Shown: positions 1-51,903 of the stretch, one piece after another
Layout of the letters: each line of letters begins with the position of its first letter
How positions within the stretch are numbered: position 1 is the first letter of the stretch
DNA from: Methylocella silvestris
GTDB lineage: Bacteria; Pseudomonadota; Alphaproteobacteria; Rhizobiales; Beijerinckiaceae
Assembly: GCF_002891535.1 (NCBI RefSeq)
Contig: NZ_PDZR01000025.1
Location: forward strand, 1-51,903
Direction: 5' to 3'
Length of the DNA stretch: 51,903 nucleotides
Position numbers and translations under genes: made by a program
The notes under the pieces: model-generated
Told to the model about the DNA's origin: nothing
What the model saw: the letters and a program-made list of their open reading frames with translations, nothing else
Database searches by the model: none

Positions 1-73
1 GACCGCTGGTCGTCGCCAGCCGCACAGCTTCCTTTTCAAAGTCCGCCGTGAAACGGCGCTGCTGCTTCCCCAT
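1..73 (-). CDS. IS3-family transposase OrfA, N-terminal part (partial)
   Basis: Reading leftward from an ATG at 73, the product begins MGKQQRRFTADFEKEAVRLA and runs off the window after 24 residues. This is the typical start of the small helix-turn-helix protein OrfA (InsE-like) of IS3 elements, which is normally joined to OrfB by programmed frameshifting. An AAAGGAAA ribosome-binding sequence sits a few bases upstream of the ATG. Only the N-terminus is visible, so the element's integrity cannot be judged. Confidence 0.8.
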   Translation of the reverse strand, partial: MGKQQRRFTADFEKEAVRLATTSG

Positions 74-127
74 CGCGGTTTCCTTTCAAATCTCAGGAAA
101 CCTCTCCATTTTTCCGGGGCAAGTCCA
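1..127 (-). mobile_element. IS3-family insertion sequence, left-hand fragment cut by window edge
   Basis: The first 73 bases encode the start of an IS3-type orfA on the minus strand. Just upstream of that start, at about 114-127, lies a sequence that reads TGGACTTGCCCCGG on the minus strand, which looks like the terminal inverted repeat of such elements. I therefore place the element edge near 127. The rest of the element lies outside the window, so neither the second end nor a target duplication can be checked. Confidence 0.7.
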
Positions 128-364
128 AAGAGCTTCAGACCTCCGGGGCCATGACGAACCCATCACTTGAACGCACGCTCGTCGAAAAGGCGTGGCTCGG
201 CGGTCCTAATTTCGTCCGTCTTCTGGGAGCGATCCCCGATTGGCGCTCAAAGAATTGGTGGCGGCCGCAATGAACTTATGGACCTCACTCAGTCCCCAAC
301 CTACTATTTGGCCAGACCTATTCCCAACCAGCTCGGGTTGAGTTAGCGCCGCAGGTCGATGTGA
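128..364. other. IS-flanking stretch without a supported gene
   Basis: Between the IS3 edge and the first glycosyltransferase. The only open frame starting with ATG runs from 151 to 273 (40 codons, plus strand). Its product is not one I recognise and no clear ribosome-binding site precedes it, so it may be the tail or head of a gene broken by the insertion. The last part probably carries the leader of the gene at 365. Confidence 0.4.
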
Positions 365-1144
365 ATGATAAATGTCGCTTGTTTGATGATCTGCCTCCCT
401 GTCGCCGAACGCTTCGCCTTCTTTCAGCAAAGCGTCAGCGATTATCGCATGCAGACTTATCCGCATAAGACGCTGATCGTCGTCCTCGACGGACGCGGCG
501 TGGAGGGACGCCGGCGCGTTTGCGATCATTTGGCGACACTCGAAGACCCCTCCATTCGCGTGATTGCCCCCGAGGGCGATCTTACCCTTGGCGCGCTTCG
601 CAACGTCAGCTTCGAGGCGGCCGTGGCGGCCGTCGTCTGCCAATGGGATGACGATGACCGTTCGCATCCTCGCCGCATCGAGACGCAGCTTTCGGCCCTG
701 GTGGAAGGCGATTGCGACGCCGTGTTCCTTCAGGACGTGATGCAATATTTCCCGCGTTCGAACGTTTTGCGCTGGATCAATTGGAGAGCGACGCCAGCGG
801 GCGGCCATCCGGGAACGCTGATGGCGCGCCGTTCGGTCACCCCGCGCTATCCCGTCACGGGAGATAACGCGCAGCGCGGCGAGGATCTCGTCCTCGCACA
901 GGCGCTGCTCGAACGCGGGCGTGTTGGCTACGTCGGCGAACAACCCCATCTTTATCTTTACGCGAGCCATGGGGCCAACACGTGGAGCGACGATCATCAT
1001 CAGATGCTGAGCCGCGAGCTTTCGATTTCCCGCGGGCTTCTGCGTCGGCGCGAGTTGGAGATCCGTCGTGGGCTCGAGCCATTCTGCTTCGAGCCCGGCA
1101 AGATCGAGGTCGCGGGGAGCAATGGTTGCGCCTTCGTGCTCTGA
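365..1144 (+). CDS. Family 2-like glycosyltransferase (GT-A fold)
   Basis: Predicted 259-residue cytoplasmic glycosyltransferase. The N-terminus has the beta-alpha-beta start of GT-A enzymes, and residues 94-98 are WDDDD, matching the nucleotide-sugar and metal binding DxD region. Residues around 125-175 carry the GHPGTLMARR and GEDLVLAQAL segments expected of the acceptor side. No membrane segment is visible. It begins at ATG 365 after AGGTCG and ends 4 bases before the convergent transglutaminase-like gene. Its neighbours suggest a role in building the glycan handled by the SGNH/E1/lipoyl genes downstream, but donor and acceptor are unknown. Confidence 0.75.
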   Translation: MINVACLMICLPVAERFAFFQQSVSDYRMQTYPHKTLIVVLDGRGVEGRRRVCDHLATLEDPSIRVIAPEGDLTLGALRNVSFEAAVAAVVCQWDDDDRSHPRRIETQLSALVEGDCDAVFLQDVMQYFPRSNVLRWINWRATPAGGHPGTLMARRSVTPRYPVTGDNAQRGEDLVLAQALLERGRVGYVGEQPHLYLYASHGANTWSDDHHQMLSRELSISRGLLRRRELEIRRGLEPFCFEPGKIEVAGSNGCAFVL

Positions 1145-1148
1145 GACC

Positions 1149-2384
1149 TCAGTCGCGATGACATGGGGACCGAGCTCCGTCCCATAACCGGACGCCGATC
1201 TCATCGCGCGTCACCCGTACGCCGTCGAGACCCTCGAGGTCGATGCGGACGCCGCTGTCCGCTGGCGTCTGGAGAACGCGCCAGACCGCTGGAATCTTGG
1301 CGCCGATCGCGCCGGTGAATTCGAGCGGAAGCCGTTCGACGACCATCCGGGCGTCAATGCAGCCGAAGAATCGGTCGCTCCAATCGGCGTCGCGTCCGCC
1401 GCGCGACAGATCCCAGCTCAGCAGGTCGAAAGGGGTCCATCCCCGCCCCCCGATCCAGGCTTCCGCCCAGAAATGATTGGTCGGCGCCCTGGGATAGAGC
1501 ACATAGCCCCCGATGAGCCGGGCAGGGATGTCGACTGCGCGGCAAAGCGCGGCAAACAATGCCGAACCGAGCTGGCAATCATACCAGCCGGCGCGCACGA
1601 CAAAGTCGCAGGGCGCATGCAGGTCGAGCTGGTCATAATGGATCGGCCCACAGGCGTATTCGGACAACATATAGGTCCAGAACGCCCGCAGGGCGTTTTC
1701 GGGACGCGGCGAGGGGCCGGCAAGGCGGCGCGCGAGGCCTTCGATCGCTTCGCTAACGACGATCAGGCCTTCGCGCCGGCCGAGATGACGCGGGTTGGGC
1801 GCATCGACCGACTGCCAACCGCGCGGGAACCTATAGGAGGCGCTCATGACGGCTTCTCCCTGGCCGCGCGAGAGGCCGGAGGCTTCGAGGCGCCCCTCGC
1901 TCACTGTCAGGCGGAGGTCGTCGAGGCCTTCAGCCACCGCCTTTTCGACGACAAGAGCAGGGCCATCGACGCTCGCCAGCGGCGCCGGGGCGCGCAATCG
2001 CATCGGTTTGCCGGCAGGAGCCGTCACCGCGATCGTGCGGCGTAAAGTCAATTCCACGCTATCGCCGGGGGCCGCGGCGAATTCGGCCACGAGGCGGCGC
2101 CCGGTCTCAACGTAATGGCTTTCCCAGAACAGGTCGCGGCCCTCAAGCCCGCGCCGCTTCAGGAAATGAATGACCTCCACCGGATCGAAGCGCCGTCCGC
2201 CGGCCGCGTCCGCGCTAAAGGGAAGGCCGCTCGCGATCCATTCCCCGAGGGCGTCGCGGACCTGCTGCTCGGCGCGGCTGTCATCCGCTTCAAAGGCAAA
2301 TCCCGCGAGGCGCAGCATGGCAACGATTTTCTCCTCGCGCGCTGTGCGGTAGCGTTCTTCAAATACGGGCCCGGGTCCCTTCAT
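1149..2384 (-). CDS. Transglutaminase-like superfamily protein
   Basis: 411 residues. The C-terminal half carries the transglutaminase-like papain-fold triad: Cys270 in GWYDCQLGSA, His304 in NHFWAEAW and Asp320 in GWTPFD, in the usual order and spacing. The N-terminal 200 residues have no motif I recognise and probably form a beta-rich accessory domain. Bacterial members act as proteases, amidases or acyl-transfer enzymes, so the reaction cannot be fixed. No signal peptide is evident. It is transcribed divergently from the lipoyl-like gene at 2534 across 149 bases and convergently with the glycosyltransferase at 365. Confidence 0.75.
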   Translation of the reverse strand: MKGPGPVFEERYRTAREEKIVAMLRLAGFAFEADDSRAEQQVRDALGEWIASGLPFSADAAGGRRFDPVEVIHFLKRRGLEGRDLFWESHYVETGRRLVAEFAAAPGDSVELTLRRTIAVTAPAGKPMRLRAPAPLASVDGPALVVEKAVAEGLDDLRLTVSEGRLEASGLSRGQGEAVMSASYRFPRGWQSVDAPNPRHLGRREGLIVVSEAIEGLARRLAGPSPRPENALRAFWTYMLSEYACGPIHYDQLDLHAPCDFVVRAGWYDCQLGSALFAALCRAVDIPARLIGGYVLYPRAPTNHFWAEAWIGGRGWTPFDLLSWDLSRGGRDADWSDRFFGCIDARMVVERLPLEFTGAIGAKIPAVWRVLQTPADSGVRIDLEGLDGVRVTRDEIGVRLWDGARSPCHRD

Positions 2385-2533
2385 GGAAAATCGCGCCTCA
2401 AACTGACGTCGTCACGGCCTGACGCGGAAAGAATCGAGCGACGCAATACGCGGTTGCGATCGACAAAAAGCCCGAGGCGCCCAACAATCGCGCTTGCGAT
2501 CAATATGAAGCCGGCGCGGCGGCTGGAGAAAAA
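2385..2533. promoter_or_regulatory. Divergent promoter region
   Basis: 149 bases between the divergently read transglutaminase-like gene and the lipoyl-like/SGNH pair. Promoters for both units must lie here unless they extend into the genes. I cannot assign a -35/-10 pair with confidence. GGAG lies 5 bases before the ATG at 2534. Confidence 0.4.
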
Positions 2534-2899
2534 ATGCTTTATGAACTGTTGCTCCCCAAAATCATCTCTAACATGACAAAAGCCCGCATCGAAACCGTCT
2601 ACATGGCGGAAGGCGAAGAGGTCAAAACCGGAAAACTGCTCGATCTCAGCATCAATCTCGGCGACGTCGCATCCCAGAATTGTCCGCCAATTTCCTATTA
2701 CAGGCTGGTCACCCGCGAGAAAGCGCATCTTCAAAAGCTGATCGTCGCGGGCGGGGAAACATGCGCGCCTGGAGCGCGAATCGCCGTTTTGAGCGACGCA
2801 CCCGACGATGACGCCAGCCAGACGATCGCTCGACCTTTGCGCCTGACCGTCGCTGCGATCCTGTGGCATCCGCAGATGTGGTCGGCCAGTCAGCCATGA
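2534..2899 (+). CDS. Lipoyl/biotinyl-like domain protein lacking the modifiable lysine
   Basis: 121 residues. The N-terminal 80 residues align without gaps to the stand-alone lipoyl protein encoded at 4373-4678: MLYELLLPK against LIYKIVVPR, and the GEEVKTGKLLDL turn against PGRRFELGELIVEL. At the position of Lys43 of that protein this one has Gly43 (SINLGDV), so it should not carry lipoate or biotin. The fold is the barrel-sandwich hybrid of 2-oxo acid dehydrogenase E2 proteins. A CPP motif at about 50-52 is a possible alternative reactive site, which is speculation. The stop overlaps the next start as ATGA at 2896-2899, implying translational coupling. Confidence 0.65.
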   Translation: MLYELLLPKIISNMTKARIETVYMAEGEEVKTGKLLDLSINLGDVASQNCPPISYYRLVTREKAHLQKLIVAGGETCAPGARIAVLSDAPDDDASQTIARPLRLTVAAILWHPQMWSASQP

Positions 2900-4245
2900 C
2901 GGCAGAACTGACGACAGATTTGGTCCTTGGATCGCTCGGCGTGAAAGCGGGGCGCTCCGCCATCAGCTGGCTGCGCGAGAACGGCAGCCTTTGCCGCGCC
3001 GGCGAAGCGATCGGCTTTTGCTCTCTCGCCCTCGATCCTTCCGCGCTACGCTCCTTTGGCGGAAAGGGCTTTGCCGGCGAGGACGTGGTTCAGGCGGTCT
3101 TCGCGGCGCCATTTAGCGGGCATCTCGATCTCCGCTCGTCGGAGGCCGGCGGCCTGCTCGACCAGCGCGTTTTCGAACCCTGGCGCCCGGATGACATCGC
3201 CTGCCGCATCGAAGGCGATCCGGGGGATGCGCCTCTGGCGGCAGGGGCGCCGCGCGAAACGCGATCCGCGCCGCTGCGGTTGCTGCTGCTCGCCGGTCGG
3301 CGCATAGGCTGGCCCCTCGACGCGGGCGCCGCTCTGCTGCCCGGTCTTTATTCCCGCGCCCGCGCCTGGTGGGGGGATAAAATCGGGGACGCGCCAACTC
3401 TGCTCTCGTTTGGCCTCTGTGACGCAACGGGTTTCGTGCGCGGCCAGCGCTCCGCCTTTATCGAACTGTTCGAGTCGTCGGCTTTTCCCGCCCACATTGT
3501 GCATGTGTCGGAGAAGCCGCTCACACCGTGCGCCACCATTCTTCTCGAACAGCTCGGCCGGACGCCCGAGCAGGCAAGGCAGATCGGCCTTGATCTCAGC
3601 CGCAGTCTTTTCGACGGGCGCGCCGCGCCGCAGCCCGCCGATCTGATTTTCGCCGGCGCGCTGCTCCAGCAACTTGGCGATTCGCCGCTCCGCGACCGCC
3701 ACGCCGTCTTTGACCGCAACGGGATCGTCATGACAAGGCCCGCGGTCCGGATCCTTATGTCAGCAAGCGCCGAGCCACGATCCATCCTGCGGCACAAGCA
3801 GCTTGGCTACCACATCGATATTCTGCCGGAAAATGCGCGGGCCGCGGGGCCAGCCATTCGCGGCTGGCTCAGATCTGCTTTTGAACCCGTGCGGCGCGCG
3901 CTCTCCGACATGCTTGACGACTATGCGCGCCTCGCTGACGCCGTCGCCGCGGCGACCGGCGCGCGTCTCCTGATCGTCAACCGCATGTCGACCTCTGGGC
4001 GCGAGGACATCATCAGCTATGCGCCTTTCGACGCGCCGCTCGGGCAGACGCTTGCCTATGTCGCCGGGAAGGAATTGAACCTGATGCTGCACGATCTCGC
4101 CGCGACGCGTGACGTCGGCATTCTCGACGTCGATGCGATTGCGGCCGAGATCGGCGGCGCGCGGCATCTGTCCGATGGCATCCATCAGAGCGAGGAGATG
4201 CAGGAACTCCTGCGCCGGGAGGTCCTGCATGTGCTGGCCGCATAG
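2896..4245 (+). CDS. SGNH-like hydrolase/transferase with a possible barrel-sandwich N-terminal domain
   Basis: 449 residues from ATG 2896. Residues 1 to about 105 look like another beta-rich barrel-sandwich (biotinyl/lipoyl-like) domain, with GEAIGF and FAAPFSGHLDL segments. The C-terminal third resembles SGNH/GDSL esterases or acyltransferases and ends with ILDVDAIAAEIGG then DGIHQS, which matches the catalytic Asp-x-x-His block. The same VDVDA...DxxH arrangement occurs in the SGNH protein at 8551-9381. No signal peptide is seen. Coupling to the lysine-less lipoyl protein suggests the two work together. Acyl transfer to a glycan is an inference; an esterase or a structural role is equally possible. 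Confidence 0.6.
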   Translation: MTAELTTDLVLGSLGVKAGRSAISWLRENGSLCRAGEAIGFCSLALDPSALRSFGGKGFAGEDVVQAVFAAPFSGHLDLRSSEAGGLLDQRVFEPWRPDDIACRIEGDPGDAPLAAGAPRETRSAPLRLLLLAGRRIGWPLDAGAALLPGLYSRARAWWGDKIGDAPTLLSFGLCDATGFVRGQRSAFIELFESSAFPAHIVHVSEKPLTPCATILLEQLGRTPEQARQIGLDLSRSLFDGRAAPQPADLIFAGALLQQLGDSPLRDRHAVFDRNGIVMTRPAVRILMSASAEPRSILRHKQLGYHIDILPENARAAGPAIRGWLRSAFEPVRRALSDMLDDYARLADAVAAATGARLLIVNRMSTSGREDIISYAPFDAPLGQTLAYVAGKELNLMLHDLAATRDVGILDVDAIAAEIGGARHLSDGIHQSEEMQELLRREVLHVLAA

Positions 4246-4257
4246 AGCGCTTTCCGG

Positions 4258-4357
4258 TCACATGGAATCATGTGATCGATAAGAAATCGCTCACATCAAC
4301 GAGCTGGAGCATGTCCTTATCGTTCAGATAATTCCACCTGAACGGGACATGCTCCAG
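4258..4357. repeat. Double palindromic intergenic element between convergent operons
   Basis: Two hairpins in tandem. The first is TCACATG (4258-4264), loop GAAT, CATGTGA (4269-4275). The second pairs 4304-4316 (CTGGAGCATGTCC) exactly with 4345-4357, and inside it CGTTCAG (4321-4327) with CTGAACG (4338-4344). That makes 20 base pairs, broken only by a one-sided TTAT bulge at 4317-4320, around a 10-base loop. It lies between the ends of two convergent gene blocks, so it can act as a bidirectional transcription end or RNA stabiliser. It resembles the palindromic intergenic elements common in alphaproteobacteria; copy number cannot be judged here. Confidence 0.75.
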
Positions 4358-4372
4358 GCGCGGCGGCGCCCC

Positions 4373-4678
4373 TCAATCCACCGTGAAATCCACGGCAAGG
4401 ATGGCCGCCGCGGCGGGGTCTTCCGGCAGCGCTTCGCCGGCCTCGTCGCTCATCAGGGCGATCGGGCTCTCGAGTTGCGCCCATTCTCCCACATCGGCGA
4501 GAATGGCGCGCAGCCAGCCGGCCTGGCCCGAACGCATCTCGACAAGCGCCTTGTGCGTTTCGAGCTCGACGATGAGTTCGCCCAATTCAAAGCGGCGCCC
4601 TGGCTCGCCGTGCCATTCGAGCACGCGAATCTCCTCGACGTCCTCGCCGACCCTTGGAACGACAATCTTGTAAATCAG
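4373..4678 (-). CDS. Stand-alone lipoyl-domain protein (acyl carrier of an E1-type enzyme)
   Basis: 101 residues, essentially one lipoyl domain. ELETHKA at 38-44 is the lipoylation hairpin with Lys43, equivalent to ETDKA in pyruvate dehydrogenase E2. There is no peripheral-subunit-binding domain and no acyltransferase domain. The product should receive an acyl group from the E1 alpha/beta encoded just upstream. No ATG, GTG or TTG suits the start: the frame opens with CTG at 4678, overlapping the E1 beta stop, with GGGAGG a few bases before it. Ungapped alignment to the paralogue at 2534 puts this CTG opposite that protein's first methionine, so initiation at CTG (or ATT at 4675) is likely. 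Confidence 0.75.
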   Translation of the reverse strand: MIYKIVVPRVGEDVEEIRVLEWHGEPGRRFELGELIVELETHKALVEMRSGQAGWLRAILADVGEWAQLESPIALMSDEAGEALPEDPAAAAILAVDFTVD

Positions 4679-5724
4679 TCTCCGCCTCCCTCGTTCGTGA
4701 TGATTGCGTCCTCGGCGGCGGCCGCAAAGCGCGCGCCCAGCAAGGCCTTTGCCGCCGCGACGACGCGCCCCGCGTCCGGGACCACGGCAGCCTCGAGCAG
4801 GGGATTTGACGACACGGGCGCGGGCAGCGGGCCGACGCGGGCGGCGCGCAGGGGGCCGATCCGCTCGGCCACCCGCGCGGAAACTTCCGCCCCGACGCCG
4901 CATGTCAGCTGGCCTTCTTCGAGCGTGAGCAGCGCGCCGGTGCGCTGCGCCGATCTTGCGATCGTTTCGACGTCAAGCGGCGAAAGGCTGCGCAAATCGA
5001 TGACTTCGCAGGAGATTCCGTCGTCGGCGAGGCGTTGCGCCGCCTCCAGCGCGACGCGGACCATGAAGGAATGCGCGGTGAGCGTGACGTCAGTTCCGGC
5101 CCGGAGGATTTGCGCCACGCCTATTGCGCCCACTTCCTCGTCGAGCGGAACGTCGCCGGCGCCCGGAAACAGCCTTTTGTGATCGACATAGACGAGAGGG
5201 CCGGTTTCGCGCAGCGCGGCCTTCATCAGCAAATAGGCGTCGGCGGGGTTTGAGGGGGCGACGACTTTCAGGCCCGGCACGCCCATCAGCCAGGATTCGA
5301 TACATTGGGAATGGGCGACGCCCTGTCCCTTGGCGCCCGCCGTGGTCTTGACGACGAGAGGGGCAGTCATCCGTCCAGCGGATTTGAAACGGAGCTTGGC
5401 GCCATAATTGAACAGCGGATCAAGGCCGAGCATCAGAAAATCCATATAGGTGATGCTGACCAGCGGGCGAAAACCGCCCGCGGCAAGGCCAACCCCAACG
5501 CCCACCATCGCATTTTCGGCGACCGGCGTGTCGCGCACGCGCGCTGGCCCGAACTCCGCAAACAGGCCATCAAATTCGCGGTAGGAGCCGCCAAAGGCGC
5601 CGACGTCCTGTCCGAGCACGATTACACGCGCGTTCCGGCGCATCTCCTCCCGCACGGCGCGCGCGATGGCTTCCCGAAAGAACAGCCGCTCCGTGTTTGG
5701 CTTTCCGGGCTTCTCACCAGACAT
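4675..5724 (-). CDS. 2-oxo acid dehydrogenase E1 component, beta subunit (pyruvate/acetoin type)
   Basis: 349 residues, full length for the family. The transketolase-like pyrimidine-binding part has VIVLGQDVGAFGGSYREFDGL and DTPVAENAMVGVGVGLA, the latter holding the glutamate that activates thiamine diphosphate. A C-terminal transketolase domain follows (SCEVIDLRSLSPLDVETI). It should form a heterotetramer with the alpha subunit, decarboxylate a 2-oxo acid and acylate lipoate. The ATG at 5724 lies inside the end of the alpha gene (11-base overlap), and the stop overlaps the lipoyl gene start. The substrate is unknown; pyruvate or a branched 2-oxo acid is plausible. Confidence 0.88.
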   Translation of the reverse strand: MSGEKPGKPNTERLFFREAIARAVREEMRRNARVIVLGQDVGAFGGSYREFDGLFAEFGPARVRDTPVAENAMVGVGVGLAAGGFRPLVSITYMDFLMLGLDPLFNYGAKLRFKSAGRMTAPLVVKTTAGAKGQGVAHSQCIESWLMGVPGLKVVAPSNPADAYLLMKAALRETGPLVYVDHKRLFPGAGDVPLDEEVGAIGVAQILRAGTDVTLTAHSFMVRVALEAAQRLADDGISCEVIDLRSLSPLDVETIARSAQRTGALLTLEEGQLTCGVGAEVSARVAERIGPLRAARVGPLPAPVSSNPLLEAAVVPDAGRVVAAAKALLGARFAAAAEDAIITNEGGGD

Positions 5725-6640
5725 TGGCGAGCGCTTCATCGAGACGGGGCGGCGCCGACGCATCGGCAAAAACTGCGGCGGCCGCAATCTCCGCGGCGAT
5801 CGCCAGATCGAGGTCTGTGACCTGCGCCGGATCGAGGTCGCCCCTTGCGATGAGCTTTGCCTCGAAGGCGCGAATCGGACAGCGCGCCCGGATCGCTTCG
5901 AGCTCCGGTTTGCTTCGCGTTTCCCGCGCCGTCGTTGAATGGCTCGCAAAGCGCAGTGACAGACATTCCATGAAGGCCGGCCCGCGCCCGGACCGCACAG
6001 TCTCGATTGCCTCGCGCGCGGCATCGGCCACCGCCTCGACGTCCATTCCGTCGACTGTCCGGGCGGGAATGCCATAAGGCCTTGCAAGATCGGCGAGGTG
6101 CGCGGGCGCCAGCGCATATTTGCGCGGCGTCGACACCGAAAGCTGATTGTCGTTACAGACGAAAACCAGAGGCAGGCGCCAGATCGCGGCGAGGTTCAGG
6201 GCCTCGTGCAGCGCGCCGGACCCGCAGGCGCCATCGCCGAAAGCGACCGCCACGATGGATTTTTCGCCAGCCAATTGGCGCGCCAGCGCAAGGCCTGCCG
6301 CAATGGTCAGGTTGCCGCCGACCACGGCATGCGCGCCGAAAAATCCGGAGGCCGCATCATTGACATGGCCGCGTCCGGCGACGCCGCCATTCAGACCCGT
6401 CGATTTGCCGAGCAGTTCGGCCAGCAATCTCTGCGGATCAAGCCCGCGCGCCAGGGCAAAACCGATCGAACGACCGCCGGTCAGGAGCTGATCCGCCGCG
6501 CCAAGCGCCGCGCACAGCCCGACGGCGACAGCCTCCTCACCGGAAGACAGCAATTGGAAGCCGTGGTCGCGCCGCACCGCAAGCGCGGTTTCAAAGGCCC
6601 GGATCAGCTTCATGGTGCGCAATTGTTGGCGCGGCGTCAC
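5714..6640 (-). CDS. 2-oxo acid dehydrogenase E1 component, alpha subunit
   Basis: 308 residues from GTG 6640, somewhat short for the family, with a trimmed N-terminus. The thiamine-diphosphate signature is intact: GDGACGSGALHEALNLA at about 135-151, then VCNDNQ near 161-166, a spacing typical of the GDG-x(25-30)-N motif. GGVAGRGHVND and RFASHS correspond to the cofactor and phosphorylation-loop regions. The GTG overlaps the stop of the upstream SGNH-like gene as GTGA. Alpha, beta and lipoyl genes are in one overlapping run, so a single complex is expected. The housekeeping dehydrogenase context (E2 catalytic domain, E3) is absent. Confidence 0.88.
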   Translation of the reverse strand: MTPRQQLRTMKLIRAFETALAVRRDHGFQLLSSGEEAVAVGLCAALGAADQLLTGGRSIGFALARGLDPQRLLAELLGKSTGLNGGVAGRGHVNDAASGFFGAHAVVGGNLTIAAGLALARQLAGEKSIVAVAFGDGACGSGALHEALNLAAIWRLPLVFVCNDNQLSVSTPRKYALAPAHLADLARPYGIPARTVDGMDVEAVADAAREAIETVRSGRGPAFMECLSLRFASHSTTARETRSKPELEAIRARCPIRAFEAKLIARGDLDPAQVTDLDLAIAAEIAAAAVFADASAPPRLDEALANVW

Positions 6641-7539
6641 GCGCGCCCCCGCCGGCCGCGACCCATGCTTCTGGCGGCAAGATGCGCCGCGCCGTTCCAG
6701 GCAAGAGCCGCGCAGTTGCGCAGGCCGCGCCGCTCCACCGCCGTGCGGAACCGTCCCAGCGCGTCCCACGGGCTGATCTTGCCGGACGCCAGCGCACGCA
6801 GATAAAGGGCCGCCTGGTTTTCAGATTCGCCGAAGGTCTGCACCGTCTGCGCAAAGCCGCCGACGCGCATGGACAGCGTGTTGAGTCCGGCGGCGGGTGC
6901 GCGAGCAGAGGCCTCATTTGGCCAGGGCGGCGGAAGGCTCGCAAGATGAGCCCGCGCCGCCTCGATAGCGCCTGCGGCCACGTGGTCGTCGAATGCTGTG
7001 GTCAACAAGGCGCCAGCGACGCAGCGCGCAACGGCCTCGGCCGCGAAAACGCCGCTAAGCCGATAATCAGTCGCAAGCACGCGCGCACCGACATCAGCCA
7101 GCGCCCGATCGACGTCGATGACAAGGGCGCCAGTCTCGCGCGACACATCGGCGGCGAGGAGATTTAGCCGGCGGATGCGGATGCGCCGCGCCGCTGCAAG
7201 CGCGGGATCGTCGCCTTCGTGAACGCTTCGGAACACGGTTAGGAGGTACAAAAACTCATGTGATCGCGCGGCCTCGCCCATGCGCGCCCGCAACCTTGTT
7301 TCAGTCTCATTCCAGGGCTCAGCGAAACGCTCGACCTCGGGCAGAAGCGAGGCGATGAAGAGTTCCCTTCCGCCCGGGACGTCCGGCGGCGCGTCAATGT
7401 CTGCGAAGGCGCAGTCGAGGCGGCAAGCGTCAGCGCCGGCTGCGGCAAGACAGTCGGCGACCCGCAGCGCCGCAAGGGAGAGCGCGGCCTGTTCCTCGGC
7501 AGGAACGCTCGCCCGGATGACGAACAGGCTGTTATTCAA
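6637..7539 (-). CDS. SGNH-like protein with degenerate catalytic block
   Basis: 300 residues from TTG 7539, which overlaps the upstream stop and follows AAAGGG. The layout matches the SGNH proteins of this locus: FIASLLPEVERF in the middle and GALVIDVDRALADVG near 180-195, equivalent to the SIVDVDAVLARAG of the protein at 8551-9381. Where the others have DAMH or DGIH this one has DYRLSG, so the catalytic histidine is missing. The C-terminal 100 residues are an extra helical region. I read it as a non-catalytic paralogue, perhaps a partner or scaffold, but a distinct activity cannot be excluded. Confidence 0.55.
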   Translation of the reverse strand: MNNSLFVIRASVPAEEQAALSLAALRVADCLAAAGADACRLDCAFADIDAPPDVPGGRELFIASLLPEVERFAEPWNETETRLRARMGEAARSHEFLYLLTVFRSVHEGDDPALAAARRIRIRRLNLLAADVSRETGALVIDVDRALADVGARVLATDYRLSGVFAAEAVARCVAGALLTTAFDDHVAAGAIEAARAHLASLPPPWPNEASARAPAAGLNTLSMRVGGFAQTVQTFGESENQAALYLRALASGKISPWDALGRFRTAVERRGLRNCAALAWNGAAHLAARSMGRGRRGRA

Positions 7540-8566
7540 GAAAGGCCCTTTCCCGCTCGCTGGCAGCCAGATGCGCCCGCCGCACCGCCTCGATTCCGAC
7601 CACGCCGTCGCAGCGCCGCGCCGCTCTGAAGAGATCCGGAAGGGACCGGATACGCGCATATGCCGGAAGAGCGGACGTTTCCGCAAGGCTCGCCCAAAGG
7701 ACAGCAAGAAGCGGAGTTTCGGGAATCGGATGCAGCCGGTAGAAGCGTTTTTCCCAATCTCTCTCGACAAGCGGGTCGCGCCAGCCTTTGCGGTGAATCA
7801 TGTGAAATGAGCGGGCGCCTGTCGCCAGCGCCATCCGCAGCCCCGCCTTGACCAGCCGCAAGGCGATCTCGCGATGCTCGTTGATCGAAAGCTCGGGGTC
7901 AAAGCCGCCAGCTTCGAGGAAGGCCAAGCGCGCCACCGACTGGTTCGAGCCGGAAGCCGCGGCCCATAACACGCCGCAGTCGGTCTCTGCCTGCAGGGCC
8001 TCCATTTCGAGGTCGTAGAGGCGCCGCGGCCCTGCGCCAGGATAGATGCCCGGCTGCGCGCGCAATTCGATCGATGAGAAATTCCGGCTGATGTCCGCCT
8101 TGGTGACGCGGCTGCGCGCGCGTTCGCGCTCCGGCATGGCGGCGACCCTTGCCTCTTCGCCGGGCATGGGAGAGCCCGTTTCGGGATCGGCGAAGACTCG
8201 AGTCTGGCGCAAATGGAGCGTTTCGCCGCGCGCGACGACGCCGCCGCGCTTGCTGTGGGCGGCAAGATGACGCTCGACAAAATCGGGCGCAGCCAGCGTG
8301 TCCCCGTCGAGAAAAATGAGAATGTCGCCGCTCGCGCGCTGCGCGCCGGCGTTTGCCGCGAGAGAGCGGCCGAGAGCCTGCTCATGGTCGATCCGGACCA
8401 GCGGCGTCTCAATTGAGGCGGCGTGCAGAACGGCGTCCGTTTCGTCGGTCGATCCATCATTGACGACGACGATCTCGGCAGGTTCGCTCTGGCAGGCGAG
8501 CGAGGCTAGCGTCAGCCTCAGCCGCGCAGATTCATTCCGCGACCGGACGATTACGCTTGCTCGCAT
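7532..8566 (-). CDS. Family 2 glycosyltransferase
   Basis: 344 residues. The N-terminus is classic GT2: MRASVIVRSRNES, VVNDGSTDETDAVL and FLDGDTLAAPDFV, with the DGD metal/donor site near 88-90. The later segment GSNQSVARLAFLEAGGFDPEL followed by INEHREIALRL matches the acceptor-side motif of GT2 enzymes. It ends with a helical tail and no membrane span. It overlaps the SGNH gene upstream by 16 bases and the degenerate SGNH gene downstream by 8, so it is in the middle of one operon. The sugar transferred is not deducible. Confidence 0.85.
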   Translation of the reverse strand: MRASVIVRSRNESARLRLTLASLACQSEPAEIVVVNDGSTDETDAVLHAASIETPLVRIDHEQALGRSLAANAGAQRASGDILIFLDGDTLAAPDFVERHLAAHSKRGGVVARGETLHLRQTRVFADPETGSPMPGEEARVAAMPERERARSRVTKADISRNFSSIELRAQPGIYPGAGPRRLYDLEMEALQAETDCGVLWAAASGSNQSVARLAFLEAGGFDPELSINEHREIALRLVKAGLRMALATGARSFHMIHRKGWRDPLVERDWEKRFYRLHPIPETPLLAVLWASLAETSALPAYARIRSLPDLFRAARRCDGVVGIEAVRRAHLAASERERAFLE

Positions 8567-9381
8567 GCGTCAAGCCTTCTTTCGGTCGGCGGCGCGTCCG
8601 CTTCAAACAGGCCGAGGTCACAAAGTATGCGGACAACATCTTCGGCGACGAGGCGGCAGCCTTCCGGGGAAAGATGCATCGCATCGATCTTGAGCCCATC
8701 CGCGCCCGCGCGGGCGAGCACGGCGTCGACATCGACGATCGAGACGCCGGTCTTTGCAGAAAGCTCGATCAGTCCGAGATTGAAGCGGCGGACGGCCGTA
8801 GAGAATACCTCGTCGAGCCCCAGATGGCAGTGAATATGCTCACCCGGCATGACAAAGGAGAGATTGTAGATCAGGATCGGCGCCTGCGAGCGCTCCCGGA
8901 TTCGATCGACAATCTTTTCGAGATTACCCATCGACTGCTCGACCGTGAGCGGGGCGGTCTCGACGAACTCCCGCCTAAGCCATTCCTGTTCATGCGCCGG
9001 CCAGCTTCCGGCGCTGTTCGGGTAGAACGGAAAGCCTGCACGCTGATGCCGGACCAGCCTTGTGGCGATCTCCGGCATAACCGACATGACGATCACATCG
9101 GCGTCGGTCTCAAAGACCTTTGTGCTGAACTGGCTCTCGAGCGGATAGGCGCCGAGCGGCGCACTGCAATCAGAAAGTTCTACTGGAACCGAGCCAGTCG
9201 CCTCAAGCAGCGCCTCGGAGCTGGTCGAAGTCTCATGCCTCATGCGGATCGATACGCCAGGATAGCGTGTCCGGACGATCTCATTGACACCGTTCCAGCA
9301 CAATTTGCCGCCGATGCGGCAGGAATGAAGCGAGTCGTAAAGATCGACATTGCCTTTGAGGAACAGAGTAAGGCGTCGCAA
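8551..9381 (-). CDS. SGNH/GDSL-like hydrolase or acyltransferase
   Basis: 276 residues from TTG 9381, with GGAG 8 bases upstream. The N-terminus FLKGNVDLYDSLHSC matches SGNH block I with Ser in YDSLH. ILIYNLSFV lies mid-protein, and the C-terminus SIVDVDAVLARAG plus KIDAMHLSPEG supplies the Asp-x-x-His pair. No signal peptide is present, so it likely acts in the cytoplasm. It is the first gene of the E1/lipoyl operon. In glycan loci SGNH proteins add or remove O-acyl groups; here the E1-lipoyl pair could supply the acyl group, which is inference. The 330 bases upstream should contain the operon promoter. Confidence 0.7.
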   Translation of the reverse strand: MRRLTLFLKGNVDLYDSLHSCRIGGKLCWNGVNEIVRTRYPGVSIRMRHETSTSSEALLEATGSVPVELSDCSAPLGAYPLESQFSTKVFETDADVIVMSVMPEIATRLVRHQRAGFPFYPNSAGSWPAHEQEWLRREFVETAPLTVEQSMGNLEKIVDRIRERSQAPILIYNLSFVMPGEHIHCHLGLDEVFSTAVRRFNLGLIELSAKTGVSIVDVDAVLARAGADGLKIDAMHLSPEGCRLVAEDVVRILCDLGLFEADAPPTERRLDACEQA

Positions 9382-9713
9382 AGGTTAAGCTCCCATGACG
9401 CCTTAACGTCCGCATTCGAAATATATTGCGACCGGATGCCAAGCAGCACGATGGCGAAATTCGCTCGGATGGCGACGCAGTAATTGCTCCACGTTAATTA
9501 TATTCAATTTCGAGTTTGCAGCAAACAACTTGGGATAGTCGTGGACCTGTTCCACACCGAACGCGACACAGGATGGAGGAACTGGGATCCTGGCTTCTCT
9601 CCGGGCGCAGAGAAGGGCGCGGCAAACGAGGGCATTTCAAAGGGTCAAGCCCGAGAAAACTGGCTTAGCCTGAACACGGCATAAAAACAGCAGTTAAGAC
9701 AATCTAAGAAATT
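9382..9713. promoter_or_regulatory. Upstream region of the E1/lipoyl operon
   Basis: 332 bases without a supported gene. It separates the leftward operon from the tRNA-like element. The part nearest 9400-9520 is richer in A and T than its surroundings, as expected for a leftward promoter, but I cannot name a specific box. An open frame at 9484-9684 has no recognisable content. Confidence 0.35.
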
Positions 9714-9788
9714 CGCGCAATTTCGTGAAATGACCCCGTTCCAGCATTCGTAATGACGGGGTCGGGGGTTCGAATCCCTCTTGCGCGC
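9714..9788 (+). pseudogene. Degenerate tRNA-like element, tRNA-Thr(CGT)-like 3' half
   Basis: The ends CGCGCAA (9714-9720) and TTGCGCG (9781-9787) form a perfect 7-bp acceptor stem. GGGGG-TTCGAAT-CCCTC (9764-9780) is a standard T arm. TTCGTAA at 9747-9753 sits where an anticodon loop should be (anticodon CGT, Thr), with the correct 5-base variable region after its stem. However, no D arm can be drawn, two anticodon-stem pairs are broken, and CCA is shifted by one base. A competing 8-bp hairpin joins 9732-9739 with 9756-9763. I read it as a decayed tRNA or an attachment-site remnant. Confidence 0.45.
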
Positions 9789-10513
9789 CACCTAACATAC
9801 TGAAATAACTTTATTATTCATTTCAGGCCACGCCCGATCTTTCAAATTCTCGGTCGTGTAAGCACTATGTCAGCAGCCGGATCGATTTCGCGGTTCTTTT
9901 CATCCCGCCCCTCGCCACGACCAACGCCATACGCTTCCAGCGCGGAGCGCTGGCGCATGCCCTCGTCTTTCTCTTCTTCAGCTCAAAAAAGAGACGAGCC
10001 GTCCAAGCTGTCCAAACGATATTGGATCAATGAGTTGCGAGATGGGCGCCGTCCAAGGGTTGTCCAAAATCGTCCAAGAGACGAAATAGGGCGATCGGCG
10101 AGGTCTCCGAGGGCAAGAAAACGGTCGAAATCGCCGGATCGCACCGGCTTGGCGCATCCGTGCGCTGTGGGCGCGCGTGTACCGATTTCTGGATCGCATC
10201 ACTGGCGATGCGCCGGACTACGGCGGCGGCGCATGCGGCAAGGGGCCGGCAAGGACCTGCGGCTCTGCCGCCGCCGCGCAGGCCGCGAGTTGCCGCCGAC
10301 GACGGACACATGTCGAACGTCCTGCGGGCGCAAACGCGCCGATTCCAGTCGGTCCGCATTTGGGGAAAACAATTAGGCAGCGAACGTTCGAAGCAGCGTT
10401 GCGCCGACGCACGGCAACTGGCCGCAGCGCGCCACAATCGCTATGACTCTGACGAACGGCGATGTTTCGCCTGGCTCCGCCGCGCGCCTGGATGGGGAAA
10501 CTTACCCAGTCGC
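9789..10513. other. Gene-poor stretch, no supported coding sequence
   Basis: 725 bases between the tRNA-like element and the L,D-transpeptidase-like gene. Open frames exist on both strands (for example 9867-10376 plus and 10027-10437 minus), but their products are low-complexity arginine/serine-rich strings with no motif, and none has a good ribosome-binding site. A cluster of GTCCAA words lies at about 9996-10072. Position beside a tRNA-like site suggests leftover DNA of a lost integrated element. Confidence 0.4.
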
Positions 10514-11242
10514 CTATGCCGGCAGGATGATCACCTTCGTCTTGACCGGCGTTCGCGAATAGAGATCGATCATGTCCTGCGTGAGGAGGCCGGTGCAGCC
10601 GCTCGTGACGCCGGTCCCGATCGACTCGGGGTCGCTGGTGCTGTAGATCGTGCAGACCGTGTACACGCCGTTCCGATAAAGATACAGCGTCCGGGCGCCG
10701 AGCGGATTGTCGAGACCTCCCGGCATGCCGCCGGCGTATTTGCGCGCTTCCGGCTGGCGCGCGATCATCTCCTTGGGCGGGGTCCAGGTCGCCCATTCCG
10801 CCTTGCGCCCGACGTAAGCGTCGCCCGTCCACAGGAATCCCTTGCGGGGGACATTGGCGCCGTAGCGGGTGGCGTTTCCATCGCCTTCGACGCGGTAAAC
10901 ATAGTAATTGGCCGGATCGATGATGATGGTGCCGGGCGCTTCCTTGGTGTCGTAGCTCACCGTCCGGCGATAATATTTCGGATCGACCCTGCTGACGTCA
11001 ACCGCCGGAATCGGGAATTTCTTGTCAGGCACGGGCCCGTAGAGCTTCGCCGCCTCGGCGCGAACCAGGTCGTCGGTCGTCGCGCAACCGGCTAGCCCAA
11101 GCGCGCCGAGGCTGACGGCGGAGCCGAACAGAAACGACCGGCGGTTGAGAAGTTCCGACGAAAGCCCGAGCAGAGCTGCGTCGTCCCTCTCGCCGGCGTT
11201 GGCGAGCTCACCGTCCATGATCATGATTTTGGAGTTTCCCAT
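10514..11242 (-). CDS. L,D-transpeptidase-like (YkuD-fold) Tat lipoprotein
   Basis: 242 residues if started at ATG 11242; a TTG at 11326 would add 28 residues but lacks a ribosome-binding site. The leader NRRSFLFGSAVSLGALGLAGC combines a twin-arginine motif with a lipobox, so a lipid-anchored periplasmic protein is expected. The YkuD domain follows (GTIIIDPANYYVYRVEG, GMPGGLDNPLGARTLYLY). It ends with SIGTGVTSGCTGLLTQDMIDLY, where the Cys is the catalytic nucleophile of peptidoglycan 3-3 cross-linking or lipoprotein-attaching enzymes. The usual HGT is replaced by YSTSD and SHGC by TSGC, variants found in alphaproteobacterial members. Confidence 0.8.
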   Translation of the reverse strand: MGNSKIMIMDGELANAGERDDAALLGLSSELLNRRSFLFGSAVSLGALGLAGCATTDDLVRAEAAKLYGPVPDKKFPIPAVDVSRVDPKYYRRTVSYDTKEAPGTIIIDPANYYVYRVEGDGNATRYGANVPRKGFLWTGDAYVGRKAEWATWTPPKEMIARQPEARKYAGGMPGGLDNPLGARTLYLYRNGVYTVCTIYSTSDPESIGTGVTSGCTGLLTQDMIDLYSRTPVKTKVIILPA

Positions 11243-11557
11243 ATCCCGTCGCCCGACCAGAGAACGTTCCGGCTTATGCCCGCTGAACGTCCTTGTTGAG
11301 GCGGAGATTGCCGTTACATGGCTCAATTGGCAAGTTCAAGCCTTCGCTGGGCGGGGTTGCCATGCGCCAGAGCGCGTCCACGCGGTCTCGCCGTCGCGCA
11401 TCGCGCTGGCTTCGAGCCAATAAATGACTGTAATTGCAACGTATTAGGCGCTTTTTGAGTCAAAAGTTGTCGGCCGTCGTCCTTTGGCGTTTGTTGGTAT
11501 CCCGTAACATGCTGGTGGATCGTCACGGCGCCGCCCGCGTCTGTCGTCGGCAGGCCG
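11243..11557. promoter_or_regulatory. Upstream region of the L,D-transpeptidase-like gene
   Basis: 315 bases separating this gene from the end of the cytochrome gene, both on the minus strand. It should hold a promoter for the transpeptidase gene and a terminator for the cytochrome operon. I see no strong hairpin with a T run. Around 11420-11470 the sequence is AT-richer than elsewhere. Confidence 0.3.
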
Positions 11558-13912
11558 TCATTTCGGCTGTCTCGCCTCCAGCTCCATGACGAGCACGCGA
11601 AGGTGCGCGTCGCTGGGGAAAAGGGCGCTGAGTTGTCGCGCATGCACAAGGGCGGTTGCAAGGTCGCCGCGTTCGCGCGCCATGGAAACGAGAGCAATCA
11701 GAATATCCCGGTCTGCCGGGTGGCGCTGATGCGCCGCCTCGAGCGCGGCTGCGGCGTCCGCCGGCGCGCCGGTCGAGTTTAGCGCAATGGCATAGACATA
11801 GGCATAGCGCGCATTGCCGGGGGCAAGCTCGCTGGCGCGTTTAAGCTGGGCCAGCGCGTCAGGGTAATTTTTCTGCCGCACCAGCGCGAGACCCAGCGAA
11901 TGGCGCGCGTCGGCATTCCCCGGCTCGAGATCGATGGCTTTGCGCAGCCTGGCGACGCTCTCCTCGCTTCGACCGAGCTGGCGGTCAAGATCGGCGAGAT
12001 TGACGAGCGCCGGCACGAAGCCGGCGTCGAGCCGCAGCGCCGCCTCGTAATGCGCCTGCGCTTCCGGCGCGCGCCTCTGCCTGGCTTCGAGAATGCCAAG
12101 ATTGAGATGCGCTTCCGGCCGGTCGGCGTCGACCATTTCGGCGTCGATCAATTCAAGAAAAGCGGCGGCATAGGCTAACTGCTGCGGGCCGGGCAATTGT
12201 TGATGAGCGTCGGCCAGCGCGCGCGCCGCCTCGATGCGGACCGCCCGCACCGGATCGCTCAGCAGAGGCCCCAGCGCCGCGATCATCGCCGGCGTTTGCG
12301 TGGCGGCAAGCGCGCGTGGGGCGGCGGCGCGCACGAGCGGATCAAAGTCGCCGATCGCCGCTTTGATTGCGGCTTCCGACTGGGGCGTCGCTAGCGGCTG
12401 AAGCAGCGCGAGAGCGCTGGCTCTGGCGATCGCCGGCTGTGTCGAATCGAGAATCAGGCTGTCGAGCTTGGTTTCGGCGCCCGGCGCGCCCTGCCGTCCG
12501 GCATGGAGGGCCAGGCCGTAATGGCCGCTTGTCTGACGCCCGCCCGGAAACCAGCTGGCGACGATGTGCGTCGCCCATTCGGCGCCTTTGTCGGCGTGGC
12601 ATGTGGCGCAGGCGTTGGGCGCGCCGATCGAAAGGGTGAGATCGGGGCGCGGGACGCGCAGACTGTGATCGCGCCGCTCATCGACAATCATGTAGGTCTT
12701 GGCCGGCATGTGGCAATTGACGCATTGCGCGCCCGCGCCGCCCGGCTGGTGGTGGGAATGCGAAACCGTGTCGAATTTTTCCGGCAAATGGCATTGTGCA
12801 CAGAGCCCGTTGCCTTCTGCGCGCAGCTTGAGGCTATGGGGCTCATGGCAGTTCGAGCATGTCACGCCCGCATGAAACATGCGGCTCTGGACGAAGGAGC
12901 CATATTCGAACACCTCGCCGTCGATCTGGCCATCGGCGTGATAGAGGCCGCGCTCCAGTAGCGCGGGCAGATTGGCGTCGAGGAAAGGCGCGCCAATCAC
13001 CGGCTCCTTGACGATGACTTTCCGGCGCGCATGGCAGTTCGCGCAAATATCGAGTTCACGCCTGTCGGAAGGCGTCGCGCGCTCGGCGATGCCGGTCGCG
13101 GGATTCATGCGCCATTCGCCATTCACGGCGGCGTTGAGCGCCGTCGTCAGCCCCTTGTCGTCATACTGCGCGGGCGCGGAGCCCGGCGGCGCTTTGGCGC
13201 CGGCTTCAGCCCAGGCCAGATGGCGTGACCCCGGCCCGTGGCAGGCCTCACAGGAAACGTTGATTTCGCCCCATGTGGTCGCATAGGCGTTGGCGGCGAG
13301 ATCGAAATTTTTCTTGAGGTCGGTTGAGTGGCAATTGGCGCATTGATAATTCCAGGTCTGGTCGCGCCCGGTCCAGTGCAGCCGGTCGCCCGGCGGCGGC
13401 GGCGCGTCCGGATAAAGATGGATCCAGCGCTGGCCGCCCTCCGCCTTCGGCCGGCTGTCCCAGGCAACGCCAAGCGCCTGAAAGCGCCCGCCCGGAAAGG
13501 CGATCAGATATTGCTGCAGCGGATAAACGCCGAAAGTATAGGCGATCTTGTAGTCATGCAGCGCCCCGTCCGGCCCGTCGGTACGGACCATGAACGCGTC
13601 ATCTTTGCGACTGAATGTCGTCGTAACGCCATGATGGGCGACGCTCGCGCCGGAAAAATGGCCCAGCACCGTGGCGGCCGTCGGCTCCTGCATCGCCTCG
13701 GCATGGTGCGATGACGCCCAGGCTTTTGCTTGCGCCGCATGGCAGCCGGCGCAAGCGGCTGCGCCGACGAATGCGGGTTCCGGCGCTTTGGCGTTTTGGG
13801 CGAGAGCGGGCGCAATGAAAAGCAGCCGAAGCAGGCTGGCGAAGGAACGGAAAACCGGCTTTCGCCCGCGCGCGGGAGCAGCCTTCGACTGAAGCCGGAA
13901 CAGCCTGATCAT
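11558..13912 (-). CDS. Octaheme c-type cytochrome with HEAT and TPR repeats
   Basis: 784 residues from ATG 13912. Eight CxxCH heme-attachment motifs are present at about residues 54 (CAGCH), 191 (CANCH), 221 (CEACH), 290 (CANCH), 352 (CSNCH), 371 (CAQCH), 397 (CVNCH) and 435 (CATCH). An N-terminal hydrophobic stretch (22-39) ending ALAQ is a likely Sec signal, so hemes are attached in the periplasm. After residue 480 come HEAT-like repeats, then TPRs from about 610 to the end, suited to protein contacts. The family is related to cytochrome c554-type multihemes; its electron donors are unknown. The start overlaps the upstream membrane-protein stop as ATGA. Confidence 0.88.
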   Translation of the reverse strand: MIRLFRLQSKAAPARGRKPVFRSFASLLRLLFIAPALAQNAKAPEPAFVGAAACAGCHAAQAKAWASSHHAEAMQEPTAATVLGHFSGASVAHHGVTTTFSRKDDAFMVRTDGPDGALHDYKIAYTFGVYPLQQYLIAFPGGRFQALGVAWDSRPKAEGGQRWIHLYPDAPPPPGDRLHWTGRDQTWNYQCANCHSTDLKKNFDLAANAYATTWGEINVSCEACHGPGSRHLAWAEAGAKAPPGSAPAQYDDKGLTTALNAAVNGEWRMNPATGIAERATPSDRRELDICANCHARRKVIVKEPVIGAPFLDANLPALLERGLYHADGQIDGEVFEYGSFVQSRMFHAGVTCSNCHEPHSLKLRAEGNGLCAQCHLPEKFDTVSHSHHQPGGAGAQCVNCHMPAKTYMIVDERRDHSLRVPRPDLTLSIGAPNACATCHADKGAEWATHIVASWFPGGRQTSGHYGLALHAGRQGAPGAETKLDSLILDSTQPAIARASALALLQPLATPQSEAAIKAAIGDFDPLVRAAAPRALAATQTPAMIAALGPLLSDPVRAVRIEAARALADAHQQLPGPQQLAYAAAFLELIDAEMVDADRPEAHLNLGILEARQRRAPEAQAHYEAALRLDAGFVPALVNLADLDRQLGRSEESVARLRKAIDLEPGNADARHSLGLALVRQKNYPDALAQLKRASELAPGNARYAYVYAIALNSTGAPADAAAALEAAHQRHPADRDILIALVSMARERGDLATALVHARQLSALFPSDAHLRVLVMELEARQPK

Positions 13913-14331
13913 TTTGATGTCGATTGTTCCTCGCGTGGATTGAAGCAAGCCAGGCCCCAGAGCGCAAGCGCGGCATGCGCCGCCGCCGCGGGCCACAGCA
14001 GAGGCCCGGTCAGGCGCAGCGCCACGCCCGCATAAGCGAGAAGCATTGCCACAATGGCGTCGTAAATGAAAACGCCGACGAGCAGTCCTGTCCGCGAGGG
14101 GTTTGGCCCGTCCGCCCGCGCGAGCCAGCAGGCCGCGCCGATGGCGAGCAGAGCTGATCCGAAGGCCCGCCCGAGGAAAACCACCTCAATCGCGACGGAA
14201 TCGAGCCCCAGCAAAAGCCGGAATGCAATTTCAGGCTGGAACAGAAGACAAAGCGCCGTCGCGCTTTCGGTGATGGCGGTTACGTTCAGAAAGCGATTCG
14301 GATGGGTCGACGCCGTCGCGGTCAAGGTCAA
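13909..14331 (-). CDS. Small integral membrane protein
   Basis: 140 residues with about four hydrophobic segments (roughly 15-37, 47-70, 80-105, 110-130) and short polar loops, so an inner-membrane protein. The start is most likely TTG 14331, 14 bases after the HAD gene stop, preceded by AGGG; no ATG is available. It is translationally coupled to the octaheme cytochrome. That position suggests a membrane partner or quinone-side anchor for the cytochrome, which is inference. I do not recognise the family. Confidence 0.6.
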   Translation of the reverse strand: MTLTATASTHPNRFLNVTAITESATALCLLFQPEIAFRLLLGLDSVAIEVVFLGRAFGSALLAIGAACWLARADGPNPSRTGLLVGVFIYDAIVAMLLAYAGVALRLTGPLLWPAAAAHAALALWGLACFNPREEQSTSK

Positions 14332-14345
14332 TGTGCGGGGCCCTG

Positions 14346-15395
14346 CTATTCAAAGGCAAAGATCTTTTTCCAGTCGGTCTTCATGCGGATCACGATCCAG
14401 CCCTGTTTTGCCGCCTCGTCATACAGCTCCTGCGTAAACGGCCCGACCCAGCTTTCGGGCAGTCCCTGCGCCGGTCCATAGGCATATTCGCGCGCCGCAT
14501 CATCGTGCAGGACAAGCAGGCCGAGCCGGGCGCCGGAGCCAGCCGTGGTATATTCCAGCATCTGGCGGTCGCCGGTCGAATTGCCGAAGGCGATGATCGG
14601 CCGCGCGCCGATCTCCATATGAATGGCCTCCGGCTTGCCGGCATTGTTGTCGTTCAGTAGCAGCTTTGGCTCTTTTGTGAGGATCGGCTTGCCGTCTTTG
14701 TCATAGCCATATTTCACCCCGCCGACAGAGCCCACAACCTGATCTGGCGGAATGCCGTAGACCCGTTGCGCATAGGCGCGCACGAAATCCTGGCCGCCGC
14801 CGGTGACGATGTAAGTCTTGTAGCCATTGGCGCGCAAATAGCGCATGACTTCGAGCATCGGCTGGTATGTCAGATCCGTGTAGAGCCGATCCCATCGGGG
14901 ATGTTTTGCGGTCCCGATCCATTTGACGACATCAGCCCGAAACGCGTCGACGTCCATGCCGCTGAGGGTCGCCATGGCGATCGCCTCCAGATCCTTCAAC
15001 GAGAGTTTTGCGATCGCTTCGCGATCGCCGGACAGAACCGTCCTGAAGGGCTCGACATCCCTGAGTTCGGGCCTAGCTTCGACAACCGCCGGAACGCGCT
15101 CAAGGCAATAGACCACCTGCGTATAGACCGGCTGTTCGACCCAGGTCGTGCCGTCCTGATCAAATGTTGCAATGCGCGCCTCAGGCGCGACGAAATCGGG
15201 GCTCGCGCTGTCGGTGGTCAATTTGACGAGGTCGATGATGGCGTTTTTGGCCGGGCCGTCGTTCCATGAGGGCAGGGGATCGGCCGCCAGTCCTGTTTGC
15301 GCGGTAGCGGAGATCGGCGCGACACTTAGCGCCAAAACCGCAAGCGCCGCGAGCGCCGCCCGGCGGTTCAAGGCGAAAACTTCCCGCATCTTCAT
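14346..15395 (-). CDS. Secreted HAD-superfamily phosphatase-like protein
   Basis: 349 residues from ATG 15395, preceded by AGAGGCGG. A Sec signal spans residues 1-33 (cleavage after ATA-Q or nearby), placing it in the periplasm. HAD motif I is FDQDGT at 78-83 (Asp79 nucleophile, Asp81 acid/base), motif II lies in YIVTGGG, and motif IV is FGNSTGD. Family members hydrolyse phosphomonoesters and resemble phosphoserine phosphatase. It lies between the membrane/cytochrome pair and two sulfatases on the same strand, which points to shared breakdown or remodelling of charged periplasmic esters. Confidence 0.82.
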   Translation of the reverse strand: MKMREVFALNRRAALAALAVLALSVAPISATAQTGLAADPLPSWNDGPAKNAIIDLVKLTTDSASPDFVAPEARIATFDQDGTTWVEQPVYTQVVYCLERVPAVVEARPELRDVEPFRTVLSGDREAIAKLSLKDLEAIAMATLSGMDVDAFRADVVKWIGTAKHPRWDRLYTDLTYQPMLEVMRYLRANGYKTYIVTGGGQDFVRAYAQRVYGIPPDQVVGSVGGVKYGYDKDGKPILTKEPKLLLNDNNAGKPEAIHMEIGARPIIAFGNSTGDRQMLEYTTAGSGARLGLLVLHDDAAREYAYGPAQGLPESWVGPFTQELYDEAAKQGWIVIRMKTDWKKIFAFE

Positions 15396-15473
15396 GGCCG
15401 CCGCCTCTTGCCACATGGGTTGCATACGGAGTTTGGCGGGCGCGAACGCCCGCCTGTTCACGTTTCGCTTGGT

Positions 15474-17147
15474 TTATTGTCCCTGGTGCGCCTTGATTGC
15501 CGCCTCGATCTCGGCCTTGACGTTCTGCAGATTGAAGGACGCCGACGCTTGCATCGGCGGGAAGTCGATCGCCGTTTCGCCGAGTTTCGCAACTTCTTGC
15601 TGGACCAAAACGAAGCGCCAGAATTCGCGCGCCATGAAGTCGTTCATATAGGCGGGCGAAGAGTCGTTCAGGCTTTGCCCGCGCAGCGGCGAGAGCCGCT
15701 CGAACGGATCCTGCCGGATGTTGACGATGGTCGGCATGTCGGTTGCGACTTTTTCGCCCGGCCAGCCCCAGGGCTGTTGGAAGAACTGATATTTGAAATC
15801 GTCGAGCCGCAGCGCGCCAAGATGCGGTCCGCCGAAGTAGAAGATTTCATGACGCGCCGTCTTCGCCTTGCCGGTCAACAGGTCGAGCTGATTGTAGCCG
15901 TCGAGATGGTTCTTGTAGGTCTGCCCTTCGAGCTCGACGCCCTTCAGGAGCTTGTCCTTGATGTCCGGAACGCCGGCGGCGGCAGACAGCGTCGGCAGCC
16001 AGTCGAGACCGGAGAAGATGCCGTTCTCGACCGAACGCGGCTTCACCTTGCCCGGCCAGCGGATGATCGCCGGAACGCGGAAGCCGCCTTCATAGATGGT
16101 GCCCTTGGTCGCCTTGAACGGCGTCATGCCGCCATCCGGCCAGGTGAAGACTTCGGCGCCATTGTCGGTGGTGAAAATGACAATCGTGTTGTCGGTTTCC
16201 CCAATATCCTCAACATGCTTCAGAAGCGCGCCAATGCTGTCGTCCATCTGCGCCATGCCCGCCTCCTCGAGGCCGAAATTATCTGTCGCATTCATCTTCG
16301 CCTGATATTTCGGCGGCAGGAAGGTGAACACATGCATGCGTGTGGTATTGTGCCAGACGAAGAAGGGTTTGCCGTCTTTCTTCGCCTTGTCCATGAAGTC
16401 GCTGGAGGATTTGACGAGCACTTCGTCGAACGTCTCCATGTCATATTTGGCCTTGCGGCCTTCCTGCCAGCCCTGCTGGTCCTTCATGTCGGGGAAGGGC
16501 GCCAGCGGGCCTTCGTCGATGATCTTCTGCTTGCCGATCTTGCCCCAGCGCAGCTGCTCGGTCGGGTCATCCACGGCAGAGGCAAAACTGTGCACCAGGG
16601 TGCGGGGGCCGTATTTGTCCACCCAATCCTGCGGATAGGAATACCAATAGGGGTCGGACATGGCGTCGAGATGGTAGAGATAGCCGAAGAACTCGTCGAA
16701 GCCATGCACGGTCGGCAAGAATTTGTTGAGATCGCCAAGATGGTTCTTGCCGAACTGCCCGGTCGCGTAGCCCTGCGCCTTCAGCACGGTGGCGAGAGTC
16801 ACGGCTTCCGCGGGCAGCCCAATGTCTGCGCCAGCTTGGCCGACGGTGGTGAGGCCCGTGCGGATCGGCAGCTCGCCGGTGATGAAATTGGCCCGGCCCG
16901 CCGTGCAGCTCGCCTCGGCGTAGTAATCGGTGAACATCATGCCTTCGTCGGCGAGCTTGTCGAGGTTCGGCGTCTTGCCTGACATGATGCCACGATGATA
17001 GGCGCCGATATTGAACCAGCCGACATCATCGCCCATGATGACGAGAATGTTGGGCTTTTTGGCCGGCGCCTGCGCGAGGGCTGGCCCTGTCAAGGCCGCA
17101 AGCGTGACCACGAGCGCGCTGCTCGCGAGTGTCCGTCGAAGCGTCAT
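15474..17147 (-). CDS. Periplasmic arylsulfatase-family protein (sulfatase 1)
   Basis: 557 residues from ATG 17147 with AAGGGA 7 bases upstream. A signal peptide runs to about residue 26 (PALAQ). MGDDVG at 38-43 gives the paired calcium-binding aspartates. CTAGR at 81-85 is the C-x-A/P-x-R signature whose Cys becomes formylglycine. GKNHLGD and FTTDNGAEVF supply further active-site residues. It should hydrolyse sulfate (or phosphonate) monoesters in the periplasm. It is a close relative of the next gene, sharing AQAPAKKPNI, CTAGR and GYATGQFGKNHLGD, so the two arose by tandem duplication. No formylglycine-generating enzyme is in the window. Confidence 0.9.
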   Translation of the reverse strand: MTLRRTLASSALVVTLAALTGPALAQAPAKKPNILVIMGDDVGWFNIGAYHRGIMSGKTPNLDKLADEGMMFTDYYAEASCTAGRANFITGELPIRTGLTTVGQAGADIGLPAEAVTLATVLKAQGYATGQFGKNHLGDLNKFLPTVHGFDEFFGYLYHLDAMSDPYWYSYPQDWVDKYGPRTLVHSFASAVDDPTEQLRWGKIGKQKIIDEGPLAPFPDMKDQQGWQEGRKAKYDMETFDEVLVKSSSDFMDKAKKDGKPFFVWHNTTRMHVFTFLPPKYQAKMNATDNFGLEEAGMAQMDDSIGALLKHVEDIGETDNTIVIFTTDNGAEVFTWPDGGMTPFKATKGTIYEGGFRVPAIIRWPGKVKPRSVENGIFSGLDWLPTLSAAAGVPDIKDKLLKGVELEGQTYKNHLDGYNQLDLLTGKAKTARHEIFYFGGPHLGALRLDDFKYQFFQQPWGWPGEKVATDMPTIVNIRQDPFERLSPLRGQSLNDSSPAYMNDFMAREFWRFVLVQQEVAKLGETAIDFPPMQASASFNLQNVKAEIEAAIKAHQGQ

Positions 17148-17305
17148 GGACTGTCCCTTTCTCTTGATTTTGATGTGAATGACGGCTCGCTCGATGCAGA
17201 GCGTCTTTCGGGCCGAGAGCGTGATGCTAAAAGTTGTAGACTTTTCGACCTTTGCCTTTCTGCATTGCAAACAAACAAGGGCGCCTGCCTGCCCGTTGCG
17301 GACGA

Positions 17306-18892
17306 TCAATCTCCGCTCGGCTGCTGCATCTTTTCCATCGCCCGGTCGATAGAGAAGGTCGCCGCCTTCTGCCTCGGGGGAAACTCCTTGAAGGTCGCCA
17401 GGAAGTTGCCGACGTAGGTCTGGGCCGGCACCAGCATGAATGCGTGGTCGAGCAGCCAATCGTAGTAGGTGTTTGACGTGATATTGGCGCGCTCGTAGGG
17501 ATCGAGCCGAAGATTATAGATGAGCGGGACGCGTAGATGGGTGAAAGGCTCGGCCCAGACCTGCAAGGTTCCCGGCGCTCTTTGCTCGGCGAAAACGAAC
17601 TTCCAATTATCGTAACGAAGCCCGGTCAGATCGCCGTCGTCGGAGAAATAGAAGAATTCCTTGCGTGGTCCCGTTTTCTCGTCGCCGGTCAGATAAGGCA
17701 GCAGATTATAGCCGTCGAGATGCGCCTTGAAGGTTGTCGCGCCGGCCTTGTACCCGGTGAGCAGCTTCTCCTTGACATCGGGGACGCCCGCCGCCGCAAG
17801 CAGTGTTGGCAACCAGTCGAGATGCGAGACGATCGCGTTGGAGACCGTTCCGGGCTTGATCTTTCCCGGCCAGCGGACCATCGCAGGCACGCGATAGGCG
17901 CCTTCCCAGTTGGAGTTTTTTTCGTTCCGGAAGGGCGTCATTGCGGCGTCCGGCCATGAGTTCATATGCGGGCCATTGTCGGTCGAATACATCACAATGG
18001 TGTTGTCCTCGATGCCGAGTTCTTTCAGCTTGGCGAGAACGGATCCAACATTCCGGTCATGGTCGATCATGGTGTCGGCGTAGGGGCCAAGCCAGCGACC
18101 GGCCTGCCCGAGGCTCTCCGGTTTGGTATGCGTACGGAAATGCATATGGGTGAAGTTGACCCACAAAAATACCGGCTTGTTGGCCTTGACCTGCTTGTCA
18201 AGGAACTCGACCGAGCGGTTGGCGATGTCGTCGTCGATTGTCTCCATCCGCTTTTTGGTCAGCGGACCTGTATCTTCGATTTTTTGCGCGCCGTCGGGCA
18301 GGGCAAAACTATGCAAAACGCCGCGCGGTCCAAAATTCTTCCGAAAATTTGGAAACTCGGGATCGTTGGGCTTCGGATAATCGGGAAGCTCTGGCTCTTC
18401 TTCGGCGTTCAGATGGTAAAGATTGCCATAAAATTCGTCGAAGCCGTGAGCGGTCGGCAGAAACTCGTCCTTGTCGCCAAGATGATTCTTGCCGAACTGG
18501 CCGGTCGCGTAACCCTGGGCCTTCAGGAGATCCGCAATCGTCGGATCCTCTTTTCGCAAGCCAACATCGGCGCCCGGAAGCCCGACTTTGCTAAGGCCCG
18601 TCCGAAACACGCTTTGGCCCGTGATGAAAGCGGAGCGCCCCGCCGTGCAGCTCTGTTCGCCGTAATAGTCGGTGAACTTCATGCCCTGATCAGCAATTCC
18701 GTCGATGTTGGGCGTGCGGTAGCCCATCAGCCCGTCGGTATAGGCGCTAAGGTTCGACTGGCCAACGTCGTCGCCCCAGATGATGACGATATTGGGCTTC
18801 TTAGCCGGCGCCTGGGCCATGGCGGAAAAGCCTGACGCAGCCGCGGCCACAACCGCCAGCGCCGCCGTCAATAGTGGATGTCGATGGCTCAC
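17306..18892 (-). CDS. Periplasmic arylsulfatase-family protein (sulfatase 2)
   Basis: 528 residues, start taken as GTG 18892 because GGCAGGAAAC directly precedes it and it begins the signal peptide (cleavage near AMAQ, residue 27). GDDVG at 40-44 and CTAGRS at 82-87 form the metal and formylglycine sites; STDNGPHMNSW carries later metal ligands. It is the tandem paralogue of the gene at 15474-17147. The 158 bases between the two genes are long enough for a separate promoter. Substrate is unknown; the two differ through the 200-260 region, so specificity may differ. Confidence 0.9.
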   Translation of the reverse strand: MSHRHPLLTAALAVVAAAASGFSAMAQAPAKKPNIVIIWGDDVGQSNLSAYTDGLMGYRTPNIDGIADQGMKFTDYYGEQSCTAGRSAFITGQSVFRTGLSKVGLPGADVGLRKEDPTIADLLKAQGYATGQFGKNHLGDKDEFLPTAHGFDEFYGNLYHLNAEEEPELPDYPKPNDPEFPNFRKNFGPRGVLHSFALPDGAQKIEDTGPLTKKRMETIDDDIANRSVEFLDKQVKANKPVFLWVNFTHMHFRTHTKPESLGQAGRWLGPYADTMIDHDRNVGSVLAKLKELGIEDNTIVMYSTDNGPHMNSWPDAAMTPFRNEKNSNWEGAYRVPAMVRWPGKIKPGTVSNAIVSHLDWLPTLLAAAGVPDVKEKLLTGYKAGATTFKAHLDGYNLLPYLTGDEKTGPRKEFFYFSDDGDLTGLRYDNWKFVFAEQRAPGTLQVWAEPFTHLRVPLIYNLRLDPYERANITSNTYYDWLLDHAFMLVPAQTYVGNFLATFKEFPPRQKAATFSIDRAMEKMQQPSGD

Positions 18893-19027
18893 GTTTCCTG
18901 CCCCCTGTCGCCGAATTATAGACGCGCTATGTTTTCTTGGCCGGAGCATTTGGGAGAGCATGTCCACGGCGGATCGATTCGCTCAATCTGTCTCTTGATT
19001 AGATGGCCGGCCGGACGTTCCCTGCCT

Positions 19028-20467
19028 TCAACCAACTTTCTTGACAGGCGGTAGAACCCAGGAACCGTCAAGGATCGACGGGTTGTTCTCCTGCGGCCAA
19101 TACAGGCGCATCATCAAAATGAATTTGCCTTTGGGCGCGGGCAGCCAGTTCGACTCTCTGTCCGCGCCGGGCGATTCGTTCTGAATATAGAGGTCAACCG
19201 AACCATCGGCGTTAGTCTTGAGGTCCTGTCGCGGGCTGATCGAATAGCGGTTCAGCGGATTCTCGACAAAGAAATAAGCCGCATCATACATGGTCAGCGA
19301 CCAGAATCCCTTGACCGGCGGCGTCAGGCCCTTCTTGAAGGTGAGGATGTATTGTTCCGAGCCCATATAGTTGCGGCCGATCAAGCCGCCCGCATATTTT
19401 TGAGAGGTCGGATAGACAGCGTCCTGCGGACGGTTGGCGCCAAGGCCAATTGCCGTGACGAGCGCGCGCTGCAGATAGTTCGTCCCGTATAGTCCGGTCT
19501 TGGTGGTAAATCCCCAACCGTTGACGTTTTGCACATCGCCGTCGCTGTCCTTGAAATGCAGCATGATGCGGTCGAAGCCGACCTCCGGGACGCGCTTAGC
19601 GAAAGCCGGATCGAATTTGGCTTTATCGAAATCCTTGCCGGCCACGATGCCGATGGCCGCCAGCCTTTCGAGCAGTGGGGCGTCGGCTTCATAGGGAGGA
19701 TTGCTCTTCATCAGTTCGCAGAGCAGGGTGAAATATTCGACCGCATCCATGCGATTGACCTGCTCGCGCACGGCCGTCTTCATGTCGATCGACGGATCGA
19801 CCACGCCCGCCGGCGGCGTGTACTCCTTGCCATAGGCGCTAAGAGGGACGAGCGCGACCTGGTCCTGCAGCGCATGGACGATCTTATAGTCTTCCGGCGT
19901 ACCCGTGCAGTAAATGCGCCCCAGCAGCCAGACGAGATTCGTCGCCGACTTGTATTCCGTCACGCCGGACGGCAGCGCTCCAGTCCAGCCGGGGCCGGTG
20001 ATGGCGTAGGTTTGCGCGCCTGTCCCCGTCGTGCGCTTGCCGGGAACCTGAAAAACGCTGGTCCAGCCGTCGAGCAGGGGAAACAGGGCGTAGCGATCGT
20101 CCAACGCCGGAATGCTGAGCACCCAGGGTTCTTTGCCGACATCAAAAAAGGACGTTGTATAAAGCGTGTCGGCGTTCGGAGCCGTTACGTCGCGAAACTT
20201 GGCGTCAGGGTATTGGCGAAGCTTGATAACCTGGCCCATCGGGCCTTTCGTTCCAACCGGCGCAGCGACGTTGGTGATGACCCGCCGCGTCATTTCCATC
20301 GTCACCAACGGATAGCCGAAGGCATAGGCCTCGACAGCCAGAGCAAACTCTTCGGTGCTTTCGATCAGGTCAGAAATCGGCCCTTCAAATGCTTTGGCCG
20401 TAGAAACGATCGAAGCGCCGGCGAATAAGCTTAATCCTCCGGCTGAAATGGAGCGTCGCGACAGCAT
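19028..20467 (-). CDS. DUF1254/DUF1214-domain secreted protein
   Basis: 479 residues. The leader LSRRSISAGGLSLFAGASIVSTAKA looks like a twin-arginine signal, so export folded to the periplasm is likely. The N-terminal half has the DUF1254 pattern (AYAFGYPLVTMEMTRRV, APNADTLYTTSFFDV, DDRYALFPLLDGWTSVF). The C-terminal half is DUF1214 (GFWSLTMYDAAYFFVENPLNRYSISPR). The biochemical role of the family is not established. The start is ATG 20467 or the adjacent TTG 20470; AGGGGAG lies 8-11 bases upstream. Its neighbours are sulfatases, as in many alphaproteobacteria. Confidence 0.87.
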   Translation of the reverse strand: MLSRRSISAGGLSLFAGASIVSTAKAFEGPISDLIESTEEFALAVEAYAFGYPLVTMEMTRRVITNVAAPVGTKGPMGQVIKLRQYPDAKFRDVTAPNADTLYTTSFFDVGKEPWVLSIPALDDRYALFPLLDGWTSVFQVPGKRTTGTGAQTYAITGPGWTGALPSGVTEYKSATNLVWLLGRIYCTGTPEDYKIVHALQDQVALVPLSAYGKEYTPPAGVVDPSIDMKTAVREQVNRMDAVEYFTLLCELMKSNPPYEADAPLLERLAAIGIVAGKDFDKAKFDPAFAKRVPEVGFDRIMLHFKDSDGDVQNVNGWGFTTKTGLYGTNYLQRALVTAIGLGANRPQDAVYPTSQKYAGGLIGRNYMGSEQYILTFKKGLTPPVKGFWSLTMYDAAYFFVENPLNRYSISPRQDLKTNADGSVDLYIQNESPGADRESNWLPAPKGKFILMMRLYWPQENNPSILDGSWVLPPVKKVG

Positions 20468-20510
20468 CAATACTAAACTCCCCTATCGTCGAATCTTGTC
20501 GATACTCGGA

Positions 20511-20750
20511 TCAATCGGCGGACAGCGCAGAGGCGAGCTCCGCAGCGAGGCCGTCGACCAACTCCCGCAACTCCGCACAGCGCTCCTCGCGCTTCGGCCA
20601 TTGCGAAACCTCCCATGTCTTCAGGGCGTCCTCCGCTTCCGCAAGATCCTCGCAAAGAGAGGAAAATGAGTCGTCGAATGCGGCGCGCTGTTCGATCGCC
20701 CTCCGGTGTGACGGAAAGCGGCGTAAGGCGGCGGTGATGTTTCCTTGCAT
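20511..20750 (-). CDS. Small conserved helical protein of unknown function
   Basis: 79 residues starting MQGNITAALRRFPSHRRAIEQ. The pattern of an RRFPSHRxAI motif, then SLCEDLAEAEDALKTWE, then a charged helix ending RELVDGLAAEL resembles a small family found in proteobacteria; I cannot name a function. It is soluble and probably all-helical. It lies 43 bases upstream of the DUF1254 gene on the same strand, so they may be cotranscribed. The start ATG 20750 has a weak GGAT site before it. Confidence 0.6.
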   Translation of the reverse strand: MQGNITAALRRFPSHRRAIEQRAAFDDSFSSLCEDLAEAEDALKTWEVSQWPKREERCAELRELVDGLAAELASALSAD

Positions 20751-20995
20751 GTCGATGCATCCGCCGGTCGAGCGTGGCTTGCACGGTCTTGCTTCGGTAT
20801 GGCAGGCGATGCGCGCCTTGGGGAGTAGCTTCCCGTATCCTACGCCTGAACAGTTTATGTATTTGATGTGATAACTTGAGCTTTGCAGTAAAGGCGCTCT
20901 CGCGCGAGATCTCCTTGCAATTTTGCGTCAGAGCTTGCATCGATTGACCGGGAAATTAAACGAGCTCAGGCATATGAGCGCGCAAGGGAGCATGC
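20751..20995. promoter_or_regulatory. Divergent promoter region
   Basis: 245 bases between the minus-strand 79-residue gene and the plus-strand TPR protein. AT-richer patches near 20850-20900 probably hold the promoters for both directions. Specific boxes cannot be assigned by eye. Confidence 0.35.
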
Positions 20996-22807
20996 GTGTT
21001 GAGCAGCGAACTCGCGGCGGAAAGTGAGGGCCCTGGCTCTGCTCTCTCCCCCGAGAGCGTGCTGGCTCAGCTTGATCGCATTTTGTCCAGTCCCGAATTC
21101 CAGCTGCCCGAACGCGGGCGATCGTTCTTGCGCTATATCGTCTCGGAAAGTCTTGCCGGGCGGGCGCAGCGCATCAAGGCCTATACGATCGCCATCGAGG
21201 TGTTCGGCCGCGAGGAAGGTTTTTCGCAGGAGGATCCTGTCGTGCGGATCGAGGCGAGCCGGCTGCGGCGGGCGCTCGAACGCTATTATCTCATCGCCGG
21301 ACAGAGCGATCCCATCCGCATCGATATGCCCAAGGGCGGCTATGTTCCGACCTTTGCGACGCAGCTGCAATGCGCGAAGCACGCGCCGCCCGAGGCCCTG
21401 CCGCCAGGCGCGCCGCCGGACGCCGCGCCGAACGTCGCCGCCGAGCCCGAGCGACGCTCAGGCGCACAGAAAAACGCGACCGCGCTGATCGTTTTCCTCG
21501 GCCTGCTCAGCGCGGGCTATTGGCTGTTCCATTTCCCGGCGCCGCTACGCGCCCCGCCGGATGGGACGAAAACTGGCCCCCAGGCGCCGGTTCTGGCGGT
21601 CGCGCCCTTCGCAGATCTTGGCGAAGGGCCCTTGTCGAAGCTTTATGCCCTTGGACTTCGGGAAGAGTTGCTGACCGATCTGCCGCGCTTCAAGGAGCTG
21701 CGCGTTCTCGGCCGCGAGACGTCGAAGGCCTTGCCAGCCGAGGCGGAGGCGGCCCCCGTGCTGCAAAAGCTCGGCGTAGGCTACATGCTGACAGGCGCCG
21801 TGCGCGTCGCCGACGACCGGTTGCGCGTGACGGCGCGGCTGCTCGAGGCGGACAAGGGCGAGATCCTCTGGTCGCAGAGCTATGAGCAGAATCTAAGCTC
21901 CGGCGGGCTCTTCGCCATTCAGGCGGATATCGCAGGCAAGGTTGCGAGCGCGGTGGCGCAACCCTATGGCGTCATTGCACAGGCAGACGTCGCGCGCTCG
22001 CTGCGCCAGCCGCCCGACGATCCCGATGCTTATTTTTGCACTTTGCACTTCTATATCTATCGCGCGCAATTAAGCCCTGAAAAACATGCAGCGGCGCGCG
22101 ATTGCCTGGAAAGCGCCATCAAACGCTTCCCGGACTATGCGACCGCCTTTGCGATGCTCTCGATCATCTATCTCGACGAAGACCGTTTCCTCTATAATCC
22201 GCGTCCGGGAGCGCCTGCGGCGCTTGAGCGCTCGCTTGCCGCGGCGCGCAGAGCCGTCGAACTCGACCCCGCCAATGTGCGCGCGCAGCAGGCGCTGATG
22301 ACGACGCTGAACTTCAATCAGCGTTTAGCCGAGTCGCTTGAAGTGGGCGAGCAGGCGCTGGCGCTGAACCCCAACGACACCGAGCTTATGGGGGAGTTCG
22401 GAACGCGGCTGGCCTTGAGCGGGCAATGGGAGCGCGGAAAAGCCCTGTTGAGTCAGGCTCTTTCCCGCAACCCCGGCGGCTCGGCCTATTATCGTGGCAT
22501 GCTTGCTATCGTGAATTATATTGAGGGCGATGACCGGCAGGCGCTGATTGATATCCGCCAGTCAAATCTCCAGGCATTTCCGCTTTACCATCTGATCGCC
22601 GCCGTCGTTTATGCGCAAAATGGCCTCGACGCCGAAGCCAGGACCGAAGCCGACGCCTTCGTCAAAATGAACCCGAAGTTCATTCCAAATGTCGATGCGG
22701 AGCTGATTAAGCGCAATATAGGCCGTGATGATCGCGCCCATATGATTGCCGGCATGCGCAAGGCGGGCCTGACGCCGCCTCCCGACGCGGGCGCGCCCGG
22801 TCATTGA
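20996..22807 (+). CDS. Membrane TPR protein with FlgO/TolB-like domain
   Basis: 603 residues from GTG 20996 after AAGGGAG. Residues 20-120 form the cytoplasmic module seen at the N-terminus of many alphaproteobacterial TPR/adenylate-cyclase-like proteins (FLRYIVSESL, EDPVVRIEASRLRRALERYY, IDMPKGGYVPTF), which may bind DNA. One transmembrane helix lies at 162-180. Residues 195-310 resemble the FlgO/TolB N-terminal fold (LAVAPFADLGEG, LTGAVRVADDRLRVTARLLEA), and TPR repeats fill 340-570. No cyclase catalytic domain is present. It is the first plus-strand gene facing the sulfatase operon and may be a one-component regulator, which is inference. Confidence 0.75.
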   Translation: MLSSELAAESEGPGSALSPESVLAQLDRILSSPEFQLPERGRSFLRYIVSESLAGRAQRIKAYTIAIEVFGREEGFSQEDPVVRIEASRLRRALERYYLIAGQSDPIRIDMPKGGYVPTFATQLQCAKHAPPEALPPGAPPDAAPNVAAEPERRSGAQKNATALIVFLGLLSAGYWLFHFPAPLRAPPDGTKTGPQAPVLAVAPFADLGEGPLSKLYALGLREELLTDLPRFKELRVLGRETSKALPAEAEAAPVLQKLGVGYMLTGAVRVADDRLRVTARLLEADKGEILWSQSYEQNLSSGGLFAIQADIAGKVASAVAQPYGVIAQADVARSLRQPPDDPDAYFCTLHFYIYRAQLSPEKHAAARDCLESAIKRFPDYATAFAMLSIIYLDEDRFLYNPRPGAPAALERSLAAARRAVELDPANVRAQQALMTTLNFNQRLAESLEVGEQALALNPNDTELMGEFGTRLALSGQWERGKALLSQALSRNPGGSAYYRGMLAIVNYIEGDDRQALIDIRQSNLQAFPLYHLIAAVVYAQNGLDAEARTEADAFVKMNPKFIPNVDAELIKRNIGRDDRAHMIAGMRKAGLTPPPDAGAPGH

Positions 22808-22899
22808 CTGTCGAGTCAGATAGCCCGCCGTTGTCGAAGGCTGTAGAGCTTCAGTCGGAATTGCTTGCCACAGAACATACCCGATAATACTACCTCTCT

Positions 22900-23016
22900 G
22901 CAAAATTTACGCTAAAGGCCGATTGGTCTCGATTGAGGATCAGCAAACCGAACGAGAAACTCTCCCACATCAACGAGGTGCGGGCGGGCCTGAATTATCG
23001 TTTCGGCGGCTTTTGA
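22900..23016 (+). pseudogene. C-terminal remnant of an outer-membrane beta-barrel gene
   Basis: Reading from about 22900, the frame ends HINEVRAGLNYRFGGF followed by TGA at 23014-23016. The VRAGLNYRFGGF ending with terminal Phe is the standard last strand of alphaproteobacterial Omp25/Omp31-like barrels recognised by the Bam complex. About 38 codons remain and nothing upstream in frame extends the barrel, since the preceding 90 bases are the spacer after the TPR gene. It is therefore the tail of a deleted gene. Confidence 0.65.
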
Positions 23017-23123
23017 AACGCAGATCCACTCTGGGTCCTCGCGTCCGCGACGCCAATATCCACCTGGACATGGGCGGGGTAAATCAAGTTAATTCTTTCG
23101 GCCGGCCTATAAGGATAACTCAA

Positions 23124-23315
23124 ATGAAATCGACCATAAGCGCCGCCCTCGCCGCCTTCATCGTCATGGGCGCCATCATCGCGACAGTTGAAGAGGCGGG
23201 CGCCGTCGTCTGCGCCCGCGGAGTCTATCGCGCCGGCTGCGCAACGACGCGCGGCGCGGCCGTCGTGCGCCGGCCGCCAGTCGCGGTTCACCGTCGCGCG
23301 GTCATCGTCCGCTAG
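23124..23315 (+). CDS. Small secreted protein with CARGVYRAGC motif
   Basis: 63 residues from ATG 23124, AAGGA 9 bases upstream. A signal peptide covers about residues 1-30, ending AGA-VV. The mature part is VVCARGVYRAGCATTRGAAVVRR, with two cysteines seven residues apart that could form one disulfide, and a basic tail. Small proteins of this pattern recur in Rhizobiales, and I know no assigned function. It is followed by two HdeA-like genes on the same strand, so a shared role in envelope stress is possible. Confidence 0.7.
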   Translation: MKSTISAALAAFIVMGAIIATVEEAGAVVCARGVYRAGCATTRGAAVVRRPPVAVHRRAVIVR

Positions 23316-23429
23316 GCTTTCTCGCAAGGCGTCGCCGCTCGCGACGCAGACACGCCCCCTCCTTTCCCCTTCGAAGCTGGTCGTCGTCCTTTGACGCCGG
23401 CCCGCCAAAACACATGGAGACAAGACAAA

Positions 23430-23726
23430 ATGAAAAAACTCGTCACAGCGCTGGCGCTCGTCGGCTCGCTCGGCGCCGGCGCGGCGCAGGCCCAGGTCAT
23501 GATCGACATGCGCATGATTACCTGCGCGGAATTTACCGCCATGCCGCCGGCCGACGCCGCGCTGACAAGCGCCTGGCTCAGCGGCTGGTTCAACCAGAAG
23601 ATCGGCTCGACCACGGTTAACCTCGAAGGCTTCGCCAAGAATGTCGAGAGCGTAACCAAATGGTGCGGCTCCTATCCCAAGGAAACGGTCATGAGCGGGC
23701 TGCAGCGCGCTATCGCCCCGAAGTAG
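23430..23726 (+). CDS. HdeA-family periplasmic protein (copy 1)
   Basis: 98 residues from ATG 23430 with GGAGA upstream. The signal peptide ends GAAQA-Q (about residue 22). The mature part has the HdeA layout: ITCAEF near the start, SAWLSGWFNQKIG in the middle and KWCGSYPKETV near the end, with two cysteines for the single disulfide. HdeA proteins are acid-activated periplasmic chaperones in enterics; in alphaproteobacteria the role is less certain. It is 30 bases before a second HdeA-like gene with the same QVxxDMxxxTC start, indicating tandem duplication. Confidence 0.82.
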   Translation: MKKLVTALALVGSLGAGAAQAQVMIDMRMITCAEFTAMPPADAALTSAWLSGWFNQKIGSTTVNLEGFAKNVESVTKWCGSYPKETVMSGLQRAIAPK

Positions 23727-23756
23727 TTTCAAGCCCAACCGGATCAGGAAAACGCC

Positions 23757-24047
23757 ATGAAGAAAACAATCGCCGCCGCCATCCTCCTTGGATGTGGCTT
23801 CGCCCCGATCGCGCAAGCTCAAGTGATCGTTGATATGTCCTTGCTCACCTGCAAGCAGATGCTCGACGCGCCGATCGAACGCGCGCCCTTCATCACCGCC
23901 TGGATGGCCGGTTACTTTGGCGCGACCCAGGATCGGGCGACCGTCGACCTGCGTTACCTCGAACGCAACATTAAGGTCGCTACGGATTATTGCAAAGGCC
24001 ACCCGTCTGACAATCTGATGGCGGTGATTGAGAAGACCGCGAAGTAA
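23757..24047 (+). CDS. HdeA-family periplasmic protein (copy 2)
   Basis: 96 residues from ATG 23757, preceded by AGGAAAACGCC. The signal peptide ends APIAQA-Q (residue 21). The mature part has LLTCKQM, ITAWMAGYFGA and DYCKGHPSDNLM, giving the conserved pair of cysteines and the HdeA hydrophobic core. It is a diverged tandem copy of the gene before it. The two may form hetero-oligomers or respond to different stresses, which the sequence cannot decide. Confidence 0.82.
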   Translation: MKKTIAAAILLGCGFAPIAQAQVIVDMSLLTCKQMLDAPIERAPFITAWMAGYFGATQDRATVDLRYLERNIKVATDYCKGHPSDNLMAVIEKTAK

Positions 24048-24321
24048 CAGGCGCTGCGGCTCCCCCGCGGCCCGATGGGCGGCGGACAAACATGCATAAT
24101 ATGCCGGGCCCCGCGCTCCTTGCAGGCGTTTGCCGCCGCCCATAAGGCGCTCCAAGCCGACGTCAAACCCTGGCGCCGGCTTGCATTGGCCTCTGCCGCT
24201 GATCGCGCGCCAATCTGCGGCGCGCCCCCCATGCGACGTCCGTCAATACGCCCCCGCGGGCCTTCGATTTTTGGAGACAGGCCCATCCTGATAGCGCAGC
24301 ATGATCGAAGGTCAGGCTCAA

Positions 24322-26886
24322 ATGACGTCACGCTTTTCCGTTATCAAAGTCCGCTCGCCCGAGACCGCGCCGACGCGCCGCCTGCTTGTGCTGCTTCTGG
24401 CCGCCATCTCGCTTGGCGCCGCTTCCGCCGCTTCCACGGCTTTTGCCCAGCAGACGACAGGCGCGCCGGGCGCCCCCGATGCAACGACCACCATTGACGG
24501 TCGCTATCTGCCGCCGCCGCCGCAGCCTTTTCAGGGCGAGATCAAACTCAACGCCGCCCAGTCGACGCCAGCGTGGCCGGCGCGCGTCGTGCCGCCGAAG
24601 GGCGCGCCCAATATTCTCCTCATCATGACCGATGATGTTGGCTTTGCCGCGCCTTCGACCTTCGGCGGCGTCATCCCGACGCCAACGCTTGACGCTATCG
24701 CCGACGCGGGGCTGCGATATACCAATTTCCATTCAACGTCGCTGTGCTCGCCAACGCGCGCCGCGCTCATCACCGGCCGCAACCATCATTCGGTCGGCTT
24801 CGGCGTTGTTTCTGAAGCTGCGACCGGTTTTCCGGGCTATGACAGCTTCATCGGAAAAGGCAGCGCAACCATCGGCCGGATCCTGCGAGAGAACGGCTAT
24901 CGCACCGCATGGTACGGCAAGGACCACAATACGCCGACCTGGACCGCGAGCCAGGCGGGGCCATTCGATCAATGGCCAACCGGCATGGGCTTTGAACATT
25001 TCTACGGTTTCGTCGGCGGCGACGCGAGCCAGTGGGAGCCCAATCTCTTCAACGATACAACCGCGATCTACCCCTATATCGGGCAACAGGGTAAGTGGAA
25101 CCTGACGACGGCGATGGCCGATGACGCCATCCACTGGCTGCATCAGCTGAATGACATCGACAAGACGCTGCCGTTCTTCCTCTATTATGTTCCCGGCGGA
25201 ACCCATGCGCCGCATCATCCGACGCCGGAATGGGTCGACAAGATCACCGACATGCATCTTTTCGACAAGGGCTGGAACGCCCTGCGCGACCAGATTTTCG
25301 CCAATCAGAAAAAGCTCGGCGTCATTCCGCAGGACGCCAGACTGACGCCCTGGCCGGATGATCTCATGAAGAAATGGGATACGCTCGGCGATGACGAAAA
25401 GAAGCTCTTCATCCGGCAGGCGAATGTCTATGCCGCTTTTCTCGCCTACACCGATCACGAAATCGGCCGCGTCATTCAGGCGGTGAAAGACACCGGCAAA
25501 TATGACGATACGCTGATCATCTATATCAGCGGCGACAATGGCGCCTCCGCCGAAGGCTCGCCGAATGGCACGCCAAGCGAAGTGCTCCAGTTCAATGGCA
25601 TTGAATTAACCGCCGCCGAGCAGATGAAATTCTACGACGCCTGGGGCTCGCAATTCGCCTATAATCATTTCGCGGTGCCGTGGGCCTGGGCTTTCGACAC
25701 GCCGTTCAAATGGACCAAACAGGTGCCGTCCTTCTTTGGCGGCACGCGGCAGGGCATGGCGATTTCATGGCCCGGCCATATCAAGGACGCCGGCGGATTG
25801 CGTACGCAATTCCACCACGTCATCGATATCGTGCCGACGCTGCTTGAGGCGACCGGAATACCGGCGCCTGTCACGGTCGACGGCATCGCGCAAAAGCCGA
25901 TCGAGGGCGTCAGCATGGCCTATAGCTTCGACAAGACGAAGGCCGACGCGCCCTCGGCGCACAAGACGCAATATTTCGAGATGCTGGGCGTGCAGGGCCT
26001 CTATGACGACGGCTGGATGCTGAGCGCCGTTCCGCTGCGGGCGCCGTGGGAGCTGCTCGGGAAGGCTGTTCTTGACCCGGCCAGCGCCTATAAATTCGAG
26101 CTCTATGACGTCCGCCATGACTGGACGCAATATAGCGACGTCTCCTCCGCCAATCCGCAGAAAGTTCGCGAGATGACCGATCTGATGTTTGGCGAATTCG
26201 CCAAATATCAGGTGCTGCCGCTCGACGCCTCGGTGGCGACGCGCATGGCGACCCCGCGCCCGTCGCTGAATGGCGGCCGCCAAATGTTCACCTATTCGGG
26301 CGAACCGGTCGCCGGCCTGCCGCGTGGCACCGGCCCCGATCTGCTCAACACGTCCTATACGATCACCGCCGAGATCGACGTCCCGCAGACCGGGGCCGAG
26401 GGCATGATCGTGACCCGCGGCGGAAGGTTTGGCGGCTATGGCCTCTATCTTTTGAAGGGCAAGCCGGTCTTTACTTGGAACCTGCTTGATCTCAAGCGGG
26501 TGAAATGGGCGGCGCCTGACGCGCTGCCCGCCGGCAAACACACGCTCGTCTATGATTTCAAATATGACGGGCTCGGGTTTGCGACGCTCGCCTTCAACAA
26601 TGTCAGCGGCCTCGGCCGCGGCGGCGTCGGGACTCTGAGCGTCGACGGAAAAATCGTCGCAACGCAGACAATGGAGCGCACAGTGCCGCTGACCCTGCCG
26701 TGGGACGAGACTTTCGACATCGGCTCGGACACCGCAACCCCGGTTGACGATCAGGACTATCAGATTCCCTTCGCCTTCACTGGTAAGATCAACAGGCTGA
26801 CGATCGCAGTCGAGCCGCCGGTCCTGACCGATGACGACAGGAAGAAGCTGCAGGCCGCGTCGCGCGCGGCGGGCGACGCCAACTAA
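24322..26886 (+). CDS. Large periplasmic arylsulfatase (sulfatase 3)
   Basis: 854 residues from ATG 24322, preferred over ATG 24301 because AGG lies 6 bases before it. The signal peptide ends STAFA-QQ (residue 43). MTDDVG at 102-107 gives the metal-binding aspartates and CSPTR at 142-146 the formylglycine site; GRNHHSVGFG, GKDHNTPTW and SGDNGASAEG are typical of the long AtsA-like subfamily. After about residue 590 a beta-rich domain of 250 residues follows, possibly a concanavalin-like module. It is only distantly related to sulfatases 1 and 2. It hydrolyses sulfate esters or, in some relatives, phosphonate esters. Confidence 0.92.
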   Translation: MTSRFSVIKVRSPETAPTRRLLVLLLAAISLGAASAASTAFAQQTTGAPGAPDATTTIDGRYLPPPPQPFQGEIKLNAAQSTPAWPARVVPPKGAPNILLIMTDDVGFAAPSTFGGVIPTPTLDAIADAGLRYTNFHSTSLCSPTRAALITGRNHHSVGFGVVSEAATGFPGYDSFIGKGSATIGRILRENGYRTAWYGKDHNTPTWTASQAGPFDQWPTGMGFEHFYGFVGGDASQWEPNLFNDTTAIYPYIGQQGKWNLTTAMADDAIHWLHQLNDIDKTLPFFLYYVPGGTHAPHHPTPEWVDKITDMHLFDKGWNALRDQIFANQKKLGVIPQDARLTPWPDDLMKKWDTLGDDEKKLFIRQANVYAAFLAYTDHEIGRVIQAVKDTGKYDDTLIIYISGDNGASAEGSPNGTPSEVLQFNGIELTAAEQMKFYDAWGSQFAYNHFAVPWAWAFDTPFKWTKQVPSFFGGTRQGMAISWPGHIKDAGGLRTQFHHVIDIVPTLLEATGIPAPVTVDGIAQKPIEGVSMAYSFDKTKADAPSAHKTQYFEMLGVQGLYDDGWMLSAVPLRAPWELLGKAVLDPASAYKFELYDVRHDWTQYSDVSSANPQKVREMTDLMFGEFAKYQVLPLDASVATRMATPRPSLNGGRQMFTYSGEPVAGLPRGTGPDLLNTSYTITAEIDVPQTGAEGMIVTRGGRFGGYGLYLLKGKPVFTWNLLDLKRVKWAAPDALPAGKHTLVYDFKYDGLGFATLAFNNVSGLGRGGVGTLSVDGKIVATQTMERTVPLTLPWDETFDIGSDTATPVDDQDYQIPFAFTGKINRLTIAVEPPVLTDDDRKKLQAASRAAGDAN

Positions 26887-26903
26887 GGGCGCGGCGCAAG
26901 ATC

Positions 26904-26930
26904 GCCTGCCGCATATCCACTGCGGCAGGC
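26904..26930 (+). terminator. Hairpin after sulfatase 3
   Basis: GCCTGCCGCA (26904-26913) pairs exactly with TGCGGCAGGC (26921-26930) around a 7-base loop, 18 bases after the sulfatase stop. It is not followed by a T run, so it may be an attenuating or RNA-stabilising hairpin rather than a full intrinsic terminator. Confidence 0.6.
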
Positions 26931-26992
26931 CGGATATTGACGGGCTCGCGCGCCAACTCCTAATTGGCGCGGCAACGTGAAAGGGCCGCCGA

Positions 26993-27472
26993 TTGCTGAC
27001 GCCAGCCTGGACGCTCGACTGGGCCTGGAGCCTGCCGCTGATTGCGCTGACGCTCGCCATTCACGTCACGGCCATTATTGGACTTTCGGTGCTGTTGCTG
27101 CACGTCAGGGCGCGCTTTGAGCGGCGGGAAAGGCGGCTGCGCTCCTCGGCGCTGCTGTCGATCGCAATGATCGGCGCCGCCGGATGGGCGCTTGCCCTGT
27201 TGCACGGGTTCGAGGCGGCGCTCTGGGCCGGCGCCTATCTGCATGTCGGCGCAATCGATACGCCAGCGGACGCCATGTTTTATTCTGTCGACGCAATGAC
27301 AACGCGCGGCGCTTCGGGACTAAAGCTCGAGAAGCAATGGGAGATGATGGGCGCTCTGGAGGCAGCCAACGGCGTATTGCTGTTTGGCGTCAGCACCGCC
27401 TTTCTGGCCGGCGTCCTGACCGAAGCCTGGGCAGCTTTTCGCGAGCAGGCGCGGCATTCAGTGAGGACCTGA
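26993..27472 (+). CDS. Two-pore-helix ion-channel-like membrane protein with altered filter
   Basis: 159 residues from TTG 26993, AAAGGG about 10 bases upstream. Three hydrophobic segments lie at about 9-35, 52-72 and 125-147. Between the last two, FYSVDAMTTRGASG aligns to the pore helix and filter of small potassium-channel-like proteins, where TxGYGD would be expected. The following EMMGALEAANGVLLFGVSTAFL is the conserved inner helix. Because the filter is not TxGYGD, potassium selectivity is doubtful. It follows the sulfatase after a hairpin. I infer an ion-leak or mechanosensing role only loosely. Confidence 0.65.
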   Translation: MLTPAWTLDWAWSLPLIALTLAIHVTAIIGLSVLLLHVRARFERRERRLRSSALLSIAMIGAAGWALALLHGFEAALWAGAYLHVGAIDTPADAMFYSVDAMTTRGASGLKLEKQWEMMGALEAANGVLLFGVSTAFLAGVLTEAWAAFREQARHSVRT

Positions 27473-27554
27473 ACGCCCCACAATTTTAAAAATTCGTCGA
27501 GGTCGCGCATGCTTGGGCGGGCGGCCCAAGTCGAAGCTCGCCGCACATGACGAG

Positions 27555-27985
27555 GCGCTTCGCCCCGTGTGATGGGCGAACCCGAGGCGACGCTCGCCGA
27601 ACTGCAGGCCTGGCTCATGGCCGAGAGCGCCATGAAGGCTAGCGTCGGCTGCCTTTGGCAGCGGCCGCGGCGTCTCGGGCTGACGCTCAATAGAGTCGTC
27701 GCGCGCCGCCGAACAAGATCGCGCCGATGTCGCCAAAGCGCGCGAGGAATGGCGCGTCAGCCAGCCTGATCTGAATCCGGAACAGCTTGTCTTTATAGCG
27801 AAACCAGAGCGAAGACGAATACGGTGCGGCTGTATAGCTGCGCCCCGCGCGGACGCCGCCTCAACGCGCGCGCTGTTTGGCAATTGGGTGCCGGCCTTGG
27901 TTGGCGCCATGCGCCACGATCAGATCACAGTCCCTTGCGTCTTCGACGGGCCGATGAACGGCCCTTTCAGGCTATCGCCATGAAT
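27555..27985 (+). pseudogene. IS630-family transposase remnant, frameshifted
   Basis: Fragments of an IS630 transposase can be read in changing frames on the plus strand: EPEATLAELQAWL near 27575, QRPRRLGLTLN near 27660, AREEWRVSQPDLNPEQLVFI near 27738-27797, then RGRRLNAR near 27850 and DQITVPCVFDGPMNG near 27922. The order matches the family (helix-turn-helix, then the first DDE acidic region). The acidic DETG after VFI is lost at a frameshift. No terminal repeats were found, so the element is long dead. Confidence 0.75.
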
Positions 27986-28325
27986 CGTGCAATCCTCTAG
28001 CTGCGCATAAGCGAAATCATGAATCATTTTTTATGCAGACTAAATCTTCTTTTAATATGAGTACACTCATTGATAGTGTAGGATTATCAAGGACACATAT
28101 AAAGCATAGAATTAAGTATAGAAGTAATCAGATAAGTAGTAATGTCATAAAATCTACATAAATATCGACTGTGTTGCTAGCATACAACTTACATAAATCT
28201 AATTTTGTGAGTTGCGTGAATCTCTTTGACCGCCTGTATAGCGAATAATACACAGGTCAGCAGGCATACAGATCCGCTCGACAGCCGATCTGGTGTTTGT
28301 AATTCTTAGAGTGGGGCGCAAAATC
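27986..28325 (+). promoter_or_regulatory. AT-rich upstream region of the porin gene
   Basis: About 340 bases, distinctly AT-rich from 28015 to 28200 against a GC-rich background. It contains the palindrome ATGAGT-AC-ACTCAT (28057-28070), a possible operator. High AT content upstream of a porin suggests strong or regulated transcription and perhaps binding of a nucleoid protein. No gene is visible. Confidence 0.5.
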
Positions 28326-29978
28326 ATGAATCGATATGCAGCTGGGCCTGCTTTTGTGGCTATGACATTGGGTGCTCTCGTCGCCTGCCAGAGCGCAGCG
28401 CGCGCGGATGAGACGGCCGACGAAATTCGCGCGCTAAAGGCGCAGTTGAAACGCTTGGAGGTCAAGGTCAGCGATCAGGCCCGCAAGCAAAAAGAGACTC
28501 AGGTGCAGATCCGCGACGTCGCGTCACGCCCGGCGCCGCCTGTAGCCTCTGGGCCAAACGGCGTCTCTCTCGGCGCGCTCGGCGGCTCCGCGCCTACCGG
28601 CCTCACCGGCGTCGAGTCATCAATTCGCGGCCTGCCGGTAGCAGGCTCGCCAAGCCTATATATCAACGGCGTGAGTATCACGCCTGGCGGCTTTCTCGCC
28701 CTCGAAGGCATTTTCCGCGATCGTTTCATCGGCGCAGACATTGCGACGCCTTATCAGAATATTCCCTACGGCAATATCCGTTCCGGAAACGCCAACGAAT
28801 TCCGCATGAGCGCGCGACAGAGCCGCGCCTCGCTCCTGGTCAAAGGCGATGTCAATCCGGCGACGCATCTCGCCGGCTTTATGGAGCTCGACTTTCTCGG
28901 AGCGGCGCAGACGGCGAATTCAAATGAGAGCAATTCGTTCAACCCCCGCGTCCGGCATCTCTACGCCACCGTGGATCAGGACGACTTTGGCGCGCATCTC
29001 CTCGCCGGACAAACCTGGTCGCTCGTGACCATGAACACCAAGGGCATCGTTCCGAGGCAGGAAAACATTCCGCTGCAGATCGATGCGCAATACGTTCCGG
29101 GCTTTGTCTGGGCCCGCAATCCGCAGATACGCGTCGTCAAGGATTTCGACCAGACGCTATGGGCCGCCCTGTCGGTCGAAAACCCGCAGACGACGTTCGG
29201 CGGCTTCACGACGGTCGGCACGACTCCCGGCACTCTGCCAAGCTCTCTCGTCTTCAACCAACTTCCGCCCGGCGGATCGCTGTTCAATTCGTTAAATGCG
29301 GTGTCGCTCAATCATATGCCCGACATCGTTGGCAAGGTCGCCTGGGACCCGACCATTGCGGGCCATAATGTCCATCTTGAGGGCTTTGGCATTTTCCGCG
29401 ATTTCTACAGCCAGGTGAACAACAGCAATCAAGATGTCGCGGGCGGCGGCGCCGGGGGCTCTATCCTCGTATCTCTGCTTCCGAAGCAGCTCGAAGCTCA
29501 GTTTTCGGGCATGACGGGGCGGGGCATCGGCCGCTATGGCGCGGGGCAGCTCCCCGACGTCACGTTCAACGCAAACGGCACAATCGCGCCAATCCAGGAA
29601 ACCATGCTTCTTGCCGGACTGACGTGGCACGCCACGTCTGATCTCGATCTTTACGCCTACGCCGGCGAAGAATACCAGAACGCGACCTATACGACGACCG
29701 AGTCTGGCGGCGTTCTCAATCCCTTCGGACTTGGCAATCCTTTGTTCTCGAATGCGGGATGCTCGACCCCAGGCTCCACAGTCTGCAACGGAAACATTCA
29801 CTTGATTCGCCAGATCACGGGCGGACTATGGGACAAGGTCTACCAGGGTTCGTTCGGCCAACTGCGAGCCGGTTTGCAATATTCTTTCACCCAGAAATAT
29901 TCCTTTCAGGGCGTCGGCGGCGGTGCGAAAACCCAGGAAAACATGGGCTTGTTCAGCCTGCGCTACTATCCCTTCTGA
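28326..29978 (+). CDS. Outer-membrane porin
   Basis: 550 residues from ATG 28326. After a signal peptide (to about ARA-DE, residue 28) comes a short coiled-coil segment, DEIRALKAQLKRLEVKVSDQA, typical of trimeric porins that tether to peptidoglycan or form an N-terminal stalk. The rest is beta-barrel in character, with alternating hydrophobic strands and aromatic girdles, and ends in GLFSLRYYPF with a terminal Phe for Bam recognition. A CSTPGSTVC loop near 490 may form a disulfide in an extracellular loop. The substrate is unknown. It is monocistronic between an AT-rich leader and a convergent kinase gene. Confidence 0.85.
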   Translation: MNRYAAGPAFVAMTLGALVACQSAARADETADEIRALKAQLKRLEVKVSDQARKQKETQVQIRDVASRPAPPVASGPNGVSLGALGGSAPTGLTGVESSIRGLPVAGSPSLYINGVSITPGGFLALEGIFRDRFIGADIATPYQNIPYGNIRSGNANEFRMSARQSRASLLVKGDVNPATHLAGFMELDFLGAAQTANSNESNSFNPRVRHLYATVDQDDFGAHLLAGQTWSLVTMNTKGIVPRQENIPLQIDAQYVPGFVWARNPQIRVVKDFDQTLWAALSVENPQTTFGGFTTVGTTPGTLPSSLVFNQLPPGGSLFNSLNAVSLNHMPDIVGKVAWDPTIAGHNVHLEGFGIFRDFYSQVNNSNQDVAGGGAGGSILVSLLPKQLEAQFSGMTGRGIGRYGAGQLPDVTFNANGTIAPIQETMLLAGLTWHATSDLDLYAYAGEEYQNATYTTTESGGVLNPFGLGNPLFSNAGCSTPGSTVCNGNIHLIRQITGGLWDKVYQGSFGQLRAGLQYSFTQKYSFQGVGGGAKTQENMGLFSLRYYPF

Positions 29979-30067
29979 CGAGCGATCAGCGATCGCCGGT
30001 GTTGGAGCAAATGAGTTGGAGCCCGGCGCGAGAGATTAAATCTTTGCTCGTAGGATCATCGGTCGGA

Positions 30068-30092
30068 GGCAGACGCTCTTTGGCGTCCTGCC
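30068..30092. terminator. Hairpin between convergent porin and kinase genes
   Basis: GGCAGACGC pairs with GCGTCCTGCC (one unpaired base) around TCTTTG. It lies between the ends of two convergent genes and could end transcription from either side, but no T run follows, so its function is uncertain. Confidence 0.4.
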
Positions 30093-30163
30093 GACGATCG
30101 GCGCCTTTCGCTAAGAAGGGATTGGCTCAAAATATGGATCTTCCCTCCAGCTGGATCAAATGC

Positions 30164-32416
30164 TTAGTCCGGATTAACGTAATAGCTGCCATACAGCGGT
30201 CCCTTATAGGCCTCGATCCGCTTTAGCGCTGTTGGGTCCGCCCTCGTCAAGACAGCTCCCACAATTCGATCCACCAATTGTTCGTCATGGCTCAAGGCGT
30301 CCAGAACCACCTTCTGGCTCGTTTCACTCCATTGGATCAGGAAAACAAAAGCGTCGATTAAATGCGCCACCGCCTTCACATCCACGATCGGAACCACGGG
30401 CGGAAAATCCACGAACACATATTCATACTTCTCGCGCACATCAGCTAACAGATTAATCATCGCGCTCGACGTAAGCAGCGTGGTCACATTCGTATGCCGC
30501 TCTTTGATCACCGCGGGTATAAAATCGAGACCAGTCGCGGGGTCGGTGATGATCACATCAGCTAACACCTTAGATTCCGTCAGCAGCTCTAGAAGACCGG
30601 ATTTTGATTTTGGAAAAACAGTCGCTGTGAGCGATGGATTGTGCAAATCCGCGTCGATGAGCAATGTCTTGTGTCCCATCTGTGCGGTCATAAAGGCTAT
30701 ATTGGCGACGAAGGTCGTTTTGCCTTCCCGCGGAAGTGAGGAAACGATCCCGATGACGCGTGATTGGGTTTGTGGGAGCGCCGTATCGACAGAAACCTTG
30801 ACGTTTCTAAGGGTCTCCGTAAATCTCGAGAACGGCGCGGAAACGCTGTGGCGAACAATTTGCCCCGCATCCAATCCTCCGCCGCCGCTTCCCAGCAGCT
30901 GCCTCAGTCTCTGGCGCGGGCTAGCCTTCAAGGAAATGTCCGGAAGAATGCCGAGGCATGTCAAGCCGGTGTAATTCACGACGTCGTCCGCAGTGCGAAA
31001 ATTACTCCCAAGGAACTCACGGGCGGCGGCTATCGAGCCACCAAGCATAAGTCCAAAAAAGATTGCCCCCGGGATCAAAACCAACTTCCTCGGCCAGCTT
31101 GGCCGGTCAGGCACACTCGCTGGCGTGATGACGCGCGCGTCAGAAACAGGGAATGTTTGCTGCTGGTTTGCTTCCTGCAATTTCGAGAGAAAATTATCGT
31201 AAACGCTACGGGAGGTTTGCGCGGAGCTTTCAAGATCCCTGAGTTCCACCTGCGCCTGGTTCGACACGTGTGACAGCATGACAAGGGAATCGAGGCTGTC
31301 CTGGACCGACTTTTGTCTGGCCGACGCAATCTCGTAATCGCTCTTTGTGCCTTCGCCAATTCTGCGAATTTCATCCAGCATTGATTTTCGCAGTTCATTC
31401 ATCTGATGATAGATATTAACAACAACGCCATGTTTGGTTCCATATTTGGACGACAAATCGGCTGCCCTGCTGGAAAGGTCAAGATATTGCGCGCGCAGTC
31501 GCGTGATGATGGGACTTTGTAATGCGTCGGCGACAGATCCGTTGACAACATCTCCCTGGCTAACCTCGGTTATACGGTCGAGGCGCGCCTGGGCCTCCGC
31601 GGTCGTCGCTTTGGCCGCGACAAGCTGGCCGTTCACGTCGGAGAGCTGCTGTTCGCTCATTAGGCCGCGCGAGGTATCCACAATATTGTTGTCGGACTTG
31701 AATATCTGAACCGCCTTGTCGGAGGCGGCGGCCTCAGCTCGAAGCTCCTTCAGCCGGTCCTGCAGCCATTTCGTCGCGCGCCGCGTCGTTTGAAAGTTCG
31801 CATCGAGTTCTGCGTTCATATAGCCTTCGGCCAGCGCGTTGGCGATCAACGCCGCCTTTTCCGCATTGTAGAGGGTCAATTCGACCTGGATGACATTCGT
31901 CGCGCGGACGCGCTTTATCTTGAGGTTTGAGACGATCTGCTGAACCGCCGCCTCTTCAAGCCGTGTCTCAGTCCAGTCGCTTGCCGGCTTCGCGCCGAGC
32001 GAGGCGAACCATGACGTCAGTTGAGACATCAGAGAATAAGGAGGGAAAATCTCCGGATCATGCGCAAGCTTCAATGACCTGACAACCGACAGGATCACAC
32101 TGTCAGATTTCAACACCTCCGCCTGACTGTCTATGAACCCAGGGTCCATGATGGGGTGATCGGCTGTTCTATCTCGCTTTGATAAAACCTGGCTCTTCTC
32201 CGGATCGATCAGAAGCAGGAAGTCAGAGGTGTATCGAGGCGCCGTCGTATAAATATATACGACGGATAAAGCGAGCATGAACAGCACGCTGGCGCAAATA
32301 GCCGGCCATTGCCTGCGTACGGCCCGAGCTATCGCTAGCATGTCAAGTCGTGGCTTGAACGCAAATCTGGCGCTCTGCTTAGCCGCCGGCGCTATCGTAT
32401 TCATCGCATTCAGCAT
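30164..32416 (-). CDS. Wzc/ExoP-type polysaccharide co-polymerase fused to a BY-kinase
   Basis: 750 residues from ATG 32416, AAGG 7 bases upstream. Order: transmembrane helix near 38-58, Wzz-type periplasmic domain with long coiled-coils (200-420), second transmembrane helix near 460, then a cytoplasmic bacterial tyrosine kinase. Walker A is PREGKTTF near 560, Walker A' LLIDADLHNP, Walker B YVFVDFPPV near 667. The C-terminus EAYKGPLYGSYYVNPD has four tyrosines in the last 14 residues, the expected autophosphorylation cluster. It controls chain length and export of the exopolysaccharide made by the genes upstream. It is the last gene of the leftward series. Confidence 0.9.
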   Translation of the reverse strand: MLNAMNTIAPAAKQSARFAFKPRLDMLAIARAVRRQWPAICASVLFMLALSVVYIYTTAPRYTSDFLLLIDPEKSQVLSKRDRTADHPIMDPGFIDSQAEVLKSDSVILSVVRSLKLAHDPEIFPPYSLMSQLTSWFASLGAKPASDWTETRLEEAAVQQIVSNLKIKRVRATNVIQVELTLYNAEKAALIANALAEGYMNAELDANFQTTRRATKWLQDRLKELRAEAAASDKAVQIFKSDNNIVDTSRGLMSEQQLSDVNGQLVAAKATTAEAQARLDRITEVSQGDVVNGSVADALQSPIITRLRAQYLDLSSRAADLSSKYGTKHGVVVNIYHQMNELRKSMLDEIRRIGEGTKSDYEIASARQKSVQDSLDSLVMLSHVSNQAQVELRDLESSAQTSRSVYDNFLSKLQEANQQQTFPVSDARVITPASVPDRPSWPRKLVLIPGAIFFGLMLGGSIAAAREFLGSNFRTADDVVNYTGLTCLGILPDISLKASPRQRLRQLLGSGGGGLDAGQIVRHSVSAPFSRFTETLRNVKVSVDTALPQTQSRVIGIVSSLPREGKTTFVANIAFMTAQMGHKTLLIDADLHNPSLTATVFPKSKSGLLELLTESKVLADVIITDPATGLDFIPAVIKERHTNVTTLLTSSAMINLLADVREKYEYVFVDFPPVVPIVDVKAVAHLIDAFVFLIQWSETSQKVVLDALSHDEQLVDRIVGAVLTRADPTALKRIEAYKGPLYGSYYVNPD

Positions 32417-32691
32417 GAGTCGCCTTCCCGGCCGCCACAGCCTTATCTGTGAGGCCTGCTTTAAAAACTCAATTTTCGTCCTTGAACGCCCAGAACGACA
32501 TTATCCGGCGCCAGCAAACAATTCCGGCTTGGGTCGCCGGCGTCAATCGGAAGAAGCTACTTTCGACTGTTGACGAGCGGAGCGCTCGTGGCAGACAAGC
32601 GCCAGCTACACAGACGCATCTCGCCATTACGGCCGACCATCGTAACCGGCGCAGAGCACATTCATCGCGCCGCTCGGTAGGTCAGCTCGTC

Positions 32692-33315
32692 TCACCGAAT
32701 CTTGTAGATCGGAGCGAAGGGCTTAAACGGATCCTCCAGCGCCAGACCCCGCCTGCCGATTGAGCCCGTCGTATCCACCCCAAGCTTTGAAGGCGGAGGG
32801 GATGTGGGACCGGCAGGAGGATGACGCCAAAGCTCAGCAGGCGCGTCGCCCGCCGGCATGCCGCGGACATAGGCGCGCAATACGTCAGGGTCGGAGACCG
32901 AACGCATGACGGCTGTAATTTTGCGCGGAACTTCAGGATTCTGCCCTGCGCACGCCTGAGACGCCATGGCGAGACCGGCGCCGATGGCGCTCCGCTGCCG
33001 TTGATTTGCAGCTGAGACAGTTGCGCCGATGGCTGCAAGCGCGATGTCGCCTGTGACTGCATAAGACTGGATCACAGCCGCCATCCCAATGTCGCCTCGC
33101 GGGTACACATCCAGCAAAATGCTCGGATCCTTCGCAAATCCGTCAATAATATCCTGGGACGCCGGCTTGACGCAGGCGCCATATACCGGCCAGGACCACA
33201 GCAATGCCCATATGAAAGCGATATTTCTTTTACCCAAGGCATTTGCCCGCAGGTTAGATGCTCGCGCCGAAGCGCGTGAGGGGCGCGCAAAGACGCACGC
33301 TTCCCGGCCCCGCAT
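32692..33315 (-). CDS. Hypothetical secreted protein of the exopolysaccharide locus
   Basis: About 207 residues from ATG 33315, but the true start may be nearer: a TTG giving LGKRNIAFIWALLWSWPVYGA would begin a compact signal peptide, and the extra N-terminus is basic and unlike a leader. The mature part starts ACVKPASQDIIDGFAKDP and is mostly helical, with QSYAVTGDIALAAIGATVSAANQRQRSAIGAGLA. A Pro-rich tail ends at residue 207. Similar small secreted proteins occur in Rhizobiales exopolysaccharide clusters; I do not know their function. The 275 bases on either side hold no other gene. Confidence 0.6.
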   Translation of the reverse strand: MRGREACVFARPSRASARASNLRANALGKRNIAFIWALLWSWPVYGACVKPASQDIIDGFAKDPSILLDVYPRGDIGMAAVIQSYAVTGDIALAAIGATVSAANQRQRSAIGAGLAMASQACAGQNPEVPRKITAVMRSVSDPDVLRAYVRGMPAGDAPAELWRHPPAGPTSPPPSKLGVDTTGSIGRRGLALEDPFKPFAPIYKIR

Positions 33316-33611
33316 AATTTCGAATGGCATGCGCATTATTCAACTTACGCACAATACTACACACTTTGTTGCAGCGCAACCAAAGCTTCTCTACAGCGTG
33401 AACCAAATTCATGCAGAATTGCCGCTCTCTAGCCGAATTGCAGCGCTTGCTACATCTGGCGCACACATGACCCCGCGCAGCAGCTCGTGATCTGGGGGGT
33501 CGAAGCTTTCGAGCGCAATAGCTGCAGATTTGTCACAGAGCGCAAGGACAACAGCGCAATCGGACCAGCTTAAGGCGTGTGAGGCAGCTACGGGTCCAAT
33601 TGCTTGATGCT

Positions 33612-34763
33612 TCACGGGGAAAAGCCTCTTGCGGCCTCGTCTATTTTCAAAATCTCTCCAAAACGCCGGATATATTCGTTCACCATGCGGTCACGACGAA
33701 ATTTCACTTTCACAATCTTCCGCGATTCTCGCGCCATATCGCGGCGCAATGCGTCATCTCGAATTATCGAATCGAGTCGATCAACAAGCCGTCCGGTGTC
33801 GCCGACCGGAAAAAGGAATCCATTTTGGTGCTCCGCAACGATCTCCGATGCGCCGCCAAGATCTGAAAGAACTAGCGGAAGCCCCGCCGCCATCATCTCT
33901 AGAGCGGCGAGCGACAGAGTCTCGACAGTTGTGCTGCATAGAACGCCGACATCCATAGCCGCGAGAAATGGCGTGACGTCGTCGTGCTCGCCGGCGAAGA
34001 TGCAGGCGTCGCCAAGGCCTAGCTCGTCGACATGACGGCGGCAGGCCGCCTCCGTTGTTCCTGCGCCGACAAACAGCGCTTTCGCCGGCAATCCTCGCGC
34101 CCGAAGGGCGGCGATCGCGTCCACAAGCTGAGCGTGGTTCTTCTCCTCCCGAAATTTTGCGCACAGCCCAATCACCACGTCTGTGTCGGCAAATCCCGCT
34201 TCTCTTCTAATGGACGCCCGCGCGCGCTCCTGCAGGCAGGCCGATCGGTCGACATCGACCCCATTAAGAATGACGCTCTGCCGGCTGGAGTGAAGGCCGC
34301 GCTTTTCCCAATGGCGGCGTTGATTTTCGCTTACAAAAATCAGGTGATTTACGCGATTCATCGCGACATTGTGGATTAACTGAGCGCGTTCTTCCGCGCT
34401 GTTGCGGAGATCGGTCGTGTGGAATATCCCCGCGGTCTGACCGGCATGCGCCCCTGCTTTACTGGAGACAAACGCAGCAGTTGTCGCCGCTTGATTGACC
34501 CCCACGACAAGACGAGACGGATGAGCTCGAAGCCGGGCGAACAGAGACAGGAACATTCCAGCCAGACCAAACCCCCGCCGGTCCAGGCGCACGAAGTGCG
34601 GCAGGTCTTCGTTCGATAGCATTCTTGTCTGTGAGGCGCTCGATATGCCTATCAGGCCTACGGCGAGATTTGCCTTTTCGCGCAGCGAGCGCGCAAGTTC
34701 GACCGTGTGTTTTTGTGCGCCGCCAATGTCAAAATCCCAACAGATAAATGTTACGTCGTACAT
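33612..34763 (-). CDS. Family 4-like glycosyltransferase (GT-B fold)
   Basis: 383 residues from ATG 34763 with AGAGGA 6 bases before. The N-terminus DVTFICWDFDIGGAQKHTVELA is the acceptor-side glycine loop of GT4 enzymes. The donor half has GLCAKFREEKNHAQLVDAI and then the E-x7-E region SLAALEMMAAGLPLVLSDLGG. It is a clear paralogue of the enzyme at 45340-46545 (shared GGAQ-H, FRKEKNHSQLV, FLAALDVGV and EIV). It adds a sugar to the lipid-linked repeat unit in the cytoplasm; donor unknown. Confidence 0.87.
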   Translation of the reverse strand: MYDVTFICWDFDIGGAQKHTVELARSLREKANLAVGLIGISSASQTRMLSNEDLPHFVRLDRRGFGLAGMFLSLFARLRAHPSRLVVGVNQAATTAAFVSSKAGAHAGQTAGIFHTTDLRNSAEERAQLIHNVAMNRVNHLIFVSENQRRHWEKRGLHSSRQSVILNGVDVDRSACLQERARASIRREAGFADTDVVIGLCAKFREEKNHAQLVDAIAALRARGLPAKALFVGAGTTEAACRRHVDELGLGDACIFAGEHDDVTPFLAAMDVGVLCSTTVETLSLAALEMMAAGLPLVLSDLGGASEIVAEHQNGFLFPVGDTGRLVDRLDSIIRDDALRRDMARESRKIVKVKFRRDRMVNEYIRRFGEILKIDEAARGFSP

Positions 34764-34824
34764 TTCGATCCTCTCGCAGCACGAGGGCGCAGCGCCTGCT
34801 TAAACGGCCGGGCGAAGGTCTTGG

Positions 34825-35757
34825 TCATCGGCGTATGACATAGGCGCTGATCCACTCGATCTGCATTTCGGATTGGGCGGGAGTCGCTGCATCTACGGGC
34901 CCCGGCCAAGCGCCGCCGACGCCGAGATTGACGATGATGTACATCGGATCGTTCATGTGTGGAGGAGTAATTGTTATCCCGACCGGCTTTCGATCGATCA
35001 AATAGATGATGTACTTTGACGTCCAGAGGGCGCCATAAAGGTGAAAGCGGGAGGAAAGATCAGCGACGGCATTGCGGCAAGATGCGTGTCCATTGGGATA
35101 GGCCCAATGGGTTGTCTGATAGACGTTTTGCGGCTCCTTGCCGACGACCTCAAAGACGTCCAGTTCCGGGGGCGACGGCTTGTCTCGCGGCACGAGCCAA
35201 AATGCCGGCCAGACGGCGCTCCCGACGGGAAGCTTAGCTGCTATCTCGAAGTATCCGTACGTCTGGGCGAAAAAGTTCTTGCTCGTCAGCATTCCCGATA
35301 CGTAGGGGCGTGAATACAGGACTTGCTTGAGCTCGGCGGGCGTTCTGAACGCGCGGATCGTCAGGACTCCATCTGTGACGGCGAAGGGATTTAGTCCCAG
35401 CGGGCTGCGGCCGGCGCCCGAAAACTCCTCATCGACATAAACCACTTGCTCGTCTGCGCTATGCGTATGCGCGGCCTCGACGCTGTGCGGACGAAAATAG
35501 GAACGCATCCAGCGGCTGTCCGGTCGTGCGCCAACGTCGAAGTGATCCAGAAAGCTTCGATCAAGCACAACCGTTGCGTTCGATTTGAGGTCGTCCGTCC
35601 CCAGCGGGCGGCATTTATCCGTCGCGCTTGTTTCGTCAGGGATCGCCAGGGTCAATGTGGCCAACGGCGTTGCGGGATTGGCGGCGCTTGACCGGATTGG
35701 CGCGATGGCGCTGATCGCGAGCGCTGTCGCCGTGAGCAAGAAAATTGATTTGATCAT
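34825..35757 (-). CDS. Secreted family 16 glycoside hydrolase (ExoK-like)
   Basis: 310 residues from ATG 35757, AGG 6 bases upstream. Signal peptide to about residue 25. The GH16 catalytic motif is ELDVFE at 198-203, giving nucleophile Glu198 and acid/base Glu203, preceded by AVWPAFWLVP, the conserved tryptophan-rich strand. The enzyme is exported and probably trims or releases the exopolysaccharide at beta-1,3/1,4 linkages, as ExoK does for succinoglycan. That assignment of bond is by analogy only. Confidence 0.88.
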   Translation of the reverse strand: MIKSIFLLTATALAISAIAPIRSSAANPATPLATLTLAIPDETSATDKCRPLGTDDLKSNATVVLDRSFLDHFDVGARPDSRWMRSYFRPHSVEAAHTHSADEQVVYVDEEFSGAGRSPLGLNPFAVTDGVLTIRAFRTPAELKQVLYSRPYVSGMLTSKNFFAQTYGYFEIAAKLPVGSAVWPAFWLVPRDKPSPPELDVFEVVGKEPQNVYQTTHWAYPNGHASCRNAVADLSSRFHLYGALWTSKYIIYLIDRKPVGITITPPHMNDPMYIIVNLGVGGAWPGPVDAATPAQSEMQIEWISAYVIRR

Positions 35758-35839
35758 ACAACACCTATTGCAAACGCGGAGTGCTGGAAGTGCGGGCTTG
35801 TTCGGGCGCCACGACTCGCGTAAAATGGGATCGATAGCT

Positions 35840-36763
35840 TCAATTCATTTGCCCTTTTACTTTCCTGTCCCCGCGCAAACGCGAATAGACGTCGTCGGGC
35901 AAAATCGCTCGCAGTATCTGCCTCATCACATACCGCGGCGTGACGGCTCGCGCCCAAATAGCTTCCGCTGCGAGCGCCAGCCCAAACTTCGGATCTCGTC
36001 GAACGAGATCGACGCCCAGATGAGTCATCAAAAAGCGGAGATAGGCTTTGCGCCCAAATCCCGCGCCGGCGCGAGACGCCAATAATGTGGCATTTGCAAT
36101 GGATTTGCCTGATCCGCAGCTCAATCTGTCGGACCGGGAGTCGTTATTCCAGACCGACAACGGAGCTTGCAGAAAAATGTAGCCCACGATGTGGAGTCGC
36201 GCGGAGATGAAAAACAGATAGTCCTCATATTGGCGGAGCTGTTCGTCAAAGCCGATCGCCAATGCGAGTTTCCGCGATACGAAGAACGAACTCGTTTGAG
36301 CGAAGCCTTGTTCCAGAAAAAGATAGTCCGCAGGGTTCTCGCCGGCCGCAATGCCCCGACTTGGCTGGATAGAGAACGCGCTCTCGCTCTCGACAACTTT
36401 CGTTTGAGTATAGCAAAGCACGCTATCCGGGTCAGCCGACGCAAGAACTGCGGCGAGTTGCAGCTCCAGCTTCTCCGGCAGCCATTCGTCATCCGAGTCG
36501 AGAAACGCGACGAACCGGCCTCTTGATGCACGGACGCCGGCATTTCTCGCGGCCGAAGGGCCCTGATTCCGGTCAAGACGAATTAGCCGGCAGTGCGGGG
36601 CGAGCGTCGGAAAGGCCGAGGAAGGATCAATAGCCGAGCCGTCGTCGACGACCACGACCTCCCAATCCTTGAAAGTCTGATGCGCCAACATCCGAAGCGT
36701 CGACGCAATGGAATGCAATCGATTGTAAGAGGGGATGACAATGGAGACGGTTGGCTTAGTCAA
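35840..36763 (-). CDS. Family 2 glycosyltransferase
   Basis: 307 residues. PTVSIVIPSYNRLHSI, VVVDDGS and FLDSDDEWLPEKLE (DSDD metal/donor site near 95) define GT2. NQGPSAARNAGV is the second conserved segment. The start is TTG 36763, whose TTGA overlaps the upstream acetyltransferase stop, so the two genes are coupled. No membrane span. It likely extends the exopolysaccharide repeat unit. Confidence 0.87.
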   Translation of the reverse strand: MTKPTVSIVIPSYNRLHSIASTLRMLAHQTFKDWEVVVVDDGSAIDPSSAFPTLAPHCRLIRLDRNQGPSAARNAGVRASRGRFVAFLDSDDEWLPEKLELQLAAVLASADPDSVLCYTQTKVVESESAFSIQPSRGIAAGENPADYLFLEQGFAQTSSFFVSRKLALAIGFDEQLRQYEDYLFFISARLHIVGYIFLQAPLSVWNNDSRSDRLSCGSGKSIANATLLASRAGAGFGRKAYLRFLMTHLGVDLVRRDPKFGLALAAEAIWARAVTPRYVMRQILRAILPDDVYSRLRGDRKVKGQMN

Positions 36764-37311
36764 AACCGCGCGTCCCGCATTTCTTCTAGGTCCGCTAGAA
36801 CCGGGGCCGCGGCGCGCTCCACGATGCGCGCGGGAACGCCGACCGCCGTCGCACCAGCTGGAACGTCGCAGAGCACCACGGCGTTGGCTCCTATAAGCGC
36901 GTCGTTTCCGATTCGAACCCGGCCCAATATCTTCGCGCCGGCGCCAACCTCCACGCGATCGCCGAGAATTGGCGCGTCCAGTGGTTGATCGTTCCGCTTA
37001 TTCCCGAGGGTGACCCCTTGGCGCAAAACGCAATCGTCGCCGATCACTGTAGCGCCGTGAATGATGATGCCGCCGAAATGCTCGATATTCAGGCGACGGC
37101 CGATGGTCGCGTATTCCGGCAAAGTGATGCCCGTCGCGACCTCGACCATCTTCTGCAGACAGAGATTCAGGATTTTCCAGCAAAACGCCAGGACCGGCAT
37201 TTTGCATCCCCGACGGGCATGGGCGAGTCGATAGACCAAAACCGCCCAAAAACCCTGCGCGAGAATCCCCTCCCGATGCGTCCGAAGATCCTCCAGAATG
37301 ATTTTGAACAT
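36760..37311 (-). CDS. Hexapeptide-repeat O-acetyltransferase (serine-acetyltransferase-like)
   Basis: 183 residues from ATG 37311, AAGG upstream. The C-terminal two thirds form a left-handed beta-helix of hexapeptide repeats (IIIHGATVIGDDCVLRQGV, VEVGAGAKILGRVRIGNDAL, IGANAVVLCDVPAGATAVGVPARIV), with the conserved catalytic His in IIHGATV. The N-terminal part resembles CysE, but in an exopolysaccharide cluster such proteins usually acetylate sugars with acetyl-CoA. Coupled to the downstream GT2 gene. Confidence 0.83.
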   Translation of the reverse strand: MFKIILEDLRTHREGILAQGFWAVLVYRLAHARRGCKMPVLAFCWKILNLCLQKMVEVATGITLPEYATIGRRLNIEHFGGIIIHGATVIGDDCVLRQGVTLGNKRNDQPLDAPILGDRVEVGAGAKILGRVRIGNDALIGANAVVLCDVPAGATAVGVPARIVERAAAPVLADLEEMRDARF

Positions 37312-37455
37312 GAATGATTACCTTTGCAACGAATACCACATGCCTGTCCGCGGGCGGGCGACGGACAGGCGCGCGCGGAAAAACGCCATCTGCGTCGCCA
37401 CGAAATGGCCCATACTAGCCACTTGAGCCCTTGCCTCGGCCCGGCCTGCCGCCCA

Positions 37456-38973
37456 TCACCACGACAACCGAAGAAGCTTCGCAGGGATCAATCTCGCCGT
37501 CCGTTCGGCGACGTATCTCTTTTCATCGACTGTGAAGAAAGCAAACCAGTAGACTCCTCCGACCGTACACAGGTAGAAAGCCCCGGCGGAAAAGAAGGTG
37601 ACTGCATTGTGGCCTCCAAAGCTCTGGGCCAGATTATAGACGATGTATCCCAGCGCTAGCGTGACGATGGGCGGGGCTATGTCCTTCGGGGAGCCCGCGA
37701 AGACGCCAATCACGGATCTTGCGGCAAGAGTGCGCATGAGGTTGATCCCGAGGTAGGCGAGGCATACGCCCGCCGCAGCCCCCAACTGGCCAAAAACCGG
37801 AATTAGCGCAAAGCATGCAACGACGGCCACTATGTTGCCGAAGAAAAGAATCGAAGTCTCGGCCCGATGCCGACCTGTCATTGATAGCGCGAATCCGGTG
37901 GCGCCGGCGACGCCGGACACATAGTATCCAAGAGCAAGCGTGAACGAGACCGCGCCGGAAAAGGCGAATGAATCTCCAAACAGGACATCCATACCAGCGC
38001 CCCAGACCGCAACCCCCGAAAAAATCGGAGCCGCGAGAAGCGAAGTCAATCTGATGTTGCCGTTCAGCAGGGAACGTACAGCTGCGATATCGCCATCGGC
38101 ATAATGCCGGGCGATCGTCGGACCAAGGGTCTGACTCAGCGCATGCGGAAAAAACTGGACGATTTGGGCAATCGTGCTTGTGGCGCTATACGCGCCGATT
38201 TCCTTCGTCGACTGAAACAGTCCCAGCACAACGATGTCGACCATCCTGATGCTGCTGTAAAGGAAGATGGAAATTCCCATCCAAAGCGATGGCTCAAGCA
38301 AAGCGAAGCCATCGCCCCAAGCCGGCCGATCGCGGGATTCAAGGCCGGGCGCGCCGCGATCCTGCCGCATGATGTAATGAGCATTCAAGAGAGCGAAGCT
38401 GATCACTGTCGAGCAGGTTGTTGCGATAACCACGCCCATTAACCCCCATCCGAAATGAAGGAGAATGAGCAACAGGAGCAGGCGCAGCAGAGGCATAAGA
38501 TAGAAACTGACGGCGATCTGCGGCGTCGGATTGAATCGGCCTCGATAAATTCCGGACAGAATCGAGATGTCCGTCTGAAAGGGCAAAGCGGCAAAAGTTA
38601 GCACCAAAAGGAGATCCAGGCCGGGAATTTTGTAAACATGTTCGTTTAACCACCCGCCGAACCCGCCGGCGACGATCGCGAGCGCCACAGTCGTCAGAAG
38701 GAAAACAAGAAATCGGAGCCGGTTGGTGACGACGCGCGCGGCGGCGAGGCTTCCGTGATGGGATCCCACATATTTCTGGAGGGAGAGATCGAGGCCGATC
38801 GGCGCAATCACAGCCGCGATCTGAAACAGACTTCTGAGGATCGCCGATGTGCCGTAGTCGGATGCCCCAATCGATCGGGCGACATAGACTCCGGTCACGA
38901 GCATCGCGGAGTTCTGGAGAACCATCCCCACCAACTGGAAGCTGATCGACTTGGCGCCGGCTCGCTCGCTCAT
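37456..38973 (-). CDS. Wzx/MATE-type polysaccharide flippase
   Basis: 505 residues with 12-14 predicted membrane helices and few charged residues in them. The N-terminus FQLVGMVLQNSAMLVTGVYVARSIGASDYG is typical of the MviN/RfbX-like flippase superfamily. It would flip the lipid-linked repeat unit to the periplasmic face for polymerisation. Its ATG overlaps the upstream polymerase stop as ATGA at 38970-38973, so flippase and polymerase are coupled. Confidence 0.87.
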   Translation of the reverse strand: MSERAGAKSISFQLVGMVLQNSAMLVTGVYVARSIGASDYGTSAILRSLFQIAAVIAPIGLDLSLQKYVGSHHGSLAAARVVTNRLRFLVFLLTTVALAIVAGGFGGWLNEHVYKIPGLDLLLVLTFAALPFQTDISILSGIYRGRFNPTPQIAVSFYLMPLLRLLLLLILLHFGWGLMGVVIATTCSTVISFALLNAHYIMRQDRGAPGLESRDRPAWGDGFALLEPSLWMGISIFLYSSIRMVDIVVLGLFQSTKEIGAYSATSTIAQIVQFFPHALSQTLGPTIARHYADGDIAAVRSLLNGNIRLTSLLAAPIFSGVAVWGAGMDVLFGDSFAFSGAVSFTLALGYYVSGVAGATGFALSMTGRHRAETSILFFGNIVAVVACFALIPVFGQLGAAAGVCLAYLGINLMRTLAARSVIGVFAGSPKDIAPPIVTLALGYIVYNLAQSFGGHNAVTFFSAGAFYLCTVGGVYWFAFFTVDEKRYVAERTARLIPAKLLRLSW

Positions 38974-40367
38974 CGAGAGGCCCGGGCGTCGCTGGCGCGG
39001 AGGCCTTCATCCGGCTGCGGCTGCGCCCCGAAGGAGTTGCGGCGAGCGGCGGCCACCGAGACGACAAGCCAAATCATCCCAAGAGGCGAAGTTGTGAGAG
39101 ACATCGCCGCGATTTCGCCGAAACCCGAAATGACGAGCGCGAAAAGAATCGCAAGAAATAATGTGATTTCTGGAGAGACTTCTTCCAAGCTGAAGTCACG
39201 AAGAATGCCCCGCATTGCGCAAAACAGACACAGAAACCAGATTGCGAGCCCTGCGAAGCCCAATTCAATGAGCAATTGCAGATAGGCATCATGGGCGTTG
39301 CTCGCATTGTAGGTAATCATAAAAATCGAGGTTATTTGCGGATCGCTGATCGACGGATAGCCGTAGCCGATCAATGGATGCAGCCCGATCAAATCGATGG
39401 CGGCGCTCCAGAGATAGGTTCTGCCCGTGAAGGTCGGATCCTTGCCGAGCAGCTCCAGGACAAAATAGGAAATATCGTCCAAAAAGACGCCGCAAACGAT
39501 TGCCGCGAAACCGCCAAGCACAAGAACTGTTGTGCGCGCGCTTTTGGACTGGATGGAAGTCACGCTCACGGCGAGCGCCCCAGCAACGGCCACGGAAAAG
39601 CCGCCGCTGCTCTTTGCCTGGATCAAACACACTGCCGCAGAAACGATATAAGCGAAGAGCAGGGCGTTGCCCTTGATGAGCCGCCGACCGGGTCCGAGAA
39701 ACAGCGGAATCGCCAGGCCTGCGACGCCGCCTAGCATGTTTTTATGATAATAGATGCCGCGCCAGGAACCCGCGTGGCCCTCCTGAACGATGTCGAATTC
39801 GCCGTGCACGGCGATGTCGGGAAACAGGCCGACCCAGATGATGCTGAAGATCAGACTGAATCCCAACGCGTGCAAGAGCATGATCGCGATCGATCGGGAG
39901 TCATATCGCGTGGTCAACACGTAAGAAAACAGGACGCAGCTGAATAACTCTATCGCGGCGCGCAGCGTGATGTACGGGTCGAAGGACCACATCGCCGAAA
40001 GAACAGCGAAAATCCAGAGCGCCAGGGGCCAGGGATTGGCCTTTATGGCCGCCGATAGCCTTTCGGGCTCTTTGAAGCTCCAAACGATGAAGACTATGGT
40101 CATCAGGATGCGGAGATACAAATAGTAGGGCTTAATCCCCTGTCCCCCGCCTTCCTCGCCCGATCCGGCGAGCTGCAAGGCAAAGGGCGCCGACATGGCG
40201 AAAAGCATTACCGATCCGACCAGAATCGTGGGCTCGACATTAAGGCCCGGGATGCGCACCGGATGCAACGACGCCATGGCGTCGGGGGCTTGTCGAGCCA
40301 GCTCATACATGCGCTTGTCGTCCTTGTTGAAGCCGCTGCGTGAGACCATGAGGGGTCTATCTTTCAT
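38970..40367 (-). CDS. O-antigen ligase/Wzy-like exopolysaccharide polymerase (ExoQ-like)
   Basis: 465 residues from ATG 40367, chosen because it overlaps the acyltransferase stop by 11 bases, while farther starts would run deep into that gene. About 11 membrane helices. The large periplasmic loop region carries the family motif: TFTGRTYLW, HPLIGYGYPS, then NAHDAYLQLLIELG. The enzyme links repeat units on the periplasmic face of the inner membrane. ExoQ-type members pair with Wzc-like proteins such as the one at 30164-32416. Confidence 0.85.
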   Translation of the reverse strand: MKDRPLMVSRSGFNKDDKRMYELARQAPDAMASLHPVRIPGLNVEPTILVGSVMLFAMSAPFALQLAGSGEEGGGQGIKPYYLYLRILMTIVFIVWSFKEPERLSAAIKANPWPLALWIFAVLSAMWSFDPYITLRAAIELFSCVLFSYVLTTRYDSRSIAIMLLHALGFSLIFSIIWVGLFPDIAVHGEFDIVQEGHAGSWRGIYYHKNMLGGVAGLAIPLFLGPGRRLIKGNALLFAYIVSAAVCLIQAKSSGGFSVAVAGALAVSVTSIQSKSARTTVLVLGGFAAIVCGVFLDDISYFVLELLGKDPTFTGRTYLWSAAIDLIGLHPLIGYGYPSISDPQITSIFMITYNASNAHDAYLQLLIELGFAGLAIWFLCLFCAMRGILRDFSLEEVSPEITLFLAILFALVISGFGEIAAMSLTTSPLGMIWLVVSVAAARRNSFGAQPQPDEGLRASDARASR

Positions 40368-41448
40368 AGCGCAGAGCGAGCAAAGAGGGTTTCGGGCGTC
40401 GCCCCAGGATGTTTGAAAGTGGCGTTTCGACATAGCGGAAGACGGCGACGCCGAGAGCAATCGACACCACGACGCTGAAGCCCACGAAGATCGGCCATCC
40501 CCGCGCCGAAAACAGGCTCATCCACACCACCGCCAAAGGTCCAATCACGAACTCATGGGTCAGATAGATGCTGTATGATGCGTCACCTGTCAGGCGTGAA
40601 ACATAGGTTGCCGGACCGTCGCTGGCGCGTTCGTCGGCGGTCACTGCGACCACGACGGATCCGATCGCCGCCGCCATGACGATCCACTCCGGCCGCTCGC
40701 CAGCTTGCGAGAACCAAGCGGATGAAAGGTCGACGACAGCGAAGAAAGCAAACAGCAAAAGGGTCCAGCCTATGGAAACGAGCTGAGGTTTGCGCTCGCA
40801 AGAGGCAAACCAGAATCCGAGGATCGCGCCAAAGCAGAAATATTTGAGTATGCCATTGACGTAGAAGGGAACGATTCCGTTGCCGCCCCAAAGGCGTTGA
40901 ACGTCTTGCCCCCAATATTGACCAACGATAGCGATCGCCGCGGTTGTTCCGACGACGATCGTCGCTGCCAGCCCTTTTCCAAAAAATAGCGCCAAGGCAA
41001 AGATCACATAAAAGAACATTTCGTAATTAAGCGTCCAGCCAATCGGCAGAATTGGACGCGCGTCACCGTTCTCGTTGAACGTGGGAATAAAGGTCAGAGA
41101 TTTTATCAGATTGACGAATTGGGCGTCTCCCTGTTGGTTCGCGAAAAAAACAAAAGCGATCAGCGTCGCAATCCAATAGAGAGGAATGATGCGGAGCAGC
41201 CTCTTTCGCAAAAAGGCCCAGGGCGCCCCGGCAGCGCCATATTGACCTTTTGTCGTCAGCACCATGATAAAGCCGCTGATAACGAAAAATGTGCAGACCC
41301 CGAGCTCGCCGCAGGCGTAGGCGAATGCGCGTAAATTCTCCAAAGCATAACCGTGACGGATGAGACCGAGAATCCCGTGATCGACGACGACGAGAAGCGC
41401 CGCGAATCCACGCAAACCCTGCAGGGCGTCCATTTTGGCGCGCTTCAT
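40357..41448 (-). CDS. Membrane acyltransferase, family 3 (ExoZ/OafA-like)
   Basis: 363 residues from ATG 41448 with GGAG 5 bases upstream. About 10 membrane helices. The N-terminus LQGLRGFAALLVVVDHGI holds the catalytic His of acyltransferase family 3, and FFVISGFIM with RKRLLRIIPLYW follows as expected. It would transfer acetyl or succinyl groups to sugars of the exopolysaccharide. It lacks the SGNH domain found in the enzyme at 49539. Confidence 0.9.
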   Translation of the reverse strand: MKRAKMDALQGLRGFAALLVVVDHGILGLIRHGYALENLRAFAYACGELGVCTFFVISGFIMVLTTKGQYGAAGAPWAFLRKRLLRIIPLYWIATLIAFVFFANQQGDAQFVNLIKSLTFIPTFNENGDARPILPIGWTLNYEMFFYVIFALALFFGKGLAATIVVGTTAAIAIVGQYWGQDVQRLWGGNGIVPFYVNGILKYFCFGAILGFWFASCERKPQLVSIGWTLLLFAFFAVVDLSSAWFSQAGERPEWIVMAAAIGSVVVAVTADERASDGPATYVSRLTGDASYSIYLTHEFVIGPLAVVWMSLFSARGWPIFVGFSVVVSIALGVAVFRYVETPLSNILGRRPKPSLLALRYER

Positions 41449-41524
41449 GATGCTCCGATACCGGTGTGAAGGCAGGCGCCCCGATGGTAGGCTCGTCTTC
41501 CTGTTGCATGGAGGAGCCCGGCCA

Positions 41525-43270
41525 TCATGCGGAACTGCTTTCGAAGGCTTGATGCGACGAGCGCGCCGCCTCTTTCAGATGATCGGCCAGACGAATTGTC
41601 AGAGCCAGAATTGTCAATGTCGGATTGGCGTGGCTTGATGTCGGAAAAACCGCGCCGCTTGCAAGATAGACGTTATTGACGTCGTGAAGTCGTAGATTTT
41701 GATCGACGACGCCCTGCCGCGCGTCGCAGCTCATGCGGGCGACGCCGAGATGATGACCGCCGATTGGCGTCGCATTGCCGCGAATCTCTTCCTCGAGGTC
41801 CCGGTCCTCAAAGTCGACGACAGCGACGCCGCTTTGCGCGAACTCGTCGCGAATAATTCGCAAATTGCCGGCGATCGACTCGACATCGCAATCGTGCATC
41901 TTCCAATCGAGTTTCAGGACAGGCGTCCCAAAACGGTCGCGCGTCTCTCCCAGAGTCACGCGGTTGTCTGGATCGGGCGATTGTTCCGCGTTGAAATCAA
42001 GAGGATATACGCCATGACGATTTTGGAGCGCGACATAGGGAATGGCGCGGTCCGCCCAGTGGCGGCGGCGGATCCAGTCGGCGAGAAATTTAGCCAGCTC
42101 CGGCGCTCCCACGACGATGTTTCTGACATGACTGAGCCAGAACGCTGCGCCTTTTGGCATTCGGGCGGCCGCGCCGCGCTCGACCATGGTGAGTTTGCGC
42201 CGGTATTCGGCCAGAATGAAGCTCTTCGCCATGAACATGGTAGAGAGCACTGGATCGCCGTGACGCGGGTCTGCCGGGCTTGAATGATGAAGGCGTGCGA
42301 TGAAATTGAGCAGGCGACGCTTTTTCTGGATCGGCTCAGCGATCGAAAAGCGGCGTCTTCCGTAGATGCCGTCCCGCGAGACCGGAAAGCCCCATTCGAT
42401 CCCCTGGGCTGGATTGTTCAATCGCAACACTGCGACCCCGCCCTCTATATGACTCATAAGAAATCGGCCAAGGGCGCCGCTTGAGTTGCCAAGACCCGCG
42501 GGGCGCTTGTCGTTGGAGGCCGCGAGCAGTCTATAGGTTTCCAGTCCGCCCGCCGCCACGACGAACGTTCGGGCCTGGATCGTGAAGCGCGTTCCGGCGA
42601 AGGTGGCGAACTCGGCGTGATCGACGCTCTTGGCGTCGGACCCGAGCGCCAATCGAACACAGGTCGCGTAGGTGATCACGCGCAGATTGGGCGCCGCAAG
42701 GATCGCCCCGCCGTAGCGGCCCCAGAACTGGGTTGGCTTGCTAAAGCGCTCATAGGAGTTCGTTCTCACAATATCGCTGCTAAATCCCTCAACGAAAGCC
42801 TCGGCGCCCGGCAATGCGCGGGCTGAATCATATTCAGGCTCGCCCGCTTCGCAGTAGGTTGTAGCGCGGGCATAATAAGGCTCGAGTTGGTCCAGGCCGA
42901 ACGGCCAGCCCGAGTAGGGAACATAATCCCGCGCCTCAAAATCAATCGGATCATAGGGGACGCAACGCCCGCCCCAGATGCACGTTGCTCCGCCTAGCAG
43001 CCGCCGGCGATAGAGGCCCAGAGAGGCAAATTGATCCGAGCTCTCGCAACCGTCGCTGAGGGCGTCAGCCGCAGCGTCGGTTTTGGCGCCGCCGGATTCG
43101 GCGAGGATCACGGAAAAGCCTGCGCCCGACAGTTCGCTCGCGAGCGTTATTCCGGCCGGACCGCCTCCGATGATACAGACATCCGTCAAAAACGTTTGGC
43201 CATCTGGCGCGCTACACCCATCCATAGCGTCGTTGCCGGGGCTGCTGAGGTCAAGCATTGGCGTCAACAT
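41525..43270 (-). CDS. GMC-family FAD-dependent oxidoreductase
   Basis: 581 residues from ATG 43270. FAD-binding motif CIIGGGPAGITLASELSGAGFSVILAESGG starts near residue 32, RRLLGGATCIWGGR is the second flavin contact, and the C-terminus has GHHLGVARM and SGAVFPTSSHANPTLTILALT, with the catalytic His. The fold is that of glucose/choline oxidases and cytochrome-linked sugar dehydrogenases. No signal peptide, so cytoplasmic. It overlaps the aldo/keto reductase by 7 bases, suggesting both act on one sugar precursor or on polyprenyl-linked sugars; that is inference. Confidence 0.88.
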   Translation of the reverse strand: MLTPMLDLSSPGNDAMDGCSAPDGQTFLTDVCIIGGGPAGITLASELSGAGFSVILAESGGAKTDAAADALSDGCESSDQFASLGLYRRRLLGGATCIWGGRCVPYDPIDFEARDYVPYSGWPFGLDQLEPYYARATTYCEAGEPEYDSARALPGAEAFVEGFSSDIVRTNSYERFSKPTQFWGRYGGAILAAPNLRVITYATCVRLALGSDAKSVDHAEFATFAGTRFTIQARTFVVAAGGLETYRLLAASNDKRPAGLGNSSGALGRFLMSHIEGGVAVLRLNNPAQGIEWGFPVSRDGIYGRRRFSIAEPIQKKRRLLNFIARLHHSSPADPRHGDPVLSTMFMAKSFILAEYRRKLTMVERGAAARMPKGAAFWLSHVRNIVVGAPELAKFLADWIRRRHWADRAIPYVALQNRHGVYPLDFNAEQSPDPDNRVTLGETRDRFGTPVLKLDWKMHDCDVESIAGNLRIIRDEFAQSGVAVVDFEDRDLEEEIRGNATPIGGHHLGVARMSCDARQGVVDQNLRLHDVNNVYLASGAVFPTSSHANPTLTILALTIRLADHLKEAARSSHQAFESSSA

Positions 43271-44097
43271 GAGACCGCCTCGATTGCCTGTATCAGATGA
43301 TCGCCATGGATGGTTCCGACTAATGAAACCGAGACGCCCGGTATCGCCGAGGCGGCGCAGATGGCGCCCTTCATCGCCAATGGGTCGCGCCGTTCGGGTG
43401 GAACGCCGCAGAAGATCTCGCGCGCAACAACCGCGACGCCCTGCCGAGCGGCCTTGGCCGCAACCGCGCGGAAGTCTCTTTCTCCAAATCCCAAAGGGAT
43501 CTGCAGGGCCCCGATCCGCGGATCGGCGAGCGCAGCCTCCGCCGCCGCAAGATCGTCGACCGAGGCGCCGATGACCCGTATCTTTCCAGCGGTTCTGGCC
43601 TGTTCGAGCACTCCGACCGCGTCGCCGTTTAGCAGAATTTCGGCGTCCGGGCTGTGCAGCATGACGACATCGATCTCAGGGCAATCCAGCCGGATCAATG
43701 CGCGATTGATCGCCATCGCAAGATAGCCCGCTTCATAGCAGGTCGGAACCGGCCTGGCTCGCGCCTGCCGCAAGACCCCCGAGGCCCTGCCGCGCAACCC
43801 TGTCGCGACCCGCCGGAACGGCGTGAGAAGACGCATTCCTAACGGGTGTCGCTTTCCGACTTTGGTCGCGATGACAACGCGAGCATGGCCGACGACGTGC
43901 CGGCCGAGAAGCCGTTCGCTTTCTCCCTGACCATAAAGATCGGAGGTGTCGAAATAGGTGACGCCTGATTCAAGCGCGAGATTGAGAAGCCGCGCCGCGA
44001 CGCCCGGTGAGGCGCCGAGGATCGATCCCAGCCGGCTGCAGCCCAGGCCGACCGTCGACACGCGTAGCTGTGAGGATCCAAACTTGTGTTGGTCCAT
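43264..44097 (-). CDS. Aldo/keto reductase
   Basis: 277 residues from ATG 44097, AGAGG 8 bases upstream; longer frames would be N-terminal extensions without motifs. YFDTSDLYGQGESERLLG gives the Asp and Tyr, IATKVGKR the Lys and VVMLHSPD the His of the catalytic tetrad. NADPH-dependent sugar aldehydes or ketones are plausible substrates. Coupled to the GMC oxidoreductase, so the pair may run an oxidation-reduction of a sugar intermediate, such as epimerisation. The family in exopolysaccharide clusters is not well characterised. Confidence 0.85.
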   Translation of the reverse strand: MDQHKFGSSQLRVSTVGLGCSRLGSILGASPGVAARLLNLALESGVTYFDTSDLYGQGESERLLGRHVVGHARVVIATKVGKRHPLGMRLLTPFRRVATGLRGRASGVLRQARARPVPTCYEAGYLAMAINRALIRLDCPEIDVVMLHSPDAEILLNGDAVGVLEQARTAGKIRVIGASVDDLAAAEAALADPRIGALQIPLGFGERDFRAVAAKAARQGVAVVAREIFCGVPPERRDPLAMKGAICAASAIPGVSVSLVGTIHGDHLIQAIEAVSC

Positions 44098-44134
44098 TCG
44101 CTCAACCTCTTTCAACAATCTTACGATCGGCTCT

Positions 44135-45343
44135 TCAAGAAGCACATTGCGCCGTGAGAATGAGCTCGCGTAGCCTGGAAATGTTCCGTTCAACTTCGAA
44201 ATCCGCCTCGACGCGAGCCCGCCCACCGGTCGACAGTCGGACGCGAAGATGTTCGTCATTAGCGAGTTTCACCAACGCTTCGCCGATCGAGGCCGAGTCG
44301 CGTTCAGGCACGATGTAGGCTCCGTCATCACCGGCAAGCTCCAATATTCCCCCATTCGGCGTGGTGAGAACGGGAATGCCAGCGGCCATCGCCTCCATGA
44401 GGAAAACAGGAATTCCCTCTTTGTCGCCATCCACCCCCGTCACGCTGGGAAGTGTCGCAACGTCATATGCGCCTGACCGCAGGGCGGACAACAGCGCTTC
44501 GTGCGAGGCGACGCCTCGAAACCTTATACGGTCGGAAATTCCCAGCAGACGCACAGAGTCTCTCAAGCGCTGCTCCAGCGGACCATCGCCGAAGAGATCA
44601 AGTTCCACATTCACCTTGCTCTTGCCCGCGGCTGCAATGCCTTCGAAAAGATAAATATGTCCCTTCTTCTCGACAAAACGCGCGCCAAGAATAATCCTTA
44701 GTGGATCGAGCTGGCCGGGACGCAACGGGGCCATGGACTTCGGGATCTCGACGCCAACATGAAGAACTGTGGGCCGACGCCCCTTATGGTCTAGCGCCGC
44801 AAAAAACTCGTCCGCGCCTGACCGATCGATAACGCGTACGAAGCGCGCATGACCTGATTTCCACGGAAGCATGTTCTTTTGGGCGATGTCGTAGCGATGT
44901 GAAGTCATGCTGTATGGCACATCCGCCAGGATGGCTCCAACCGCCGCCAATGTTGTAGGGGCGCCCGCCCAATGCACATGTACATGATTGAAATCATTGT
45001 CGCGAATGACGCGCGCCAACCACAATGCCTTTGGAAAGGCCGCCATGTTCTGCATAAGATTCTTGAACGTGCCGGAGTGTCGGAGTTCCGCTAGCAGCGA
45101 GGCGACCTTGGCCGGGCGTCTCAACGCCTCGCGCAACGCAGAAAACACAATGTGCGCAGAGCAAAGGGGCTCGTCGAATGTCTTCTTTAAAAGCTCAGAC
45201 GCCCTATCATGCGCCAGCCTGGTTCGACGCAGCTGAGCGATCCATACATCCCAACCGGCCGCGTGATGGCTGGCTATTTCGGGGAGAATGTGAGCTTCGG
45301 CCATGCCGTAGGGAAGCTCTCGCGTGACGTAAAGGATCTTCAA
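44135..45343 (-). CDS. Family 4 glycosyltransferase
   Basis: 402 residues from TTG 45343, chosen because the product then begins at KILYVTRELPYGMAE, a standard GT4 start, GGAG lies 7 bases upstream, and TTGA overlaps the preceding stop. Motifs: HVHVHWAG, GARFVEKKGHIYLFEGI (donor domain), and the E-x7-E region KEGIPVFLMEAMAAGIPVLTT. Sugar donor and acceptor unknown. Confidence 0.87.
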   Translation of the reverse strand: MKILYVTRELPYGMAEAHILPEIASHHAAGWDVWIAQLRRTRLAHDRASELLKKTFDEPLCSAHIVFSALREALRRPAKVASLLAELRHSGTFKNLMQNMAAFPKALWLARVIRDNDFNHVHVHWAGAPTTLAAVGAILADVPYSMTSHRYDIAQKNMLPWKSGHARFVRVIDRSGADEFFAALDHKGRRPTVLHVGVEIPKSMAPLRPGQLDPLRIILGARFVEKKGHIYLFEGIAAAGKSKVNVELDLFGDGPLEQRLRDSVRLLGISDRIRFRGVASHEALLSALRSGAYDVATLPSVTGVDGDKEGIPVFLMEAMAAGIPVLTTPNGGILELAGDDGAYIVPERDSASIGEALVKLANDEHLRVRLSTGGRARVEADFEVERNISRLRELILTAQCAS

Positions 45344-46545
45344 GGCGAAGCTCCGGACGTTTGCCAGCACGAGGGGCGGCCGACGGCGACCAATTTCTCG
45401 AGAATGCCACAGTAGCCCTCAAGCATGTTCGTGTCGGAATAGCGCGCCACGATCCCGGCGCGCGCCAGGGCGCCCGCGCGGCGGCGGAGATCGTTGTCCG
45501 TCAGCTGCATGAGCGCCTCGGTCAGGCCAGAATTATCATTGGCGGGATACAAAGCTCCATCGACGCCGTCGCGCACGATTTCCGAGGCGCCTCCGATATT
45601 CGACATCACCATCGGAATGCCCATCGCCATGATCTCGAGCGCGGCCACCGAAAAGGTTTCTACTGCGCTTGAGCATATGACTCCGACGTCGAGCGCCGCG
45701 AGAAATGGACGAACATCCGACTGGGCTCCGGCAAAAACGACATGATCCGCCAGCCCCATGGCGTTAACTCTGTTTTCCACCTCTGTTCGCATATCGCCGT
45801 CGCCCAGAAAAAGGAGTTTTGCCGGTATTTTGCCAGTGATCAGCGCCGCTAAGCTCTCGACGAGCTGGCTATGGTTTTTTTCTTTACGGAAACTTGCCGA
45901 CAGGCCCACCACAAAATCCCTGTCGTTGAAGCCGAGACGCCGCCTCGCGCTTTCGCGAGTTGCAAGATCAATGGAGCTAAAGCGGCGGACGTCTACACCG
46001 TTGCGGACAACCCAGGCGCGCCAGCAAAAAAGCAGACGCCTACGCCAATAATCGCGCTGTTTGCTGCTGACGAAGATCACTCCATCCATCGTCAATAGGG
46101 CCAGTCGGTATAGCCAAAAGCGTCGCGCGTCCCAGGACCCTCCCATCAAGATGGTTGTATGCAGGATCGAGGCAAAGCGACCTCTGACTCCCATAATCCG
46201 CGCAAATCCAGCGAGGATGGTCGCTGTCTGATTGACCGCTATCACAATATCGGCGTCGAACCTGCGTAGCTCAGATGCAACCTTCAGTATTCCGCGCGGA
46301 TCAAACAGGCGATGAAAATCAAGAACCGTGCATCGATCGGTAATGTCTGCAGCTATGTCCAAGGTGGAGAGGTCCCGAGCATAGACCACTATCCGAACGT
46401 CGTGACCACGCCGTATCAACAGTCCGGCGAGGTCAAGGGTATGACGCTGCGCGCCGCCAATCTTGAGGCTGTCCAGGACGAAAACGACGCGCTGAAACGG
46501 AGGCTTGCCTGCGCGTGGCGATGTGTAATCGCCTTCCTCATTCAT
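45340..46545 (-). CDS. Family 4-like glycosyltransferase, paralogue of the one at 33612
   Basis: 401 residues from ATG 46545. SLKIGGAQRHTLDLAGLL near the start, GLSASFRKEKNHSQLVESLAAL in the donor domain and VAALEIMAMGIPMVMSNIGG as E-x7-E region. It is similar along its length to the enzyme at 33612-34763, indicating duplication within the locus. It may add the same or a related sugar at another step. Coupled to the next gene by TTGA. Confidence 0.87.
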   Translation of the reverse strand: MNEEGDYTSPRAGKPPFQRVVFVLDSLKIGGAQRHTLDLAGLLIRRGHDVRIVVYARDLSTLDIAADITDRCTVLDFHRLFDPRGILKVASELRRFDADIVIAVNQTATILAGFARIMGVRGRFASILHTTILMGGSWDARRFWLYRLALLTMDGVIFVSSKQRDYWRRRLLFCWRAWVVRNGVDVRRFSSIDLATRESARRRLGFNDRDFVVGLSASFRKEKNHSQLVESLAALITGKIPAKLLFLGDGDMRTEVENRVNAMGLADHVVFAGAQSDVRPFLAALDVGVICSSAVETFSVAALEIMAMGIPMVMSNIGGASEIVRDGVDGALYPANDNSGLTEALMQLTDNDLRRRAGALARAGIVARYSDTNMLEGYCGILEKLVAVGRPSCWQTSGASP

Positions 46546-46632
46546 GACGGCGCCCTTTCTCGGCCGGTACCGGCCGAGTGCGTCTCCCGATACGGGCGCC
46601 AGGTCGCGGCGGCGCCAGAACCGGCGGCCGGG

Positions 46633-47784
46633 TCAATTTCCCGCCCGCGCGGTGCTGGCCACGGACCAGGTCTGAAAGCGTTGGCCACGCAGCGATTTCC
46701 AAACTCCGTATGTGGCGGCGAAGAGCGAAATCAGAATTTCGTTGAGCGCTGCTGCGCCGGCAAATAAGTTACACCTGCCCGCGGTGATGATCGCGGCCGC
46801 TGCCAGAATGAAGAACGCCCCGATCCACCACAAGCCCGCTAGCGCGAGAAGGGTGAGAAGCGATGCGCCCGCGGCGATGATCCACAGGCCGGACAACCAC
46901 CGCACCCATTTGTGAGAGATATATTTGTAGATGTTCAGCGCGCCCGTGCGGCGCAATCTCGGCCAAAGAAGGCGGTGGCAGTTGAACGCCCTGCAAGCAA
47001 TGCGCACTTTTCGCCGCCACTCCTCACCGCTACGCGTTACAGAACGCTCATAGGCGATGAAATCATCCGCCTGAACCACCCGATATCCGTCGCAAAGAAT
47101 TGAGAGCGACGTGAACATATCGTCGATGATGTCGACAGGCACTGGGGTGAATAGCTTGCGCCGGATGGCGAACAGCGCGCCGTCGCTGCCCATGGTCGAT
47201 CCCGTCGATGTCTCCAGAGCCTTTAGAAGCTGTTCGAAGCGCCAATAGGCGGAGCCAATACCCGCAGTTGGGCTCTCACGCGCGTTTACGTAGCGGAGAT
47301 CGCCGCAGACGCATCCGACCTGCGCATCGGAAAAGTATCGACGTACGGAGTCAATGGCTCTATCGTCGATCGTCGTGTTGGCGTCGGTGAAGACGACGAT
47401 ATCGGCGGAGGATTGCGCAAGCAGCGTGTTCATGCCCGCGCTTTTGCCAAGTCGCCGGTCCGAAATCGTGACCACCATCTTTGAGGAATATTGCGCCAAC
47501 AGGTCGGCGCTGCCGTCGGACGATCCATCGGAATAAGCGCGAATTTGAAGCCCCGGGTCCGCCTCCTTCAGCTTAAGACAGTTCTCAATTTTAGAGCCGA
47601 TGGAGTTGATTTCGTTGTAAGCGCAAAAAACGATGTCGACAGACAGCGTCTGGCATTCGTCAGCCTTGAGAATGGAGCGGGGACCACGCGTCAATCGCAA
47701 GCCATAGAGAGAAAGCGGATAAGTGACGAATGGGTGCTGCAACAGCAAGAAAGACAAAAAGAGGACGAAAGCGATAAGCCACAT
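46633..47784 (-). CDS. Membrane-associated family 2 glycosyltransferase
   Basis: 383 residues from ATG 47784, GGAG 8 bases upstream. One N-terminal membrane helix, a GT2 domain (VDIVFCAYNE, AYSDGSSDGSADLL, FTDANTTIDDRAI for the donor site, then GSDGALFAIRR) and two or three C-terminal membrane helices near 280-350. A Q-x-x-R-W motif, typical of processive synthases, is not present (RRKVRIA instead), so a single-sugar addition is likely. Second gene of the leftward series after the priming enzyme. Confidence 0.83.
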   Translation of the reverse strand: MWLIAFVLFLSFLLLQHPFVTYPLSLYGLRLTRGPRSILKADECQTLSVDIVFCAYNEINSIGSKIENCLKLKEADPGLQIRAYSDGSSDGSADLLAQYSSKMVVTISDRRLGKSAGMNTLLAQSSADIVVFTDANTTIDDRAIDSVRRYFSDAQVGCVCGDLRYVNARESPTAGIGSAYWRFEQLLKALETSTGSTMGSDGALFAIRRKLFTPVPVDIIDDMFTSLSILCDGYRVVQADDFIAYERSVTRSGEEWRRKVRIACRAFNCHRLLWPRLRRTGALNIYKYISHKWVRWLSGLWIIAAGASLLTLLALAGLWWIGAFFILAAAAIITAGRCNLFAGAAALNEILISLFAATYGVWKSLRGQRFQTWSVASTARAGN

Positions 47785-47997
47785 GGGTCGCACTCCGAGG
47801 ATTGATCACGCGATTTGCCTCGGACAGGATCGCCGCTTCACGCGACATCTACCGTCGGTCCGGCATGCTGCGCTGAATTATTCAGCCGGCTGTCAACAGT
47901 TTGCAGATCGTCCGGTTGGCCCCTGATTGTGCCGCACAAAGAGTGCCCAGGGTGTCATCTGCCCGCGCTTGAGTGGATCGGGCCGGAAAGCCCAAAC

Positions 47998-48669
47998 TCA
48001 ACAGGCGCCTTTTCGCCCAATTACCGCGCCGACTGTGTTCAAGAGAATCAGGAGGTCATTAGCGAACGTCCAGTTGCGGACGTAATGGGCGTCAAGCGCA
48101 ACCCGATGTTCGTAGGAACAATTGCTGCGGCCGCTGACCTGCCATATTCCGGTGATGCCGGGACGCGATAGAAAATACAGGGCGACGTTGTCTCCGTACC
48201 GCTCCAATTCCTCGGTCACGACGGGGCGCGGGCCGACCAGGCTCATATCTCCTCGAAGAACATTTATCAGCTGGGGCAGTTCGTCGGCGCTAAATCTTCG
48301 GAGAATCAATCTGAAGGGCGTCACCCTGGGGTCGTTTTTCAGCTTACGATCTTTTGCCCATTCCGCTCGGGCGTGCGGATCTCGATCAAGCAAGAGTTTC
48401 AGCCTAGTTTCGGAATCAACGGCCATCGTCCTGAACTTGAAACAGTTGAATTCGCGGCCATCTCGCCCAATCCGAGGATGCTTGTAGAGTAGAGGCCCCT
48501 TGTCTGTACATTTGAGTGCAATGGATAATAGGATAAAGACAGGCGCCAATACGATAACAATAAAGCCGGTTACTAATACATCAAAATAGCGTTTTATGCG
48601 GCCGCCAACTGGTAATCGTTGACATCGTGAGTCTGCAATAGGCAAAAAGGCTGTTCTTGCATGATTCAT
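47998..48669 (-). CDS. Polyprenyl-phosphate sugar phosphotransferase (ExoY/WbaP C-terminal type)
   Basis: 223 residues from ATG 48669, chosen because AAGGA lies 11 bases before it, while ATG 48678 is too close. One N-terminal membrane helix (RYFDVLVTGFIVIVLAPVFILL) then the catalytic domain: FRTM, RRFSADELPQLINVLRGDM and SLVGPRP are diagnostic. It transfers a sugar phosphate (galactose-1-P or glucose-1-P) from UDP-sugar to undecaprenyl phosphate and starts repeat-unit synthesis. It is first in the leftward locus and has a long AT-rich upstream region with a palindrome. Confidence 0.9.
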   Translation of the reverse strand: MNHARTAFLPIADSRCQRLPVGGRIKRYFDVLVTGFIVIVLAPVFILLSIALKCTDKGPLLYKHPRIGRDGREFNCFKFRTMAVDSETRLKLLLDRDPHARAEWAKDRKLKNDPRVTPFRLILRRFSADELPQLINVLRGDMSLVGPRPVVTEELERYGDNVALYFLSRPGITGIWQVSGRSNCSYEHRVALDAHYVRNWTFANDLLILLNTVGAVIGRKGAC

Positions 48670-48734
48670 GATCAACATGATCCTTAAAAGGCGCAAATGG
48701 AACAGAATTGATGAATGATGTTAAATCTCATAAG

Positions 48735-48755
48735 ACACATTAACACATAATGTGT
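48735..48755. promoter_or_regulatory. Palindrome upstream of the exopolysaccharide locus, candidate operator
   Basis: ACACATTA-ACACA-TAATGTGT, two exact 8-base arms around a 5-base spacer, 66-86 bases before the priming transferase start in an AT-rich promoter region. Size and spacing suit a dimeric regulator. The regulator is unknown; MucR/Ros-type and LysR-type proteins control similar loci in Rhizobiales. Confidence 0.5.
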
Positions 48756-48928
48756 GCATTGCAATATTTTTAGCGAGAAACTGCACCGTAAGTTTAGATC
48801 GCCGTTTCGAATCGTCTTATTTATTGTTATCTAGGGACTTGCGCCGATAGAGCGTCTTTTAACCAAGCGTATGCTTAGGCGTAAATGCAGCTAAACCCGG
48901 CAATATTTTTCGCTTCGCGACGCATCCA

Positions 48929-49159
48929 ATGAATGAGTGTAACCTCGGGCTAGACTATTGCGGCGGTTTTTGGTTTCTTCGTCACAGATCAGCTTCGCCG
49001 GATGACGCTCCTTCTTTACTTTCGCGGGACTCAATTGATGCCGTGCTGATAGTCCTCCCCCGAAGCGCAAGACGTCGCCTTGATATTGGCATTATGCGAC
49101 CGGAGAACTTCGCGGTAAGAAAGTCTTACGTCACGCTCGGAACGATGTCGCCGCCTTGA
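48929..49159 (+). pseudogene. Possible remnant of the N-terminal domain of a WcaJ/WbaP-type transferase
   Basis: A 76-codon plus-strand frame includes SRDSIDAVLIVLPRSARRRLDI, resembling the CoA-binding-like N-terminal domain of long polyprenyl-phosphate sugar transferases. The rest of such a protein (catalytic FRTM/DELPQ part) is absent on this strand. Since a short ExoY-like enzyme lies next to it in the opposite direction, this may be a decayed paralogue. Weak evidence. Confidence 0.35.
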
Positions 49160-49192
49160 CGCCCATTGCAATGCGCTAAGGACGCCTACGTC

Positions 49193-49294
49193 ATGAACTA
49201 CGATTTCCTATGGGGCTTTATCGCCGGATGGTTGTTCAGCGGCGTCATAACGGTGATTGTTTTCATTGTTTTGTCTGTAGGGTCTAAGAGGTGA
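49193..49294 (+). CDS. 33-residue single-span membrane peptide
   Basis: ATG 49193 to TGA 49294, AAGGA 10 bases upstream. The product starts MNYDFLWGFIAG and has one hydrophobic helix from residue 5 to about 29, then SKR at the cytoplasmic end. Codons and ribosome-binding site are plausible. No family known to me. It sits between the exopolysaccharide promoter and the acyltransferase-SGNH gene. Confidence 0.45.
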   Translation: MNYDFLWGFIAGWLFSGVITVIVFIVLSVGSKR

Positions 49295-49538
49295 ACGAAG
49301 CCTCTCAAGAACCAATCCTGCGACTCGGAATTCGCAATTCCCGCATGAGCTTGAATTCAGCCGGCGCGCGGCGCGCCCCCGGTGAGATACGAACTCACAC
49401 TTAGCGAGATTGCCATTTGATGAATATAGGTATGCCTGGACGCGCTGCCTGTAGCGTTGCGTTAATTATTAGACGCTCTTGATAGGAAAGTGTGATAGTG
49501 TAAATTTTGGAGACCATTCCCGAACTGGATAGCGTTGG
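49295..49538. promoter_or_regulatory. Upstream region of the OafA-like gene
   Basis: 244 bases with no gene; AT-richer near 49400-49510, consistent with a rightward promoter. No specific box assigned. Confidence 0.3.
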
Positions 49539-51545
49539 ATGAAATTTCGCAACGACGTGAATGGTCTAAGGGCAATCGCTGTTATTTCAGTCATTTTTTT
49601 CCACTACAAAGTTCCGGCTATGACTGGGGGCTTTGTCGGCGTCGACGTGTTTTTCGTCATATCCGGTTATCTGATGACAAAAATCATCTTAAGTCGGTTG
49701 GATGATGAACGGTTTTCTCTTACGGGTTTCTATGTCGATCGGGCGCGCCGGATTGTTCCGGCGCTTGCAGGCCTTGTTGCCATGTTGCTTGCAGTCGGAT
49801 ATTTCCTTGTTGCGCCAGGCGTCTATCGCCAGATTGGAATGCATTCTCTAGCAGCGCTTTCATTTGTGTCCAATATCGTATTTTACAAGGAGGCAGGCTA
49901 TTTCGATCTGGAATCGGAACAGAAATGGCTTTTGCACACCTGGTCGCTGTCGGCCGAATGGCAGTTTTACCTCATTTACCCCATTCTATTGCTGACTTTG
50001 CAGCGTTCAGGCCTGAGCAAGTGGCGGCGGCATGTTCTCCTTATTGGTTTGTTGCTGTCGCTTGCGCTTTGCATCGCGGGGACCGCCAACTTTCGTCAGG
50101 CATGTTTTTTTCTCTTGCCCGCGCGCGCCTGGGAGATGCTGGCAGGCGGTCTCGTATATGTCTATGCCAATCCTGGGCGGCGCTCCGCGCTACAGGCAAG
50201 GATAATGGAGGCAAGTGGACTTGCTCTCGTCCTTGCCTCGCTATTTATGTTCGACAGCGCAACTCCGTGGCCATCGTACTGGGCTGTGGCGCCTGTTATC
50301 GGAACCTGTCTCGTGATTGCAGCCGAGCGCCGCGACGCCATTTGGGCGTCCAATCGCGTCGTCGGCTTGATCGGACGCTGGTCCTATGCGGCGTACATCT
50401 GGCATTGGCCCATCGCTGTTGGCTTCGCTTACTTTGAATTCGGACGTTCTCCCATTGCAATGGGCGTTGTTCTTATTGGAGCGCTGGCGTTTGGCGGCGC
50501 GGGCATGCGGGCGCTTGCTGGATTCCAGCAGGGACATGCCCTTTTGGCTGACGGAAAAGTTCGTCAGCGTCTGGGTTTTGCCGCGATCACAGCGACTGCG
50601 ATTGCGGCGGGCGCTGTTTTCGCTGATCAGGGTCTTCCCTGGCGGCATCCCGAAAGCAGAGCCTTGGTTGAGCTTTATGAAAGCGCCAAGGCCGATTGGG
50701 ATTTCCCGAAGAATTGCGAGGGTCTTAGCCACACAGGGCAACTCAGACCATGTGTCGCCGGTCCAACGACAAAGGGAGGAACTCTCTTTATCGGCGATTC
50801 GCACGCGGAAATGTTGTTCCCACGCTTCGTCGCTCGCGACTTTGCGAATTACGAGTCGGGCGTGACCTTCGCCACGGCCCGCGGGTGTCCACCGGCGCCG
50901 GGGGTGAACCGCCTTGCTTCAGGATATCACTGCGATGCGTTCTTTGAAAAGGCCATGGAGTTCGCGGAAACGGGACATTTCGGAAGGGTCGTGCTCATCT
51001 CGACGTGGGCGTATTTCGTGCCCCCGGGCATTTCAGTGACTGACACGGACCGCATCTGCTTTACCGGTCCGGACGGCTGCCGGTTGGAGATCGACGCCGT
51101 GCGGTATCAGAGAAAAAGTGAAGCTGTGTTTTCGCAGCTGACGGCGCGATTGCGCGCGCTGCGAGATCGGGGAATTGATGTCATCGTGGTTCTGCCGTTT
51201 CCACGTTTGAGTTACGATCTGACGATGAATTTGGCGAAACGCGCTTTCCTCGGAAGCGGCCTGCCGCTAGCGGCTCCCATGGATAGAGTGGCCTTCGAGG
51301 CCGAGACGGGCGACATACGGACGATCCTGAAGGCGGTAGCGTTGCGGGCGGACGCACGGACGCTTGATCCGGATAGCTATCTTTGCTCGGCTACGATATG
51401 CCCCACGCTGGATCAGGCGGGGGCGCCGCTATACGTGGACTCCAATCATTTTCGAGCGTCAGCAGTCCGCGACAGCCGGTTTGGATTTGTCGACGCCCTG
51501 CTTAACAGAAACACCGAATGGGTCGACGTTGCTCCAACGAATTGA
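49539..51545 (+). CDS. OafA-type acyltransferase fused to periplasmic SGNH domain
   Basis: 668 residues from ATG 49539. The N-terminal 340 residues are the acyltransferase family 3 membrane domain: NGLRAIAVISVIFFHYK with catalytic His, GGFVGVDVFFVISGYLM and FYVDRARRIVPAL. The C-terminal half is an SGNH domain with FIGDSHAE near 419-426 (Ser nucleophile) and VDSNHF near 634 (Asp and His). The membrane part passes an acyl group to the periplasm and the SGNH part moves it to the glycan. Probably O-acetylates the exopolysaccharide or lipopolysaccharide. Transcribed opposite to the main locus. Confidence 0.9.
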   Translation: MKFRNDVNGLRAIAVISVIFFHYKVPAMTGGFVGVDVFFVISGYLMTKIILSRLDDERFSLTGFYVDRARRIVPALAGLVAMLLAVGYFLVAPGVYRQIGMHSLAALSFVSNIVFYKEAGYFDLESEQKWLLHTWSLSAEWQFYLIYPILLLTLQRSGLSKWRRHVLLIGLLLSLALCIAGTANFRQACFFLLPARAWEMLAGGLVYVYANPGRRSALQARIMEASGLALVLASLFMFDSATPWPSYWAVAPVIGTCLVIAAERRDAIWASNRVVGLIGRWSYAAYIWHWPIAVGFAYFEFGRSPIAMGVVLIGALAFGGAGMRALAGFQQGHALLADGKVRQRLGFAAITATAIAAGAVFADQGLPWRHPESRALVELYESAKADWDFPKNCEGLSHTGQLRPCVAGPTTKGGTLFIGDSHAEMLFPRFVARDFANYESGVTFATARGCPPAPGVNRLASGYHCDAFFEKAMEFAETGHFGRVVLISTWAYFVPPGISVTDTDRICFTGPDGCRLEIDAVRYQRKSEAVFSQLTARLRALRDRGIDVIVVLPFPRLSYDLTMNLAKRAFLGSGLPLAAPMDRVAFEAETGDIRTILKAVALRADARTLDPDSYLCSATICPTLDQAGAPLYVDSNHFRASAVRDSRFGFVDALLNRNTEWVDVAPTN

Positions 51546-51600
51546 CAAGGGCTGCTTATGAACTGGCCGGCCGTCTAGAGCTAATCCAATTTTATTGCTA

Positions 51601-51776
51601 GTGCATGCGCGACTCTGACGCCATGGTTGGTGCGGTTGATCGCGCGCCTCCAACTGTGGCGCGCTCGCCCATGGCGTGGGGAGCGAAGATGGTCGCTGGT
51701 TGCCCAGCGGGCCACCCCGGGAGCGAAGAAGTCGATGAGGACGGCGAGGCACAGCCATCCCGCCCGCGTCCAAACC
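51601..51776 (-). pseudogene. IS3-family transposase OrfB remnant
   Basis: On the minus strand the frame reads VWTRAGWLCLAVLIDFF then GVARWATSDHL, matching the first DDE-domain strand of IS3 OrfB, and INRTNHGVRVA corresponds to the later IHHTDRG region, with a deletion between. It ends at the IS5-type element to its right. No intact ends remain. Confidence 0.7.
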
Positions 51777-51778
51777 TA

Positions 51779-51903
51779 GGTCCTGTTGACAAATAAGATT
51801 CCCAGTCCCGGCTTTCGGTGATTCAACGTTGCTTTCTCAGGGAGGCGGCTTTGATTCGGGACATGATGAGCGACGAGGAGTGGGCGTTCTTCGAGCCGTT
51901 TGT
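51779..51903 (+). mobile_element. IS5-family insertion sequence, left end (cut by window edge)
   Basis: GGTCCTGTTGACAAATAAG at 51779 resembles the terminal repeat of IS5-type elements, and CTAG at 51776-51779 is a possible duplicated target. A transposase start follows at 51851. The other end is outside the window. Confidence 0.65.
51851..51903 (+). CDS. IS5-family transposase, N-terminal part (partial)
   Basis: From TTG 51851 the product reads LIRDMMSDEEWAFFEPF, the standard IS5 transposase start, with CAGGGAGG before it. ATG 51863 or 51866 are alternative starts. It runs off the window after 17 residues. Confidence 0.75.
   Translation, partial: MIRDMMSDEEWAFFEPF

Follow-up and report, generated by a model that had tools for sequence, protein, structure and literature searches.

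The window, a stretch of 51,903 nucleotides of Methylocella silvestris, carries a block of ten genes at positions 365-9381, running from GT2a to SGNH1 in the order of Table 1. The names lipA and lipB denote island proteins here, and host LipB/LipA the general lipoylation enzymes. All eight genes named in the initial annotation were found in the sequence; its span of 2534-9381 encloses the core genes and is slightly short, with TGL and GT2a lying outside. The six minus-strand genes, described there as overlapping by 4-16 bases, do so by 16, 8, 4, 11 and 4 bases in the order SGNH1 to lipB. Likewise, the coupled plus-strand pair of a lipoyl-like and an SGNH gene corresponds to lipA and SGNH3, which overlap by 4 bases. 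SGNH3 is thus encoded with lipA on the strand opposite to the E1 operon, which itself includes SGNH1 and SGNH2. The apparent start codon of lipB is CTG in the window, and most relatives have Met at the same place.

Table 1. Genes of the block, with positions in the window and supporting matches.
Gene	Position	Strand	Description	Support
GT2a	365..1144	+	family 2 glycosyltransferase, 259 aa, optional island member	Pfam Glycos_transf_2 2.3e-10
TGL	1149..2384	-	transglutaminase-core (transglutaminase-like) protein, 411 aa, Cys270/His304/Asp320	Pfam Transglut_core 6e-15
lipA	2534..2899	+	lipoyl-fold protein, 121 aa, no lipoyl lysine, Cys50-Pro51	AlphaFold2, Foldseek, hhalign
SGNH3	2896..4245	+	N-terminal beta region and SGNH-like domain, 449 aa	AlphaFold2, Foldseek
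lipB	4373..4678	-	free-standing lipoyl carrier protein, 101 aa, motif E-T-H-K-A	Pfam Biotin_lipoyl 6.5e-11
E1-beta	4675..5724	-	2-oxoacid dehydrogenase type, 349 aa	Transket_pyr 4.3e-33, Transketolase_C 3.2e-30
E1-alpha	5714..6640	-	2-oxoacid dehydrogenase type, 308 aa, GTG start	Pfam E1_dh 1.8e-58
SGNH2	6637..7539	-	SGNH1-related, 300 aa, TTG start	hhalign to SGNH1 97.0%
GT2b	7532..8566	-	family 2 glycosyltransferase, 344 aa	Pfam Glycos_transf_2 5.6e-22
SGNH1	8551..9381	-	SGNH-like, 276 aa, TTG start	Lipase_GDSL_2 4.7e-6, not reaching Pfam's cut-off

Searching 84,980 genomes with E1-beta as the seed yielded 41 loci, 39 of which represent this island. Judged by record titles, its carriers are mostly Alphaproteobacteria, plus scattered other groups; they include the named isolates Gluconacetobacter diazotrophicus, Methylocapsa palsarum and Novosphingobium flavum. 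Recurrence in 39 loci indicates that the block is not a chance arrangement. The eight core genes are complete in 28 of them, and the remaining 11 contigs each end within or at the block. TGL is present in all 28 complete loci and GT2a in 11 of the 39; in L028, TGL was not found in the approximately 7.8 kb after lipA. E1-alpha and E1-beta overlap in 34/34 loci, in 29 by exactly 11 bases, and lipB follows E1-beta within 60 bases in 33/36, while lipA and SGNH3 overlap in 29/35; the start codons behind both overlap counts were picked by script. Convergent neighbourhood of lipB and SGNH3 occurs in 31/36 loci with gaps of -53 to +159, or in 18/36 if only positive gaps are counted. In L044, a second lipB adjoins SGNH3 and the first stays next to E1-beta; in L015, E1-beta is present and lipB was not found in the following 1.05 kb. 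Furthermore, pairwise distances among seven core proteins correlate with r of 0.59-0.87 across 28 loci. The island is rare but strongly conserved.

By eye, the thiamine diphosphate motifs of the E1 pair are intact in the window and four relatives, namely the GDG...N motif as well as the Glu and His-Ser-Gln of E1-beta. In the PDB, E1-beta matches the pyruvate dehydrogenase 1ik6 (1.6e-64). The island E1s of the window share 33-41% identity with the host's own E1s, and island E1s group apart from the four other E1s, though with low clade support (0.67 and 0.49). The 101 aa lipB stands alone, in agreement with the earlier description of a bare lipoyl domain lacking a transferase. It resembles E2 lipoyl domains in the PDB, and its best NCBIfam match, under the cut-off, is the lipoyl part of an AcoC-type family. 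Lys43 is invariant (38/38 rows) within the acceptor motif E-T-[H/Y]-K-A, in which Thr, Lys and Ala are likewise constant and the only variation is H/Y and two E-to-D rows. The predicted acylation of lipB by E1, the first half of the best reading, is well supported, given that the motifs of E1 are intact and the lipoyl lysine never varies.

No match to the remaining partners of a complete complex was found nearby. The catalytic domain of host E2 has no tblastn match in any of the 39 island loci (up to 10 kb on each side, often less), and matches are confined to the two outlier loci L041 and L045. Host E3 matches no locus by tblastn, outliers included, and this search hence lacked a positive control. 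Subject to that limit on E3, homologues are not always paired with E2/E3 genes; constant pairing was the outcome that the initial annotation had named as refuting its proposal. The hydrolase part of an AcoC-like protein matches only in L038 (31% over 109 aa, 9e-7), approximately 4 kb beyond TGL. Elsewhere in the host, three E2 genes are all located on other contigs, as are, by reading, the pyruvate dehydrogenase genes with E3. The host's single LipB-type ligase (one PF03099 match) is on contig C75, not on that of the window.

The second lipoyl-fold protein, lipA, was modelled by AlphaFold2 with a pLDDT of 89.8. Its Foldseek matches are E2 lipoyl and biotinyl domains, and hhalign relates it to lipB at 98.1%. 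Sequence matches of lipA to PDB lipoyl domains are weak (best E 0.0076), and most alignments end at position 42-44. In the model, strands 33-41 and 53-60 are joined by the loop that holds Cys50, which corresponds to the hairpin of the lipoyl lysine. This cysteine is invariant (36/36), forming a Cys-Pro at the hairpin tip. The absent lysine and the invariant Cys-Pro of lipA, along with the Gly-x-Cys of SGNH3, had been overlooked in the initial annotation.

SGNH3 contains the motifs Gly173-x-Cys175 and Asp427-x-x-His430, with Cys175 and His430 conserved in 36/36 rows and Asp427 in 34/36. Cys175 is the sole invariant cysteine of the protein and, in the AlphaFold2 model (pLDDT 88.1), is located just after strand 168-172 at the start of helix 175-182. 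With block I placed from the model, the Gly-Asp-Ser of SGNH enzymes would be replaced by Gly-x-Cys in all 36 rows. Foldseek retrieves SGNH esterases at probability 1.00 but with E-values of 1.4e-3 or worse, none at or below 0.001; these neighbours include thioesterase I (1u8u). Neither SGNH2 nor SGNH3 of the window has a Pfam match, and Lipase_GDSL_2 matches 11/36 SGNH3 rows. Against canonical GDSL proteins, hhalign gives a weak 16.9% and covers only the C-terminal part with Asp-x-x-His, so the assignment of Cys175 as candidate nucleophile rests on architecture. GSCFA (PF08885) is a further SGNH-clan family, described in PMC9487903 as having no known function; its Gly-Ser-Cys falls under the Gly-x-Cys of SGNH3 in a non-significant profile alignment (hhalign 0.2%, six GSCFA proteins), and none of the 36 rows has a GSCFA match. 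Profile comparison links SGNH3 to SGNH1 at 99.6%. Lipase_GDSL_2 matches SGNH1 in 31/31 rows; His236 is kept, and block I reads KGN-x-D, without Ser or Cys. In SGNH2, the alignment indicates that both nucleophile and catalytic His are absent. Judged from their sequences, SGNH1 and SGNH2 appear to have no nucleophile and are probably non-catalytic SGNH-like subunits binding acceptor or carrier. The hand-over of an acyl group to an SGNH enzyme, as first proposed, could still apply, with SGNH3 and its invariant Gly-x-Cys and His as the candidate rather than SGNH1 or SGNH2.

The Cys-His-Asp triad of TGL is present in 30/30 rows, and its position and strand are more variable than those of the core genes. 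No clear membrane segment was found in any cassette protein, and the island proteins look cytosolic. Among flank proteins (129 scanned of 155 listed), GT1 models match 6/129 and GT2 models 5/129. Because the flanking genes vary from locus to locus, a polysaccharide context is not established; together with the lack of a clear membrane segment, this leaves the earlier suggestion of "surface" decoration little support. The sole basis for a putative glycan acceptor is the linked glycosyltransferases.

The reading preferred here, tentatively and at somewhat less than even confidence, is a self-contained cytosolic acylation island in which acyl groups would pass from E1 via lipB to lipA/SGNH3, and perhaps TGL, and on to a glycosylated acceptor without CoA. 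E1-alpha/beta would decarboxylate pyruvate or a closely related 2-oxoacid and acylate the lipoyl group of lipB reductively. Instead of an E2 of the complex, the lipA-SGNH3 pair would then take over the acyl thioester via Cys175 of SGNH3, perhaps after Cys50 of lipA, and a cysteine relay may be formed by the two proteins. In the weakest step, SGNH3, possibly with TGL, would acylate a hydroxyl or amine on the product glycosylated by GT2b/GT2a. For lipoylating lipB and reoxidising its dihydrolipoyl group, the island would depend on E3 and the general LipB/LipA enzymes of the host. The more specific proposal of a thiol relay replacing E2 is less likely: an E1-charged free lipoyl carrier would be followed by a lipoyl-fold protein with cysteine in place of the lipoyl lysine at the hairpin tip, aiding a cysteine-SGNH acyltransferase, and the acyl group would move along successive thioesters and onto a sugar, again without CoA. 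That a scattered, conserved island keeps E1 and carrier without local E2/E3 suggests that the donor has been rewired, probably for CoA-free acylation. If true, SGNH-like proteins would gain a new acyl donor, and a cysteine-type SGNH enzyme and a lipoyl-fold domain turned cysteine carrier would be added as well; the proteins concerned are soluble and about 100-450 residues long.

Several other explanations account for part of the data. The host's ordinary E2 core might complete the transfer from acyl-lipB to acyl-CoA for normal acyltransferases, the island contributing no more than an additional E1 together with a lipoyl domain that can move. The three host E2 genes and the recognisably E2-type lipB are consistent with this, but lipB is a bare 101 aa, none of the ten island proteins was recognised as an acyl-CoA enzyme (Pfam, NCBIfam), and lipA, the cysteine of SGNH3 and the tight lipB-SGNH3 and lipA-SGNH3 linkages would be left unexplained, making this route unlikely. 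It is equally improbable that lipB passes its acyl group to the triad of TGL rather than to SGNH3 for amide formation, with a small glycosylated metabolite as the island's product. Transglutaminase homologues of natural product pathways do make amides, as AdmF of andrimid does, and the invariant triad, the presence in every complete locus and the several copies in L006 would fit. On the other hand, the variable position and strand of TGL argue against it, and Pfam revealed neither a carrier protein nor a gene for amino-acid activation among the ten genes. The thioesterase among the structural neighbours of SGNH3 raises the quite improbable option that SGNH3 edits or releases the acyl group of lipB or lipA as free acid, separately from the sugar chemistry; such hydrolysis would waste the E1 product and leave the strict linkage to a glycosyltransferase and two more SGNH-like proteins unexplained.

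Thiamine-dependent carboligation onto sugars is known from YerE, which acts in yersiniose formation. E1 could accordingly be a carboligase that extends a sugar aldehyde or ketone by a two-carbon unit to give branched-chain sugars, with lipB as vestige or redox partner, as the linked glycosyltransferases and the E1-beta of L015 without nearby lipB might indicate. This is very unlikely, since a carboligase has no need for the invariant lipoyl lysine or for lipB close behind E1-beta. Least credible, and hardly to be expected, is a redox or sulfur carrier role of lipB. Free-standing lipoate proteins with roles outside central metabolism do exist, such as the cluster-encoded LbpA of sulfur oxidation (PMC6067878), and the lipA cysteine could exchange with dihydrolipoyl. 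However, LbpA brings its own LplA-like ligase (PMC6067878), whereas the window's contig has none, and the E1 pair that sets the island apart would be pointless. LbpA also has Hdr-like genes beside it; among the ten island proteins, Pfam gave no Hdr match.

Searches of an open-access library returned no account of such an island. Classical 2-oxoacid dehydrogenase complexes pass the product of the E1-to-lipoyl step on to E2 and CoA. The pyruvate and acetoin dehydrogenases share the E1-alpha/beta fold and motifs and a lipoyl domain with lysine, but the island's lipoyl domain is free-standing, and its 39 loci gave no match to the host's E2 catalytic domain or E3. In AcoC, by reading apparently present in the host at G000:C11 (L061), a lipoyl domain is joined to an alpha/beta hydrolase, and a hydrolase-fold protein likewise takes the position of the usual E2 acyltransferase; in the island, the lipoyl protein is separate, the fold is SGNH-like and glycosyltransferases are linked. 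Cell-envelope systems of the PatB/AlgX type act outside the cytoplasm. Their SGNH O-acyltransferases also move acyl groups to carbohydrate (PMC9487903), and PatB acts with the membrane protein PatA (PMC12148441). They differ from the island, whose proteins look cytosolic, whose proposed donor is lipoyl and whose nucleophile would be Cys. In the biosynthesis of tetrahydroisoquinoline antibiotics, NapB/NapD and EtuP1/EtuP2 load a two-carbon unit from a thiamine enzyme via lipoyl onto a non-CoA acceptor. No acyl carrier protein was recognised by Pfam among the ten island proteins. In those pathways, by contrast, the acceptor is such a carrier, belonging to a peptide synthetase.

The host genome comprises 4.28 Mb, and the window is its contig C17. 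The island found there combines E1 with a lysine-bearing lipoyl carrier (lipB), a cysteine-bearing lipoyl-fold paralogue (lipA), a cysteine SGNH-like protein (SGNH3), a protein with a transglutaminase-type triad (TGL) and family 2 glycosyltransferases, and is conserved and coupled. As used here, lipA and lipB name island proteins, distinct from the lipoylation enzymes LipA and LipB of the host. The initial annotation described the layout accurately for the genes it named, but it missed TGL and the glycosyltransferase gene GT2a. The apparent start of lipB is a CTG at position 4678, behind a purine-rich stretch and overlapping the E1-beta stop; most relatives have methionine there.

Features of the island and of the remaining window
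Feature	Coordinates	Strand	Remarks
Ten island genes	365-9381	both	Gene calls in the window
SGNH1, GT2b, SGNH2, E1-alpha, E1-beta, lipB		minus	Successive overlaps of 16, 8, 4, 11 and 4 bases
TGL		minus	Farther along, beyond lipB
GT2a, then lipA and SGNH3		plus	lipA/SGNH3 overlap of 4 bases
Reading frame starting MGKQQRRFTADFEKEAVRLATTSG	2-73	minus	Contig opens within this frame
tRNA-3'-end-like stretch	9765-9790		About 380 bases upstream of SGNH1
Three sulfatase genes (PF00884)	15474-18967 and 24301-26886		Within 12 kb
DUF1254/DUF1214 protein	19028-20470		Alongside the sulfatase genes
Wzz-like chain-length protein	30164-32416		
Glycosyltransferase-like frames	amid 30164-51545		By reading
GMC-oxidoreductase-like protein	41525-43270		
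AT3-SGNH fusion acyltransferase	49539-51545		Acyl_transf_3 plus SGNH

Conservation was assessed by an E1-beta-seeded scan of 84,980 species genomes, which used exact peptide patterns, thus giving a lower bound, and returned 41 loci. Two outliers, L041 and L045 (43% and 41% identity), both match the E2 catalytic domain; they are ordinary loci and were excluded. The other 39 loci hold the island, or as much of it as the contig contains, according to tblastn with the ten window proteins. Besides the seed E1-beta (39), lipB and SGNH3 were each detected in 36 loci, lipA in 35, E1-alpha in 34, SGNH2 and TGL in 33, GT2b in 32, SGNH1 in 31, and GT2a in 11. All eight core genes occur in 28 of the 39 loci, each of which also contains TGL, and the remaining 11 contigs each end within or at the island block. 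Contig ends do not explain L015, where E1-beta has no lipB in the following 1.05 kb, or L028, where TGL is absent from about 7.8 kb after lipA; in L026 the island is rearranged. Because L004 duplicates L025 (Methylocapsa palsarum NE2), it was excluded from the counts, and the G416 contig (L064) is that of L023.

E1-alpha and E1-beta overlap in 34 of 34 loci, in 29 of them by exactly 11 bases, and an overlap of lipA with SGNH3 occurs in 29 of 35, with start codons scripted as those nearest to the starts in the window. Convergent neighbours in 31 of 36 loci, lipB and SGNH3 are separated by gaps of -53 to +159 bases (18 of 36 loci if only positive gaps are counted); the exceptions are L014, L017, L026, L043, and L044. 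In L044, an Aromatoleum MAG, a second lipB (6362-6664) adjoins SGNH3, the first lipB still lies beside E1-beta, and TGL, two further frames and GT2b separate the two copies. This lipB-SGNH3 linkage, including the second lipB of L044, is the best genetic hint of SGNH3 as the acyl-taking partner. Among seven core proteins, pairwise distances correlate over 28 loci (r 0.59-0.87); in view of this correlation, the island block seems to have been inherited together.

Because all 39 loci came via E1-beta, other members were used as seeds. SGNH2 was matched in two of 198 related genomes, namely the host and G003, a genome of the same genus whose contig C29 is locus L004, and SGNH3 in two of 387 genomes of the class (host and G416) and in one of 397 genomes of a phylum sample, the host itself. 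In the family of G416, the SGNH3 seed matched two of ten genomes, one of them (G929) with a C-terminal match only, in an SGNH1-sized frame. The lipA seed matched nine of 385 class genomes at E ≤0.001, with strong matches (below 1e-45) only in the host and G416; five of the seven weak matches cover just positions 1 to 42-45, in frames of 427-486 aa, like an ordinary E2 lipoyl domain. All full-length seed matches in the host, G416 and G003 lie within the island. With matches this few and island-located, the island has a rare, patchy distribution, and it is kept as a unit in these small samples.

No copies of SGNH3 were found on plasmids, and lipB had six plasmid matches under 60% identity, five of them annotated as E2 proteins and the sixth carrying no feature. 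Weak lipA-profile matches off the island at L111 and L113 (E 3.3e-4 and 6.1e-4), one in a 105-aa frame, might represent other free lipoyl-fold proteins. The MAG titles of L023 and L029 name Candidatus Kuenenia and Bordetella parapertussis, the island otherwise being mainly alphaproteobacterial. The genome with the L023 contig (G416) is placed in the host's class, and at least the Candidatus Kuenenia title is probably wrong.

E1-alpha and E1-beta were identified as 2-oxoacid-dehydrogenase E1 subunits by Pfam and NCBIfam, and E1-beta by PDB matches too; they share 33-41% identity with the pyruvate- and acetoin-type E1s of the host. lipB is a lipoyl domain of the E2 type (Pfam, NCBIfam and PDB matches); all NCBIfam matches of island proteins fall below the cut-off of that library. 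lipA and lipB are related (98.1% in profile comparison). Lipase_GDSL_2 is matched by SGNH1 in 31 of 31 rows and by SGNH3 in 11 of 36, and profile comparison links SGNH3 (99.6%) and SGNH2 (97.0%) to SGNH1. TGL contains a transglutaminase core. Membership of SGNH3 in the GSCFA family was rejected (profile match 0.2%, six of nine GSCFA matches used for comparison), and lipA scores only 1.7% against the N-terminal part of SGNH3.

Key residues were read from alignments of locus rows plus the window protein. The SGNH3 alignment holds 35 of 36 long locus rows, L008 being omitted as it is cut at the contig end; those of lipA, SGNH1, lipB and TGL hold 35, 30, 37 (L044 twice), and 29 (L006 twice) locus rows, all complete and with at least 80% of the window protein length, and under the same rule 15 of 33 locus rows were kept for SGNH2. 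The lipB motif Thr-[His/Tyr]-Lys-Ala is kept in 38 of 38 rows and Cys50-Pro51 of lipA in 36 of 36. SGNH3 has Gly173-x-Cys175 and His430 in all 36 rows and Asp427 in 34, and TGL has Cys270, His304, and Asp320 in 30 of 30. In SGNH1, the expected nucleophile place reads KGN-x-D, with Lys and Asn in 31 of 31 rows and neither Ser nor Cys at the Ser position; His236 is present in all 31. Inspection of the listed SGNH2 rows revealed Leu or Met at the final D-x-x-H place.

The AlphaFold2 model of lipA (36 sequences, pLDDT 89.8) is a lipoyl/biotinyl-type barrel with E2 lipoyl domains and biotin carriers as its best Foldseek matches (probability 1.00; E below 1e-3 for one match and 1.6e-3 for the next). 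Cys50 is modelled in the loop joining strands 33-41 and 53-60, the lysine site of lipoyl domains. By sequence, PDB lipoyl domains match lipA weakly (best E 0.0076), and most alignments stop at position 42-44. In the SGNH3 model (pLDDT 88.1), a beta region forms the N-terminal part, and the C-terminal domain has SGNH esterases and thioesterase I as Foldseek neighbours (top-match probability about 1, E 1.4e-3 and above). Cys175 is placed at the start of helix 175-182, after strand 168-172, as is the nucleophile of SGNH enzymes. Against canonical GDSL proteins (16 of 30 GDSL loci), the SGNH3 profile scores 16.9%, the aligned part being only C-terminal, with Asp-x-x-His; as the GDSL profiles align this part alone, we infer from the model that Cys175 would be the SGNH3 nucleophile.

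Together, these features suggest a route in which E1 likely acylates lipB, the acyl group could plausibly pass to the thiols of lipA and SGNH3, and, as the weakest step, a glycosylated molecule might be the final acceptor. In appearance, the island is the first half of a 2-oxoacid dehydrogenase complex, but the second half has no match in its surroundings, in line with the initial annotation, which saw neither E2 nor E3. With queries from host contig C15, neither the E2 catalytic part nor E3 matched any of the 39 island loci within up to 10 kb, often less, on each side, the E3 query matching none of the loci searched, outliers included, and thus lacking a positive control. The three E2 genes of the host all lie on other contigs, and its one LipB-type ligase on contig C75; therefore, lipB would depend on the general host machinery for its modification and on a shared E3 for its reoxidation. 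AcoC-type E2 proteins, which unite lipoyl and hydrolase in one protein, set a partial precedent for pairing a hydrolase fold with a lipoyl domain, and the acetoin-type cluster of the host (L061) is taken to include one, by reading and by the best NCBIfam family of lipB.

E1-like/lipoyl loading is also known from tetrahydroisoquinoline antibiotics. The SGNH acyltransferases of cell envelopes resemble the proposed acyl-to-glycan step, but operate with membrane partners, according to two studies (PMC12148441; PMC9487903). No clear membrane protein was detected in the island, where the highest 19-residue hydropathy is 1.72, versus 2.33 and 2.56 for membrane controls and 1.75 for a sulfatase control. 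LbpA is a precedent for free lipoyl proteins beyond central metabolism (PMC6067878). No description of a system like the island was found in an open-access library, to which most subscription journals do not belong; this is no proof of absence. We regard the island as a categorically new gene system; with a carrier protein or CoA as acceptor, it would be only a variation on known systems.

No common family emerged from the island flanks among the top 25 of 162 Pfam families in 129 of 155 flank proteins; the 26 dropped for a size limit stem mostly from near-duplicate loci or are the largest proteins. Rough ORF clustering revealed no constant extra partner, as, beyond the ten families, the larger clusters (14, 9, 7, and 6 loci) have exemplars overlapping cassette genes, and the first that does not is a UbiA protein in five loci. 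In Gluconacetobacter (L014, L017, L043, and L021), two further proteins occur in the island or close to it, a UbiA-prenyltransferase/HAD protein (Pfam; L014:11718-13112) and one of about 570 aa; in the first three, lipA, SGNH3 and TGL are on the far side of both. Through such neighbours, a prenyl-phosphate sugar could be connected with the island in those hosts.

A tRNA site as island boundary was rejected: the tRNA-3'-end-like stretch is single-copy in the genome and has no Rfam match, and the window has no predicted tRNA. Two of 26 loci scanned contain a predicted tRNA, one inside TGL of L031. The stretch may be an integration scar. The frame in which the contig opens looks like the beginning of a transposase OrfA of the IS3 type, and the contig break falls at this element, adjoining GT2a. 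Farther along the window lie the sulfatase genes and the genes of 30164-51545, apparently a separate cluster of the exopolysaccharide type, whose own acyltransferase, a conventional one, is about 40 kb from the island.
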